The notes below the pieces were generated by a model, which did no database searches, was not told where the DNA came from, and saw only the letters and a list, made by a program, of their open reading frames with translations. DNA of 64,000 nt. Source: Plasmodium relictum. Taxonomy: Eukaryota; Apicomplexa; Aconoidasida; Haemosporida; Plasmodiidae. Shown in pieces: positions 1-64,000 of the stretch (position 1 is its first letter; every line of letters begins with the position of its first letter). Where the stretch lies: contig NC_041687.1 in the NCBI RefSeq assembly GCF_900005765.1, positions 310,001 to 374,000 on the forward strand, in the 5' to 3' direction. The position numbers and the translations under genes were made by a program.

Positions 1-416
1 AGGAAAATAAATTAAAAAACGAGAAAAAAAAAGGTAAGGTAAAAGATAATTTAAATAAAGGAAACAATGAAAATACTCATGAAAAAAACAAACATGAGAA
101 ATTAGTAATGAATAAAGAGAATTTAAAAAAAATAGATAAAGATAATAATTTTGATAAGAATTTATTAAATAAAACAGAACATAATAAAAGTTATTTATAT
201 AAAGCGAAGGAATACATACTTATGATAAATAGCTCAAACTATTTTAAAAATTATTATGAGTTCTTAATGAAAAATGCTTTTCTATATATTTTTATATGTT
301 TTTCAATTTTTTTATTAATTTTTACTTCATATAAAAATTTCTTAACATATTTACCCTTTTTTCCAATTTTATCTTTTATTGTTTTTTTATTTATATATAT
401 TTCTAAAAAAAAATAA
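1..416 (+). CDS. 3' end of a C-terminally membrane-anchored protein, function unknown (partial)
   Basis: The reading frame is already open at base 3 and continues to a TAA at 414-416, so this is the 3' end of a gene starting outside the window. The visible part begins with a Lys/Asn/Glu-rich low-complexity stretch of about 70 residues. It ends with two hydrophobic segments (about bases 264-325 and 335-400) separated by a short polar turn, then a lysine tail (SKKK). That suggests a protein held in a membrane by a C-terminal hairpin, with a basic end that may face the cytosol. An internal ATG at 108 gives a shorter frame, but the open frame continues upstream of it with the same composition, so I do not take it as the start. 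I do not recognise the family. Confidence 0.6.
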   Translation, partial: ENKLKNEKKKGKVKDNLNKGNNENTHEKNKHEKLVMNKENLKKIDKDNNFDKNLLNKTEHNKSYLYKAKEYILMINSSNYFKNYYEFLMKNAFLYIFICFSIFLLIFTSYKNFLTYLPFFPILSFIVFLFIYISKKK

Positions 417-921
417 AAATTATTTTATTTAAACAATATATCTTTTATGTTTTTTAAATATATTATCATAAAAAATATATGAATATGCGTGATTTCTTTT
501 TTTTAAGTTAATAAAACCCACATAAAATAATAAAATAAAACAAAATAGAATTTCAAAATAAATAAAGTTTTGTGCACACATTTTTAAGTATACAAAACGA
601 ACATAATTTCTCTTATTTTTTTCACTATATACTTAAATATTCTAAAATATATATTATCATACATATATATATATATATATATAATGAAATCGCAAATTTT
701 ATGTTTTATATTAACTTTTAAAAAGAACAATAATTTTTAAATATTAGCAAATGAATCATACGTATATGTATTACAATAAAATGATAATTTATAATTAAAT
801 GATTTTAAGAGAAATTTCACAAAAAAAAATTTAAATCTTTTCTTTTTTGTATCATAGTAATATAAATAATTAATTTATAAGAATTTTTAAATATCAAAGT
901 ATTTATTTTTTAATTTCAAAA
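417..921. other. Intergenic, AT-rich; no gene seen
   Basis: About 505 bases between the membrane protein and the Josephin gene. It holds poly-A/T tracts and a short (TA)n run near 662-682. The one notable word is a GTGCAC palindrome at 572-577, listed separately. Confidence 0.6.
572..577. promoter_or_regulatory. GTGCAC palindrome, candidate ApiAP2 site
   Basis: GTGCAC lies 345 bases upstream of the Josephin start codon in a spacer that is almost pure A/T. GTGCAC is known as the core recognised by the Plasmodium AP2-I factor. Whether this copy is used is inference; a six-base word proves little on its own. Confidence 0.2.
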
Positions 922-1871
922 ATGTGCTGTTATAATAATTTTATAATTGAAACAGAAAAAGGACCAATAAATGTATACTTTGAAAAACAAAGTAGGTTGT
1001 ATTGCTTGGTTCATACAACAAACAATATATTGCAAGCTCATGTATATTACCCTAATGATTTTATACAATTTGAAAGCAAATTAAATTATGATAGTTTAGA
1101 AATAAATGAATTAAAAGATAATAATGATAAAAGTTCAGAAGGCAAATATTCATTTGATATGAAAAGAGAAGATAAACTTAGATATAATAATATTTTCTCT
1201 TATTTTAAAAAAAGTATTCATTATTTTGGAAATTTTAATATAAATATTTTATATTTCTTGATGAACAAACATAACATAGAATTATGTTGGGTTGATAATA
1301 AGGAAATACTTAAAAAAATAAATAATAATGATAATTGTACTACAATTTTTAATGATAATCAATTAAATAATAAAAATTTAATTGCATTTATAATAAATGT
1401 TGTTAAATTAAAAATATTTGATTTATATTATCATAGGCATTTTTATGCAATAAGAAAAATTTCAGGTATATATTTTTTAATTTTATTTAATCAAAAAAAG
1501 TTATTGTAAAATATATATATAAGAAGGGATAAATAATAAAAAAATAGAAATATATTAAACCGATGCTATATTTATCATTCTTAATTTTATACTATTTGAA
1601 TATTCTAATTTTAACAGGACTTTGGTTCCATTTGGATTCTTCACTTAGCAAGCCAGTTTTATTTCCTAGTAACCAAGATGTATTCTTAATAAAAAATAAA
1701 ATGAAACAAATATTCATAAAAATAGTTGTACTTATAAAAATAATTAATAAATCAATATTTAATAATAGGCACCTTTCTTAATTTGCTTAAATTAAGAAAT
1801 ACTTAGAACAATAAAATGTGAAAATTTGTTTTGTTACATAAATTTATGTATACAGCTTATTTCATACAATT

Positions 1872-1948
<77 letters not shown>

Positions 1949-2378
1949 ATTTTAATAAGCATATAACATATGAAGTTTTTATTTTACACACCCAATTCAG
2001 TGAAAATATAAAAAAAAAAATTATATACACATTTTTTATGATTTATAAAAAAGTATCAATATTTTAAATGAGTATCAAATCTTCCATAATTTTTATAAAA
2101 ATTTTTATATTTTTTTATTTTCTTTTACCTAAATAAATAATTCTAAAACATTTAAACTTTACATAATCTAGAGAATTCTTTTGATATATGAAGTTATATG
2201 TATTGAATTAAGGCATCATAATTCTTTCTATAATATGTATATATATATATATATATATTTTTTTTTTCTTTTTCAGATAAATGATCACCTAATAAGCATA
2301 TTAAAAAATAACAAATTCCGTAATTCTGATAATTATATTATACAAGTCTTTAAAAAAGAAAAGGATAATTCCAATTAA
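922..2378 (+). CDS. Josephin-domain deubiquitinase (ataxin-3/Josephin family), three exons
   Basis: Exons 922-1465, 1618-1679 and 2277-2378 join in phase (1, then 0) to give 235 residues. Donors are GTATAT and GTATTC; acceptors are AACAG and TTCAG. The domain fills the protein. The catalytic Cys (C28) sits in QSRLYCLVHTTNNILQ, matching the Josephin Cys-x-x-His-x-x-x-Asn-x-Leu-Gln block. GNFNINIL resembles the family's GNYDVNVL, the catalytic His is in RHFYAIRKI (H173), and the third catalytic residue is in FHLDS (about D188), which only appears after splicing exon 1 to exon 2. Exon 3 supplies the terminal NDHLISIL helix and a beta strand, as in Josephins. Family members cleave ubiquitin chains in cytosol or nucleus. 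No ubiquitin-interacting motifs are visible, so it resembles the short Josephin proteins rather than ataxin-3. The family call is firm; exact splice sites are by eye. Confidence 0.85.
1875..1946. repeat. (TA)n microsatellite in intron 2 of the Josephin gene
   Basis: An uninterrupted run of TA dinucleotides, about 36 units, inside the second intron of the deubiquitinase gene. Such runs are length-polymorphic in Plasmodium. It can be translated as a Tyr-Ile run, but that frame is intronic. Confidence 0.9.
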
Positions 2379-2396
2379 CCATAAATTACTAAATAG

Positions 2397-2403
2397 TGCA
2401 TGC
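2397..2403. promoter_or_regulatory. TGCATGC word, candidate ApiAP2 site
   Basis: TGCATGC lies between the Josephin stop codon and the next gene, about 270 bases upstream of that gene's ATG. The TGCATGC core is associated with a Plasmodium AP2 factor active in sporozoites. Function here is inference only. Confidence 0.2.
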
Positions 2404-2674
2404 GAAAAACAGCTTTAAAAAAAAAAAAAAAAATAAAAAAATATAAAAATAAAAAATTATTTAAGCTAACACGTCAAAAAATATTTATAATTTTCCAAGC
2501 ATTTATACTTTTTTTCTTGAAGAACTCATCACAAATGAAATTTTTTCTTTTCCTTATTTATTAAATAAAAAATTTATTTCATATATATATGCATTTAATA
2601 TATATATTCGAAAAATAATTAAAAAGCGTAATATTAAATTCATAGGAATGCTCATGTGAAATAAAACTAAAAAA

Positions 2675-3361
2675 ATGAGTGATAAATCCAGAAGAGGTAC
2701 AATTTAAAAATAATATAAATTTTACATATAATCATTTGAAGCTAGATTTTAATTTTTTATGAAAAAACCCAAATAATATTATTTAATTTTATTGTTTTGT
2801 ATTTTTAGCTTTTCTTTTTGGAGTTACTATTGTACTAATATTTTGTTCTTTTGCTTCAGTAGAATCCTATAGATATATGTGGTACAAAAAATATTTTAAA
2901 CATTAATCATAAAAAATATATATCAATTTTTATACATTTAAAAATTGTATAATACCTATAAATAACATTTTATGCTTACTTGTTCAGGATATTTGGAAGT
3001 ATATGCACATTTTTATTGTTATTAATTGATTTCATGTTTTTTGGTGCTGATAAATTTAATTATGATCCATTTTATTCGTAATAAAATAAAAATATCAGTT
3101 TTTTTTTTTATATATTTGATTTTAAAAAAGAAAAAAAAACTTCAAATAATTATTTATTTTTAATTATAAACCATTGAAATACCTTTTTATTTTATATGAG
3201 TGTATTTATTTATTGATAGTTTATATAAATATTTTTTATAATTTAAACCCATAATTACATTTTAAAATTAAATTATATATAAATAATTGCTTACAAGTTT
3301 ACATGTGAATATATATTTTTTTTTTAGAAATTGGGAAAAAAAGAATATAAAAGACATATAA
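2675..3361 (+). CDS. Tiny two-helix membrane protein, four short exons, function unknown
   Basis: Exons 2675-2696, 2809-2881, 2988-3077 and 3328-3361 splice in consistent phases (1, 2, 2) into 72 residues. Donors are GTACAA, GTACAA and GTAATA, and each acceptor follows a T-rich tract. The start MSDKSRR is basic. Two hydrophobic helices follow (about residues 8-28 and 33-52), then an acidic/aromatic segment GADKFNYDPFYS and a charged tail. Exon 3 could instead run on to a stop at 3079-3081, giving 62 residues. I prefer the fourth exon because that stop codon lies within the GTAATA donor and the next acceptor restores an open frame. It is too short to be found by ORF scanning. I do not recognise the family; small subunits of ER or mitochondrial membrane complexes have this look. 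Confidence 0.55.
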
Positions 3362-4530
3362 ATTAAAATGAATATACACAATTTAAATATGAACTAATAA
3401 AATATATGAAATCTGTAAATTTTATTTTTTAAAAATATTTAATTTTAAATTATTATGTAATATTTTATTTTTCCTTTATTGTTGTGTTGTAATTTTTATG
3501 CACATAAAAAAAATTTGAAAATACTAAGAAAATATCTTAATTTTTATGATCAATACATAAAAAAATTATTTGGATAATAATTTGCTTCAAAATAATAAAT
3601 AAGAGATATGGAAAACAAAAATAATATTAAGCAAAAATTTAATCAAAGCTAAAATGTTTAAAAGCTAATAAACTTTTATTATGCTTTTTTCTTTTTTTTT
3701 TTTTTTTTTTTTTAATGGAACTAAAAACTACTTAAAAGAGAAAAAATAATTTATAACAAGTAATGCAGGAAAATTTGCATTTTTTATTTTGATAAATAGC
3801 ATATTATTATTTATATGTAATGTCTGAAGTACTAGAAATAACTCTAAGAAATGATCTGTTTTAAAATATTTAATTATAAAACATGAAGCATTGCTTTCTT
3901 TAAATTTAGTTTTTCTATTTTTTTTTTTTTTTATTATCATCATTATATATTTGTAATTATTCATACATTCATTGAATTACATTTTTCTTTTCCTTTCTTT
4001 TTTTTTTCTTTTTTTTTTTTTCTCCATAGTATCAAAAGTATTAATATTTTTTTATTCACCTCAAAAATAAATGATTTGCATGTTAAAAAAATAAAATAAA
4101 TATTCCTTGTTTCACTTATATTTTTAAATGTCATATTTTTAAAGATTTTTATCTCCTTAAAAATTTCATCATTTACTTACATACAATTTTTTATTTTAGT
4201 TTTTTTAAGTTATATACTTATAACTATATATGAAATGTCATACAAAACATATATATATATTCAAAATATCTAATTAACGCAACAATTTTGTTTATATATA
4301 TGTTTTCCATTCTTTATCTTTTCATATTCTTTAATTGTTATGTTTTAATATTGAATACATTAAAGTATCTCTTTAATATTTTGATTACTTTAAGTTTATA
4401 TTTTAAACTCACAATCCCAAGTTTTAGTTGTAAAACTTTTGGTAAAATTACATAATTGCTTAATTTTACTGTTTTATTTTATTCTTTTTTTTTTGTTTTT
4501 TATTATCCATGTGTATTTTTAGCATAAATA
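3362..4530. other. Intergenic region upstream of the BUB1-like kinase
   Basis: About 1.2 kb with long poly-T tracts (for example near 3690-3713 and 4000-4021) and no supported gene. A 78-codon minus-strand frame at 3728-3964 is rich in Phe, Ile and Lys, has no recognisable domain and no splice context, and is most likely chance. Confidence 0.6.
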
Positions 4531-7500
4531 ATGTTTAAAAAGGATATAAAAAATATTTACATAAAAAATTACATTAAGAAGATATATATTGTAAAAAGAT
4601 ATAATGAAAATAATACCATCGAAGAGAAAAAAAGTAGTATTCTTTACAAAGATTTCAATGATTTTATAATTATTTTAGTAAATATAAGGAAGTATGAAAA
4701 AACTTTAAAAAAATTAAAAAGTGATAAGAGCAAATCTGATTTTTCCAAAATATTGCTAGAATATTTAGATTTTTATATAGCTAATTTTGGTTATAAATTT
4801 CACTCCTTCATTTTAGAATATAAAAGTGATTTGATAACAAATGATTTAAATAACTGTTATGTTATAGATAAATTAAAAAAATGCCATATTGAGAGTGTTG
4901 TGAGGAATGAATATTCACGAATATTATTTAAATATGATAGTATAAAATATTTGTTGTATTATATAAAAAAACATATAATTTTATTTGACACTTTTAACAC
5001 AAATTTTCAGAAGTTACTAGTAAAATATTTATCTTTCGCTTTAAATCCTTTGAATTTACTTATTTTTGTATATTTAAAGGTCTATAATAAAAATGGTATG
5101 AATATAAAAGAAGAAAATGTATGCAACAAAAAAAAAACAAATAATCAAATAATTTGTGAAAATAAAGAATCCACAGAAAATAATATAGAATTAAGCAATG
5201 AACTATGTATGAATAATTTAAATAAATCACAAATCTTTGATAGCAGTAACTTTTTTTGTAATGATTTATATTCCTTTATATGTTTTTATGGGGAATATAT
5301 TACAAAATACACTATAATTAGATGTTATAGTGAAATATGTGCCAACAAAGAACCTATAAAAAGAAAATTGAAAATATATCATTGGATAAAAAATAAAATT
5401 AGAAATGATTTAATACAAAAAATTTGTTCGAATAAGTGTTATAAAAATTTGAAATTAAGTGATCAAATTAATGAAAATATTTTTAATTTTTATGAAAGTA
5501 ATTTAAATAAATATAGTCAAAATCTTAAAAGATTCACTGAAGTTGGAAGTGGGTTTAAATGTATTAAAATGTCTCACAAAAATTTTTCTTACATTTATGA
5601 ATTAGTTTTACTTCTTTATTTTATAAAAAAATGCCTTTTTAATTTGAATGAAAATATTAATATGTTTTTTCAAGTTTTCCTTTACAGTTTATTTAAAACG
5701 ATAAAAATGATTATTATATATCTATATTTTAATTTACCACAATATTTATGTCATTACTTCTTAAATATTTATCTATTGTTTTTTAAAAGTAAAAAAAAGC
5801 AAGTGAATGATGTTTTGAAAAAAATGAAGAATACATACAAAAATATTATGAGCCATATTTATATACAAAAAAAAATTTATTTTAAAGAAAAAATATGCAA
5901 ATATACAGGAATTAAGAAACCTATAGAAGACAAAAAACGTTCAAATAAGACAACATTCGTAAAAGTTAATGTGAATAATGTAGAAGGAAAAAAATATAAA
6001 AAAATTTTAAATCTAACATATTTTGAAATTAAAAATTATAATGGAAAAAAGCAAAATAGGAATGAATTAAGAAAATTTAAAATTATTCATTCATATGGTG
6101 CTGTTATACAACTGAAATATAATAATGAACTATTTTTAAGAGAAAAGAAAAAAAATAACAAAAAAAAATTCCAAAAAAAAAAAAAAAAAAAAAAAATTCG
6201 CTTTATATACCCTAATAGATTTGAAAGCATGAAAAGATACTCTTTATTATATAGAATTATTTTAAAAAATAAATTCAAAAAAAACAGGAGGTCTACTATT
6301 ACCGATTTAAATATTCAAGAAAATTCAATGAATTATTTATTAGATAATGCATTAATAAATAACTATAATGATAACAGTGCTTTAAAAAACGACGAGTATT
6401 TTAATTATAATAAAATTAATACCAATTCAAGAGAAAATTATTATTATAAGAAGAATATATTAAATAAACTATTTAAAAGTATATTTGATAATTTATGTAA
6501 AGAGAATAAATTCATTTTAAATGAGAGAAATAAAAATATACTTAACAGTGAAAATAATGTATGTAATAAGGATAATTATATAAATTATGAATATAGCGAA
6601 AATAAGAAAAATGCAAAAAGTGAAGAGAATATTATCAATGAAATTAAAGAAATTTGTAGAACAGATGAAACAAATATCATTAGTTCAAATAATATTCATT
6701 TACATGAAAATGCCCAATTTAAAAATGAAATCAAATTAAGTAATTTAAAATTATCAGTAAGTATAGAAAATAATTCCACTGAAAATTATAACGAAAATGA
6801 GAAAAATGGCAAAAATCAAGAAAAAGTAGAAAAAGAAGAAATACAAGAAAAGAAAGAAAAAGAAGAAATAGAGGAAACAGAAGAAATACAAGAAAAGAAA
6901 GAAAAAGAAGAAATACAAGAAAAGAAAGAAAAAGAAGAAATACAAGAAAAGAAAGAAAAAGAAGAAATACAAGAAAAAGTAGAAAAAGAAGAAATACAAG
7001 AAAAGAAAGAAAAAGAAGAAATAGAGGAAAAAGAAGAAATACAAGAAAAGAAAGAAAAAGAAGAAATACAAGAAAAAGTAGAAAAAGAAGAAATACAAGA
7101 AAAGGAAGAAAATGAAGAAAAAGAAGAAAAAGAAGAAAAGGGGCAAAATAAAGGAAATGAAAAAACGTTAGAAGTAGAGGAAAAAGTAGAAAAAGAAGAA
7201 ATACAAGAAATAGAAGAAAGGGAACAAAATAAAGAAAGTGAAAAAACGTTAGAAATAGAGGAAAAAGTAGAAAAAGAAGAAATACAAGAAATAGAGGAAA
7301 GGGAACAAAATAAAGAAAATGAAAAAAAGTTAGAAGTGGAGGGAAAAGTAGAAAAAGAAGAGTTACAAGAAATAGAAGAAAGGGAGGAAAATAAAGAAAA
7401 TGAAAAAACGCTAGAAGTGGTGGAAAAAGTAGAAGAAGAAATACAAGATATAGAGGAAAAAGAAGAAATAGAAGAAAGGGAACAAAGTAAAGAAAATGAA

Positions 7501-10500
7501 AAAACGTTAGAAGTAGAGAAAAATGAAGAAAATCAACTAAGTAAAATAAAAAATTTAGATAATGGCAGTTTTTCAGAATATGAAAACTTCAATAATAATT
7601 CAGTATATAGCAATGAATTTTCTAAAAACAATAAAGAAAAAGAGTACTATAATGGAAATATATCAAAAGAGAAATATTGCAATAATATTAATGATATAAG
7701 GGATAATGTGAGTATAAGTTGTAAGAGCGATGAAAAATATAAGAGCTATTTTACTGAAGAACTGAGTACTTCAGAAAAATTAACAAGTGATTATGATTAT
7801 TATTTGAAAATAAAAAAAGATAAAAAAAAAATAAATATAAATACTATAGGAATTATAAATAAAACAAGAAAAAATAGAAAAAATCAAGAAAAGGAGAAAA
7901 AGCATATTAAATTGCAAAAAGAAATTTGCAAATATAAATATCCAAAAGATAAAAAAGAGTCCAATACTTCGATAGAAAATGATCAAAAATACATAAAAAT
8001 TGATATACAAGAAAAAGAAATAATAAAAAAAAAAGAAAAAAAAATTGAAATATTAAATGCTGGCATAGAAAGTATAAATGCAGAAAATGAAGTTACAGAA
8101 TATAAACAAAAAGAAATAGTTGAAAATGAAAAAGAAAAAGAAAAAAGGGAAATAAATATAAAAGATATAGAAAAATGTAATAAAGAAGTATTAAAAGAAA
8201 AAATAGAAAATAATTTTAGTAATGATAAAATGGATAATGGATATTATGAAGATAATATTGATAGCAAATATTATGAATATGAAGTAGATACTAAATATAA
8301 TGAAGAAAAAACAGAGAATAAATGCATTGAAGTAAAAATTGATGAACTGAATAAAGATACAAAATATACGGAAAAAGACCAAAATTTATTCACAAGTTTA
8401 CAAAGTGAATGTAATAAGCTTAACGAAAATATTAAACAAGATGAATGTAAGGAAAGTGATGAAAGTATAAAAAAAATAATGGAGAACAAAGAAGATAACC
8501 AAAGTAAAGAGGTTGATAAGAAAGAGTATGAAAATAGTAAAAAAAAAAAAGATTTAAAAAAAAATATCCTAGACGAAACGGGTTTAATTGAAAATGATTC
8601 TTTAAGTGATGATACATTAAAAACTAAAAATAGTAAGAAGCTAATATTTAATTTATCTTTAAGTGATAGCGAAGAGTCTCTAATACTGGAAAGTGTGGAA
8701 AATAAAAAAATGAAAACACATTTAAATGATGTAAAAGAAAATTTTTTTGATTCAGATAAGGAGAATGATATATTAGAAAAATTAAGTGAATCATCAGATT
8801 TAATTGAATCATATGAAAAAAAATGTGATAAAATGGAAGATTTAAAAATATTACATGAACATTTTGAATTAAAACATGAGTATAATGATGCAAAAAATGT
8901 AGAAGTAGATAAATCATTTATAGACACATGCGAAATTTACTTAAATGAAAAATTAGCAACTAAGAGAACATCATGTAATAAATTTAAATTAGTTATTATT
9001 TATTTGTTTGATCATTATATTATAGGAGGTATAAACTTAATCAACCCTTATAAAAGTGGTGAAAATGAAAGATATGTATATTTTACGAATATTCAATCAA
9101 ATATAAATGACATAGATCATACAAAAATATTTAGATATAATGATAAAGAATTAATAGAAACGTTTAAAAGAAATTCTGAAATATGTCTATTGAGTGATAA
9201 AAATGAAAAAAGAATAATGAAAATTTTATCAAAATGTGGAAAAGGATTAAATGGCTCTATTTTTAAATGTAAAATTAATGGAAAATTATTAGCATGTAAG
9301 GTTCAGCATAAACTTATTTTAGCCAAAAAGGAAATATATTTTTCTTATTTACTTAAAGTAAGAAAATGTAATAAATTTAATAAATATTCAAAGAATAGTG
9401 ATTCATATTATAGTAACAAGAATATATTTTTTGAAATTTATGAGCACGAAAATAAATATATATTTCCTGATGAATTACATTATAAGGTGAATCATGAGGC
9501 AGACAATAGTATAACTGAAAGTTCAAAAATTGCAAATGAAATAAAGAGAAATGATAAAAATCAAAATAAAGATAAAGGATTGTCTATATTGCTAATGAAG
9601 ACTCATAATTATGTAATTACTCTAAATGAATTAATAAATAATTTTATTAGAAAAAATCATAAGTGTATAAATGAAGAACTTATATTATTTATTCTATACC
9701 AAATAATAGTTGCAGTATTACAATTACATGTTTTAGACATATTACATGGAGATATAAAAATAGATAATTTTTTAATTATAAAAAACGAAAAATTATGTGA
9801 TGGAGGGAGAAATAATATAAATAACAATTATAAAAAAAAAAAAGAAAAAAAAGATTATAATACTAAGAAAAAAGAAAAAAATTATATTCTAAATGATAAA
9901 TTAAATAACTATGATAAAAATACTTTTTTAAAAAATGAATTCCCTTTAAATCTGTTCTTAATTGATATTGGTCGCGGAATAGATGTTAAAAATTTTAAGA
10001 AATATCTTTTTTATGGAGAAAAAAATTGTGATTGTTATAGTTTTTTAAATGAATCCATCTATAATTATCACATAGATTTTATAGGAATTGCTCAAATAGC
10101 TAGCTGCTTATTATTTTATAAGCACATAGGTCATATGAAATATAAATACGAGCATAGTATAGAAGATAAAAACAATATAATAGTAAACAATTTAGGAATC
10201 ACATACTCAACACATAATAATCATTTTTTTGATAATAAAAAAAAAAAAAAGAATTTGATTACAACTAATAATAACAAATACAGAGAAATAGAAAATTTCA
10301 TAAAATTAAAAGAAAAAATATATCAAGAGAAAAAAGAAATTAAAGACGATAAACCATTTAAAAATCATCCTAGAGAATATAAAAATAACATGCTACATGG
10401 CATTGATAAGGTAAAATATTGCAATGATGGTAATAATAATAAAAAAAAAGAGCAAAAACAAGATGGATATCAGTATAATGAAAAAGAAAATAAAATAAAT

Positions 10501-11556
10501 AAGGCAGGTGTTGATGAAAATAATGATTTAGATAATATTTATTTTAAGGATTACTCAAAGAATTTGTATGTAGATGAAAAAAATTACGAAAAAATTAATC
10601 ATTATTTAAATCAAATAAAAAAACAAGCGGAAAATTACTTTGTTGAAAAAGACAATAAAAACAAAATAAAAAATTTTAATATAAAATTAATACTAAAAAG
10701 AAAAAAATATTCAGAATTTTGGGAAATGTTTTTCCATATTTTACTCAATTTTTGTAATGTATATGAACTAAATTCTGTTCACTATAATTCTAATGAAATA
10801 AATAAAGATCCTCAAAAAAATTGTTATCATAAGTTAATTAATAAAACGTACAATTATTATTTTGATTTTGATAAAAATAACTGGGAAGAAATAAATAAAA
10901 ATGATAAATGTGATTTTTCCATTAAAGAAAATAGAAACTATTCCTTTTATTGTGACAAGAAATATAGTACTAATGACTTCGATAAGAATAGTAAATTATT
11001 ATCAAATAATTTATATTATGATAATAATATTAACTATAATAAAAAACACAGTAGGTATCTTAATGATGATAATGTAATTAAGCTAAAAAAGAGAAATTTA
11101 AACACACCACTTATTAAGGAGAAGATAGACAATTCTCTAGGTAACAATAATAAATATTTCTTTATAAAAAATTCTATTTCTAATTTTAAAAATATAAGAA
11201 AAACATTGTATGTCAACAAGCATAATATAGAAAAAAATAAAAATAAGGATATTAACAAGGAAGACTCTTACACAAACGGAAAAGGAAGTAAGTTAATAAA
11301 TAAAAGAAAATTAATTTTTTTTGAAAATGAACAAAATAAAACAAAATGTAGAAAATTAAATAATGAAAAATACTATACTGAATGTGATTACAACAATGCT
11401 AAAAAATCTACAAAATATATTACTAAACTAATGAAGAAAAAAGCAATATTCATTCTTTTAAATTTAAAAAGAATAATTGAAAGAATATTCGATGATGATG
11501 AAGAGAAACAGAGAATTTTATTAAGTGAACTTTATACTGCTGCTACTTTTTTTTAA
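4531..11556 (+). CDS. BUB1-like serine/threonine protein kinase, very large
   Basis: A single exon of 2,341 residues starting at an ATG after a T-rich spacer. The kinase domain lies near residues 1565-2100. It has a glycine loop CGKGLNGSIF, the ATP lysine in LLACKVQ (about K1589), a catalytic loop HGDIKIDNFL (H1739, D1741, N1746; no Arg, as in BUB1) and a DFG-equivalent LIDIGRGID (D1812). The later blocks YHIDFIGIA and SEFWEMFFHILLN match the BUB1 signatures around IDYFGVA and WNEFFHVMLN. Family knowledge: BUB1 acts at kinetochores in the spindle checkpoint and phosphorylates histone H2A. Asn/Lys-rich insertions interrupt the domain, notably between HGDIK and DIGRG. Residues about 760-1005 are a Glu/Lys repeat, listed separately. 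The N-terminal 500 residues contain hydrophobic and aromatic helices, but I could not recognise a clear Mad3/BUB1 TPR block. All core catalytic residues are present, so activity is plausible. Confidence 0.8.
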   Translation: MFKKDIKNIYIKNYIKKIYIVKRYNENNTIEEKKSSILYKDFNDFIIILVNIRKYEKTLKKLKSDKSKSDFSKILLEYLDFYIANFGYKFHSFILEYKSDLITNDLNNCYVIDKLKKCHIESVVRNEYSRILFKYDSIKYLLYYIKKHIILFDTFNTNFQKLLVKYLSFALNPLNLLIFVYLKVYNKNGMNIKEENVCNKKKTNNQIICENKESTENNIELSNELCMNNLNKSQIFDSSNFFCNDLYSFICFYGEYITKYTIIRCYSEICANKEPIKRKLKIYHWIKNKIRNDLIQKICSNKCYKNLKLSDQINENIFNFYESNLNKYSQNLKRFTEVGSGFKCIKMSHKNFSYIYELVLLLYFIKKCLFNLNENINMFFQVFLYSLFKTIKMIIIYLYFNLPQYLCHYFLNIYLLFFKSKKKQVNDVLKKMKNTYKNIMSHIYIQKKIYFKEKICKYTGIKKPIEDKKRSNKTTFVKVNVNNVEGKKYKKILNLTYFEIKNYNGKKQNRNELRKFKIIHSYGAVIQLKYNNELFLREKKKNNKKKFQKKKKKKKIRFIYPNRFESMKRYSLLYRIILKNKFKKNRRSTITDLNIQENSMNYLLDNALINNYNDNSALKNDEYFNYNKINTNSRENYYYKKNILNKLFKSIFDNLCKENKFILNERNKNILNSENNVCNKDNYINYEYSENKKNAKSEENIINEIKEICRTDETNIISSNNIHLHENAQFKNEIKLSNLKLSVSIENNSTENYNENEKNGKNQEKVEKEEIQEKKEKEEIEETEEIQEKKEKEEIQEKKEKEEIQEKKEKEEIQEKVEKEEIQEKKEKEEIEEKEEIQEKKEKEEIQEKVEKEEIQEKEENEEKEEKEEKGQNKGNEKTLEVEEKVEKEEIQEIEEREQNKESEKTLEIEEKVEKEEIQEIEEREQNKENEKKLEVEGKVEKEELQEIEEREENKENEKTLEVVEKVEEEIQDIEEKEEIEEREQSKENEKTLEVEKNEENQLSKIKNLDNGSFSEYENFNNNSVYSNEFSKNNKEKEYYNGNISKEKYCNNINDIRDNVSISCKSDEKYKSYFTEELSTSEKLTSDYDYYLKIKKDKKKININTIGIINKTRKNRKNQEKEKKHIKLQKEICKYKYPKDKKESNTSIENDQKYIKIDIQEKEIIKKKEKKIEILNAGIESINAENEVTEYKQKEIVENEKEKEKREINIKDIEKCNKEVLKEKIENNFSNDKMDNGYYEDNIDSKYYEYEVDTKYNEEKTENKCIEVKIDELNKDTKYTEKDQNLFTSLQSECNKLNENIKQDECKESDESIKKIMENKEDNQSKEVDKKEYENSKKKKDLKKNILDETGLIENDSLSDDTLKTKNSKKLIFNLSLSDSEESLILESVENKKMKTHLNDVKENFFDSDKENDILEKLSESSDLIESYEKKCDKMEDLKILHEHFELKHEYNDAKNVEVDKSFIDTCEIYLNEKLATKRTSCNKFKLVIIYLFDHYIIGGINLINPYKSGENERYVYFTNIQSNINDIDHTKIFRYNDKELIETFKRNSEICLLSDKNEKRIMKILSKCGKGLNGSIFKCKINGKLLACKVQHKLILAKKEIYFSYLLKVRKCNKFNKYSKNSDSYYSNKNIFFEIYEHENKYIFPDELHYKVNHEADNSITESSKIANEIKRNDKNQNKDKGLSILLMKTHNYVITLNELINNFIRKNHKCINEELILFILYQIIVAVLQLHVLDILHGDIKIDNFLIIKNEKLCDGGRNNINNNYKKKKEKKDYNTKKKEKNYILNDKLNNYDKNTFLKNEFPLNLFLIDIGRGIDVKNFKKYLFYGEKNCDCYSFLNESIYNYHIDFIGIAQIASCLLFYKHIGHMKYKYEHSIEDKNNIIVNNLGITYSTHNNHFFDNKKKKKNLITTNNNKYREIENFIKLKEKIYQEKKEIKDDKPFKNHPREYKNNMLHGIDKVKYCNDGNNNKKKEQKQDGYQYNEKENKINKAGVDENNDLDNIYFKDYSKNLYVDEKNYEKINHYLNQIKKQAENYFVEKDNKNKIKNFNIKLILKRKKYSEFWEMFFHILLNFCNVYELNSVHYNSNEINKDPQKNCYHKLINKTYNYYFDFDKNNWEEINKNDKCDFSIKENRNYSFYCDKKYSTNDFDKNSKLLSNNLYYDNNINYNKKHSRYLNDDNVIKLKKRNLNTPLIKEKIDNSLGNNNKYFFIKNSISNFKNIRKTLYVNKHNIEKNKNKDINKEDSYTNGKGSKLINKRKLIFFENEQNKTKCRKLNNEKYYTECDYNNAKKSTKYITKLMKKKAIFILLNLKRIIERIFDDDEEKQRILLSELYTAATFF
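6814..7530 (+). repeat. Glu/Lys-rich coding repeat inside the BUB1-like kinase
   Basis: A coding minisatellite with two layers. The first half iterates a unit like KEEIQEKKE, with variants in which KK becomes KV. The second half iterates a longer unit beginning roughly REQNKENEKTLEVEEKVEK. On the complementary strand it reads as an apparent Phe/Leu-rich frame of 130 codons, which is a shadow. The protein segment should be highly acidic, disordered or a single long helix. Confidence 0.85.
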
Positions 11557-12387
11557 GTATATTTCTTTTTATTCATTTTTATAATTAATCTTCCAATATA
11601 ATTTTATATTATTACTAGAAACTGTATTTTATTTTTTATTTTATGTATGAATTTTGTGAATATTTACCTCTTTTTTTTTTCATTTTTCATGCATTTAATT
11701 TTTTTTTTTTTCTTTTTATATTTGATCAACAATCAAGAAGTTTAATTATTTCTTAGTAATAATCTTTCCTTTTTTTTTTTTTTTTGTTAAATTACAAAAA
11801 TTTAATTTTAAATATTATCTCAATGCACAATTAAATTTGGGGATATTCAATACAGAATATATTTTTAAATTATCTTGAAAAAAAAAATGATATTGGTAGT
11901 AATAATTAAATTTTACTTTTTTTTTTTAAAATTTACAATAATTAAATTGTCGTAAAATTTCATAAATGTTTATTCATAAAATTATATTTTAATTTTTATA
12001 TAATATACCTTATAAAAAAAAACTATCAGTAAAGTTATAATTTGATAAAGTATTGGGGAGTGCTTAAGATTATGAATATTTGTTTATTGTAAATGGATTA
12101 AAAAAAAGAAAAAGAAAAAAAAAAAATACATTATAATATTTTAGTTGATTCAAGAGTATCTTTAAAATTAAATTGCTGTTATTTGGAATATTATACAATA
12201 TAATATAATATTAATTATTACATGACTTTTTATAATCAAAGGGCAATATGCTACAATATAAATTTCTTATGTTTCCTAACAGTTCAAAAGTATTTTACAT
12301 TTTGTTAGTTTTATTTCATTTGTTTCGTTCTTTTTAAATACACATAGCAATATTTTAGTAATTAAAAGGTTTTTATCTTTTTATAAA
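11557..12387. other. Intergenic region between the kinase and COQ4
   Basis: About 830 bases of AT-rich spacer with several poly-T tracts (for example 11760-11786). I see no gene, RNA or structured element. Confidence 0.6.
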
Positions 12388-13455
12388 ATGTACAATTTTG
12401 TAAAAATATTTCGATCAAATTTTATAGATGTAAATACTTTAAATAAGCTGGAGATTTTTTTTAAAAACATATTCAGAATATATAAAGCTCCTGGTAGAAC
12501 TCATCTGTTAGCTCATGCAGCTGATATGTCATCAGTATATGCAGTAAAAAATATTTATAATTATATGAAAGATGATGAAGAAGGAAAATTAATATTAAAA
12601 GAGAAGCCTTTATTAATAAGACAAGAAGTTCATTTTAATGAATTAAAAAAATTACCTAGAAATACATTAGGATATAAATATATGGAATTTTTAGAAACAT
12701 GTAAAATACATGCTCATAATAGAGAAGTTGCTCATTTTTTTAATGATGTAAACTATTCATATATATTAACTAGATACAGACAAATACATGATATAGCACA
12801 TGTAGTTTATAATTTAAATATATCAATTGAATCAGAAGCAGCACTCAAATTAATAGAATTGATACAAACAAAATTACCTATAACACTTCTAGCAATTATA
12901 GTTGCACCTTTTATGACCCCTTTATATCGCTTTCAGTATATTTTCAAAGATAAAATTCCCCCCAAATTTTTAAGTACTGATTTTGATTTTACATATAATG
13001 ATTTATTCAATTATATCGATGAATTGTCCATTAAGCAATATGATTATGATTTAACTGATTACTTCCATGTAGATAAAAGAGAAGATCCTCTTTTCTATTC
13101 CAAATTATATAAATGCTATTTTGATAATCTAAATAATTCTTCCTATGTAAGAGGATCTATTATGTATGGCTTTGAAAATAAAAGTACTAACGATATTTTT
13201 TACGATAAATTAAACAATGAATATATATATTTAAAAAATAATGAAAAAAAATATCTTCTTTTTCAATATAAACCGAGAAAAATATTATTACAACAATTAT
13301 ATCCATGGGCATACAAATCAGGTATATCAGCAACAAAACCTTTACATTCTATTTATGTTGAAAAATGGCTAGATAAGGATATTGATTTATTCAGAAAACA
13401 ATATAATATAATACCCCTTCCATCACACTTAAATTTAATGGCTGGAATTAACTAA
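12388..13455 (+). CDS. COQ4: Ubiquinone biosynthesis protein COQ4
   Basis: A single exon of 355 residues. The COQ4 signature HDxxHx11E is present as H134-D135-I-A-H138 ... E150. It is followed by the conserved run SEAALKLIELIQTKLPITLLA and a C-terminal WAYKSGISATKPLHSIYVEKWLDKDID block typical of the family. COQ4 belongs to the mitochondrial inner-membrane CoQ synthesis complex and binds zinc or a lipid intermediate; recent work gives it a decarboxylase/hydroxylase role on the CoQ ring. In Plasmodium ubiquinone is needed mainly as electron acceptor for dihydroorotate dehydrogenase. An insertion of about 80 residues (residues 205-290, Asp/Asn/Tyr-rich) makes it longer than typical COQ4. The N-terminus MYNFVKIFRSNF is basic and hydrophobic, consistent with a mitochondrial presequence. 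Confidence 0.93.
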   Translation: MYNFVKIFRSNFIDVNTLNKLEIFFKNIFRIYKAPGRTHLLAHAADMSSVYAVKNIYNYMKDDEEGKLILKEKPLLIRQEVHFNELKKLPRNTLGYKYMEFLETCKIHAHNREVAHFFNDVNYSYILTRYRQIHDIAHVVYNLNISIESEAALKLIELIQTKLPITLLAIIVAPFMTPLYRFQYIFKDKIPPKFLSTDFDFTYNDLFNYIDELSIKQYDYDLTDYFHVDKREDPLFYSKLYKCYFDNLNNSSYVRGSIMYGFENKSTNDIFYDKLNNEYIYLKNNEKKYLLFQYKPRKILLQQLYPWAYKSGISATKPLHSIYVEKWLDKDIDLFRKQYNIIPLPSHLNLMAGIN

Positions 13456-13770
13456 ATGTAAGCTCATGATTTCTTTATAATCCTATAAAAAAAAAAAAAA
13501 ATGATTTTGTTCTCAGTTGATACATTTTCTTTTATTTTATTTTTTTTATATCATACTTTTTTATGTGAAACTATTTTAGTTTATGTTTTATCAAATTTAA
13601 AAATATATTTATTTTACTATCTTTTTTTTTTTTTTTTAATGGATTCTAGTATCCTTAAAATATTGTTTTTGCATATTATAACTATTATAATTTTCTAATA
13701 TTAATTTTATATATCCTCATCTCGCTATTAAAATTCTTTTTTTTTTTTAAGTTTTTATAGTTTTTTAATA
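13456..13770. other. Convergent 3' spacer after COQ4
   Basis: Short spacer between convergent transcription units. It contains a poly-A tract at 13487-13501 and several T tracts. A 65-codon Phe/Leu-rich frame at 13501-13698 lies here but has no domain and looks like chance. Confidence 0.5.
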
Positions 13771-13903
13771 TTATTTAGTTTTTAAAGAATCTAATTTATC
13801 TTTAATATTTCTTCTATTTAATTTAAAACTATAAGTCATCCATTTCTTTAATTTATTTATTTCCATATGTTCTTTTTTCATATTCAACCTTTTTTTCAAT
13901 CTC
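13771..13903 (-). CDS. Candidate terminal exon of the degenerate helicase (or a separate small exon)
   Basis: On the minus strand a good acceptor (TTTACTTTGCAG) precedes an open segment of about 44 codons. It encodes a strongly basic peptide (RLKKRLNMKKEHMEINKLKK...) ending in LDSLKTK and a stop at 13771. It lies just downstream of the pseudohelicase frame, which otherwise ends in a homopolymer-derived Phe run. A phase-2 donor inside that frame (ATGAG|GTTCAA) would join in phase and replace the Phe run by this basic tail. The donor is weak, so the link is tentative. Confidence 0.35.
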
Positions 13904-14133
13904 CTGCAAAGTAAAATAACATAAAATATAATATAATAGTGTAAATTAGTACATAACATAATAGGGTGAAAAATAAAGAAGAGTTTAAAATAAAATATGA
14001 TAAAATACAATAAAACCAATAGAATACATAATATAAAAAATAGTATAAAATATTGTTAAATACATTTTTATCAACTTTAATATAAATAGATTAATTATAA
14101 AAAATTTAAATAAGATAACAAATTCATTATTCT

Positions 14134-16353
14134 TTAAATAAAAAAAAAAAAAAATTTCTTTTGCTTGAACCTCATAGATTTTTTAGACTTGTATGTTCCT
14201 TTTTTAACATATGTACTTCTATAATTTTTTTCATAATTGTTATATAAAATATACATATTTATTTTTTTATATTTTTCTATATTTTCTTTCAAGTTCTTAT
14301 TTTTATGTATTATATTATATATGTCTTCAGCTATTGATAAAATATATCCTCTTTTGCAGTATAAATAATTTTGAATAAAAAAATTGATATCACCTATACT
14401 TCTTTTGAAATTTAATAAATTATTTAGAAAATCAATCATTTTGCTTTTGGTATTTAATAAAATATTTTTTTCTATAATAAATGTTATAAAAGAATAACTC
14501 TTATTTTTAAAATTTTTTTTGAATAACTTTTTTTTTTGTATATAATATAATGATGCAGATATAAAAGAATGCCCATACTTTTCATAAATTTTATTAGCTT
14601 CTTCTAAATGTTTATTATCATCGATAATAACATTCTGAATTTCTTCAATTAGAAAGTTAATAAAATTATTCTTCATTACCTTTAAAGGAGGTAACATATA
14701 ATTTGTAAAATTAATAAGATTATTTAATATTTCATACTGTTTATATTGCTTTTTATTATAAAACAAGATAGATTCAATATGCCCATCAAATGTATTAGTT
14801 TCACTTTTAAAATGAAAATTATTATCAGTTTTATTCTTAAATCCTTCTATTGTGTGATTTTTTATTTTAAAAAAACTATTTGATAACATATCTACGTACG
14901 TATTTACATTTTCTACAAACGTATAATGAATGTATAAATTTGCATTAATTTCATATGCTTTTTTGATATTTTTATCATTCGTAATTAATATGTAATCATC
15001 ACTTTTATTAAAAGTATTTATAATATTACTTTTACATTTTATTTTATACGTGTGAGGTAGGAATATACATGGTATATAAGAATTGATAAAATTGTAGAAA
15101 GAATATATATCATTTTTATTGTAATAAATTATAATTTTCTTATTTTTATTCTCATTCAGAAGATAAAATAGTATTAAGAACTTTTTATCTTCATTTAATG
15201 GAGCATTAATACTCATATGTTTACAGTCGTTTTTTTTATATTCATGTAAATCAAAGCAATTAAAATTATTTATATTAGAATAAAATTCGTTTTTAAAAGC
15301 ATTCAAATTTTTTTCAAATTTAATGTTATATTTTATACTTTTTAGATATTGTAATATTTCTTTTATAATCCATTCATCATATATTTTATTTAATAAAAGA
15401 ATTTGTAAATTATGACCTCCTACTTGCTTTTCTTTACATATTTTTAAAATATTTTTTAATATATTAGATTTTTTATTTTTATATATTTCATATATATCAT
15501 CTACAACAAAAAAATTTATATGATCAAACAAAATACTGAAATCATAATTATCACTAAAATTTTCTATGTTTAGAATAATAATATTATATAAAAAAAAATT
15601 ACTTTTTATATTATCAACATTTTTTTCGTTAGATATTATATGTGTTGATATATCTATACTTTTTAACTTTATTATTGTTTCATACAATAGCGAAATTTGC
15701 TCCTTTGAGCACCCTAAAAATAATACACAATTATCTAAGAATATATTTTTTTTTTTTATCTTTTCATTAGTTACATTTTCGATAGATGTATTTTTACTAG
15801 AAACAATATCATTAGGGATACTATGGTTTATTATATTTTTGTTTAATGTATTTGATTTTACTGAATTTATTTTATAAAAAGAATAAATAATATATGATAT
15901 CATACAATCAGAATACATTAAATTCATAAAAACATTACTATACTTCAATAATTCTATTATTAAATATTGATATACATACAAGTAATGTATATTATTCTTA
16001 CTTAAGAAATCTTTTATATAAATGTTACTTATTTTGTCTATTTCTACTATTTCATTTTTATCAGATGAATACGACTTTTCTTCTTCATATGATATTTTAT
16101 TTAAATATATGCTTTCATTATATTTTTTTTTTTTATTATGTTGAAATTTTTTTTTTAAAAAATAATTTTTAAATTCCTTCTTTTTTGTTGATGAAATAAT
16201 AAATTTTCTTTTATCACTCTTGTTATATTTTCCTTTAAGTATAGTATAGTTACAATATTGCGTATGTGATTTTGTAATTCCATTATGCTTATATCCATAT
16301 AAAATTCTTTTAAATTCATCAAATCCAAAATAGTATATTCTTTTATTTAGCAT
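14134..16353 (-). CDS. Degenerate DEAD-box helicase-like protein of the DDX21/RH3 type with GUCT-like C-terminus
   Basis: Read from the first ATG at 16353 (739 residues). The frame stays open upstream to about 16429 without an ATG, so another exon could precede it. Alignment by eye to DDX21/plant RH3 helicases follows both RecA-like domains. The segment where the P-loop GTGKT should be reads NLMYSDCMISY, motif II DEAD reads VDDIYE (near residue 282), the SAT motif is replaced by LLNK, and the HRxGRTGR region reads YVDMLSNSF. RecA2 framework is retained: KKIIIYYNKND, IINTFNKSDDYILITND, ANLYIHYTFVEN. After it come the family's dimerisation helix (ANKIYEKYGHSFISASLYYI, as in KLYEEKGTDALAAALAHL) and a GUCT-like fold with YLYCKRGYILSIAEDI. 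RH3 proteins assemble plastid ribosomes and introns, so an apicoplast role is possible. It is unlikely to hydrolyse ATP. Confidence 0.7.
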   Translation of the reverse strand: MLNKRIYYFGFDEFKRILYGYKHNGITKSHTQYCNYTILKGKYNKSDKRKFIISSTKKKEFKNYFLKKKFQHNKKKKYNESIYLNKISYEEEKSYSSDKNEIVEIDKISNIYIKDFLSKNNIHYLYVYQYLIIELLKYSNVFMNLMYSDCMISYIIYSFYKINSVKSNTLNKNIINHSIPNDIVSSKNTSIENVTNEKIKKKNIFLDNCVLFLGCSKEQISLLYETIIKLKSIDISTHIISNEKNVDNIKSNFFLYNIIILNIENFSDNYDFSILFDHINFFVVDDIYEIYKNKKSNILKNILKICKEKQVGGHNLQILLLNKIYDEWIIKEILQYLKSIKYNIKFEKNLNAFKNEFYSNINNFNCFDLHEYKKNDCKHMSINAPLNEDKKFLILFYLLNENKNKKIIIYYNKNDIYSFYNFINSYIPCIFLPHTYKIKCKSNIINTFNKSDDYILITNDKNIKKAYEINANLYIHYTFVENVNTYVDMLSNSFFKIKNHTIEGFKNKTDNNFHFKSETNTFDGHIESILFYNKKQYKQYEILNNLINFTNYMLPPLKVMKNNFINFLIEEIQNVIIDDNKHLEEANKIYEKYGHSFISASLYYIQKKKLFKKNFKNKSYSFITFIIEKNILLNTKSKMIDFLNNLLNFKRSIGDINFFIQNYLYCKRGYILSIAEDIYNIIHKNKNLKENIEKYKKINMYILYNNYEKNYRSTYVKKGTYKSKKSMRFKQKKFFFFFI

Positions 16354-17289
16354 ATTACTATATGAAATATTCAAAAACAGAAACTTATAATCTCTGATAT
16401 AGGGTTGTAGTTCCTTTTTTTCTTTTTAATTTTTTTAAATATATTTTTCGTTAAGTAATTTTTTATATATCTTTTCATATATTTCATTTATCCATAATTC
16501 CTATATATGTAATTTATTTTTATTTATTTATTTTTTTTTTTTTTTTGAGCAATTCTATTAAGTATTTATTATATAAATTTTTTAGATAATTTATATAAAA
16601 TTTAAATATATATATTATATACATATATTTATTCATTTAACTATTTATTTATTATAATTAATAACGTTTACATTATTTTTTTATTTTTTTAATTCTACGT
16701 GTTTTTATTTCCTTCCCTTATTTTTACAAAAAAAATTAATTTATATTCAATTTTCTTTTCATTTTTCTAAAGGAAATAAAAACATATTTATTCCTTTATT
16801 AAAATATACATAATAAATGAAAATTATGTGTATCTTTTTAATACATTTTATATTCTTTTTTCTTGTAGTCTTTTTACTTGAACTTTCGAAATGATCCATC
16901 TCTTTAATTTTTTTTTTTTTTTATGTATAAAATACATACTTTTAATTTTTTTTCCAAAAATTCTTCATTTTGACTTTAAAATTTTTAATATCAATAATTT
17001 ATGCTAATTTTTCTTTAATAGAATAATATTTATAAATATATTTTTCTATATTATAGTGTATATGTAATAATTTTTTACTAGTAGCAATTTCATTAATAAT
17101 ATAATTATATTTTTTATACTCATAAGATATTTTATTATTATTAGTACTTTTTTTTTTTTAATTTTGTAAATATAATTAACAAATATTTTTTATTATGAAA
17201 ACATATTTTTATACCCATATGTTTATGTAAATATACAATATATACACACATATATATATATATATGCATATTTTTTTTATTTTTTTAAA
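16354..17289. other. Divergent intergenic region between pseudohelicase and RPA32-like gene
   Basis: About 935 bases between two divergently transcribed genes, so it should hold both promoters. Poly-T tracts (16530-16547, 16909-16922, 17150-17160) and a TA run near 17250-17264 are the only structure seen. Confidence 0.5.
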
Positions 17290-17862
17290 ATGTCTGGCTT
17301 ATTAACTAATTTAAATATAGAAGGCGGTTATTTTAATGAAGAGTTAAAAGAAGAAGCAAATGAATCTAATTTTATGTATACCAACATTAGTATGCTAATA
17401 AGAGCTTATAACAAAGATAAAAATAAATTGATGCTCTTAAATAAAAAATTAAATTTAATTAAAATAGTTGGATTTGTTATAAATATTGAAGAAAAAAAAG
17501 AATTCGTAGTTTATACAATAGATGATACAACTGGTTATATAAAAGCAAAATTACTTTTAACGTATTCATTAAATTCTTATAATGAAACTAAAGAAGATAT
17601 AAAAGTTAATGATATAATACAGATATTTGGTATTTGTAACACTGTTAGTATTAATGAGGATTTAACTATTTCAATAAGTTCAATTAACAAATTAAATTCT
17701 TTTAATTATTTGTGCCATCACCATTTATTAGTTTTTCATAACTATTTAAAATATATAGAAAATGATAAAAAAAATTTAACAGAAAAAGCAAAAAATGAAT
17801 ATGATGAAAATGCTTCTGGAAAAAATAATGAAAATCCTTTTTTTAATTCTTTTTTTTATTAA
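17290..17862 (+). CDS. RPA32 (RPA2)-like single-stranded DNA-binding protein
   Basis: A single exon of 190 residues dominated by one OB fold. The segment from LIKIVGFVINIEEKKEFVVY through TIDDTTGYIKAK matches the strand pattern of RPA32, where VTIVGIIR precedes NIVYKIDDMT. The fold ends with INKLNSFNYLCHHHLLVFHNYL, equivalent to the RPA32 helix that packs in the trimer core. RPA32 is the middle subunit of replication protein A, which coats ssDNA in replication and repair. The Ser-rich phosphorylated N-terminus of animal RPA32 is missing; the first 30 residues are acidic. No C-terminal winged helix is visible: only about 35 low-complexity residues follow the fold. STN1 shares the fold, but the TIDD-TG motif fits RPA32 better. 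Confidence 0.75.
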   Translation: MSGLLTNLNIEGGYFNEELKEEANESNFMYTNISMLIRAYNKDKNKLMLLNKKLNLIKIVGFVINIEEKKEFVVYTIDDTTGYIKAKLLLTYSLNSYNETKEDIKVNDIIQIFGICNTVSINEDLTISISSINKLNSFNYLCHHHLLVFHNYLKYIENDKKNLTEKAKNEYDENASGKNNENPFFNSFFY

Positions 17863-18806
17863 AATATCTTCTTTTTAATTTTACAAAAATTTATATATTT
17901 TATTTTTTATAGAAGTAATAAGAATTATTTTTTTATGATTGTTATAAAATTATGATTTTTTTGCAAAATTAATCTTTTTCTTTTTTTTTTTTAATTTTCA
18001 AATTTGAAAAATATACTCTAATTTTTTTTTTTTTTTTTACACAAATTATATGAATGTTCATAATTTTAAAACTACATTTAAAAAAAAAATTTACTTCTTT
18101 ACGAAAGTCCAACATCGTTAGTATTTTAAATATTTCCAAACTGTTAAATTTTTTTTGTATTCTTAATATTTAAACTTATAAAAAGATTTATGTATGCTTC
18201 AAAAAAAATATTGAATTATTTAATAATTTAAAAAGATTTTTTTTTTTCTATATTAAATTATTTGTATACGTATTTTTTATTTAAAAGTATAAACCTATTT
18301 CACATTTTTTTTATAAATGGATAAATATTCATTTAATTTTTTATGGTAATTTCTTTTCTTTTTTCTAATAATAAAATTATTATTTATTTTTTTTTTAACT
18401 AAAATTCTGTTAATTGAAAAAAGTGTTAATCTTAAGAAACTTTTTTTACTTTATTTAAAATACTTGATTACAAGTTATTTATGGCACATAAATTTTCTAA
18501 TTATAGATATAATAAAAAATATAATAGGTTATTATTTTAAATAAAAAAATATTTAGAAAATATTCTACCTCAAGAGAAAAAAGTACTTCAAAAAAATTCA
18601 ATTTTTATAGATTTAATTTTGCTTTTTATTTTCGTAAACTTCTGTTTAAGATATAAATACATATATCTAATGTGTTTTTTCTTTTTTTCTTTTTTTTGTT
18701 GAAAAAAATATAACGTATAATTTTATTTTTTTTATTTTTTAACATTATATTTTTGTTTATATTATTCAACTATTTTTACTATTTTAATTTTTTTTTTTTT
18801 TAAAGT
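17863..18806. other. Intergenic spacer before the RTRAF gene
   Basis: About 940 bases, AT-rich, with multiple poly-T tracts, including one ending just upstream of the next ATG (18789-18800). I see no gene or structured RNA. Confidence 0.5.
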
Positions 18807-19637
18807 ATGAATTCTCTAGAAAGAAAAATAAAGTTACTAAATTATAAAAATATTGATATTACAAAGGACGATTTTTATTTTATGATTTTAAAAATAGAAG
18901 AAGAAAAAATTCGTTTATATAAACCAAAGGATAGAGAAAAAATAAATTATACGAAAGAAAAAAATTATATTGAGCATATAATAAAATATTTAAAGAAACT
19001 AAATATAAATACAAGTGAAATAAATAAAAATAGTATTAATGATATAGAAGTTAGAACATATATTTTAAATAACTTAACTACATTAGCACTGATTGACGAT
19101 TACAAAGATTTTATAGGCTACGAAGATGAAGATATAAGCAATAAAATAATAGATAATAGTAGTTCTATAGATGAGTTTTCTAGTAATAATAATGAAAATA
19201 CGAAGAATGAAATAAAGGATGATATTTTAGTAAATTTTTTTGAATTAAAGAATCTAAATAGCATAGAAAATGAAGAATATACAAATCATGATAAGAAATT
19301 GAATGTATTATATGAAAAAATTAATGAAATATTTAAAAAAAGTGATATTCCTTTACTTGATTCCAATAATATGTGTAATATTATATCTGCCTTACATCTG
19401 ATAAAAGAAAAATTAAAAAATAAAAAAAAAATAGATAATATTGATTACCAAACCTTATTTAGTTTAAATATTGATGTATCTAATAATGATTTAAAAGATT
19501 TTGTCTATATTTTAAGGTATTTATTTAATAATACACTTAAAAAAAGAAAAATGTGTATTAAAAATATTCTCAACGAAATACAAATATTAACACATAACCC
19601 AGTAATAGATATAAAACAGGGAAAGGTCGGAAGATAA
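18807..19637 (+). CDS. RTRAF: RTRAF/CLE family protein (C14orf166-like), RNA transcription, translation and transport factor
   Basis: A single exon of 276 residues. The N-terminus (LERKIKLLNYKNID...FMILKIEEEKIRLYKPKDRE) follows the RTRAF pattern of a basic start, LDYHNP-like block and WLEDQKIRHYKIEDR-like block. The C-terminus KKRKMCIKNILNEIQILTHN followed by PVIDIKQGKVGR matches the family's invariant ending, in which a short acidic turn leads to LGKVGR at the very last residue. In animals RTRAF is a subunit of the tRNA-splicing ligase complex (RTCB, DDX1, FAM98, ASHWIN) and binds the 5' cap and RNA polymerase II. An Asp/Asn/Ser-rich insertion (residues about 110-155) is Plasmodium-style filler. 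The conserved C-terminal end also shows that the frame is complete. Confidence 0.88.
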   Translation: MNSLERKIKLLNYKNIDITKDDFYFMILKIEEEKIRLYKPKDREKINYTKEKNYIEHIIKYLKKLNINTSEINKNSINDIEVRTYILNNLTTLALIDDYKDFIGYEDEDISNKIIDNSSSIDEFSSNNNENTKNEIKDDILVNFFELKNLNSIENEEYTNHDKKLNVLYEKINEIFKKSDIPLLDSNNMCNIISALHLIKEKLKNKKKIDNIDYQTLFSLNIDVSNNDLKDFVYILRYLFNNTLKKRKMCIKNILNEIQILTHNPVIDIKQGKVGR

Positions 19638-20059
19638 ATATCTTTAAAAAAATATGAAAAATAAATAAAATTAAAACTTAATTTAGGTTACTAATGCATA
19701 TTTTATTTTTTTTTTTTTTTCTTTCCTTTTTATTTTTTTTTTTTGTAAACTCTTTTTTATGAAAAAAAATAATTCTTAAAAAAAAGTAAAAAAATATAAC
19801 TATTTTTGTGTCTTAAATTGCAACAATTGTTTCATTTGAAGTAAAATCACAAAAATGTAATTATAAATAAAATTTTAAATGAAATTAAAAAGAATAATAG
19901 AAAGAATTATGATGTCAAATTTTAAGTTCTATATAAAAAAAAATTTCATAAAAAAGTGAAATACAAATTTAATTTCAAATTTAAGATATATATATTTCTA
20001 AGAGAATTTTATTTATAAAAAAGATAAATTATTTTTTTTTTTTTTTTCATTTTAGTTAT
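19638..20059. other. Convergent spacer between RTRAF and WRNIP1-like genes
   Basis: About 420 bases separating two convergent genes, with poly-T tracts at 19707-19721 and 20033-20047 and nothing else recognisable. Confidence 0.5.
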
Positions 20060-21637
20060 TTACAGTTCAGGTAATATTTCTAAATTTTCAATATGATCAG
20101 GTAAATATTTTTGTACATCTTTATATTTATTTAAATGTTCATCAAAAGTTAAAATTTCAGGTTGATTTGTGTAGATATATTTATTTGATGTATTTCTTAA
20201 ATGAAAAGGAACGGTAAAACTGTATTCGTTACATATTTTTTTAGCATTATTTTCAACTACATAAATGTAATTACTTTTTGATGATTTACATAAAACAATG
20301 ACAGCATAAATTAAAGCTGTTTGGCATTCAGGCATCCCAATTGCTTTACAAGCATAGTGAGTATTAACACATGTTGATAAAACATCGTGGTTAGCTAAGC
20401 CAATATCTTCTGAAGCTATTCTTATTAATCTTCTACATATATATAATGGATCTTCTCCATTTTTTAGTGATTTTGTTAAATATAAAATAGCAGCTTTTAT
20501 ATTTCCTGCTCGTATACTTTTATGTAATCCTGAAATGAAATTATAATGATCTAGCTTACTATCATTACAAGGAAAGTTCTGTAAGAAATATTTTATATCA
20601 TCGAGTTGTATGCTTTTTTTTTTATTTTGAAGAGATGAATGAATATTATTTTCTTTTAATTTTATCTCTTCCTTGATTTCTTTTATGTTTGTTTCTTTCA
20701 TATTAATGTTCACATCCTTCGATTCTATATCTTCTCTTAATTCTATATGTTTCATATTCTGAATTGCAAAATCAATTATACCAATAGCAACTCTTGCATC
20801 TCCACAAGAATGATTCATTATTATATTTAAAGCTTCTTCTTCTATTTTGACATCTAATTTATTTATTATTCTTTCTATAATTAACCTTAATTCTTTTTTA
20901 TCATAAGAGCGCAAGTATAGGAATAAGCATCTTGAATTTAAAGACGCGTTTAAAGTACTCATTGGATTGAATAAACAGGTTGCAAGTAAAAAAAGGTGTC
21001 CCTTTTTTAATACTAACAATAAATTTTCTTGTTGAGTTTTATTTAATCTATTTATATCTTTTACACACAGTATAGTTTTCCTTTTAGATTGTTTATAATT
21101 AGTTTCTGATTGATCATATATTTTTTTTAATTCATTATTTAAATTATTCAAATAAAATAAATATGTAAATAAATTTTTCGTTTTATTTTTTATAACATTT
21201 ATTAGAGATGATTTCCCACTACCTGGGGGTCCATATATAATTAAATTAAAATTCAGATCTTCATCTAACACTTTTTTTAATAAAGGATTTGTTTGACTCC
21301 TTATTTCATTTATATAATCTTCTTTATAAATTGGTTGATATATTTTATGTAATGGAATTTTATTCTCATTTATATCTTCTTTTTTATTTACACTTATTTT
21401 CACATTTTCTTTTCCTGGTTCATCTCCTGCTTCACTTTCCAACTTATTTTCATTTTTAATAATATTTTCTACTATTTTTTCATTTTCTTCATCTTCAATT
21501 TTTTCCTTTTTTATTTTAATTATTTCTTTTTCTTTTTCTTGTTTTACTAAATTTACCTTTTTAAAAATTCCAAATTTTTCCAAAGTATTTTGCTCTTTCA
21601 TCATACTTTTTTTTATAAAAGTGGATTTTCTCTTCAT
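20060..21637 (-). CDS. WRNIP1/Mgs1/RarA-family AAA+ ATPase
   Basis: A single exon of 525 residues. A charged N-terminal region (1-95) leads into the AAA+ module: Walker A GPPGSGKSS (136-144), a sensor region LFLLATCLFNPMSTLNASLN and an arginine-finger SRC. The MgsA/RarA C-terminal domain follows (YNFISGLHKSIRAGNIKAAI, DPLYICRRLIRIASEDIGLA, ALIYAVIVLCKSSKSN), diagnostic of the WRNIP1 clade. These proteins act at stalled replication forks. The Walker B stretch reads ILCVKDINRLNKTQQ where the family has a DEIHRFNK-type motif: the metal-binding Asp is Lys193 and the catalytic Glu is Asp194, so ATP hydrolysis may be altered. No UBZ zinc finger is present, unlike human WRNIP1. The N-terminal QNTLEKFG resembles an incomplete PCNA-interacting peptide. 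An Asn/Glu/Lys-rich insertion interrupts the C-terminal half. Confidence 0.88.
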   Translation of the reverse strand: MKRKSTFIKKSMMKEQNTLEKFGIFKKVNLVKQEKEKEIIKIKKEKIEDEENEKIVENIIKNENKLESEAGDEPGKENVKISVNKKEDINENKIPLHKIYQPIYKEDYINEIRSQTNPLLKKVLDEDLNFNLIIYGPPGSGKSSLINVIKNKTKNLFTYLFYLNNLNNELKKIYDQSETNYKQSKRKTILCVKDINRLNKTQQENLLLVLKKGHLFLLATCLFNPMSTLNASLNSRCLFLYLRSYDKKELRLIIERIINKLDVKIEEEALNIIMNHSCGDARVAIGIIDFAIQNMKHIELREDIESKDVNINMKETNIKEIKEEIKLKENNIHSSLQNKKKSIQLDDIKYFLQNFPCNDSKLDHYNFISGLHKSIRAGNIKAAILYLTKSLKNGEDPLYICRRLIRIASEDIGLANHDVLSTCVNTHYACKAIGMPECQTALIYAVIVLCKSSKSNYIYVVENNAKKICNEYSFTVPFHLRNTSNKYIYTNQPEILTFDEHLNKYKDVQKYLPDHIENLEILPEL

Positions 21638-22444
21638 TTCGTTAAGTATTCATTTAAAAAAACATAACATTTATTTTTAAAGCATTATGGAAACATAATA
21701 AAAGTTAATATTAATTCATTAAAAAAAAAAAAAAAAGCCAAAAGAAATAATTTTAAAAAATTATAATTTTATAAACTTTGTTTTTTTATCTAAATTAAGT
21801 TGTTTTTTAATAGCTTAAATTTTCATGTTAATAAAGGCTATTAATAAAAGTAAACATCCTAATAAAGTAATATGTATGTGATAAAATAATAAAAATTAAT
21901 TTTTTTATATAAAAATTGTTATAGGAAGAAACAAAATTAAAAAAAATGGTTCGATGCAAAATTGAATTACTATTGCACGAATATTAAAATATACATTCGT
22001 GTTTATAAAAAGAGACATAATGTAAAATAATTCTCATTATAATTTATATATATGCATATTTTGTTTTTTATAGTTTTTTATTTCAATTATTAAATAAATG
22101 AATAAAAAAAATAAATAATAATTATTTCTATTTTTATTATCTTATTGTCTTAATTATAATTTTTTTTCATTTTCATCATTGATATTTAGTATCATTATCA
22201 TTAATTTTATCATCATTATGTTATTTTTTTTTCTTTTTTTTATTGGGATTATTACATATTTATTATTAACTTTAACATTACTTTTTTCTATTACCTCTAT
22301 TCCTATTATTTTATCATATTGTTGTTCTTATTATCTTTAGTATCATTATTAATATTTTTTATTACTATTATTTATTCATCTAATTACTGTTGTTTTATTA
22401 TCATTAAATTTTTGTTTGTTTTCTGAATTTTTTATTAATTTAAA
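21638..22444. other. Divergent intergenic region with ATT-rich microsatellite-like track
   Basis: About 800 bases between divergent genes, so both promoters should lie here. The stretch 22130-22400 is unusually rich in TTATTATCATTATTA-like trinucleotide-flavoured sequence. No coding frame is supported. Confidence 0.5.
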
Positions 22445-25400
22445 ATGATCAATAATTATCATGAAGAGGAATATAATAATTTATTCTCTGATTGTATAGA
22501 ACATATTCGTGTTTTAAACTACAATGAAACTTTTGATAAGGAAGAACAATTAAACTCTTTAAGTATAATATATGAATATATATTAGAATTTTTTAATAAT
22601 TGTGATGAAGAAAAAAGGAATTTTTTTTGTATTTTTTTTTGTAAGAATATATTATATCCTTTGAACAAATGGATTAATGATGAATTTGACGAATGTAGAA
22701 ATTTAGCTTTAAATATTTATTTACTACTTGAAAAAAATATGGGTAATAACTTACTAGATATTATATTATTTAAAAATATAGAAAAGGATGATAATTTTAT
22801 TTTTATTTGTATGAAGAGACTAAAAGAAGATGAAAATAAAAAAATTATAGAAGATAAAGAAGAAATAAGATTAAAAATATTACAATTTTTATATAAAATT
22901 ATAAAAAGATATAAAAGTAAAGATAATATGTCAAGCTTATTAAATTTTAACGTTTATTTGGAAGATATTTTAATATCACTATCAAATTTAGTAAAAGATC
23001 CATTTCCTCTCATAAAAAAGTTAACTTGTGAAATATTATGTGAGCTAGATCTAGAAAAAGAACAAAAAGAATTCAATCATGTAATCAATATCCATCAATA
23101 TTTTAAATAATATATATATATATATGTATTTCTTAATATAAAAAAAATTGTACATTTTATTTTTATAGATACTTAAGAAATTATTAAAAAATTTATTAGG
23201 TAGCTTAAATATTAGACAACATGATATTCGTAAAGTAATAAATTTTACATGCATGCCCTTTTACATGATATATTTTTTTTATATTACAATAATTTCCTAA
23301 ATCCTTATGCTTTTTTGCATGTTTTTATTTTTATATATAGTATATCTTCGTTTTTATAGCTATGGTGGACTTATCTTATGATACATTTTGATATAATAAT
23401 TTTTTATTTCTTTATTTTTATTATTATTATTATTTTTTTTTTTTACATCCTAATAATATTTTAATGAATTTCATTTTTTAGTTGATTTTAAAATGCTTAA
23501 AGAAACTAATGTGTTTCGATACCAATAGAGAGTTTCTTGATAGTGTATCAGGGAGCTTAAAGAAGTTATGTAAAAATAAATCATGTAATATATTATTTGA
23601 AATTGTAAATTGTATTGAAGTATGGTATTTAAATATTAAAGACTTAAATAACATTGAAAAGGCTAAGTTAATATATATTATTCTTTTGTGCATTAGTGCA
23701 GATATAAGCACTTCTTTTAATGAACGATGCTACAATGCTTTAGAAGAAATAGCTAAATCTATACCTAATACACATAAACAGATAAATAACCTTTTGCATG
23801 AAACAAATATATGTATAATCAATGATGAAGATTTTAAAGAATCAAAAAAAAATGAAAATTTAAAGAATGATAAATACGAAGAAGAAAGCATAAATAACAA
23901 AGATATAACAAGGGAAAAAAATATTACAAATAAAAAAATTAATGATGATAATATATTTGGAAATTATGAATATTTTATAAATATTAATAAATTATTTTTT
24001 ATTCCTTCTCCTTTTAATAAAATAGCATTGACTGTTCATAAATTTTTTTGTGAAATAAAAAAAGAATTATTTTATGAAATTATGAATAATGAAAGAAATT
24101 CTTGGTTAGAAGGGAAAGAAGAATTTGCTAGTATTATCAGCATGTTTTTAATATTTACTTATAATGATAATTTTTATTTTATTAAACACATTTTATCTTT
24201 TTTATATAAATCCTTATCATCATTTAAATATATTGACTATCCTTCAACACCTATACTAATTGACGATTTATTAGATTTATTAAATGAAAATACTGAAGAT
24301 ACACTTGAGAAATACTGTTACGAATATGAATCATTTTTACACTTGAAAAAACTTGTCTATTTAATAATAACATGTGGGTATTTAATGCCTATAGAAGTTG
24401 GTCTTTTTGAAATAGCAAATATATTATTAGGAAATAATATTAAAAAAATTTTGACACATTTTTATAAATTTCATGGTATATCAAATGAAATAGTTATTTG
24501 TGAAAACAATCGTAATAATTACAACTATTGTAAAACTAAAACAAACGTTGATGCTTTTACAAAAGATTATATTTTCTTAAATATAAATTATCATAGATAT
24601 CAACAAAAAAATTGTGAACAAAAAAATATACAAAAAAAAGAGGATTTTATTTTAGAAGATCACAATTACGAGAATAGTGAACTTAATAAGAAAAATATAA
24701 CATATAAAAAAGATAATAAAAATGAACAAATAGATACAGAATGTTCAGAAAGGAGAAATGAAGATATTAATATAAACAAAAAAAAAAATGAGGAAAAAAA
24801 CAATGTTAATAGCATAATAGAAAATAGTAAAAAAAAACTTTTTCTTTATGAAAAAATAAACAGTGAAGTACATGAATTACAAGAAAATTTTTGTGATAAT
24901 GAAAATTGTGTTACAACAATAATTTATGAAAATAAAAAGATTATCTTTATAATTCTGTCTCAATTTTTAGCTGGTTATCACGTGAGAAACGACTTAGAAT
25001 TAAATAAATTGGATAATGCATATATAAATTTTGTTTTATTTTTAATAAATGAAAATATAAATTATGAACATGTTGATTCGTTTCCATATATTTTATTAAC
25101 TCTAAAACATTTAATACTTATAATGAAAAATGAATGCAAGAATTATAGTAATATTTTATTTCATTTTTTAATTATTTTACAATCAGATAATCGTTTCTGT
25201 TCTCATTCAGAAATAAATAAATTAATTGAAAAAATAGAATTTTACAGTGATAAAAAAAAAATTAATTTTTATAATGATGAATATATTGATTTCATAAAAA
25301 ATGCTCAAAACATAATAGATTTTGATGATTTTAAAAATTTTAAATATAATTTAGAATTTTTAAGCATATTACTACTTAATATAAGTGATCATGTCATTAT

Positions 25401-26503
25401 GGAATATTCAAGTTATTTAATGCAATTTTTATATGTTATAATTACATATGAATTAAAACCATTTATAAAATCAGAATTCTTATTATTTATAAATTTTTTT
25501 ATTTCAAAAAATATATTTCCTAATTTTTTTTTAATGAATTTTCAAGAGATTCTACAAAATATATTATTACCATTGTGCGTATGGAAGAGTGGATTAAGTG
25601 AAGCGGAAATAAGAAAAGGGGCTTTATATTGCATAAAATCATTGTTTTTAAATAAATTATTTGATATTAAAATATTTCAAAATAATATAATAATTGAAAA
25701 TTTAGTATGTATTCTTAAGTCGTCAATTGATGATGTATGGACTAATGAAAATAGAGAAATTTCTATATCTATAATTGGAGAAATAGTAAAAAATATAAGT
25801 AATAATAATATACTACTTGATTTATTAGATAATTTAGTAAAGTTACTGGATGATTCAAATAAATCGGTTCGTAAATCTTCGGCAATAGCTTTACACTCAC
25901 TTTTTCAAAATAAATATTTAAATTTACCTGATGAAAAATGTGAACATATTTTTCCGATATTATTATTACACATGGATGATGATTACTCAAATTTTAGTAA
26001 AATTATTTATCTTATTTTGTCAGTAGCAAAAAATTTTAACAATGAAATATTCTTGAAGGTATAAAAAATATTTTATTTTATTCTTGTAGCATTTTATCGA
26101 TATATTTTTACATTATTTATAAAAAACATATAAAAAAAAAATGTTATTGCCATTTATAATTAAAATATTTTCTTGTAATTAATGTAAATTACTATTTTAT
26201 AAAACTAATTTTTAAAGAATAATTTATAGACATAATACTAATATTTTTAAGATACTTTTTTTTTTTTTTTCTACATAAATATTCTTTTTCCATTTCATTA
26301 AAAATTTAATTTTACAAATTTTTTAGTACATTGATTTTATAACCTTTTAAAAAAAAAAAAAAAAAAGATCATAATTTCACTATATAGCTCCATTTATTAC
26401 TTTTAATAATCTAATTTTTTTTTTTTTTTTTCTACAGCATGCAAAAGATTCAACCGAGAATTCATTACATGCGAAATCATTTAAAGAAGATTTGATGAAG
26501 TGA
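22445..26503 (+). CDS. Dynein axonemal assembly factor 5 (DNAAF5/HEATR2)-like HEAT-repeat protein, four exons
   Basis: Exons 22445-23080, 23169-23234, 23482-26058 and 26438-26503, all joined in phase 0, give 1,114 residues. Donors are GTAATC, GTAATA and GTATAA. The protein is an array of HEAT helices. ISLSNLVKDPFPLIKKLTCEIL matches the DNAAF5 hallmark, where a DPFPxVK motif precedes a Cys-containing helix. Joining exon 2 (ILKKLLKNLLGSLNIRQHDIRK) to exon 3 (LILKCLKKLMCF) completes one HEAT repeat, which supports the junction. The last 400 residues are again HEAT repeats, including WKSGLSEAEIRKGALYCIKS and LDDSNKSVRKSSAIALHSLF. DNAAF5 is a cytoplasmic factor for preassembly of axonemal dynein arms; in Plasmodium the male gamete is the only flagellated stage. 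It is longer than animal DNAAF5 because of a charged insertion (about residues 345-520). A frame inside intron 2 (23341-23400) was rejected as an exon. Confidence 0.75.
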
Positions 26504-27452
26504 AATATTATTTACATTTAATCTTTAAATCACAAGAACCGTTATCTTTTGAAATTATTAAAAATATATAAATATATGAGAAAAATACAAAAAAATGTAA
26601 AATAAATTAATTTAAATAAAAAAAAGAAATTCAGATTATTCATATATATATACACATTGTTTACATCATTTAATAGACTTATTCTGTTGTATTGAGAAAT
26701 ATTGAAAAATAATTATTTCAACAATGTTATTTTTATTATTAAATGTATATATATTTTTTTTTATCTTAACATTAAATATATAATTTATTACAAAAATCAA
26801 AGTCTTACATTATTTAATCATCTCAATAAATTTTAATCTTAATTTATTTATTTTTATATTTCTAAAAATTTTGAGTTGTAAATTTCATTTTTTTATTTAA
26901 TTTTTAAATTATTTAATTTACTTCGAATTTTTTTCCTTATTTTATTTTAACAAAATATAAGGACTTAAAACATTTATGCGATATTTTTATAAATAGAAAA
27001 AAAGTAAAAAAATAAAAAATAGATAACTTTAAAAGTCTTTCAAAAAATTTTTTTTTGGAGGAATAATATTAATATATTCACATTTTTAATTCCTTCTAAT
27101 TATGTTAATATTTATAAAAATATAAAATAATGATTAAGAAATTGAATTTTATGTAAGTATATATAATAGTAAATAATTAATATCGAATTATGAGAACATA
27201 AATCTAAATGGATAACTAATTAAATCACAAAAATAGAAATAAAAAAAAAAAAAATACTTGAAAATGAGAATATACATCATATACTTTTTTGTGAAAGAAC
27301 TATTTAAATTTTATTGGTAAATTATTCTGTGAACTTTTAAGTGTATATTAAAAAATAAATATTCTATAAGTAACACTTTAAAATATTTAATACACTCCGT
27401 AAATACATATTTAATATATATATAGATATATATTTTTTTTTAATGTTAAAAA
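26504..27452. other. Intergenic spacer
   Basis: About 950 bases between DNAAF5 and the basic orphan gene. AT-rich, no gene or structured RNA seen. A short TA run lies near 27411-27431. Confidence 0.5.
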
Positions 27453-28757
27453 ATGTATGAATGCAAAACAAAAGACAATATAGGAAATAATTATGTCGGG
27501 TACTGTTGTAAAAGAAAATTAGTAAAAATAAAAAAAATTCAAAAATACAAAAATAATTTTTTTAGAAAAAAAATACCCAGTAATAACAGAAATATAAATG
27601 ATAAAACAAAAGCAACTATATTTTCTTTAAATTTTTTGAATAAAATTAATTCATTTAATGAAATAAACAAAAAAAAAATAAAAAAAAAGTCAAAATATTT
27701 TTCTGAACATAATATTATATCAGTAAAAAATGACCAAAATGTTCATGAAGAAAATGATAAACTTAAGAAATCAATTAAAAAAAAATTACATAAAGAAAAT
27801 TATATTAATTTTGAAACACTGAAAAAAAAAAAAGATAAACCATATTATGACGATTTGAAGATAGTCAGAACATATCGCCATAAACCCAGTTTTTTAAGTC
27901 AACTTTCAAATTCTTCTAACTCTGAAGAAACAAAATCCATTTTAAGGGAAGTAAATAAGATAAATGAATTAGAAAAAAAAAAATCTAAATTAAAAAATAT
28001 AGTCAAAAAGAATAAGTCATTAAATGCTGATAAAATAAAAATGGGAAGGTTTGTAGAATATTTTGATATGGGAGCAATTTGCGAAACAAATGAAGGAAAT
28101 AATCAAAATGAAATTTATAAAGAAAACATAAAATATATTAATACCAAATATAATCCAACATATCTCAATTATACAGAAAAAGAAGAAAAGAATAAAACAA
28201 AAAAAAACAAAAAATCTACAAAATTCAAAAATAGCTTAAGTGATCTTGATAAGTTAAACAAAAATGAAATACAAGAAAGCAATAAAAAAAATATAAAGAA
28301 AAAGCAATTATTGAGTAAAATGGATGATTTATCTAACTGCTACATAATTAATCATAAACTAACTTTCAATTGTGTACAAGGAAAATTAGCAAATATAATG
28401 AAATTTAATGAAACTAACCTACCTAAAAGAAAAAAAATTAACTTTATTGAAAAAAATAAAAGAGATTCCAAAATAAAATCTAATTTTAATCGAATAGTAA
28501 AATTTATTGAAAACAATGATATGCCATTAAACAATAAATTTAATAATAATAAAGATACAAGCAATCAAAAAAATTTAAATTTAATATGTAATAAAAAAGT
28601 ATTAACAAGTAAAATGAATGGAATTATAAATAATTCAAAGAATCATTTACAATCTTTTTTAATTAAGTTAAAATCCATTAATTCAGATGAAATTGATTCC
28701 ATTATCAAAGATAAAAATTATGAAAATATTATAAAAGAAATACTATATCATAACTGA
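27453..28757 (+). CDS. Lysine/asparagine-rich protein of unknown function
   Basis: A single exon of 434 residues beginning at an ATG in an A-rich context. The protein is very basic (Lys/Asn-rich) and almost certainly largely disordered. No signal peptide or membrane helix is visible. The only segments with normal complexity are YYDDLKIVRTYRHKPSFLSQ, a GRFVEYFDMGAICETNEG stretch (about residues 200-217), a KLTFNCVQGKLANIMKFNET stretch (about 304-323) and a C-terminal helix SFLIKLKSINSDEIDSIIKD. These are the parts to use for homology detection. It lies between DNAAF5 and a putative tubulin carboxypeptidase, but no function can be assigned. The length and codon usage indicate a real gene. Confidence 0.65.
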   Translation: MYECKTKDNIGNNYVGYCCKRKLVKIKKIQKYKNNFFRKKIPSNNRNINDKTKATIFSLNFLNKINSFNEINKKKIKKKSKYFSEHNIISVKNDQNVHEENDKLKKSIKKKLHKENYINFETLKKKKDKPYYDDLKIVRTYRHKPSFLSQLSNSSNSEETKSILREVNKINELEKKKSKLKNIVKKNKSLNADKIKMGRFVEYFDMGAICETNEGNNQNEIYKENIKYINTKYNPTYLNYTEKEEKNKTKKNKKSTKFKNSLSDLDKLNKNEIQESNKKNIKKKQLLSKMDDLSNCYIINHKLTFNCVQGKLANIMKFNETNLPKRKKINFIEKNKRDSKIKSNFNRIVKFIENNDMPLNNKFNNNKDTSNQKNLNLICNKKVLTSKMNGIINNSKNHLQSFLIKLKSINSDEIDSIIKDKNYENIIKEILYHN

Positions 28758-29857
28758 ACTTGAAAACTTTCAACTTTTAACAAAAAATTAAATAATGAAA
28801 TATGAAAGTTACTCCAAAAAGAAATAAATTATATTTTAAATATGAAGACAACATAGATTAAAATAAATAAATAAATATATAAAATAGAAAAATCTTATAT
28901 AGCATATTTATATGAAATCATAAAAAATGAGTAAAGAATAAATAAAAAATACTTTAAATAGAGAATATGAAATTTCAAATAAATATTTCTATAACAAAAG
29001 TATAATTAATATAAAAAGAAATGATAATACTAAAAATTATAAATTGAAAATTATCTAAAAGAAAGCATAATAAATATAAGTAAAAATTCAAGGGATTAAT
29101 TTAAAAGAATATAAAAAAAATGATAGAAAAACAAATAATTATATCCTAAAAGAAAATAATTATTCAGTAATTTATTAAACATAATAACGATATTAAAAAA
29201 ATATTAAGATAGTACTTTTAAATATAATTGAATTAATCAAACTTCACGGAAACAAAAAAAAAAAGAAAAAAGAATATTAAAAATTAATAATTATATAAAG
29301 TATGAATATTTCAAAGATATAAAATTTATCTAAAAAAAACATTAAAATTAAAATATGAATAATATTTTTTATGAATAAATAATAATGGCTGTAAAACATA
29401 ATGCAATATATGCATATTGGTAAAGGTATAAATGTATAAATGAATTTAGCAATTAAAAAAAAGTCAGTAAACAATTGTGTTAAGAGTATCTAAATAAAAA
29501 TAATAAATAACGTTGATAAAAATTAAAATTTTATAAAAAAATTGGAGACAATTTAAAAAAATTATAAAATAAAAAAATTGTTCAAAGAGTGAAAATTTTT
29601 AAAAATTGTAGTAAGATAAAATAATATAAATGAAGACCTAAAATTATTCTATGTTTTAAGAAAATTTAAAATTTGTACATTTTGAAATTAAAAAAAAAAA
29701 GGGGAAAAAAAAAAAATATATCCAACTCCAAAGAATTGTAATATAAAACATTAAATAGGATGAATAAATTGAACTAATTAAAATTATTTAGTTCAATAAT
29801 GAAAAAGAATAAAAAATTGATATTGTTAAAATACCTAGAACAAAATTCATATGTGAG
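28758..29857. other. A-rich, stop-dense spacer between the orphan and MATCAP-like genes
   Basis: About 1.1 kb whose plus strand is strongly A-rich rather than the T-rich composition of most other spacers here. All frames are dense with stops. It could be long untranslated sequence of the flanking genes or a decayed coding region; I see no protein remnant I can name. Confidence 0.4.
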
Positions 29858-31126
29858 ATGATGCTTTCATATAAAAAATTGAATAAAAAAAATGGAAAAT
29901 ATTTAAAAAAAGTAGATAAGAAAAATAAAATTAATAATAATAAAGTGAAAAATAAAAAAGCAATTGATACTACAACTATGATTTATCCCAATTATGTAAA
30001 ATTGTTTTTAATACCTGATGAAAGCATATTAAATTTTGTAGACAATTTCATTGAAAAATTATTTAATGAGGACACATATATAAATACAATAGACAAAATG
30101 ATATCAAAGAAAAAATGTATCATTAAAAATTTATTAGAATCACAAAAAAAATTTTTCGAATCAAAAATGCTAATAAATCCAATATTTAACTACAACATAA
30201 CCGATGAAGAAGTAGATAATATTTTTAATAAATGTAGTGGAGATAAAATTGATTTTAACTTATTTTATGAAGCAAGAAGAATAATACAAATAGTTAAAGA
30301 AAAATTTAAAACATATGATAATTATGAAAAATCCACTTTTTGTAATAAATTAGTAACAAAATATGAATTTAAAAATTACATAATGAAATATTTGCAAAGC
30401 AGTGGAATAAAAGACAAAGTTAAAATAGAGTTTAAAGAAAATACCTTATCAGCAGTTCAAGTTTTTAAAAGAGGAAATACTTATTTCATACAACTACAAA
30501 GTCAGGATATTCAAAAAAAATTAATGCAATCTTTATGTGATCATGAAATTGGAACACATTTATTAAGAATGATTAATCATCAAAATAATAATTTAGAAAA
30601 ATATAATATTAATTCATGTCATTCAACTGAAGAAGGTTTAGCTGTTATTAATTCAATGTACACTTTAAGAAAAAATTACTTATTACTTGTTTCTCCTGCT
30701 TTAAAATATTTAACTGTTTGCTTAGGAAATTTTTATAGTTTTTCTAAATTGTATATTTTTTTAAACGATTTTATAAAAGATTCTGATAAATGCTTTAAAA
30801 TGTGCGCAAGAGTTAAAAGAGGATTAAGAGATACATCCATCCCAGGTAGCGTATATCATGATCAATTATATTTTATTGGTTCTTACAGCATACTAAAATG
30901 GTATAAAAATATTAATTTCCCTTTGTTATATTCTGGAAATATAGGATTAAAACATTTAAATGATATTTCAAATTATGTTGATACAACAAAAAACATACTT
31001 CCATCATTTTTATCCAATAAAAAAAAACTATGTATCTATATGAAATTTTTAGAAAAAGTTTCTTACATAAATGGTATAACCCCTGAAAGATGTAGTTTTA
31101 TCAAAAAAAATTTAGGAAATAAATAA
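29858..31126 (+). CDS. MATCAP/DUF1704-family zinc metallopeptidase (putative tubulin tyrosine carboxypeptidase)
   Basis: A single exon of 422 residues. The family's zinc motif is clear: CDHEIGTHLLRMINHQ (H229, E230, H234; HExGTH) followed by STEEGLA with the third ligand glutamate (E258/E259). Downstream blocks such as CARVKRGLRDTSIPGSVYHD and DQLYFIGSYSILKWYKN match the DUF1704 (KIAA0895) C-terminal half with its FxKDxxYxxG-type pattern. Human MATCAP1 removes the C-terminal tyrosine of alpha-tubulin and is a microtubule-bound vasohibin-independent detyrosinase; related proteins trim acidic residues from tubulin tails. The first 40 residues are a basic Lys/Asn extension that may aid microtubule binding. 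Catalytic residues are all present, so activity is likely. The substrate in this parasite is inferred from the family. Confidence 0.85.
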   Translation: MMLSYKKLNKKNGKYLKKVDKKNKINNNKVKNKKAIDTTTMIYPNYVKLFLIPDESILNFVDNFIEKLFNEDTYINTIDKMISKKKCIIKNLLESQKKFFESKMLINPIFNYNITDEEVDNIFNKCSGDKIDFNLFYEARRIIQIVKEKFKTYDNYEKSTFCNKLVTKYEFKNYIMKYLQSSGIKDKVKIEFKENTLSAVQVFKRGNTYFIQLQSQDIQKKLMQSLCDHEIGTHLLRMINHQNNNLEKYNINSCHSTEEGLAVINSMYTLRKNYLLLVSPALKYLTVCLGNFYSFSKLYIFLNDFIKDSDKCFKMCARVKRGLRDTSIPGSVYHDQLYFIGSYSILKWYKNINFPLLYSGNIGLKHLNDISNYVDTTKNILPSFLSNKKKLCIYMKFLEKVSYINGITPERCSFIKKNLGNK

Positions 31127-31583
31127 TATTAAACATGTTTATATAAATTATGAAACATCAATATATTTGGTTTCTTTATGTTTCGTTAAATATATATTCA
31201 CATAAAAAGATTAATATTTTATATGTATTTTATTCTTTCTGTGCATGAAAATGAATTTGAAATTTTGTTTAATTTTTTTTTAAAAACAAAAAATTATTAT
31301 TAACAAAAAATTAATTACATTAATAAACTTTAAAAAATGTTATTTTATGATTTCATATTTTTTTTATTTTTATTTTTATTTTTTTTTTTTTTCGTTAATT
31401 GGTATATTGTGTTTTATTTTATTTTATATTTAATATATAAATATATATATACTGTAATTTAAAATTAAAAAAGAATAAATTTATCTGTTTTAATATTGTA
31501 TAAATACATATATAGGATATAATGAAATTTTGTACATTAAATGAAATTGTAACTTTTCTTTACATTCTTTTTGTTTTAATAAA
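31127..31583. other. Convergent spacer between MATCAP-like gene and coiled-coil gene
   Basis: About 460 bases between two convergent genes, with a poly-T tract at 31380-31392 and nothing else recognisable. Confidence 0.5.
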
Positions 31584-33730
31584 TTAGTTATTCTTTCCTT
31601 TAGCATTACCATTGTATGTAAAAAATTCAATATTTTCATCTAAAAAAAAAAAAAAAAAAAAAGTGTATCCATATTTAAATAAAATTACTGTATGAGTATG
31701 AGTATGAATATGAATATATTTTTATTTTACCTAAATTGTTTTTTATTGATTCCATGTGATTATCATCTTTTAATGATATTTCTTTTTTTGCTTTATTAAT
31801 TATATATATTGTATCCTTTATATATTTGTAGATTAAATCTAATTTTTTAAGAATTTCCTGAAATATAAAATTTATTATTAATTTTTTTTTAAGTATATTT
31901 TTTATTAAATTAAAAAATTAAATTTCTATTGCATTATTACTTTTTCTAAATCATTAAAATCCTCTATATCAAGGAAATGTGTATCGTCCATTATATCCTG
32001 GGTTTTATTTTTTTTTTCTAAATTTCTTCAGCAAAAGAAATAATGAATAAATTTTTATAATTTTATATGCATATGTATACATGATGGATTTTAATAGTAA
32101 TTTATTACATTTTTTCTTCATTTTTTTTAATGTTATAATGTCTTAATTCAGGAAGGAATGAAGAAAAACGACTTAAAAAATTATCAATACATGAAATTAT
32201 TTTGTTTAATAATAATGCTTTTTTATTATGCTCATTTATATTCTCTTTTAACTGTTCTTCAATTTTTTTTTCTTTTTCTTTGACAACTTCAGATTCTTGT
32301 ACTAGATTCTTATATTCTAACTCCTTATTCTATAAATGTAAAAATTGATCACAATTATTTTTATATATTATATTAAAAAATAGTACTTAATAATATTAAC
32401 AAAATTAGAGTTAAATATTTAATAAATGTTTGAATTATTTTGTTTAAAAATTTCTCTTTCCTTTTTTTTAATTAAATTTAAAATGCTTCATAAAATATAT
32501 ATATACCATTAATGTCAAATTATAATTTTCTTCAATATCCTTTATCTTATCCTTTATAATATTTATTTTTGCTTTTAATTTTTCCTTTTTTTTTTTTATG
32601 AATTCTCTTGAGCTAAATATGGTTTCTAATCTGTCAAACATATCTAGCTGAACAAATTCAGCTGAATTATCTTTAAACTTACTTAAAAAACTAAGACACT
32701 TTTCTTCTAAAAATAATTTTTTTTTATTAAAATGGTTATATTTTGTTTATTTTATTTTATTTTTTTTTATCAACATTATAGTTGTAAAAAGTTTTGAAAA
32801 TATTAAGTATATATCAATATCTTATAAATAATTTAAAGATCAATTTATTTTATTACTTTCTTGTGTATCGCAGCTCGCTTTTTTTATACGTTCACGCATA
32901 CTCCCAATAGTTACTTTATACTTTTTAATTTCTAAATCAAATAGCTTTATTTTTTTTTCTGTATTTTTAATTTTTTCCTCTAAAATTATTTGTCTTTCAT
33001 AATTATCCTAAATTAATATTTTCATTTATATTTTTTTTTTTTAATTTTTAATTTAACTATTTTTAATATTATATTGTCTTTTTCATACTTTCATGGCTTG
33101 CTGATATTCTTTTATTAGCTTCTCTCTATTTTCGTTATATATTTTTTCTTTTATACTGTTTAATTTATAGATTAAAATATTTAAGATATATATATTTTTA
33201 AAAATTATTTTCATATATTCTTAAATATTTTGAGTGTAAAATACTTTTTATTTTAATATTTAAAATAAATTTTTACAATTAGTACTATTATTTTTACTTT
33301 TAAAAAAAACTACTACTATAAAATATTTTTATAATCATTATATTAGGGTATTCTTATATATAGTCATATTTGATAACAAATCATAAATAATTTTTAATAA
33401 CTTAAGAACCAAATTTATATAATTATCATTATCTTTATTTTTTTTTTATTTATTTTTGTTCTTTTAAACCTAAAAGTTTTTTCTTTTTCTTCAAGAATTT
33501 TTTTTACATCGGCATGCTTCTTACTTAAATCTTTGTTTTTACATCTTAGATACTGAATACATATTTTAAAAAATTTTATAACTAATTAATGTATTATTAA
33601 TATTTTTTTCAAAAAAATTTGTTACTCTTAAATTTAATTGTTTTTTTATTAGTAAGGGAATATCAAGATTATCATTTATTGATGTAGAAATTTCAATATT
33701 TTCATTATTCTTCTCCTCAGTATTCTCCAT
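31584..33730 (-). CDS. Coiled-coil protein, nine exons, CCDC42/CFAP73 (DUF4200)-like
   Basis: Nine exons on the minus strand: 33730-33626, 33552-33470, 33155-33089, 33007-32857, 32706-32507, 32329-32109, 32025-31941, 31857-31731 and 31639-31584. They join in consistent phases (0,2,0,1,0,2,0,1) to 364 residues, with donors mostly GTAAxx or GTATxx (GTTTAA for exon 2). No exon exceeds 221 bases, so simple ORF scanning misses the gene. The product is almost wholly coiled coil: KKHADVKKILEEKEKTF, then LEEKIKNTEKKIKLFDLEIK, then QLDMFDRLETIFSSREFI. The order resembles DUF4200 proteins (CCDC42, CFAP73/MIA2), where a KFDKFL-like segment precedes an RYETLxATxxDL-like block. CFAP73 regulates inner dynein arms. 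The gene model is good; the family assignment is tentative because coiled coils look alike. Its density of introns contrasts with its mostly single-exon neighbours. Confidence 0.65.
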
Positions 33731-34869
33731 TTTTTTAGTTTTTAAAAATTTAAATCTAAAAGTATAACATAAAAAATTAATTAAAATTTAAGTAAGAAAA
33801 AAAAAAATAATGGAATAGTATAGACAAAAGTATAATTCTTTAATTTAATTTAATTTCATATATTTTTAATTATTAATATTATAATTTATATGGAAACTAT
33901 TATTATAGAATTAAGAATGAGAAAAAAAAGTTAAAATTTTACATATTTTTTTTTTTTCTATGAATATCTTATAATTAAAAAATTATTACGAAAATGATAG
34001 ATACCTTTTATTAAAAACTTGATTATTAAAATTATTATTTAATTAGTTATAAACTTTTTTTATTATAATTGTTATAATGATTTTTATTTCTAATTTTATT
34101 TTTTTTACTTTTTTCTTTTATAAAAATTCTCTTATTTATATTAATACTAATAAAATGAATACATGTATACTTGATATATTTTTTCTTTATTGCGGTATGA
34201 TATTTTTAAATTTAATTATGACGAATAATTGAAGAGATAATTTTTATAATTAAAATTTTTTATGAGCTTTTCTAAAATAATTTATATAATGTAGAATATT
34301 TAAAGACAATACTTTTAATTTGAGAATATTAAGATATTTATGTTTTCTATATTTTACATGCATAGGAGTGCATAGGCATTAATTTATTATTAAAAATAAA
34401 ATATAATATTTAATAGTGGTAGTTACCATATTTGTATCGTTAATAATTCTATTAATTATAAATGAGAATAATAGGTGTTTATATTTAATAATTATAATAA
34501 AAATGAGTAATTACGATATATTATTTTTAATTATTTTTATCAATTAACTATATTACCATTAATTAATATAATAATAATTATAATTAAATGAAAATAATAG
34601 TGGACTAAACTAAAATATTTATATAAATATTTTTTAAATTATGACATATTGAAATGAATTGAAATATCTATAGATATTTTCTCATTGATTTAAAAAAGGA
34701 ATTTTTTTTTCTCATATTGTATTATGTGCAATCACTAAAAGAATGATTGTCAATATTCTAGATAATAAAATAATGTAGAGAAATTAAATAAAAACACTAT
34801 TTAGTTTTTAACATCCTCATTTTTTTACTTTAATATTTAAATATATGTTTTTTTTTATTTTAGACTTCT
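33731..34869. other. Divergent intergenic region, may hide an upstream exon of the giant gene
   Basis: About 1.1 kb between divergent genes. A frame at 34078-34233 encodes a hydrophobic start (MIFISNFIFFTFFF...) that could act as a signal peptide, and a T-rich acceptor-like tract ends at 34863 just before the first exon of the giant gene. I could not join the two in phase. No other gene is visible. Confidence 0.4.
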
Positions 34870-37800
34870 ATGAATAATCAGCATGGTAATTATCAAGTGT
34901 ATTTATCGATTTCAAATTACATGTTTTTTTTTTTGAACGGTTAAATGTCTTATTAGTACTTAATGTACAACAAAGGAATAATTTTATTTTTTTTTTATTT
35001 TACTAAATTTATTTTTTGAATCCTATATAACCTATCAACCGAGAGTATTTAAAAATGTTTTTGATGAAATATAGATTACTATTTTTTGAGCTAATAATTT
35101 TTTTTTTCATATTTCAGAAAAGTAATAAATATTAATTTTACTCATATTCATTGTAATATATAATTTTTAAAATTATATTTATACATGCCTATTTACATTC
35201 TAATTTATATACATTTAGATTTTAATTGTAAACATTTTCCTCTGAAAATACCATTTTTTAAAAAGGTAACTAAAAAAAAAAAAAGAATAGAAATATTAAA
35301 TATGCAAATTAATGCTAAATAATATAAAATCATTTTATATTGTTTAAATTCTATATTAACTTTTTCTTTTTCAATTAATACAGTTCTTTAAAGAATCAAA
35401 AGGTAATTACAATATATGAAATATATAAATATATATACTTATTTATTTATTTATTTATTTATTTATTAAATTAGTGCCTTTAGGAAATGTGGTGGTTCAA
35501 AAATATTCATATGGTGGCTTTTTACATTTACATAAAGAGTTGTCAAAAAGACAAATTGATATTATACAAGAAATAAAAATATATAATAATTTATCAGATA
35601 TTTTATATAAAAATAGGAATATTAGTAAATATAATGATAGTTTTTATGATAAGTTTTATGATGAATGCTCTCCTTTCATAGAAAAATTATACACAGAGAC
35701 TTTTCTAGATATTGATAAGTCACTAACACTATTAAATGAGTTACTAATAAAGGAAGTAAAATATATGTTATTTACAAATAATAATATTATTTCAGAATAT
35801 AGTAGGGAAAATGAAGAAAATTTTAGAAAAAATCTAGTAGATAAGTTGTATGAAGAATTTTTACATAAAGAAAAATTAGAGGAAAAAGAGAAAGCATTAC
35901 TTTATTTCAATAAAATTAATATGGCTTATAAACTAAGAAAAATTCTAGACTTAAACTCTATTGATGAACCTGAAGCTCATGATATTATTCTTAGTTTAAT
36001 ACAAATTGATACATCTAAAATATATATAGATCAAAAATCTATTTTTAAGAATTTTTATAAAATTTTAAATTCACAGAAACCTTATTTGTTATTAAAAGAA
36101 TATTTTAGAGGTGATGAGGAAGTTCTTAATGAATCATTTTTGAGAACCTATTGGATATGCCTAAAAAATTTACATTTTTATCTTAAATCATATAATTCTC
36201 ATGTATTGCTCATTTTAGGTGATGAATTTAAAGAAGCTACTCTTAGATATTTAGATGATGTGATCTGTAAAAAAAAAAAAAGAGCTATTAATAGTGATCA
36301 AGAAAGTTATTTTCTTAATAAATATTATTTCTTTGACAGTTTTTTAGCATTAGTTATTTCGAAAGTATATAATTCAAAAATAAGCATTTTAAATGAAAAT
36401 GGAATGTTAATATCTATTCGCATAAATACCTTACCTGATAAACTAATTCAATTAGTATCTACAAAATATTATTCAAAAACTTTGATTCCTCATAGATTAT
36501 TTGATGGTATTACTTATTTTTTAGTTGATTATCATTTCTCTATTTTAAATACAATATCCAATTATAAAATATTACCATTATACATCAATTCCAACTTAAC
36601 GCAATTCAATAAAAATAAGTTTACACTTATAAATGAAAGTAAAATACATAATTTTAAAATGCATATAAATATATATATTCATTCTCTAAACATTTATATA
36701 GAACAAATTAATATTTATATAAGGAAAAAAAAAAAATATATTAATATTATATATATATGTTTTATTTCTTCCTATATATATATTCATGTTATTAAAGTGC
36801 CACAGAACTTGCATTTTAATATAATTAAATTTTTTTTTTTTTATATTTAATATTAGCTATGAAAATTATATCGGTTGATTCACAAGAGAATGAGCAAATT
36901 ACGAGGTGCATAAAAGTGGAACATTTTGAAATATCTCAGCAAAATGATAATATGCAAACAACATCTTATAGCTCATTATTTGAAATTGCAAATAAATATA
37001 ATGAACGCAATAACATAAAAGAGAATAATATTTATGTTTTATTACTTAATATTGTTAAAGGAAATTTAGTAAATTTAAGTTTATTATTTTCTCTAGAAAT
37101 ACTTAACTATCTTAATGAACATTGTGAAGAACTTGATTCAGAAGAAATAGAAGAAATAGAAGAAATAGAAGAAATAGAAGAAATAAATAAGAAAGAAGGA
37201 ACAAATGAAGTAGAAGAAACAGATAAAGATAATGAATTAGATCTTCATCTTCTTTTTCCTGATGAGTCAGAAGAAGATATTTTTGATAGAACAATGGGGA
37301 ATGACACTTCTAATGATTTAACTAAAAATATAAAATTAAAAAAATCACATTCTGAAATTTCAAATGAGATAATAGATACCAATAATGATGAAGAAAAATT
37401 AAAATCATATGGAGAACAGTCTACATCTGGAAATAAAAACTCGCAATCTCTTTTTTCTAAGTTTAAAACATATACATCTTCTGTTTTTTCTCCATTCAAA
37501 TATGTTTATTCTCGGTATGATAAATCATCCCAACCTGTCTCTTTATTTCAATCTACCACCTCTTCTCAACCTAGCACTTCATCCAATCCTAGTACCTCAT
37601 CCAATCCTAGCACTTCATCCCATCCTAGTACTTCGTCTCATCCTAGCACTTCATCTCATCCTAGCACTTCATCTCAACGCAAAATTGGTACATCACATAT
37701 AGATACTAGTTCTTCAGATAATCATCCAGGGAGTTTAAAGGGTAATAATGATAAAATAGCATATGATTCAAATGGTTTTTTTGATGATACAATCAATTCA

Positions 37801-40800
37801 AATGAAAAAAATAAAGAATATATAGAAGACATAAATAATGTAAATTATTTTAAACATATTTGTAAAAAAAAAAAAATTATGGAAATAGAAAAATTAAAAA
37901 GTATTAGAGAATTAAAAAAAGACCTACTAAGAACTAAATACTCTATTTTTAATAAAAAATCTTTATTTCTGAATGATGAAAATTTAAAAAATATTTTTGA
38001 ATCCACTTTTTTTGACTCAAATCAAATGAAAAACTCAATAATTAATATAATTTCTTCTTTTGAAATAGATAATTTAAATGAATTATTAAACGTTCAACTA
38101 AGTGCGTTAAATTCCCACTTCTTTAAGTCTAAAAATATATTTGCCAACAAAAAAAAAACATTATCATTTTTTAAGTTAAAAACTAATCAAAAAGTATTAA
38201 ATAAAATTGAAACAAAGTTATATTCCGTATTTACAATTGTATGGATACACTATACGAACTATTTAAGAAAAGTATTGGATATATTTTCTACAAATGAATT
38301 ACAAATCCTAACAAATATGTATTATTCATTATTCGAAAAAAATAAAGATGATTATAATTTAAGCCTTTTAAACTATTTTGGATTCACAGATGCATTGATG
38401 ATGTACATAATTTTAATTTATTCAAAGCGTAATGTATATTTTATAAATGATACTAAATCCATATATATTCAAAATAAGTCATTATCAAAAACGAACGAAT
38501 TACACATTTTTCAATTATATGATGGGAATTTTTATGAAGTTAAAAATAAGTGTGCATCTAATATTTTGAATAATAATTTAGTCAATAAAAATATAATAAA
38601 TGCAGGGTTTGGCTTAAATTTTTATTTTGTTAAAAAAATTGGTAAGACATTTATACATATAATTAAACACTGTTATATTTATTTGTTTATGTTTTGACAT
38701 ATATTATATATATCATATATATATTTTTATTTGTATAGATAAGTCTATTTCTGATAATAAAAATGAGACACAATCAGTAGAAAAAAAAATGTTTTTAGTT
38801 AAAAGGGGATTGGATACATTGTTAAAATCTGTAGAACGTGAAAATTTGTCTTATAATACAAATCAAAAAATGGTTACAGAGAAATATTCATTTCTGACTA
38901 TTTACAGAAATGAAAATGCTAATAATATTAATCACATTCCTTCATTAATTACAGCTATTGTATGTGGGCGTTTAAGAGAAATAGATATGATAAAAAAATG
39001 TATCAACAATGATAAAATTTTTTCTTCTTTTAGTAATAAACTTAATTTTATTATACACAAATTCTATGATTATAGCACAGCCTTCAATGATATTTCTTTT
39101 TTGTCAAGCAAACAATCTTATCAAAATGTTTTTAGTAATTTTTATAATAACGAAAAAATACGTAAGTATAAAAATACAAATTTAAATAGAAAATAAATTT
39201 TATAATAAATTAGTTTATTAAATTTAAATTAATCGTCTTTTTTTATATAAGCTATTTTTTATACTAAAATTTTTTCCGAAATATATTTAAGTATACATAT
39301 TATCATATATATATATATTTTTCTTCTGTAACAGTTTTGGGTACTTTGTTATTACATCTTGAAAATATGAGAAAAAATAAAACAAATTTGTCGAAGGAAA
39401 AAACAATTAGATATCATTTTTCATTTATTTATAATCTACTAAAAAAGCATATCTTAAAAAAAAGTGTAAACGATAATACAATTAAAAATCATTTGTATGT
39501 TCTAAAAGAAATGATTTTTAAATATGAATTATATAACGAAAAAATATTTACAACTCTTACAATATTAAGTGATCGAGAGAGAGGTAAAAATGAAAAAAAT
39601 TATAAATTATACAAAAGCACATTATAATAATTAATTTTCTTTTTATGCATCAATAATTATAATTCTTTATTTTTACTTGTTTTTTCTTGTTTCTATAATA
39701 TATTATTTTATTTTCTTTATTTTTTTTTATATATATATTTTAATTAATTATCTTATTTTATTTTTTTCTTTTCATATAAAGACAATGAACAATATATGGA
39801 GGTGCTAGATATTATTTCGTTAGTTTTATATAATATGAATATCCAAGAACTTCAGGAAAATTATATACAAGGTTTTCCTCCACTTAGTAGTGAAATATTA
39901 GTTCTTGATTTAATGGATGTAATAAATATAATGATATTTTTTAATAATGTTCTAAATAAAATTAAAGTGACAGAAGATTTTAATATATTAATTGATAAAG
40001 AGAATATTATAAATCTTCACCTAAATAATATTATTCAAGTCGTTGAGATGCTTTTTAATGGTTATGAAAGTTATTACTATGATATTATAGGTGATAATAT
40101 AAGAGATATAATCAAAGATACATTATTAAATAAAATAGAACTTTTATTTATTCATTATAAAGGATTTATGGATGATGATATTAAAACATTATCATCTCAA
40201 CTTACTAAAAACTTTAAAAAAATGAAATCTTTTTTAATGTTTAAAAGCCCCAGTAAATATTTTTTTCCAATCGAACTATCGTATTGTAAAGTAAAAAATT
40301 TTGAAGATATTTTTTTTTTAGATTTAATTGAATATTCTTACACAAAAGATACTAGTTCTCATTTAAATCCTCTAAATCAAAAATATGATGTAATAGATGA
40401 AGAAATGCTGCAATTAATCCAAGACGGAAAAAACATAATTTTATATTATCATGTATTTGATATACCTAAACCATTTAATGAAAAACTATTCGAACATATT
40501 TTCAATTTTGTACGAAGTAGGACTCCTAATAGTTTTTTTGTTAAAAAAAATAAACTATGGGGACGCAACGGTTATATTTTTATACAATAACATACACATA
40601 TGCATATATATATATATATATAATATCTTATTTTAATGATATATGTTTTGATGCATTAGTGTTGTTAATAATCCTGTTTTTTTTTTTTTTTTTTTTGTTA
40701 TTTTCTATAATTTACATATATTTTAAAATATTATTTCATTAGAATGGTAGTTAATTATAATGTAAATATATGCAGCATAATTATTGTTTTGAACTTTTTC

Positions 40801-43800
40801 TTTTTTGCATTTTCTATAATTTATTTTATTTTATTTTATTTTTATTTTTATTTTTTTAGTTACAAATAAAATGTATGATAAAATGTGTGAAGTAATTTTA
40901 CAAAGAATAGTCAGATACTATTTTGAGAATGATCTCATAAGTGATTTAGTCGGATATATGTTGAAATATGATGAAGTTAATATACAAGTTACAAAATTTT
41001 TAAATGAAGACAATAATAAAAATCTATATAAATGTATAAAAGAACAATGGTTTTACAAATTTAATTTAAATAATATGAAATCATTCATATCAAATGCGAA
41101 AATGAGTTTTAATTTAAATGCTAATGACTTAAAAGAATGTATAAAAAATCATAAACCCAATTCTCATTTAAACGTATTAACAGATATTATGTTAAATACA
41201 TTAGCTTATGAATTAAATCAAATTTTTAAGATAAAATATCAATACAATTCTATTTTTTCTATAATGGACATAAAAAGAAAAGATATAACTAATAAATTAT
41301 ATTCCAAAATAAATAATAAATTGAATATTAAGGAAAAAATTGCTCTTTTTTATTACTCAAGAAATGCATTATTACATCTAATTGAAATATTAAGTGATCA
41401 TTTTAAAGTAACAATACTATATTTTTCAGAAAATAAAAAAGGTGGATATGATTTGCATAGTTATAAACATAATAATAACAAAAATAAAGGTAGAATTATC
41501 ATATTAAAAGACAGTCATAGTTTTAAAATATATAATCCAAATAACAGACTCTTTAAATTAGATATGAATGATTTAAGAGAAACTTGTAAGAGAAAAAAAA
41601 AAATAAAATAACTCTAATTAATATAATGCTATATAAGTATAAAGAATATATAACAGGAAAACATTATGTATATATATATTTATTTATTACATATATATTT
41701 ATTATGTTTTTTTTAATTTTTATTTTTTATATTATTTCAGCTGTTATTCACTTATATTATGATGAATTATATAATAAAAAAATGTACTTGGAATCAATTA
41801 TAAATGAATACAAATATTACAATAATTCTTCAGAAGATGAAATACATAATATTATAAAAGCTTATTTACATGAAAAAAATTATGAGAATTTACAAGGAAT
41901 GATAGGGATTATATTAGAACGAAATGATATAGGCAATTTCAAAAAATCAAAATTGAAAAATATAATTGATTTAGAAATTGTACAAAATAGAAATGAAAAA
42001 GTTAAAAGTAACTACTTAAATTTATTATATTTAGAAGTATTTTCTATTTTTGGTTATGGTTATTATAGTAATATGGATAATTTATTAAGGGATTTGTTTA
42101 TAGCTGATAAATATCTATTAGAATTATATATGAAATCGCTCTCAAAATTGAAAAAAAAGTTTGATTTTATGAATAAACTTAAATATATACAACTAATTAT
42201 TTCTTCAATAAAATATATGATAAGGGAAATAGAAATTATAATAGAGAAAAAATATATAGAAAAAGGAAAGAAAAAAAAAAGTATAATATGTTCATTATTT
42301 AAAAAAAAAAAAAATAAAAAGAGAATGTTTGACTTTATAAAAATGTTTCCATATTTTTCTAATAAAAGAAAATTAAATTATAATAGACCATATGGTCATG
42401 AAATAGAAATACTTAAAATTGATGAAAATGTGAAAGAAAAAATTTTAGAAGAAGTTGAAAATTATAAATTTTCAATATCATCTAATGAAAAACAACAATT
42501 CTATTTTATATCTTTAGTTGGGTTAGGTTATTCTTACATTCGAAAATTTAGTGAATTGAAATTAGGCTTACAGACATCTATATCATTAAATAATATAATT
42601 ATTTTACGTAAGTTATACTATTTATTTTATGTAAATGAATTAATGGATTTAACAAAATTTATAATTAGCATTATAATAAAAATATACAATAAATTTTTCT
42701 ATAAAAAAAAGGATTTCATTAAAGATGGAGAAATTACGTTAAGTAGAGAAAAAAAGAATGAATTTTCTCGTATCATTTTATTGAGAGGATATATAAATAT
42801 TGATAATTTAGATTATAAAGAAAAAAAAGAAAATTCTGAAAATTTGTTAAATAAGAAAGAAGACGATAATTTTCATACATTTGAATATTATTTAGATTAT
42901 ATAATTAGTAATGTACATAATTTTTTTTATTTTATTTTAAACTGCAAAAAAAATAAAGAATGCTTTTTTAAAAAAGCTGAATATGCTACACAATTAATAA
43001 CAAATTATCTTAGAGATCAACCATTTAATGAACATATGATATGGCTATTACCAATATTATCTGGCTATTTTAGAAGTTCATTGAATGTATTAAGCGTGAA
43101 TGGAGATGACATATTTTTATATAAATATCAGGATGATAATGCAGTGAAATTTAATATACAAATTTTAGCTGAAGAAGGAAATATGTATTTAATTTTACCT
43201 ACTTACTTTTTGTACATAAATATATTAAATATTATAGGAGACACTGTGATAAGAAATGAAAGAGAAGTTTTCAAAGTTGATAATCCATTTTCGCCATCTA
43301 TTTATAAAATATCGAATTGTTCTCTAAGTTTAGATGAATCTATAAAAAATTCAGACAAATCTAACTATTATTACAAAAAGTACTTTGAAATAATTAGGGA
43401 AAAAATTAATTTATTTTTATCAAATAAAATTTCGTTATATACTTTGTTAATATCATTAAGAGAAGATATATTAAATTTTAAGCATTTGATGTATTTCGAA
43501 AATTATACGAAGTTTGTAAAATTAATGGATTATTTTTTTTTAGTACTTAAATCAAAAATACAATTGAATATTGAATTTTCTTTAGAATCAATTTTTAACT
43601 CTCCAAATACGTTAGTTAAGGATTCTATAAATAATATTTATGATTATATTGAAAAAAATGAATATAACCTTTTTGGTATAGATGCTAAAGAATCATACTT
43701 AAATATATTAAAAGGTTATGAAGAAAATAAGTATTACCCCAGCAATTTTATGAGATTGATGGATTTTTTGATGAATGGAATAAAATATGAAATTATTGCA

Positions 43801-46800
43801 CAAAGTAAACTATTAAAAAAGTCAAAAAAAGTAAATGAAATAAAGAAAATAAATCTATATATAAATAAATTAAAAAATTTGGAATCTTTTGTAATATGTG
43901 AATATGTAAAAATTACAAATAATATGATGAAATATGTTAAAATAAATTTAGATAACATAATTAATTATGTGATATTTAAAAGAGAAAATCAAAATAGCGT
44001 TTTCAATATTATTAACAAGGCACAAATATTATATGATTGTTGTTTAAAATATGATTTTAATGAACTAGGTGCAACAAAAATGACAAAAAGGTATTTTAAA
44101 GAGTTAGAAAAAAAAAATATAAAAATTTCTAATTACTGGAAAGTTTTAAAAAAATTGTCAAATGAAGAGTTAAATTATGAGGACTGGTATTCTATAGCAT
44201 CCAAAATACAAGTAGATTTTTTTAAAAAAAATGAACTAATTTATTTTAATTTTATGAGAGAAGATAATTTTTGGAAATTGGGTTCCAGAAAGTATACTAA
44301 ATCTATAATGGGTCGTTTGAAGAAAAATAAATTATATATAGAAAAAAAATATTTAAAAAAATTAAGGTCTAAATATTTAACTTATGATGAGTGGAAAAAC
44401 ATACTATACCAAGCAGAAATACGAAGCAAAATAAGAAATGATATAGATGTGATTCCAATAAATAAAGAGCATTATTACATATCCGTTATATGGAAGTTTT
44501 TCAACACAGAAGTAACTATAAATGGAAGTGATATGAAATTTGAAGATGTTTATACAAAATTAAGGAATTCTCATAAAAAAGAACTAACATATTTATCATC
44601 ATTAAATAAAGAAGATATATATAATTTATTTAATTCAATAATAATATTTCATAGAATAGTAGAATCAATTGATAAGGATAAATTCAATATATATAAAAGC
44701 TATAGAATTACCAATATGTTATTTGATGAATTGGCGAATCGGGGAATTTATATATCAGGAGATTCACCAGTAACAAAGGAATATATTCAGTCTATATTTA
44801 ATTACGAATTATGGAGAAAAGAAATTAAAAATGTAAAAGTTAGTAATATACTTATTAGATCATTAGTGCCTACGAAATATGCAACTTATTTTTCTTCAGC
44901 ATCAGTTTTTAAATTGCTTCAATTTTTTGTAAAAACTAAGTTGAATATAGGTCTAATAAATTTACTATCTCATATACTTTACAGTATTTTAAAATTAGGT
45001 AAAACTAAAGGTGAAATTTTTAAAATCATTGCATCAGAAGGAATTTTACGTGGTAGTTTAGATGTATTTAGACTCATTTTATTAAAACTTAATGTATCAT
45101 TAGATGGATTAACAATGTGGTCTACTTTCGTTTTAACAACTATGCATAAAATAATGGAGGAATGTCTCCTTCAAGATTTAATAGAGAGCATAGACTTTAG
45201 AAGAATTTTTTCGAACTTAATTTTTTTATTACATAACTCTATTGAAGAATGTTATTTCAAAGCAATATTGGATTCTTTATTATTTAAACCAGATGTTAAG
45301 GAATATATAAATAATAATGAAAAAAGAATTAAAAAAATTCTTTTGCATTTTAGAAATTTTTTTCTTTTAAATTTTGGAAGTTACGTGAATCTATTTCAAC
45401 ATTTATATGATGGTATTGAAAAAAAATTTATAACATATATGAAGTATTACATTACAATATTCATAAATAACATTTTACCATTTTCAACTGAAATAACTGA
45501 GAAATTTAAGCAAATTGAAGTGCAGAGAATTGATCTTCTTGAATTCGTTTCTATTGTTGATGAAAAAAGTTCCTCTTACATATATGAAAATATTATAGCT
45601 CTAATACAACATGAAGATTTTATGACTAAATTTAGATTATATACTGAAAAAGTTCATTCCCAATTATTTTTTAATAAGAAAAAAGTAAGATTAACTAAAA
45701 TGGAATTAATAGACAAAATGTATAATAGATGGATACAAAGTATATCAAAAGATGAAGCAAAAAAATTCAATTTATGTTATCAAAAGTTAAAGAAAAAATT
45801 TTCTAATTCAAAATTATCATTTTTAGAAAAACCATATCTAAAATCTTATAATAAGGAATTCTATAATTTTAAATACGAAATTAAAAAAGATGATAATACC
45901 GATAATTTTCGAAATATAGAATATGGAGGATATATGAGTACTAATTATCCTGGTGAAATGAAGAACAAATTTCAAAATTCACGAAATATGTTGAATCAGA
46001 CAGAATCAAATAAATTTAAGAGCAATTTCAATCCTAATAACTTAAATGAATATCATCGAATATTTCATAGGGATAAATCTAAAGATAATATTAAGTTAAA
46101 AAAAGAAGAAATATACAAGCAGATGAATCATATACATAATTTAGAAAACCATAATTTTCACTTAAATAATGGTGATAAAAATGAAGAATACTATAGCATA
46201 AGAAGAAAAAATGCAAAAAAAAATAATATATCTTTTTTACAAAATAACAAAATGAACAAATACAAAAGTTTTTATCTTATAGAATCATATAACTACCGAA
46301 CCTTAAGTTGTTTAGAAAAATTGTTCATATATGGTTATGATAATAAAAATAACCTTTCTGAAAATAAAATAAAATTTTGTAGTTATTATTATAGCCAACA
46401 TTGGAGTAAAAGGGTATATAAAGTTACTTTAAAAAAATTAAGTAGCCGAGAAAAATTTATTTATGGTTACAGCCATAATTTATTTTTAACTTTTAAAGCA
46501 AAAAATATAAAATGTGAATTGCATTTTAAAATTAATATTACTATGGAAACTTATAGTAATTCAAAAATTCAAAAATTTAAAAATATCATAGCGGATTTTA
46601 ATATATTTAGAGAAAATAATGAATTATGTCTTTTAATTATTAACAGTAAAAGAAATAAAGATAAAATTGGAAATATACATATATGCTATCAAGCAGAACT
46701 TGTTCCATTTTACAAAAGTAATAATATTAATGATCACTTAAAAAAAATATTTAGCGAAATTAATAGTTTTGATAATAAAATGGAAACGAATACATCTGTG

Positions 46801-49800
46801 AACAAAAAAATAGGAGATAAACGTAATTCTAATAACAAATACCCTTTTAATATACTTGATAAAAATAAGTCTAAAATACGCATAAATTTAAAAAAAAATA
46901 AGAAACATATAAATCAAAAAAAAACAAGTAACTTGCATATTACTAATGAGGAAGCAGATAATGAAAAGAAAGAAGCTAATAAAATTAAAGAAGATTATAA
47001 TAATGCTGTTAATATAACCCCAAGTGATATAAAGAAACACAAAGGACGTAAGGATAAAAAAAATTCATTAAAAACTAAATTAATAGAAGTTAAAGATCGC
47101 ATAAAAATGTTGACGAAGAAAATAAAAAATATTTCAAAAAAAAAAAGAAAAGAAGGTACTCAAAATAATAAATTAGAAAAAATTAAGGATACCTTGAAAT
47201 ATTTAACACAAAAAAATATTATAAATCAATTACTAGAATATGAATATTATCATTCCACTAAATGGAGTTCAAGTATTTTTAGTGTTACTATTGAAAATAT
47301 GAATGGAACAAATGAAAACATGAAATTAATATTAGAGCTCGGCAATTATAACTTGAAAACATATTTTGAAGTTGATATAACGGATAACAATAACATTGAA
47401 TCATTACAAAAATTAGATAATTTTATTAAAAAAAGCAACGTGAAAGATTATATAACACAAAAATTAAAAAAATATAGAAAAATATATTTTATTTTAAAAC
47501 TTATATTTAAATTTAGAGATGAAATTAAAAATGTTTCGTATATAAAATCAAAAAAAAATTATCTAAAAATTGGTGATGGCGAAGAAGTAAAAGGAAGAGA
47601 TGCAGAAGACGAAGAACATGAAGAAGATGAAAATGAAGAAGAGGATACAGTAGGACATGTAAGAAACGAGAATGAAACATTACAAACGTTACAAAATTTT
47701 TATAAAAATAGAAATAGAAAAGAAAAATCTGATGTAGAAGAACATTTAAAGTTCACATGGTATAAGTATGATTATAAAATGCAAAGTGAAGCTATTTTAT
47801 CAGTTAGATCAATTAATCCATTAAAATTAAAAGATGATAAGAGTGAAGTTCTATGTGAAACTAATTCAGATATTAAAAATGTATTAAATTTTTTTAGTAT
47901 TCAAAATGATAATATAAATATAATAAAAAATGTAAAAAGAGATTTTAATAGTTCGGATAATAAAAATAGTGATACAAGTTCAATTGAATCAGACCTTAGT
48001 TCAAATGATGATGAAACATTAGATGCAGACAACAGAACTACAGCAAATAGTCCTAAAGTAAGTTTTTTTTCTGATTATGCAAATTATTTCAATAAGATTT
48101 ACCCTTTAAGTGAAGAAGAGAATTATATGATGAAAACAAGAATGAATAAAACATCTGCTTTACTTAATTATAGACTTGTTTTATTAGCATTTGTAATAAT
48201 TAAAACTAATAGCCTAAGTAACATAAAAAAATTAAGTGCTCTTACAAAAGATTTTTTAAAAGAAAAATACAAAAATTATAAAAACTTTGAATTTCATCAA
48301 AATAAATTATTTAATAATAAAAATATATATATTGAAAATAAACACTACTTAATAAAAAAAAGATTAGAATGTTTAATTGGTTTAGATTTTTATAAAACTT
48401 TAAAAGTTTCTCTAGAAAAAAAGAACGTATTAAATGATTTTTTGGAAGATTTAAGTGTTCAAATTTCTCATATAAATAATTTTTTTTATAAGTATTATTA
48501 CACTGATAATTCAAATATTCATTCTTCTAGTTTTTACTTAAATAAATTAAAAAATATTAGAAATTTATGTCCAATTATTTATAAATTAAAAAATAAAGAG
48601 AAAATAAATATAGAAGATACTTCTAAAATAGATAGTTCTATAAAATTATCTTCAAGCAAAAACGAAATAAAAGAACTAGAAGAGTGTGAAAAGAGAGTAG
48701 GTTTTTATGGAACACATGTAACGTTTTTTAACAAAACATTGGATAATTTTATTGGTAAAAAAAAAATTAAAAATATAGCCATGTTTTCTTATGAATGTGA
48801 TAAATCCATTTATGAAGGGAAGAACTTGAGCGAATTAGATGATAATCATAATAATTTTTGTATTAATATTTTGGAAAATAATCTCCAAGAAAATGGTGCG
48901 CCCATTAAGCCAAATACTAATTGGATAGATATGCTATATAATGCTTTTTCATCAAAAAAGAATTATAAATATAAAGGGACTAGTTATAGTGAAATAAAAT
49001 GTTTTGCTTTTGCAGATAGAGATGAATTAGAGGAATATCAGAAGAAGAAAGATACCAAATGTAGAGTAACTATTTTGAATAAAACCATTAATGTTTTACA
49101 ACAATTTATTGATAAATATTACAAGATAAAAAATGAAGGAATCAATAATGGAAATGCATATGATGTTTATGCTTTGTATAAAAACATTTACACAGTAATG
49201 CTATACAAGTTAATGTTTGAAACGAAATCTTTTAAACCTTTACGTATACAGCAGAGATTAAACTCAGTGGGAATTAAGTATACGAAGTTATTATATAATA
49301 GTGAAAATTCAACAATTTTTTTTAAACATATGTTAGAAAAAACTAGTTCACTTTATTTAGAAATAGACTTTCTTTATAATGAGCATGTTTTCTTAAGAAA
49401 TATTTATTTCCCTCGCGAATCTGTTGATATTATGGTCTTTAATCATAAACCTTTTGATAAAGGTGCTTTTGGATATAAATTAACAGCAGATCCAAAGCAT
49501 ACTATTAATGAAGGAGAGGAAAATACAAAAATTTATTCTTTTTTTGTTCTTAATTTGTTAGGATTCTATCCTGATATTCAAAGAGTACTTCTAAGAGCTT
49601 CAGAGGATTCAGAACTTATTTATAAATTATTAAATATAAAGTTAAATGAAATAAAAAAAGAAAAAAAAAATGAAAATAATAATGATGAAAATGGGGAATA
49701 TGAAGAAATGCCAAAAAGTATTGAACAACAAATGGAAGATGATGAAAAAATGGAAAACGAAAAAAAACGATTTAAAGAAGTAGTTAAAAGACCATTTAAT

Positions 49801-52422
49801 AAAATATATAATTATTTAATTTCTAAAAAAAACAAAGCACAGGACAATATATTAATGTATACACATATAGGAACTAAACAACGTGATGAAGAAGACAAAA
49901 AATATGAAGTAACAGATTTTAAGTGGATGGGAAGCAAGCAAATAAATAGCATTAAACGACTAATTGTTGATCATACATTAGTTGACTATTTTATAAAAGG
50001 AATAAAACTAATGAATTTAAAGAACTATTTAGAAAATGATGACTACTTGGAAGCTTATAAATATGCACTTGATGTAGAGTTGAAGAAAGAAAATTTTTAT
50101 CTTCACTTTATTAAAACAACTCCTACTTTTAATTTTGACAATTATAGAGTTGATCATTTGTTATTATTTGCTTTTTACTATGGTTTTGCTGACTTAATGA
50201 GAACTAGAAGGGAATATATAAATTTAGAATCAAGTTTAAATAGAATAATAGAAAATAACAAGTCTGTTTTTGTTTATAAAACAAATTCCTACATAAATTT
50301 TAATTTAGAGGAGGAAAAAAGACTATTATTAAATGAACAACATGAAAAGCTGGCAAAGTTTGTTTATAACTGTGCCATACAACATAGATTTCTTCAAAGA
50401 AATGACATATCATTTAAGTTTAAAAATGAACAAATTCAAGAATTAACAAATTTATTAAATAATAAAAAAAATATTTATACCCAAAATGATATAAGAGAAA
50501 TTATATCATTTGTCGAGGTATTTGTTGAAAATTTCGTTTATACATTAAATAATTATCCTTCGAGTATGAGTTCAAGTAAGTATTCATCATTTTATGAAAA
50601 CTTCATTAAGAATGTAAAAGAATTTTTTTTCTCATTTAATAAAGAAAATAATTTAATATATTTAATAAAGAAAAGGGATATCAATTTTAATACGTCAACA
50701 ATCAAGCTCTTAAACGAAAAATCAACCTTGTTAAATTTAATAAAATATTTTTTTAAATTCATCTTTTTAGCTGCTACAAGATCGTATAATGTTGATTCTT
50801 TTGTAGAAAAAGTTTTATATTTTAATCAAGAATATAATGAAAATATTAATTCATCTGCTCAAACAATAAATAGTGATGATACACAAACCAACTATGATTT
50901 AGAACGTAGCAATAATACAGAAAATACCAATGCAACATATAGCTTTTTAGAAAATTTTTTATATATTCCTAATAAAAATAATATATCATCTAATAATGGT
51001 AGAAACAAAAATAAATTATTAAAACTAATTAAGTTTAAGATTTTAAATAATAGAAATAATTGTAATGAACCATATTCAACTAATGATACTAAAACAAAGG
51101 ATAAAAAAAATAAAAAAAAAGGAAAACATTTTTCATTATTAAGTAAAAAATTAAAAAACATTATCAAAAAGATAAAAGTCAAATTTGGTGGAAAACAAAT
51201 GCCATTGGATGTTGAACCAAGTGATGTAAGGAATAATGCAATTCATCAAAATTTTTTACTAAAATATGGAAATAATAATGAAAATATTACAAAGAAGCAA
51301 AATAATATAAAAAAAGATAAAAATAATGGAAAGTTAAATTTAGAAGAAGAATTCTATGGAGATAAACATACATTTGAAGGTGTAATAAGACACTTACTTC
51401 TAGATAGGGCACGTGAAAAAGGTCTTTTAGATGATGATTTATTAAAGGAAGAAAATGTGACAAATAGGAAGAGTCACATAAACATAAATAATAGCACAAA
51501 AGAAAAAGTTCTAGGCATTCAAAAGATAGATTTTAGTAATTCTTTAGCACTTAAGAAGTTAAATAATGAATACAATTTTATTGAACTAAGTATAAAAAGT
51601 CCTTTGGGTATTAGTAGAGTTAAACATGCTTTAGGTAACGCAATTGATAATGTTTATGGTAGTGTAAAAAGTAGTTTGCTTTCATTATCATTTCTTTATG
51701 GTCTTGATTTTTTTTTAAAAAATGGTCTTTATTTTTATAGAAGTAGATATGCTGCAAAAAAAATTACATATTATGCAAAAATGTATTTAATACAATACTT
51801 AGATGCTCTATTACTAATTGTTAGAGATTATAAATTGGGATTATCTTTAACAAATACCAGCTCTATAAAACATGGCTTATTTGATATATGTCTATTTAAT
51901 TTACAAAATATTTCTGTGTCTTTAAAAAATATATTAAATATTATTGATGTAGAACAAATTGAAAATATATTATCTAATTTAATTGCTGTTATCCACATGA
52001 ATTATACAGGAAATGCTCGCTTTATTGAAGATCTTATTAAAAATATTAATTACGTATTATCAAAAAATGCTACTCTAAAAAAAATATTTGGAAATTTCGT
52101 GTCTTATCTTACAATTTCCTCTATACAAACATTTGAATTATATTTTCATTCAAGGTATAAAAAGAAATTGCTAACATTTATTATTTCTATCCTAAATAAT
52201 TTATCAGGAACAATTTCAAGTATATTTAGTGAACCATTTTTTCAATCCTATATTTGTACTCATTTAATAAAATTAGGAGAGTCCTTTATAAGTGAATTTA
52301 ACACAGAAAGTCCTGTATATGGATTTTTTATGGATGTTGTAGAAATTAACTTTTTTGATATTTTCATTTCATATATATTTTATTATCTTCCACAGGTTGT
52401 TAAAGATTTTACTGAAAATTAA
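34870..52422 (+). CDS. Giant protein of unknown function (about 5,299 residues), ten exons
   Basis: Exons 34870-34885, 35219-35265, 35384-35402, 35475-36638, 36857-38641, 38739-39161, 39335-39583, 39782-40570, 40860-41585 and 41741-52422. Intron phases are 1,0,1,1,1,1,1,1,1 and the joined length is exactly 5,300 codons with stop. Most donors are GTAAxx (one GTTATA). The first three exons are micro-exons, so the 5' end is the least certain part; no signal peptide is visible on the assembled start MNNQHDFNCK. Much of the protein is helical and well conserved in texture. Recognisable items are a Glu/Ile repeat (37141-37185), a hexapeptide PSTSS repeat (37570-37677), Lys/Asn-rich linkers, and a duplicated module starting YYYSQHWSKRVYKVT and YYHSTKWSSSIFSVT. 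The C-terminal 330 residues are hydrophobic helices of regular complexity. I do not recognise a catalytic domain. A role in secretion or invasion organelles is a guess from size and texture only. Confidence 0.75.
37141..37185 (+). repeat. Glu-Glu-Ile coding repeat in the giant gene
   Basis: Five consecutive copies of GAAGAAATA encode EEIEEI... within an acidic region of exon 5 of the giant gene. Typical replication-slippage repeat. Confidence 0.9.
37570..37677 (+). repeat. 18-base minisatellite encoding PSTSS(N/H/Q) x6
   Basis: Six tandem 18-base units, each CCT-AGC/T-ACx-TCx-TCx followed by AAT, CAT or CAA, encode Pro-Ser-Thr-Ser-Ser-X at about residues 654-689 of the giant protein. The array is preceded by further Ser/Thr/Gln residues. 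Clustered Ser/Thr with Pro is the composition of a flexible, possibly O-modified linker. The final residue changes Asn-Asn-His-His-His-Gln along the array, which suggests recent unit duplication. It is GC-richer than its surroundings. Confidence 0.95.
46384..47600 (+). repeat. Duplicated module inside the giant protein (two diverged copies)
   Basis: Copy 1 begins about base 46384 with YYYSQHWSKRVYKVTLKKL, followed by NLFLTFKAKNIKCELHFKIN. Copy 2 begins about base 47245 with YYHSTKWSSSIFSVTIENM, followed by MKLILELGNYNLKTYFEVDI. The shared pattern is Y-Y-x-S-x-x-W-S-x5-V-T and then an alternating hydrophobic strand pair. The strand pattern and an ending like NELCLLIINSKRNKDKIGNI in copy 1 recall beta-sandwich (C2-like) domains, but no calcium-binding aspartate cluster is visible. 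A Lys-rich linker separates the copies. Confidence 0.55.
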
Positions 52423-52744
52423 ATTTTTTTACAAAATAAAACGAAAATATAAAAAAAAAAAAACATTAAAATAATTAACAAATTCAATATTTTAGAAATT
52501 TAAAAAAATAAATTACATAGTAGAGAAAGATAAGAATAACATTTTCCTTTTTTTTTAGAAATTAAAAAGTTTTATTTAAGCTTATTAATTACACATATAT
52601 GCTCTTAAAGTTTTTATAGTTTATCATATAACAAAAAAAGAAAAAAAAAAATTTATATATTTATTCTAATTTTTTTATATTTTCCATTTTAAAAAATAAA
52701 AATTTTATAAATATAAGCACACATAATTATTTGATTAAAAAAAT
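52423..52744. other. Convergent spacer between giant gene and PRL gene
   Basis: About 320 bases between two convergent 3' ends, with A and T tracts only. Confidence 0.5.
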
Positions 52745-53389
52745 TCACATAAAATGACATTTTCTTAAACAATTTTTTTTTTTTTTTTTTTTCTTATATG
52801 ATTTTAAAAATTGCAATTGTCTTTTATTTATTGCGCCTTTTCTTCGTTCACGTATAAATACAATTGCATCAATCGGATCCATACCAAATTCAATCAAAAC
52901 AATAGAAGCCAAAACTGGTGCTCTACCTAATCCTGCTACACAATGAACAGCAACAGCACAATTATTTTTTATTACATTATTAACGACAGTTAGCCAATTA
53001 TTTACTATATCGTCAGTTGGTGCATCTCCATCTGGGAATATTAATTCATGAACATTAATCCCTGCTTGCTTTATTTCTCCATCATTGTATGTTCTTTCAC
53101 ATGTTCTAACTAAATCAGTCACATTATAATTTTTCATTTCTTTTATATATAATGGCAATAAATCATTTGTCGGAGCATCTAAAATTAAAATTTTTATTTT
53201 TCCATGTTCTATTTTTGTAGGATGATTTAATACTGGATTCAAATAATCCAAATTATAGTTAGCGTTTCCCATATATCTTTCCATATCGAATAATTTTACA
53301 TCTACACAATTAAAAAGTTGATCTGTATTATCCTGTTTATTACAATAATCAGAGTTTTTATATAAATTATAATCAGTATAATTCTGCAT
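52745..53389 (-). CDS. PRL: PRL-type protein tyrosine phosphatase with C-terminal prenylation motif
   Basis: A single exon of 214 residues. The PTP signature is VHCVAGLGRAP (C150, R156; HCxxGxxR with the Ala-Pro that marks PRLs). The general-acid loop is FPDGDAPTDD (residues 118-127) and the substrate-side motif is ILDAPTNDLLPLYIKEMKNY. The C-terminus is a lysine cluster followed by CLRKCHFM, so CHFM at the end is a CaaX box and farnesylation with membrane attachment is expected. Family knowledge: PRL phosphatases are small, prenylated and linked to growth control and Mg transport regulators. P. falciparum has one PRL with the same CaaX ending, as I recall. The first 50 residues are an Asn/Asp/Tyr-rich extension not found in animal PRLs. 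Confidence 0.95.
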   Translation of the reverse strand: MQNYTDYNLYKNSDYCNKQDNTDQLFNCVDVKLFDMERYMGNANYNLDYLNPVLNHPTKIEHGKIKILILDAPTNDLLPLYIKEMKNYNVTDLVRTCERTYNDGEIKQAGINVHELIFPDGDAPTDDIVNNWLTVVNNVIKNNCAVAVHCVAGLGRAPVLASIVLIEFGMDPIDAIVFIRERRKGAINKRQLQFLKSYKKKKKKKNCLRKCHFM

Positions 53390-53416
53390 TTTTTTTCAGT
53401 TTAATTTTTTATTTTA

Positions 53417-53419
<3 letters not shown>

Positions 53420-53471
<52 letters not shown>
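53420..53471. repeat. (TA)n microsatellite upstream of PRL
   Basis: About 26 TA dinucleotides in the presumed 5' untranslated/promoter region of the PRL gene, 30 bases from its start codon. Confidence 0.9.
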
Positions 53472-53475
<4 letters not shown>

Positions 53476-54429
53476 CATTAAACTAGTAAGAGTTATGCTT
53501 CAACTACTTATAGACTAATTTCTGTCAACCCAAATTAGGCGTAATAAAATAGCAATGATATGATGATATTAAAATAATAAAATAAAAAAAAACATTATAT
53601 GCAAATTTTATTTTTGCATATAAGTTTCTAAAATAAAAATTATTAATTAAAAACTTAATAGATATTTATTTTATATTCTAAACAAAAATAAAGACTATCT
53701 GAAAAAATTTCTTTTTTTTTTTTTTTTCCTCCTATTATAAAAGGTATGCTATATGAACAAATATATATATAATATGAGTACTAATACTACTTTTTATAAA
53801 TAATACATATACATACAATTAGTTATTATATATATCTATGCACTACATCTATAATATTTTTATTTTAATTTATTTTATTTTATTTTTTCTGTTATGCATT
53901 ATAATAAAAATGATTAAAACAAATTTAAAATATAAATATAAAGAAGATTTTATATTATTTACTTAACTATTTTTACATATATATATATATATATATTATT
54001 GATTAAATATATAACATAATAAAAATATTTCTTATTATTAAAAATAAATAATTGTATTCAAATTCATAAGAATAATAAACATAAAAATCACATGACAAAA
54101 AATAAATTTGTAAATAAATAATGTATTCTGATTAAATAGATAATTTTTTTTTTTATGAAAATTATGAAAAATGATAAAATTTCAAAAATTATTATCAAAA
54201 CTATTTTATAACTTGTATATTTTATATATATGTAAAAATTTCATAAAATTTAAAAAAAAATGATAAATCATTGTAATAAAAATTATACAGAAATATAGAT
54301 AGACATATATAAAATAAAAAGAAAATATGTAAAGAAAATAATTATATATTATAAAATAAAGCAAAATTAAAAAAATATATATATTATATATCTTTTAAAA
54401 TATATGTATAATTTTACTACTCATAAAAA

Positions 54430-54477
54430 GCAGTGCGTTTTTACACGCGCACTGCAATGAAAATTAGTTCACATTGC
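54430..54477. ncRNA. Candidate structured RNA: tandem GC-rich hairpins
   Basis: GCAGTGCG (54430-54437) pairs perfectly with CGCACTGC (54448-54455) across a ten-base loop. Immediately after, GCAATG (54454-54459) pairs with CATTGC (54472-54477) across a twelve-base loop; the two stems share two bases. GC-rich pairing inside kilobases of almost pure A/T is a known hallmark of Plasmodium noncoding RNAs. I cannot identify a class: no tRNA cloverleaf, no clear C/D boxes, no snRNA match. Strand is undetermined. It might instead be a DNA-level element such as a transcription terminator or replication-related inverted repeat. Confidence 0.35.
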
Positions 54478-56557
54478 GTCAAATAAAAAAAGTTTTTATT
54501 TTTATAAAATTCTCATTTATTACAATACATGAAATGTATTTATATTATAGTAAAAGCATAAATATCTATATGTTAATTATTAAAATTGTAACAATTTTAT
54601 AAAATAAATTCGTTCAGAATCAAACCACCAAATATATTGATAAATAATAATAAGAAAAAAGGTTATATATTTTACTTTCATATAATTATATAACACTATC
54701 AAAACATATATTTATATAACCATGTGTATTATGTATTCTTTATATATATTTTTTTCTTTTAATTCATGTAATTATATATTTCATATTTATTATATCTTCC
54801 TTATACTATGATTCTTTTAAACATTTGTTTATCCTTAAATCATGTGAAAATTTATTTTATTAAAAAGTATTCTACACACATATATATATACATAAAACTT
54901 CTTTAATTGAATATAAGTCTTCAAATTATTATTATTATTATATATAAAAGTATATATGTGATAATTTGATATCAAAATTTCTATATATTTGTTCTTGCAA
55001 AATATTTTAATTTTTTTTTAATTTTTTTGGTATTTTATTATTATTTTAATTTTTATTTGTTTCCGTTAATATTTTGAAATATTTTTTTTTACACTTTGAT
55101 AATATCATAGAAACATATTATTCCTAAAGATTACGCATATTTATAAATTGTGCATTTTATTTTTTTTATCCACATATGTAAATTTAAAAAAAAATTTTAA
55201 TTTTACTTTTCTGTTTTATCTCTTAAACTGCTTATGTGTTTAATTATTTATTCATTTATATATCTATATATACATTTTTTTATTTGTTTATTCACTTATT
55301 TATACATTTGCTAATTTAATCCTTTATTCTTTTATTTGTTGAATTATAATACATATATTTAAATAAATTTTTGCTCCCTGTATTATTTCTTCAGCTTAAG
55401 TTTATTTGATATTTTAGGTTTCTTTTTATTTATATGTATAGATTTTTAATTTATCTTTATTTTTTAACATATTTTATATTCTCTAAAAATACAAAAAGAA
55501 AAATGTCTATGGTTATTATCAAGCAAATTAAAAAAAATGATTTTTTAATAAAAGTTTACCCCACATAAGTTTTCTTATTTTAAGAAACAAAAATAAAATT
55601 TTCCTTCTATAAAATATATTTAATATTCCTTATTTCCATTTAATTTATTCATCAAAAAATCTTAAGCAACAAAAATTTAAGTCTTCAGAAAAAATGAATA
55701 TTATCTTTTTATGCATATTAGGTAATAAATAAAATTTTTTTTTTTTTATTATTATATATTTTTTATATTTTATTAAATATTATGAAAATACATATAAATG
55801 TATTATGCGTATGTGCAAATATATTTGAGAAAATATATTTTTATTTTTAAATTTTGTTCATTAGTTTTTATTTTATGATTCTTGATTATTTTTCATAGCA
55901 TTTATAATTTATTTATTTTATTTTATTTTATTTTTTTTTTTTTTCTTTTACAAAAATAAATTTTACTTCTGAGTTAAAAATATTTTACTTGAAACTTTTT
56001 CTAATATATTATATGATAAAATAAGATTTTTTATATACTTTACAATTTAATGAAAAAATATTTTTTTCATATATAAAAAAAGGTTTCATAAAAAAAAAAG
56101 TTTATATTCCACAACAAACTTCTTAATATTTTTACTTTTTATATTAACGTACTAATTTAAACGTTTTCTTTTTTGTTTTTTTTAAATAACATAAATCATG
56201 TAATTAACTGACAAAACTTTTCTTTTTTTTTTTTTTTAATATAATAATAAACATGACAAAATTATATATTTTCTCTTTATTTTGAATTTATAAAAAGTAA
56301 TTTAAGAAAAAATAAAAAATTTTAAATATATAGTGAGTATATTATTTTTTTTTTTTTTTGCACAAATATATAAAATATATATATATTTATATATTTTTTT
56401 TTTTGCGTTTTTTTTTTTTTTTCTTCGTATAAAAGTGCAGCAATAAATAAAACAAACAATTTTTCATTTTATGTATATTTAACTTTTAATTTTTTTTTTT
56501 TTAAAGTAAAAATGCTTACTATTTACAAAAGTATATCTTGAAAAAAAATTATTAAAA

Positions 56558-56985
56558 ATGAACTTAAATAAATTTTTACCACTAAAAATTTTTTCTTTTT
56601 CGAAAAATACTATATATTCCTTAAATTTTCGTTTTTCTGAAAATATATCAAAAAATGACTACTGCAAACTTCCAATTCGTCATGAATTAATACCATCAGA
56701 GTCAGATGCTATTTTGAAAAATCCTTTTTTTTTTAATAACGTATTTTTATTTAATATAAAAAGCGAGCAAAATTCTATTATAAAAAAACCAACTCAGGTT
56801 TTACATATTTTTTTAATTATTTTTTATAAAAATTATATGAAAGCTACATATAGTTTAACATATTTTAAAAACATTTTTCTTTTTTTATATCTTAGGAATT
56901 ATATTTCAAAAATAAAAAAACAAAATTAGCTTTAAGAAGAAAAAGAAAAAGAATGGGAGAACGTGTTAGCTTAAGATATCGTTGA
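56558..56985 (+). CDS. Short basic protein with mitochondrial-type presequence, two exons; possible organellar ribosomal protein
   Basis: Exons 56558-56797 and 56896-56985 join in phase 0 (donor CAG|GTTTTA, acceptor ATCTTAG|GAA) to 109 residues. The N-terminus (MNLNKFLPLKIFSFSKNTIY) has the basic, hydroxylated, amphipathic look of a mitochondrial presequence. The C-terminal exon encodes a very basic tail, KTKLALRRKRKRMGERVSLRYR. Small size, presequence and Arg/Lys-rich end fit a mitochondrial ribosomal protein (I remember an L34-type annotation at the corresponding place in P. falciparum), but the residues do not follow the bacterial L34 pattern well, so I leave it unnamed. A nine-codon upstream ORF (ATG at 56512) ends shortly before the start codon. 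Without splicing the frame would run 123 codons into an AT-rich intron, an unlikely product. Confidence 0.65.
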
Positions 56986-58138
56986 ATGTACCAATATAAT
57001 TAACTGTTAATACACTTTTTTTTTTTTTTTTTTTTGAATTAAATATATTTATATTTTAAATAAAAAATACATTTCTTCTTTTTTGTTTGAATTATGTTTC
57101 TATTATTAACTGAAATTTATAAATCAATTTGGGTATATGCTTTTGATATAAAGTTCTTATAATTCAAAAGCACAAGAAAATATTGCTTTATATCTATTTT
57201 CAATTTTTTTTATGTTTTTGGTGAAATTTTATTAATATAATATATATATATTTACAAGATATTTCTTTTGGTAGTTTAAAACGATAAATGTACAAATATT
57301 TCTAGACATGATTATTTTACTATGTTATGTATGCTAAATTTTCTTTTTAAATAAATTAAATTCTAAATATAAAAGCATACAAATATATATATACATATGC
57401 TTTTAATATAATTATATTTCAATTTTAAATAAATTATTTCAGGAATATGTGTGTTCATTATGGTATAAAATTGACTTCTTTGACTGCAATTTAGCTTAAT
57501 TAAAAAAAAAAATAAAAAAATTTTACACAAATAATAAATGTCTTTTATACAGGATTTTTTTATATTTTTTTATAAAAATTTTTTTTTTGAATTTTGAATT
57601 TTTATTTATATTATAGAAAAAGTATTTTTGCATTTGGAATTGCAATAAATTAAAGATTTCTTTTAAATAAAGAAAAGAGGAAAAAAAAAAAGTATCATTT
57701 CATATTAATATATATTAAAATGTGTATCAGAAAATAAAATTGATATGCAATATAAATTTTGTAAAAAAAAAAAAAAAAAAAAAAATTTTTTAATCTTATT
57801 TTTTAAAATTATTTTTTCTTTATTAATTTTTTAATAGTAAGCTATTCATTTGTGGGGGAAAAAAAAATTTTTTTTTTGGAATTATATTAATAATAACAAT
57901 ATTTAAAATTTTTAATATTTTAATTTTTATTTTCCTTCCTAAAAGAAAAAAATTATGTATAGTTATTATATAATATTTATATGTATATTGTAAAGCTTAA
58001 TCTTTTAAAAAAAAAAATATAAATATATTAAATAGAACAGTCAAGTGCTAATATTTTTTTTAAACATTGTTAAATTATTTCCTTAATAATAACATTTTTT
58101 TTTTCTTCTAATTGGTATAAGTAGAATAGTAAGAAAAA
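56986..58138. other. Intergenic spacer upstream of the nucleotide-sugar transporter
   Basis: About 1.15 kb with several poly-A and poly-T tracts (57017-57036, 57762-57784) and no supported gene or structured RNA. Confidence 0.5.
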
Positions 58139-59170
58139 ATGGCTAGAACAAGAAAAAGTAATATACTAAATTCTCAGAAGAATTATAGCGAATCAAGTTT
58201 TTATAGTTTATTGAATGGGATGTTTTGTGTGAGTGGTATATATTTTTTCTTTATTATTTTTGGTTATTATCAAGAAAAAATGCCGAATTTGGGAAAAGGA
58301 GAAGAAAAATTTTATTATAATATTTTTTTGATATGTGTCTTATGTTTATCTAATAGCATATGTAGCTTGGCAGCTATATTTATTAAAAGTAAATTGCGAG
58401 ACAAAAAATTTATAAATGATTTGAAAAATAATGTAGATACATACTTTATAAAACAAATAATGTTAATATCTATTACATATTCAGTAGCAATGATAGCTAC
58501 TAATTATTCTTTGAGTCATGTTAATTTCCCAACTCAAGTTCTTGTGAAATCAGGAAAAATGATACCTATAGTAGTTGGTGGGTATTTATTTTTTGGAAAA
58601 AAATATCCATATTATGATTATATTGCTGTTTTTTTAATTACATCATCCCTAGTATTATTTAATTTATTAAAAACAAAAAGTGTAAAGGAAGTTCATCAAA
58701 CAACTTTTGGAATTTTTCTTTTATGCATATCGCTATTTTGTGATGGTTTGACTGGGCCAAGGCAAGATAAGTTATTAAGTAAATATAATATTAATTCATT
58801 TAATTTAATGTTTTATGTGAATATGTTTGCATTTCTTTTTAACTTAATCGCATCTTTAATAATTGAAGGTTCGAAACCTTACTATTTTTTAAGCAAATAT
58901 ACGGATTCTTACTATTATATATTAGCTTTTTCATTAAGTGGAACATTTGGCCAATTCTTCGTTTTCTATTCTCTTAAGTTATATGGTAGTCTATATACTA
59001 GTCTTTTTACTACTTTAAGAAAAGCATTAAGTACAATTGTTTCTGTATATTTATTTGGTCACGTATTAAAACCAATACAGTGGTGCTGTATTTTTGTTAT
59101 TTTTACTACTTTAATTGTTCAAAATTATTTGAAGCAACAATCAAAAAAGGTTCAAAATAAAAGGAAATAG
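58139..59170 (+). CDS. Nucleotide-sugar transporter, SLC35B (UDP-galactose transporter) family
   Basis: A single exon of 343 residues with about ten hydrophobic helices and cytosolic charged ends. Family signatures are the ATNYSLSHVNFPTQVLVKSGKM helix pair, IPIVVGGYLFFGKKYPYYDY, LCDGLTGPRQDK (here written FCDGLTGPRQDKLLSKY) and the late FGQFFVFYSLKLYGSLYTSL and TTLRKALSTIVSVYLFGHVL helices. The CKS/KSxKMIPV-type and GLTGxxQD motifs are typical of SLC35B1/B-type carriers that move UDP-galactose or related nucleotide sugars across ER or Golgi membranes. Substrate specificity cannot be read from sequence, and SLC35B1 itself has been shown to carry ATP/ADP. The basic tail KKVQNKRK could aid ER retention. 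The length is normal for the family, with almost no low-complexity insertion, which suggests strong constraint. Confidence 0.9.
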   Translation: MARTRKSNILNSQKNYSESSFYSLLNGMFCVSGIYFFFIIFGYYQEKMPNLGKGEEKFYYNIFLICVLCLSNSICSLAAIFIKSKLRDKKFINDLKNNVDTYFIKQIMLISITYSVAMIATNYSLSHVNFPTQVLVKSGKMIPIVVGGYLFFGKKYPYYDYIAVFLITSSLVLFNLLKTKSVKEVHQTTFGIFLLCISLFCDGLTGPRQDKLLSKYNINSFNLMFYVNMFAFLFNLIASLIIEGSKPYYFLSKYTDSYYYILAFSLSGTFGQFFVFYSLKLYGSLYTSLFTTLRKALSTIVSVYLFGHVLKPIQWCCIFVIFTTLIVQNYLKQQSKKVQNKRK

Positions 59171-59629
59171 TTTAATGAAAAGAGAAAAAAAAAAATAAAA
59201 CACAAAAAAAAAAATATTTTTTGCAATATATTTTTTTAATTTTTTCTATTTCATCTTTATTAAATTTTTTTGCTTCAATTTTTATTTTATTTATTTTTTT
59301 TTTAAATAAATTATGCATTTTTTCTGTTTCAAAAAAATAAATGTTTTAATTAAATAGAGTTTTTTATAAATTGTAACTATCACATTTGTTTTTTCCATTT
59401 TTAATTTATAAAAGTTATATAAATTGTTTTGGAAATTATAAACATACAAAAAAGGAAAAAATTATAAAAAAAAAAAAATAATAAAAATAAAAGTATTATA
59501 TAAAATTACACATCTGAACATTGTAACATAAATATATGAAAATAAAAAAAATAAAAAATACACTTAAAATACAATAAAAATGTATATGTGAAATTTATAT
59601 GTATAAACATATATATATATATATATGTT
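59171..59629. other. Convergent spacer between transporter and DSK2 genes
   Basis: About 460 bases between two convergent 3' ends. It has A and T tracts and a short TA run at 59610-59626 just beyond the DSK2 stop. Confidence 0.5.
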
Positions 59630-61290
59630 TTAATTGAACCCTTTTTCCAATAAACGGGTAACGGCAGAATTAACATCTCCTCCTGTTTCTTGTAAGGCTT
59701 GTATATTTGCAGCATTATCAATGAATCCCATCTCTTGGAGGCTCAGCAATTGAGAAGCATATTTTTCTTCTGGTGATCTATTATCTGTTACATTAGATGA
59801 ATTGAAGTCTAAATTTTGATTAGAATTAGGAAAATTAAGATTTGCTAAGTTACGATTTGCTCTCATAACTTGTTGAAATGTTTGTAACAATTCTTGAGAT
59901 TGAAAAAGGGAATTAATATTATTATTATTATTATTATTTTCATTAGAGTTGTTATTATCAGTGTTATTCGCAGTACCATTAGTATTTGCAAAATTATTTA
60001 AATTATTTAAAAGATCTTCCATTCTAATCCCTCTTTGATTGCTATTATTATTAGTATTCATATTTAGGGCATTCTCAATTTGTAAACCTGCTCGCAAAAT
60101 TTCTGGTCTCATAAATTCTCTTAATAAGTTTGGATTTTCCAAAACTGGTTGCATAATTGGGCTTTGAGAAAAAGTATTTCTTAAAATTGGATTATTAGAT
60201 ACTAAATTTGTTAACATTTCTGGGTTATTGCTCAATTCATTTAATAAAGATCTTGCTAAAGGGTTATTCAATAATGAACTAATCGTATCCCTGTTAAATT
60301 CACCACCATTGGAATTTAGTAAATTTGCAAAGTTTCCGAAGTTAAGATTATCTCCATTTCCTGAATCACTATTAAAACTGTTCATATCTAAGACAATATA
60401 TATAAAAAAAAAAAAATAAAATAAAATATTACAAGCATATAAACATAGAAAAAAAATTAAATAAATTAAAATAATATACTAAAAAAAAAATATAAATAGA
60501 AAGATTATGAATTTAAAAAAAATTGTAATAAATGTTATACATAACAAGCATTATGGTTAATTATTCCTATGCATAAATTGCAATATTTTTTTATATAAAT
60601 TTTCCATATTTATAAACTATTATTAACATTTTAGAATGCAATCATATATATATATATTAAAAATAAACAAAATATGATACCTCCTGTCCCACTTTGTAGC
60701 AACATTTGAACTAAGGGATTATCACTCAAATCACTTAAATTATCATTTGAATTTGAATTTTGGTTATTGGAATCTTCATTCTTATTATTCTCTTTTTCTT
60801 CCTCAGCTAAAAAAGTATATATGCAAAATATTGTTATAGGAAACAGTTAAACATCTTTTTCTATTTTTTTTTTTTTTCTTACGTTCTTTTGTTGGCATAG
60901 CACTACGAACTAAATGCATTGTATTTCCATCGGATACATTATATGTTGATAAAGATTCTTTGTCTTTTAATATTTTACCTTTAAATGTAAAAAAATATCA
61001 ATTAAATGAAATTTATATATTTACTAAAAAAAAATTATGTATTCATACTTATTTTTAAATATATATTCATTAAAATCTACCAAAAAATGTCATATATATA
61101 TTCAAAATATACATTTTTGTATTTATTTTTTGTTTAATTTAAAACCTTTAAAAATAATTCTTTGTGCTTCAACAGGTATATCTACATGTTCAGAACATTT
61201 TTTTTTTAAATCCAAAACTGTTATATTTGGTTCGATTTCAATAGTAAATTCTTTACCTCCCGTAACTTTAAATGATACGTTTATAACCAT
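59630..61290 (-). CDS. DSK2: Ubiquitin-domain shuttle protein DSK2/ubiquilin, four exons
   Basis: Exons 61290-61146, 60978-60883, 60806-60681 and 60387-59630, all introns phase 1, joined to 374 residues. Exons 1 and 2 make the N-terminal ubiquitin-like domain ([20 protein letters not shown], then [20 protein letters not shown] and [10 protein letters not shown]). The middle contains STI1-type Met/Asn/Pro helices: [50 protein letters not shown]. The C-terminus is a UBA domain ([20 protein letters not shown], ending [20 protein letters not shown]). Ubiquilins carry ubiquitinated clients to the proteasome and chaperone membrane proteins. Domain order and length are canonical. Exons 1-3 are each 96-145 bases and easily missed. 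An Asn-rich stretch lies before the UBA. Confidence 0.93.
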
Positions 61291-62249
61291 TTTTAAATAT
61301 TATACATAAAAATATAATTCATTCAAATGAGTTAAATATATATATATATTTTTATATATAAGTATTAATTCAAAAAGTTTTATATAAAATATTCATTTAA
61401 TTCCTTAATAAGTCAAAAACTTTTTTTTTCTTTTTGAGCTTATAAACTCTTTTGTAAACAAATTAATATTTAACTTTTCAAAATTTTTACTTTTTTTATT
61501 TACAAGCGAATATATTTTTCAATTATTTAAAATTTTTGTTTATTATATTTTATTTTATTTTATTTTTATTTTATTTTTTTTTTTTTTTTAAAGTGCACAT
61601 GCTTAAAATATATACATGCTTTATTAATAATGTATCTGATGTATATATATATTATATATATATATTCTTAATTTTATGAAATATACATTGAACTTTTAAT
61701 ATATTAGTACAAAAATATTTTACGTATATATTTTCCTTTTTTAAAATAAATTATAAATACAAAATACATTCACATTTAAAAAAAAAAAAAAAAAATTCAA
61801 TTAGAAATGGTAGAAAATGAAGCAAATTAGTATCTTTTTAAAAAAAAGAAAAAAAATTACTTTTTAGGATAAAATATATTAAATTAAAAATGTTACTTTT
61901 CCCCCAAAGAGAATGCCATTTGTATTATACAATTATCTTAATATATAAAAAAAAAAAAAAAAATATAATTAATTCTTGTAAGCGCATGTTTAAAAAAAAA
62001 AAAAATAGATAGTTTATATCTATATAGAAATATGCCGTTTAAAAATAAATAGAAGGTATAATATATTTTAAATTGTTCCAATGAAAAATTAAAAAAAAAA
62101 ACAGTATCCTTTAAGTTAAAAGGACTGAAATAAAATTAAAAAAAAAAATATGACTAATATGGAAATTTTTTATATTTGTTTATGTTGTAAATAAGTCAAA
62201 TTAATATGTATATACATAGTCCTGTTTTAAAAATAAAGAAAATGTAAAG
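61291..62249. other. Divergent promoter region between DSK2 and HflX
   Basis: About 960 bases with two divergent start codons at its edges. It carries a GTGCAC palindrome at 61593-61598, TA runs near 61641-61664, and poly-A tracts toward the HflX side. Confidence 0.5.
61593..61598. promoter_or_regulatory. GTGCAC palindrome, candidate ApiAP2 site
   Basis: A GTGCAC word preceded by a poly-T tract and followed by ATGC, midway in the divergent DSK2/HflX spacer, about 300 bases upstream of the DSK2 start. GTGCAC is the known AP2-I core; use here is inferred. Confidence 0.2.
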
Positions 62250-64000
62250 ATGAGATTTTCTTTTTTTTCAATAAGAGATATATTTAAAAGCGAAAAAAGG
62301 TGTTTTTATAGTGAAGCTAGAACAAAGTTAAATAATAAAAAAAAAAAGGAAATTATTGTTATACATCCTGTTTTAAAAAGTTCAAAAAATTTTAAAAAAT
62401 CTTTTGACGAAACCATTTTAGATGCTCAGGAAGCTTTAGGATTAGCTCGATCGGCTAATTTCAAAATTGCGAATGGTATATCTATTCCTTCAGGTGGATG
62501 GAATATAAAAAATACAAATGAATATAAAAAAAATGAAGTAGAACACTCATGTAAAGCTGATAATAATGAAATAAAATGTTCAGTTGAAAATGAGAAAAAT
62601 GAAAAAAGTTACTTAAATAAATATGTGGTAAAAAGCTTAAATGATAATGATGAAAATTATAAAATAGAAAATAGTTCATATAATAGTTGTTCTATTAATT
62701 TAGATTTCGAAACAAAAGAAATGATGAAACAAGATAGTAATACAAAAGAAGACATCAAGGAAGAGCTAAGTAAAAATTGCAATAATAACTATAATAACTA
62801 TAATAATAATAATAATAAGTATTTAGAATATGATGAAATAGAAAAAAAAATTGCAGAATCAATTATAATTAAAGCTAATAAAATAGATAATAAATTTTAT
62901 TTTGGAAAAGGAAAATTAAATGAATTGTCAAAGTATTATCTTAAAAACCCGACTCCATATGTATTTATTAATACTTTATTATCACCAGAACAATTTCGCA
63001 ATTTAGATTTTTTATTTAATAGCATATTAAGGAGTTATCATGATGAGCTAAAATTAAATAATAAAAAAAAAAATGAAGTTAATGAAAACTCAATTAGACC
63101 AATAGACATTATTCAAAATAACTCTACTGTTCAAGAAAAATCATATGAGAATGAAATGTATTTTAATTTATATAATAATTATATAGAAAAAGAAGAAGAA
63201 GAAGAAAGAGAAGAGGATGAAATAAATGATGAATATGAAGATGAAGATTTATATGAACAAAATGATGAGGAATATTATGGAGATAATAAACAAATAAATC
63301 AAAATTATGAAAGAGAGAAAAAAAATAACATACCATTATATGTAGAGTTATTTGATAGATATAGTATCATTTTATATATTTTTAAAAGTAGAGCAAAAAG
63401 TAATTTGAGCAAAATACAACTGGAACTGGCTAGAGCTAATTTCATTTTTAATACATATTCAGAAGATAGTAAATCTAGGATGAAATATTTAAAGTATATT
63501 GAAAATAATGTACTAGGGAAATCAAGTTCAGATTACGAAGAGAAGTATAACAAATTAAACACATTTGATATAAATATGCAAAAAAAAAAAAAAAATTATG
63601 ATTATTTAGGATATACGAGTAATTATATAAAAAGTAATGAGACATACAAGGAGTATGAAAGAAGAATTATTAATAATCTTTATAGTAAATTAAAAAAAGA
63701 ATTAGTAAAATGTAAAAATAATACGAATTTGCAAAGTAATTCAAGAAAACATAAGGCCTTAATAGCTATAGTAGGTTATACAAATGTAGGCAAAACAAAA
63801 TTAATTAATTATTTAACAAAATCCAATTTAAAAGCAAAAAATTTATTATTTCAAACATTAGATACTTCTTATAAAAATTTGAATATATCCAGTTGTTATT
63901 CAACTATATTTATTGATTCAATAGGTTTTATACAAAATATCCCATATTCTTTATATGAATCATTTAAATTATCTCTAGAAGCAATTAAAAAAGCTGATAT
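62250..64000 (+). CDS. GTP-binding protein HflX, 5' part (runs off the window)
   Basis: Open from ATG 62250 to the window edge without a stop, at least 583 codons. The HflX N-terminal domain is split by Asn/Glu-rich insertions: ETILDAQEALGLARSANFKI, NKFYFGKGKLNELSKYYLKN (the HflX GxGK block), and FDRYSIILYIFKSRAKSNLS (shown here as LFDRYSIILYIFKSRAKSNL), which matches the family's DRTxLILDIFAxRAxTxE helix. The G domain follows with G1 GYTNVGKTK (about residue 508), G2 in QTLDTSYKNL and G3 DSIGFIQNIP. HflX binds and splits stalled ribosomes. The start MRFSFFSIRDIFKSEKRCFY looks like an organellar presequence, so a mitochondrial or apicoplast ribosome role is likely. The G4/G5 motifs are outside the window. 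Confidence 0.9.
   Translation, partial: MRFSFFSIRDIFKSEKRCFYSEARTKLNNKKKKEIIVIHPVLKSSKNFKKSFDETILDAQEALGLARSANFKIANGISIPSGGWNIKNTNEYKKNEVEHSCKADNNEIKCSVENEKNEKSYLNKYVVKSLNDNDENYKIENSSYNSCSINLDFETKEMMKQDSNTKEDIKEELSKNCNNNYNNYNNNNNKYLEYDEIEKKIAESIIIKANKIDNKFYFGKGKLNELSKYYLKNPTPYVFINTLLSPEQFRNLDFLFNSILRSYHDELKLNNKKKNEVNENSIRPIDIIQNNSTVQEKSYENEMYFNLYNNYIEKEEEEEREEDEINDEYEDEDLYEQNDEEYYGDNKQINQNYEREKKNNIPLYVELFDRYSIILYIFKSRAKSNLSKIQLELARANFIFNTYSEDSKSRMKYLKYIENNVLGKSSSDYEEKYNKLNTFDINMQKKKKNYDYLGYTSNYIKSNETYKEYERRIINNLYSKLKKELVKCKNNTNLQSNSRKHKALIAIVGYTNVGKTKLINYLTKSNLKAKNLLFQTLDTSYKNLNISSCYSTIFIDSIGFIQNIPYSLYESFKLSLEAIKKAD

Follow-up and report, generated by a model that had tools for sequence, protein, structure and literature searches.

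A giant, conserved Plasmodium relictum protein encoded by ten exons, putatively secreted and possibly carrying a pseudo-OTU fold

The window analyzed here, a stretch of 64,000 nucleotides from the genome of the avian malaria parasite Plasmodium relictum (contig NC_041687.1, positions 310,001 to 374,000), contains a row of long reading frames parted by AT-rich gaps, which raises the question of whether they are several genes in tandem or a single giant one and, in the latter case, what kind of protein it encodes. Judged from its sequence, the region 35055-52422 (+) is one gene of ten exons (Table 1), whose 15,951 coding nucleotides specify 5,316 amino acids and a stop codon. It extends over 17,368 bp, or 27.1% of the window, in agreement with the single protein of about 5,300 residues and the 27% share proposed by an earlier sequence-only reading. 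The nine introns (72-289 bp) are all GT-AG and all nine junctions are in frame, exons 4-10 are each a single frame without internal stops, and the GC content is 0.16-0.24 in the exons and 0.07-0.14 in the introns. Specifically, intron 1 is in phase 1, intron 2 in phase 0 and introns 3-9 all in phase 1, as expected from the seven consecutive phase-1 introns described before; likewise, the seven large frames and the three upstream micro-exons do join into one frame, but through nine junctions and not the ten previously counted. The least typical donor is that of intron 8 (GTTATA), and homology ends one base upstream of it. At a TRF score of at least 80, positions 34000-53000 hold two tandem arrays of 84 and 124 bp (208 bp in total), both in exon 5, and the extensive tandem repeats typical of malaria repeat antigens are absent at that threshold, consistent with the normal complexity that had been reported. 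As a separate observation, exons 4-9 (35475-41585, +) are six in a row with phase 1 on both sides, the class favored in exon shuffling of extracellular modules.

Table 1. Exons of the giant gene and OTU-like segments proposed within it (positions in the window)
Feature	Position	Strand	Description	Basis
Exon 1	35055..35121	+	start codon, signal-peptide-like N-terminus MFLMKYRLLFFELIIFFFIFQK; ends in phase 1, then GT-AG intron	ungapped match of exons 1-3 to P. coatneyi and P. inui
Exon 2	35219..35265	+	47-nt micro-exon; ends in phase 0	
Exon 3	35384..35402	+	19-nt micro-exon; ends in phase 1	
Exon 4	35475..36638	+	388 codons; phase 1 on both sides	tblastn, 59-63% identity to five full-length homologues
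Exon 5	36857..38641	+	phase 1-1; ends conserved, middle variable and S/E-rich with both tandem arrays	tblastn, TRF
Exon 6	38739..39161	+	phase 1-1	tblastn
Exon 7	39335..39583	+	phase 1-1	tblastn
Exon 8	39782..40570	+	phase 1-1; then GTTATA donor	tblastn
Exon 9	40860..41585	+	phase 1-1	tblastn
Exon 10	41741..52422	+	10,682 nt to the TAA stop	tblastn
Likely OTU-like fold (exon 10)	42385..43206	+	without catalytic Cys/His; interrupted by a low-confidence stretch	AlphaFold model residues 215-488, Foldseek, VIA-align, BFVD
OTU-like sequence pattern (exon 4)	36116..36523	+	speculative further copy	pattern by eye; repeat tests not significant
OTU-like sequence pattern (exon 9)	about 41150-41569	+	speculative further copy	pattern by eye; in-register, non-significant profile match to the exon-10 segment

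A protein database search returned ten Plasmodium proteins of 5,307-5,633 aa, whose names are all of the unknown, hypothetical or uncharacterized kind, and one incomplete P. cynomolgi model (2,360 aa). Of these eleven, six were examined by their tblastn matches, and the five full-length ones among them, the P. inui, P. coatneyi, P. knowlesi, P. ovale and P. berghei proteins, are collinear through all seven large frames. In the best local alignments, identity to the ten species is 43-53%, much like that of a neighboring gene outside the avian species (40-54%), 30 cysteines are invariant across the ten species, and conserved blocks alternate with variable polar linkers. By length, order of the conserved blocks and identity, the giant Plasmodium proteins and that of P. 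relictum represent the same gene, bearing out the conserved protein that had been postulated, presumably one of the largest of malaria parasites. The partition of the region into several independent genes is, therefore, extremely improbable: it would suit the AT-rich gaps between the frames and the P. cynomolgi model, which consists of the C-terminal part alone, but it is opposed by one continuous predicted protein in ten species and by nine GT-AG, frame-keeping junctions out of nine.

The single gene appears to be single-copy as far as tested, since no second copy was found in the parasite's own genome for the four stretches searched, and no relatives outside Plasmodium are among the matches of the protein searches, the reach of which is limited to shared 5-residue words. 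No Laverania protein was returned either; a loss from the P. falciparum group was considered and rejected, the P. relictum and P. gallinaceum proteins being likewise absent. As the database also lacks the P. relictum protein that the window encodes, the absence reflects a database gap and shows no gene loss. The search with the neighboring gene does return P. relictum, P. gallinaceum, P. falciparum, P. reichenowi and the gorilla parasites; in P. relictum and P. gallinaceum, the neighboring protein is present in the database while the giant (35055-52422) is missing, and perhaps the public gene model of the avian species is absent, split or annotated as a pseudogene.

The N-terminus departs from what had been assumed. 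The start previously placed at 34870 has to be moved to 35055, as the 34870 frame reads MNNQHGNYQVYL (MNNQHGNYQ...) and is unlike every homologue start compared. Exons 1, 2 and 3 encode MFLMKYRLLFFELIIFFFIFQK, FNCKHFPLKIPFFKK and FFKESK, respectively, and together they align without gaps with the N-termini of the public P. coatneyi model (MFLINPKIII...; 19/44 identities, 0 of 20,000 shuffles as good) and P. inui model (MFLINHKIII...; 14/44 identities, 2 of 20,000 shuffles as good). Moreover, the first in-frame Met of P. relictum exon 4 does not occur before residue 97, and an upstream start or upstream exons are therefore required. The hydrophobic N-terminus is conserved in two of the ten full-length models, the two that include the region; unlike the P. 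relictum gene model, the other eight are without the signal-peptide micro-exons, begin differently and are probably missing the true N-terminus. The putative signal peptide encoded by the micro-exons very probably acts as such, and the secretory destination suggested by the earlier reading gains support, at the level of sequence, from orthologues in ten species and from this conserved signal-peptide-like segment. Alternatively, the protein may be a cytosolic or nuclear scaffold, its N-terminus being no signal peptide or its micro-exons remaining unused in most transcripts. This is unlikely: eight of the ten full-length public models do miss the segment, and OTU folds, one of which is proposed below for exon 10, are usually cytosolic, but over 44 positions exons 1-3 find a match in each of two independent gene models, and exon 4 offers no early Met. 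Elsewhere, a Kyte-Doolittle value of 2.0 is reached in no 19-residue window of the ten homologues, except at the P. coatneyi N-terminus.

The absence of any nameable domain, also claimed from the sequence, holds for the Pfam, NCBIfam and PDB sequence searches of the giant protein, which gave nothing convincing, but not for predicted structure, as an AlphaFold model of part of exon 10 points to an OTU-deubiquitinase-like fold devoid of catalytic residues at 42385-43206. In a Foldseek search of the PDB with this model, OTU proteases take every one of the first 13 places among 89 matches, each of them weak on its own (E 0.22-0.96), and the OTU matches span the whole domain with the beta-strands in place in both Foldseek and VIA-align, at 5-12% identity. 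VIA-align also gave FF-domain-like rows for model residues 877-982. A second model (48307-50826) has a mean pLDDT of 35.5, too poor to read, so that its 0 OTU matches out of 15 have little value as a control; neither model extends to exons 4-9, to the central portion of exon 10 (45337-48306) or to the C-terminal end (50827-52422). At the sequence level, no OTU profile match appeared in Pfam scans of the window pieces, nor for the giant in a PF02338 search of the parasite's own genome, and a three-sequence OTU profile, built from the parasite's own OTU (from the PF02338 search) and two human OTUs, showed no preference between 97 forward and 97 reversed slices of the giant protein. A giant secreted scaffold whose folds are for the most part helical and specific to the lineage, with the OTU likeness as an artefact of a low-confidence model, is a competing, if rather unlikely, explanation: it would account for the low mean pLDDT of the exon-10 model, the lack of an OTU signal in the sequence and the similar Z reached by unrelated helical rows in VIA-align, but less readily for 13 top matches to one fold family that cover the whole domain with its beta-strands. 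On the predicted structure, 42385-43206 is likely to have an OTU-like (pseudo-OTU) fold.

If this fold is right, the exon-10 domain would be an inactive pseudo-enzyme. Presupposing an OTU fold, there is no Cys among the 56 aligned residues around the expected catalytic place in ten species, nor in the window (for instance, P. knowlesi FSIPSDNMKPYYFISL, P. vinckei FSISLDHYKQDYYFLSL, window FSISSNEKQQFYFISL), and, under the same premise, the expected catalytic His is a Met in ten of ten species and in the window, three rodent species having a His four residues earlier. These positions were placed by eye from the secondary-structure elements and the sequence pattern, and not by residue-level structural alignment. 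Given the missing catalytic residues, the protein would probably work by binding and not by cutting. The opposite possibility, a catalytically active cysteine protease or deubiquitinase, of the OTU type or another, that operates on host ubiquitin or within the secretory pathway, would be in line with fold matches to active OTUs and with the 30 invariant cysteines elsewhere in the protein, but the composition of both expected catalytic sites makes it highly unlikely.

Whether the putative pseudo-OTU segment is repeated along the protein was addressed by profile comparisons. Among 903 slice pairs of the giant protein, the best hhalign probability for an internal repeat is 6.1%, and targeted comparisons of the exon-4, exon-9 and exon-10 cores are not significant against reversed controls. 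Specifically, the exon-10 core has its two best forward slices in the exon-9 core, with the register preserved and scores of 22.0 and 21.2, but a score of 22.9 was attained by at least one of the 81 reversed controls; the best match of the exon-9 core (25.8) and the best two of the exon-4 core (22.7, 21.9) are slices not proposed as OTU-like. Further OTU-like copies beyond 42385-43206 are, consequently, doubtful, and still less probable is the bolder proposal of a chain of degenerate OTU-fold domains in exons 4, 5, 9 and 10, a secreted pseudo-deubiquitinase array that would bind ubiquitin-like or other ligands at the host-parasite interface and be encoded by an HP1-controlled, variantly expressed single-copy gene across Plasmodium.

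The identity of the gene in better-studied species was approached through synteny. By presumed gene order, its orthologue should be PF3D7_1113000 and PBANKA_0934600, with PRL (PF3D7_1113100), DSK2 (PF3D7_1113400) and MAPK2 (PF3D7_1113900, PBANKA_0933700) as presumed anchors. Downstream of the giant, the window contains, in order, a dual-specificity phosphatase, which we take to be PRL, a UAA transporter and a UBA/ubiquilin protein, an order that presumably fits that of P. falciparum, and the PCYB and PCOAH gene numbers place the giant and the HEAT gene close together. On this presumed synteny, the giant is probably the orthologue of P. berghei PBANKA_0934600. Elsewhere in the window, a frame at 23482-26064 (+) is 100% identical to a P. 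relictum protein with the UniRef name dynein axonemal assembly factor 5, 29813-31126 (+) matches MATCAP, a microtubule-associated tyrosine carboxypeptidase (Pfam E 3.4e-11), and 14134-16425 (-) is a 763-codon frame without a Pfam match at 0.001. A 2,342-codon frame at 4528-11556 (+), likewise without a Pfam match at 0.001, contains an extended run of EK/EI-rich repeats (about 6.7-7.6 kb) and, close to the 3' part, a kinase-like LHGDIKIDNFLI motif; judging by resemblance, it is perhaps a divergent BUB1-type kinase.

In one paper, PBANKA_0934600 is described as a "large, conserved protein" with orthologues in all Plasmodium species and as one of two chromosome-central heterochromatic genes of P. 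berghei; an earlier HP1 study did not call it, yet its profile shows occupancy (PMC7156373). By analogy with this P. berghei gene, the giant gene of P. relictum may be silenced by HP1. According to another study, an unnamed conserved gene, conceivably the giant, is HP1-enriched in P. vivax and P. knowlesi (PMC5853956). The accessible portions of PMC7958875 and PMC9927496 contain no mention of the giant gene. Searches of the literature by guessed P. vivax, P. knowlesi and P. falciparum gene numbers returned nothing tied to it, and no article text, supplementary files being outside the search, was found to assign it a domain.

Taken as a whole, the giant is read as a non-enzymatic protein that is secreted, silenced epigenetically and active as a scaffold or through binding, with a probability of about 0.5; the scaffold or binding role by itself is put at slightly less than even odds. 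This reading starts from the observed gene structure, conservation and N-terminal similarity. A short signal peptide, divided among the micro-exons, would direct the protein into the secretory pathway, and the protein, its homologues being without a strong transmembrane span, would be large and soluble; at least one segment with an OTU deubiquitinase-like fold but no catalytic residues would work by binding, and the whole may be a scaffold, an adhesive or a matrix protein, residing in the vacuole, within a secretory organelle or on the surface. HP1 heterochromatin would hold its expression off in most cells, and the gene may be switched on in a cell subset or a stage not yet profiled, as proposed for cap380. 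Structure surveys may have missed it, as the public AlphaFold proteome sets omit very large proteins. A protein with no assigned domain would, if the synteny is right, correspond to one of two odd chromosome-central heterochromatic genes of P. berghei, and a signal peptide absent from most models together with a possible pseudo-OTU fold turns "unknown function" into testable questions, namely where it is secreted, which cells express it and whether it binds ubiquitin-like proteins.

Among known systems, the OTU deubiquitinases (OTULIN, OTUB1, OTUB2 and viral OTUs) are the closest in predicted fold to the exon-10 segment, which differs from them in its 5-12% identity, in the lack of the catalytic Cys and His and of a Pfam OTU match, and in being apparently secreted as part of a 5,316-aa protein. 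Cap380, the oocyst capsule protein, is a large secreted protein. A survey of Toxoplasma OTUs, which in its available part makes no mention of the giant gene, describes PF3D7_1350500 of P. falciparum as a cryptic split OTU that only structure brought to light; it would resemble the exon-10 segment in being an OTU missed by sequence searches, revealed by predicted structure and interrupted by an insertion (PMC10038098). At the level of chromatin, cap380 is the other chromosome-central heterochromatic gene of P. berghei besides PBANKA_0934600 (PMC7156373). The two genes differ in that cap380, whose transcripts rise in ookinetes, is essential for oocysts, whereas PBANKA_0934600 is called redundant for transmission.
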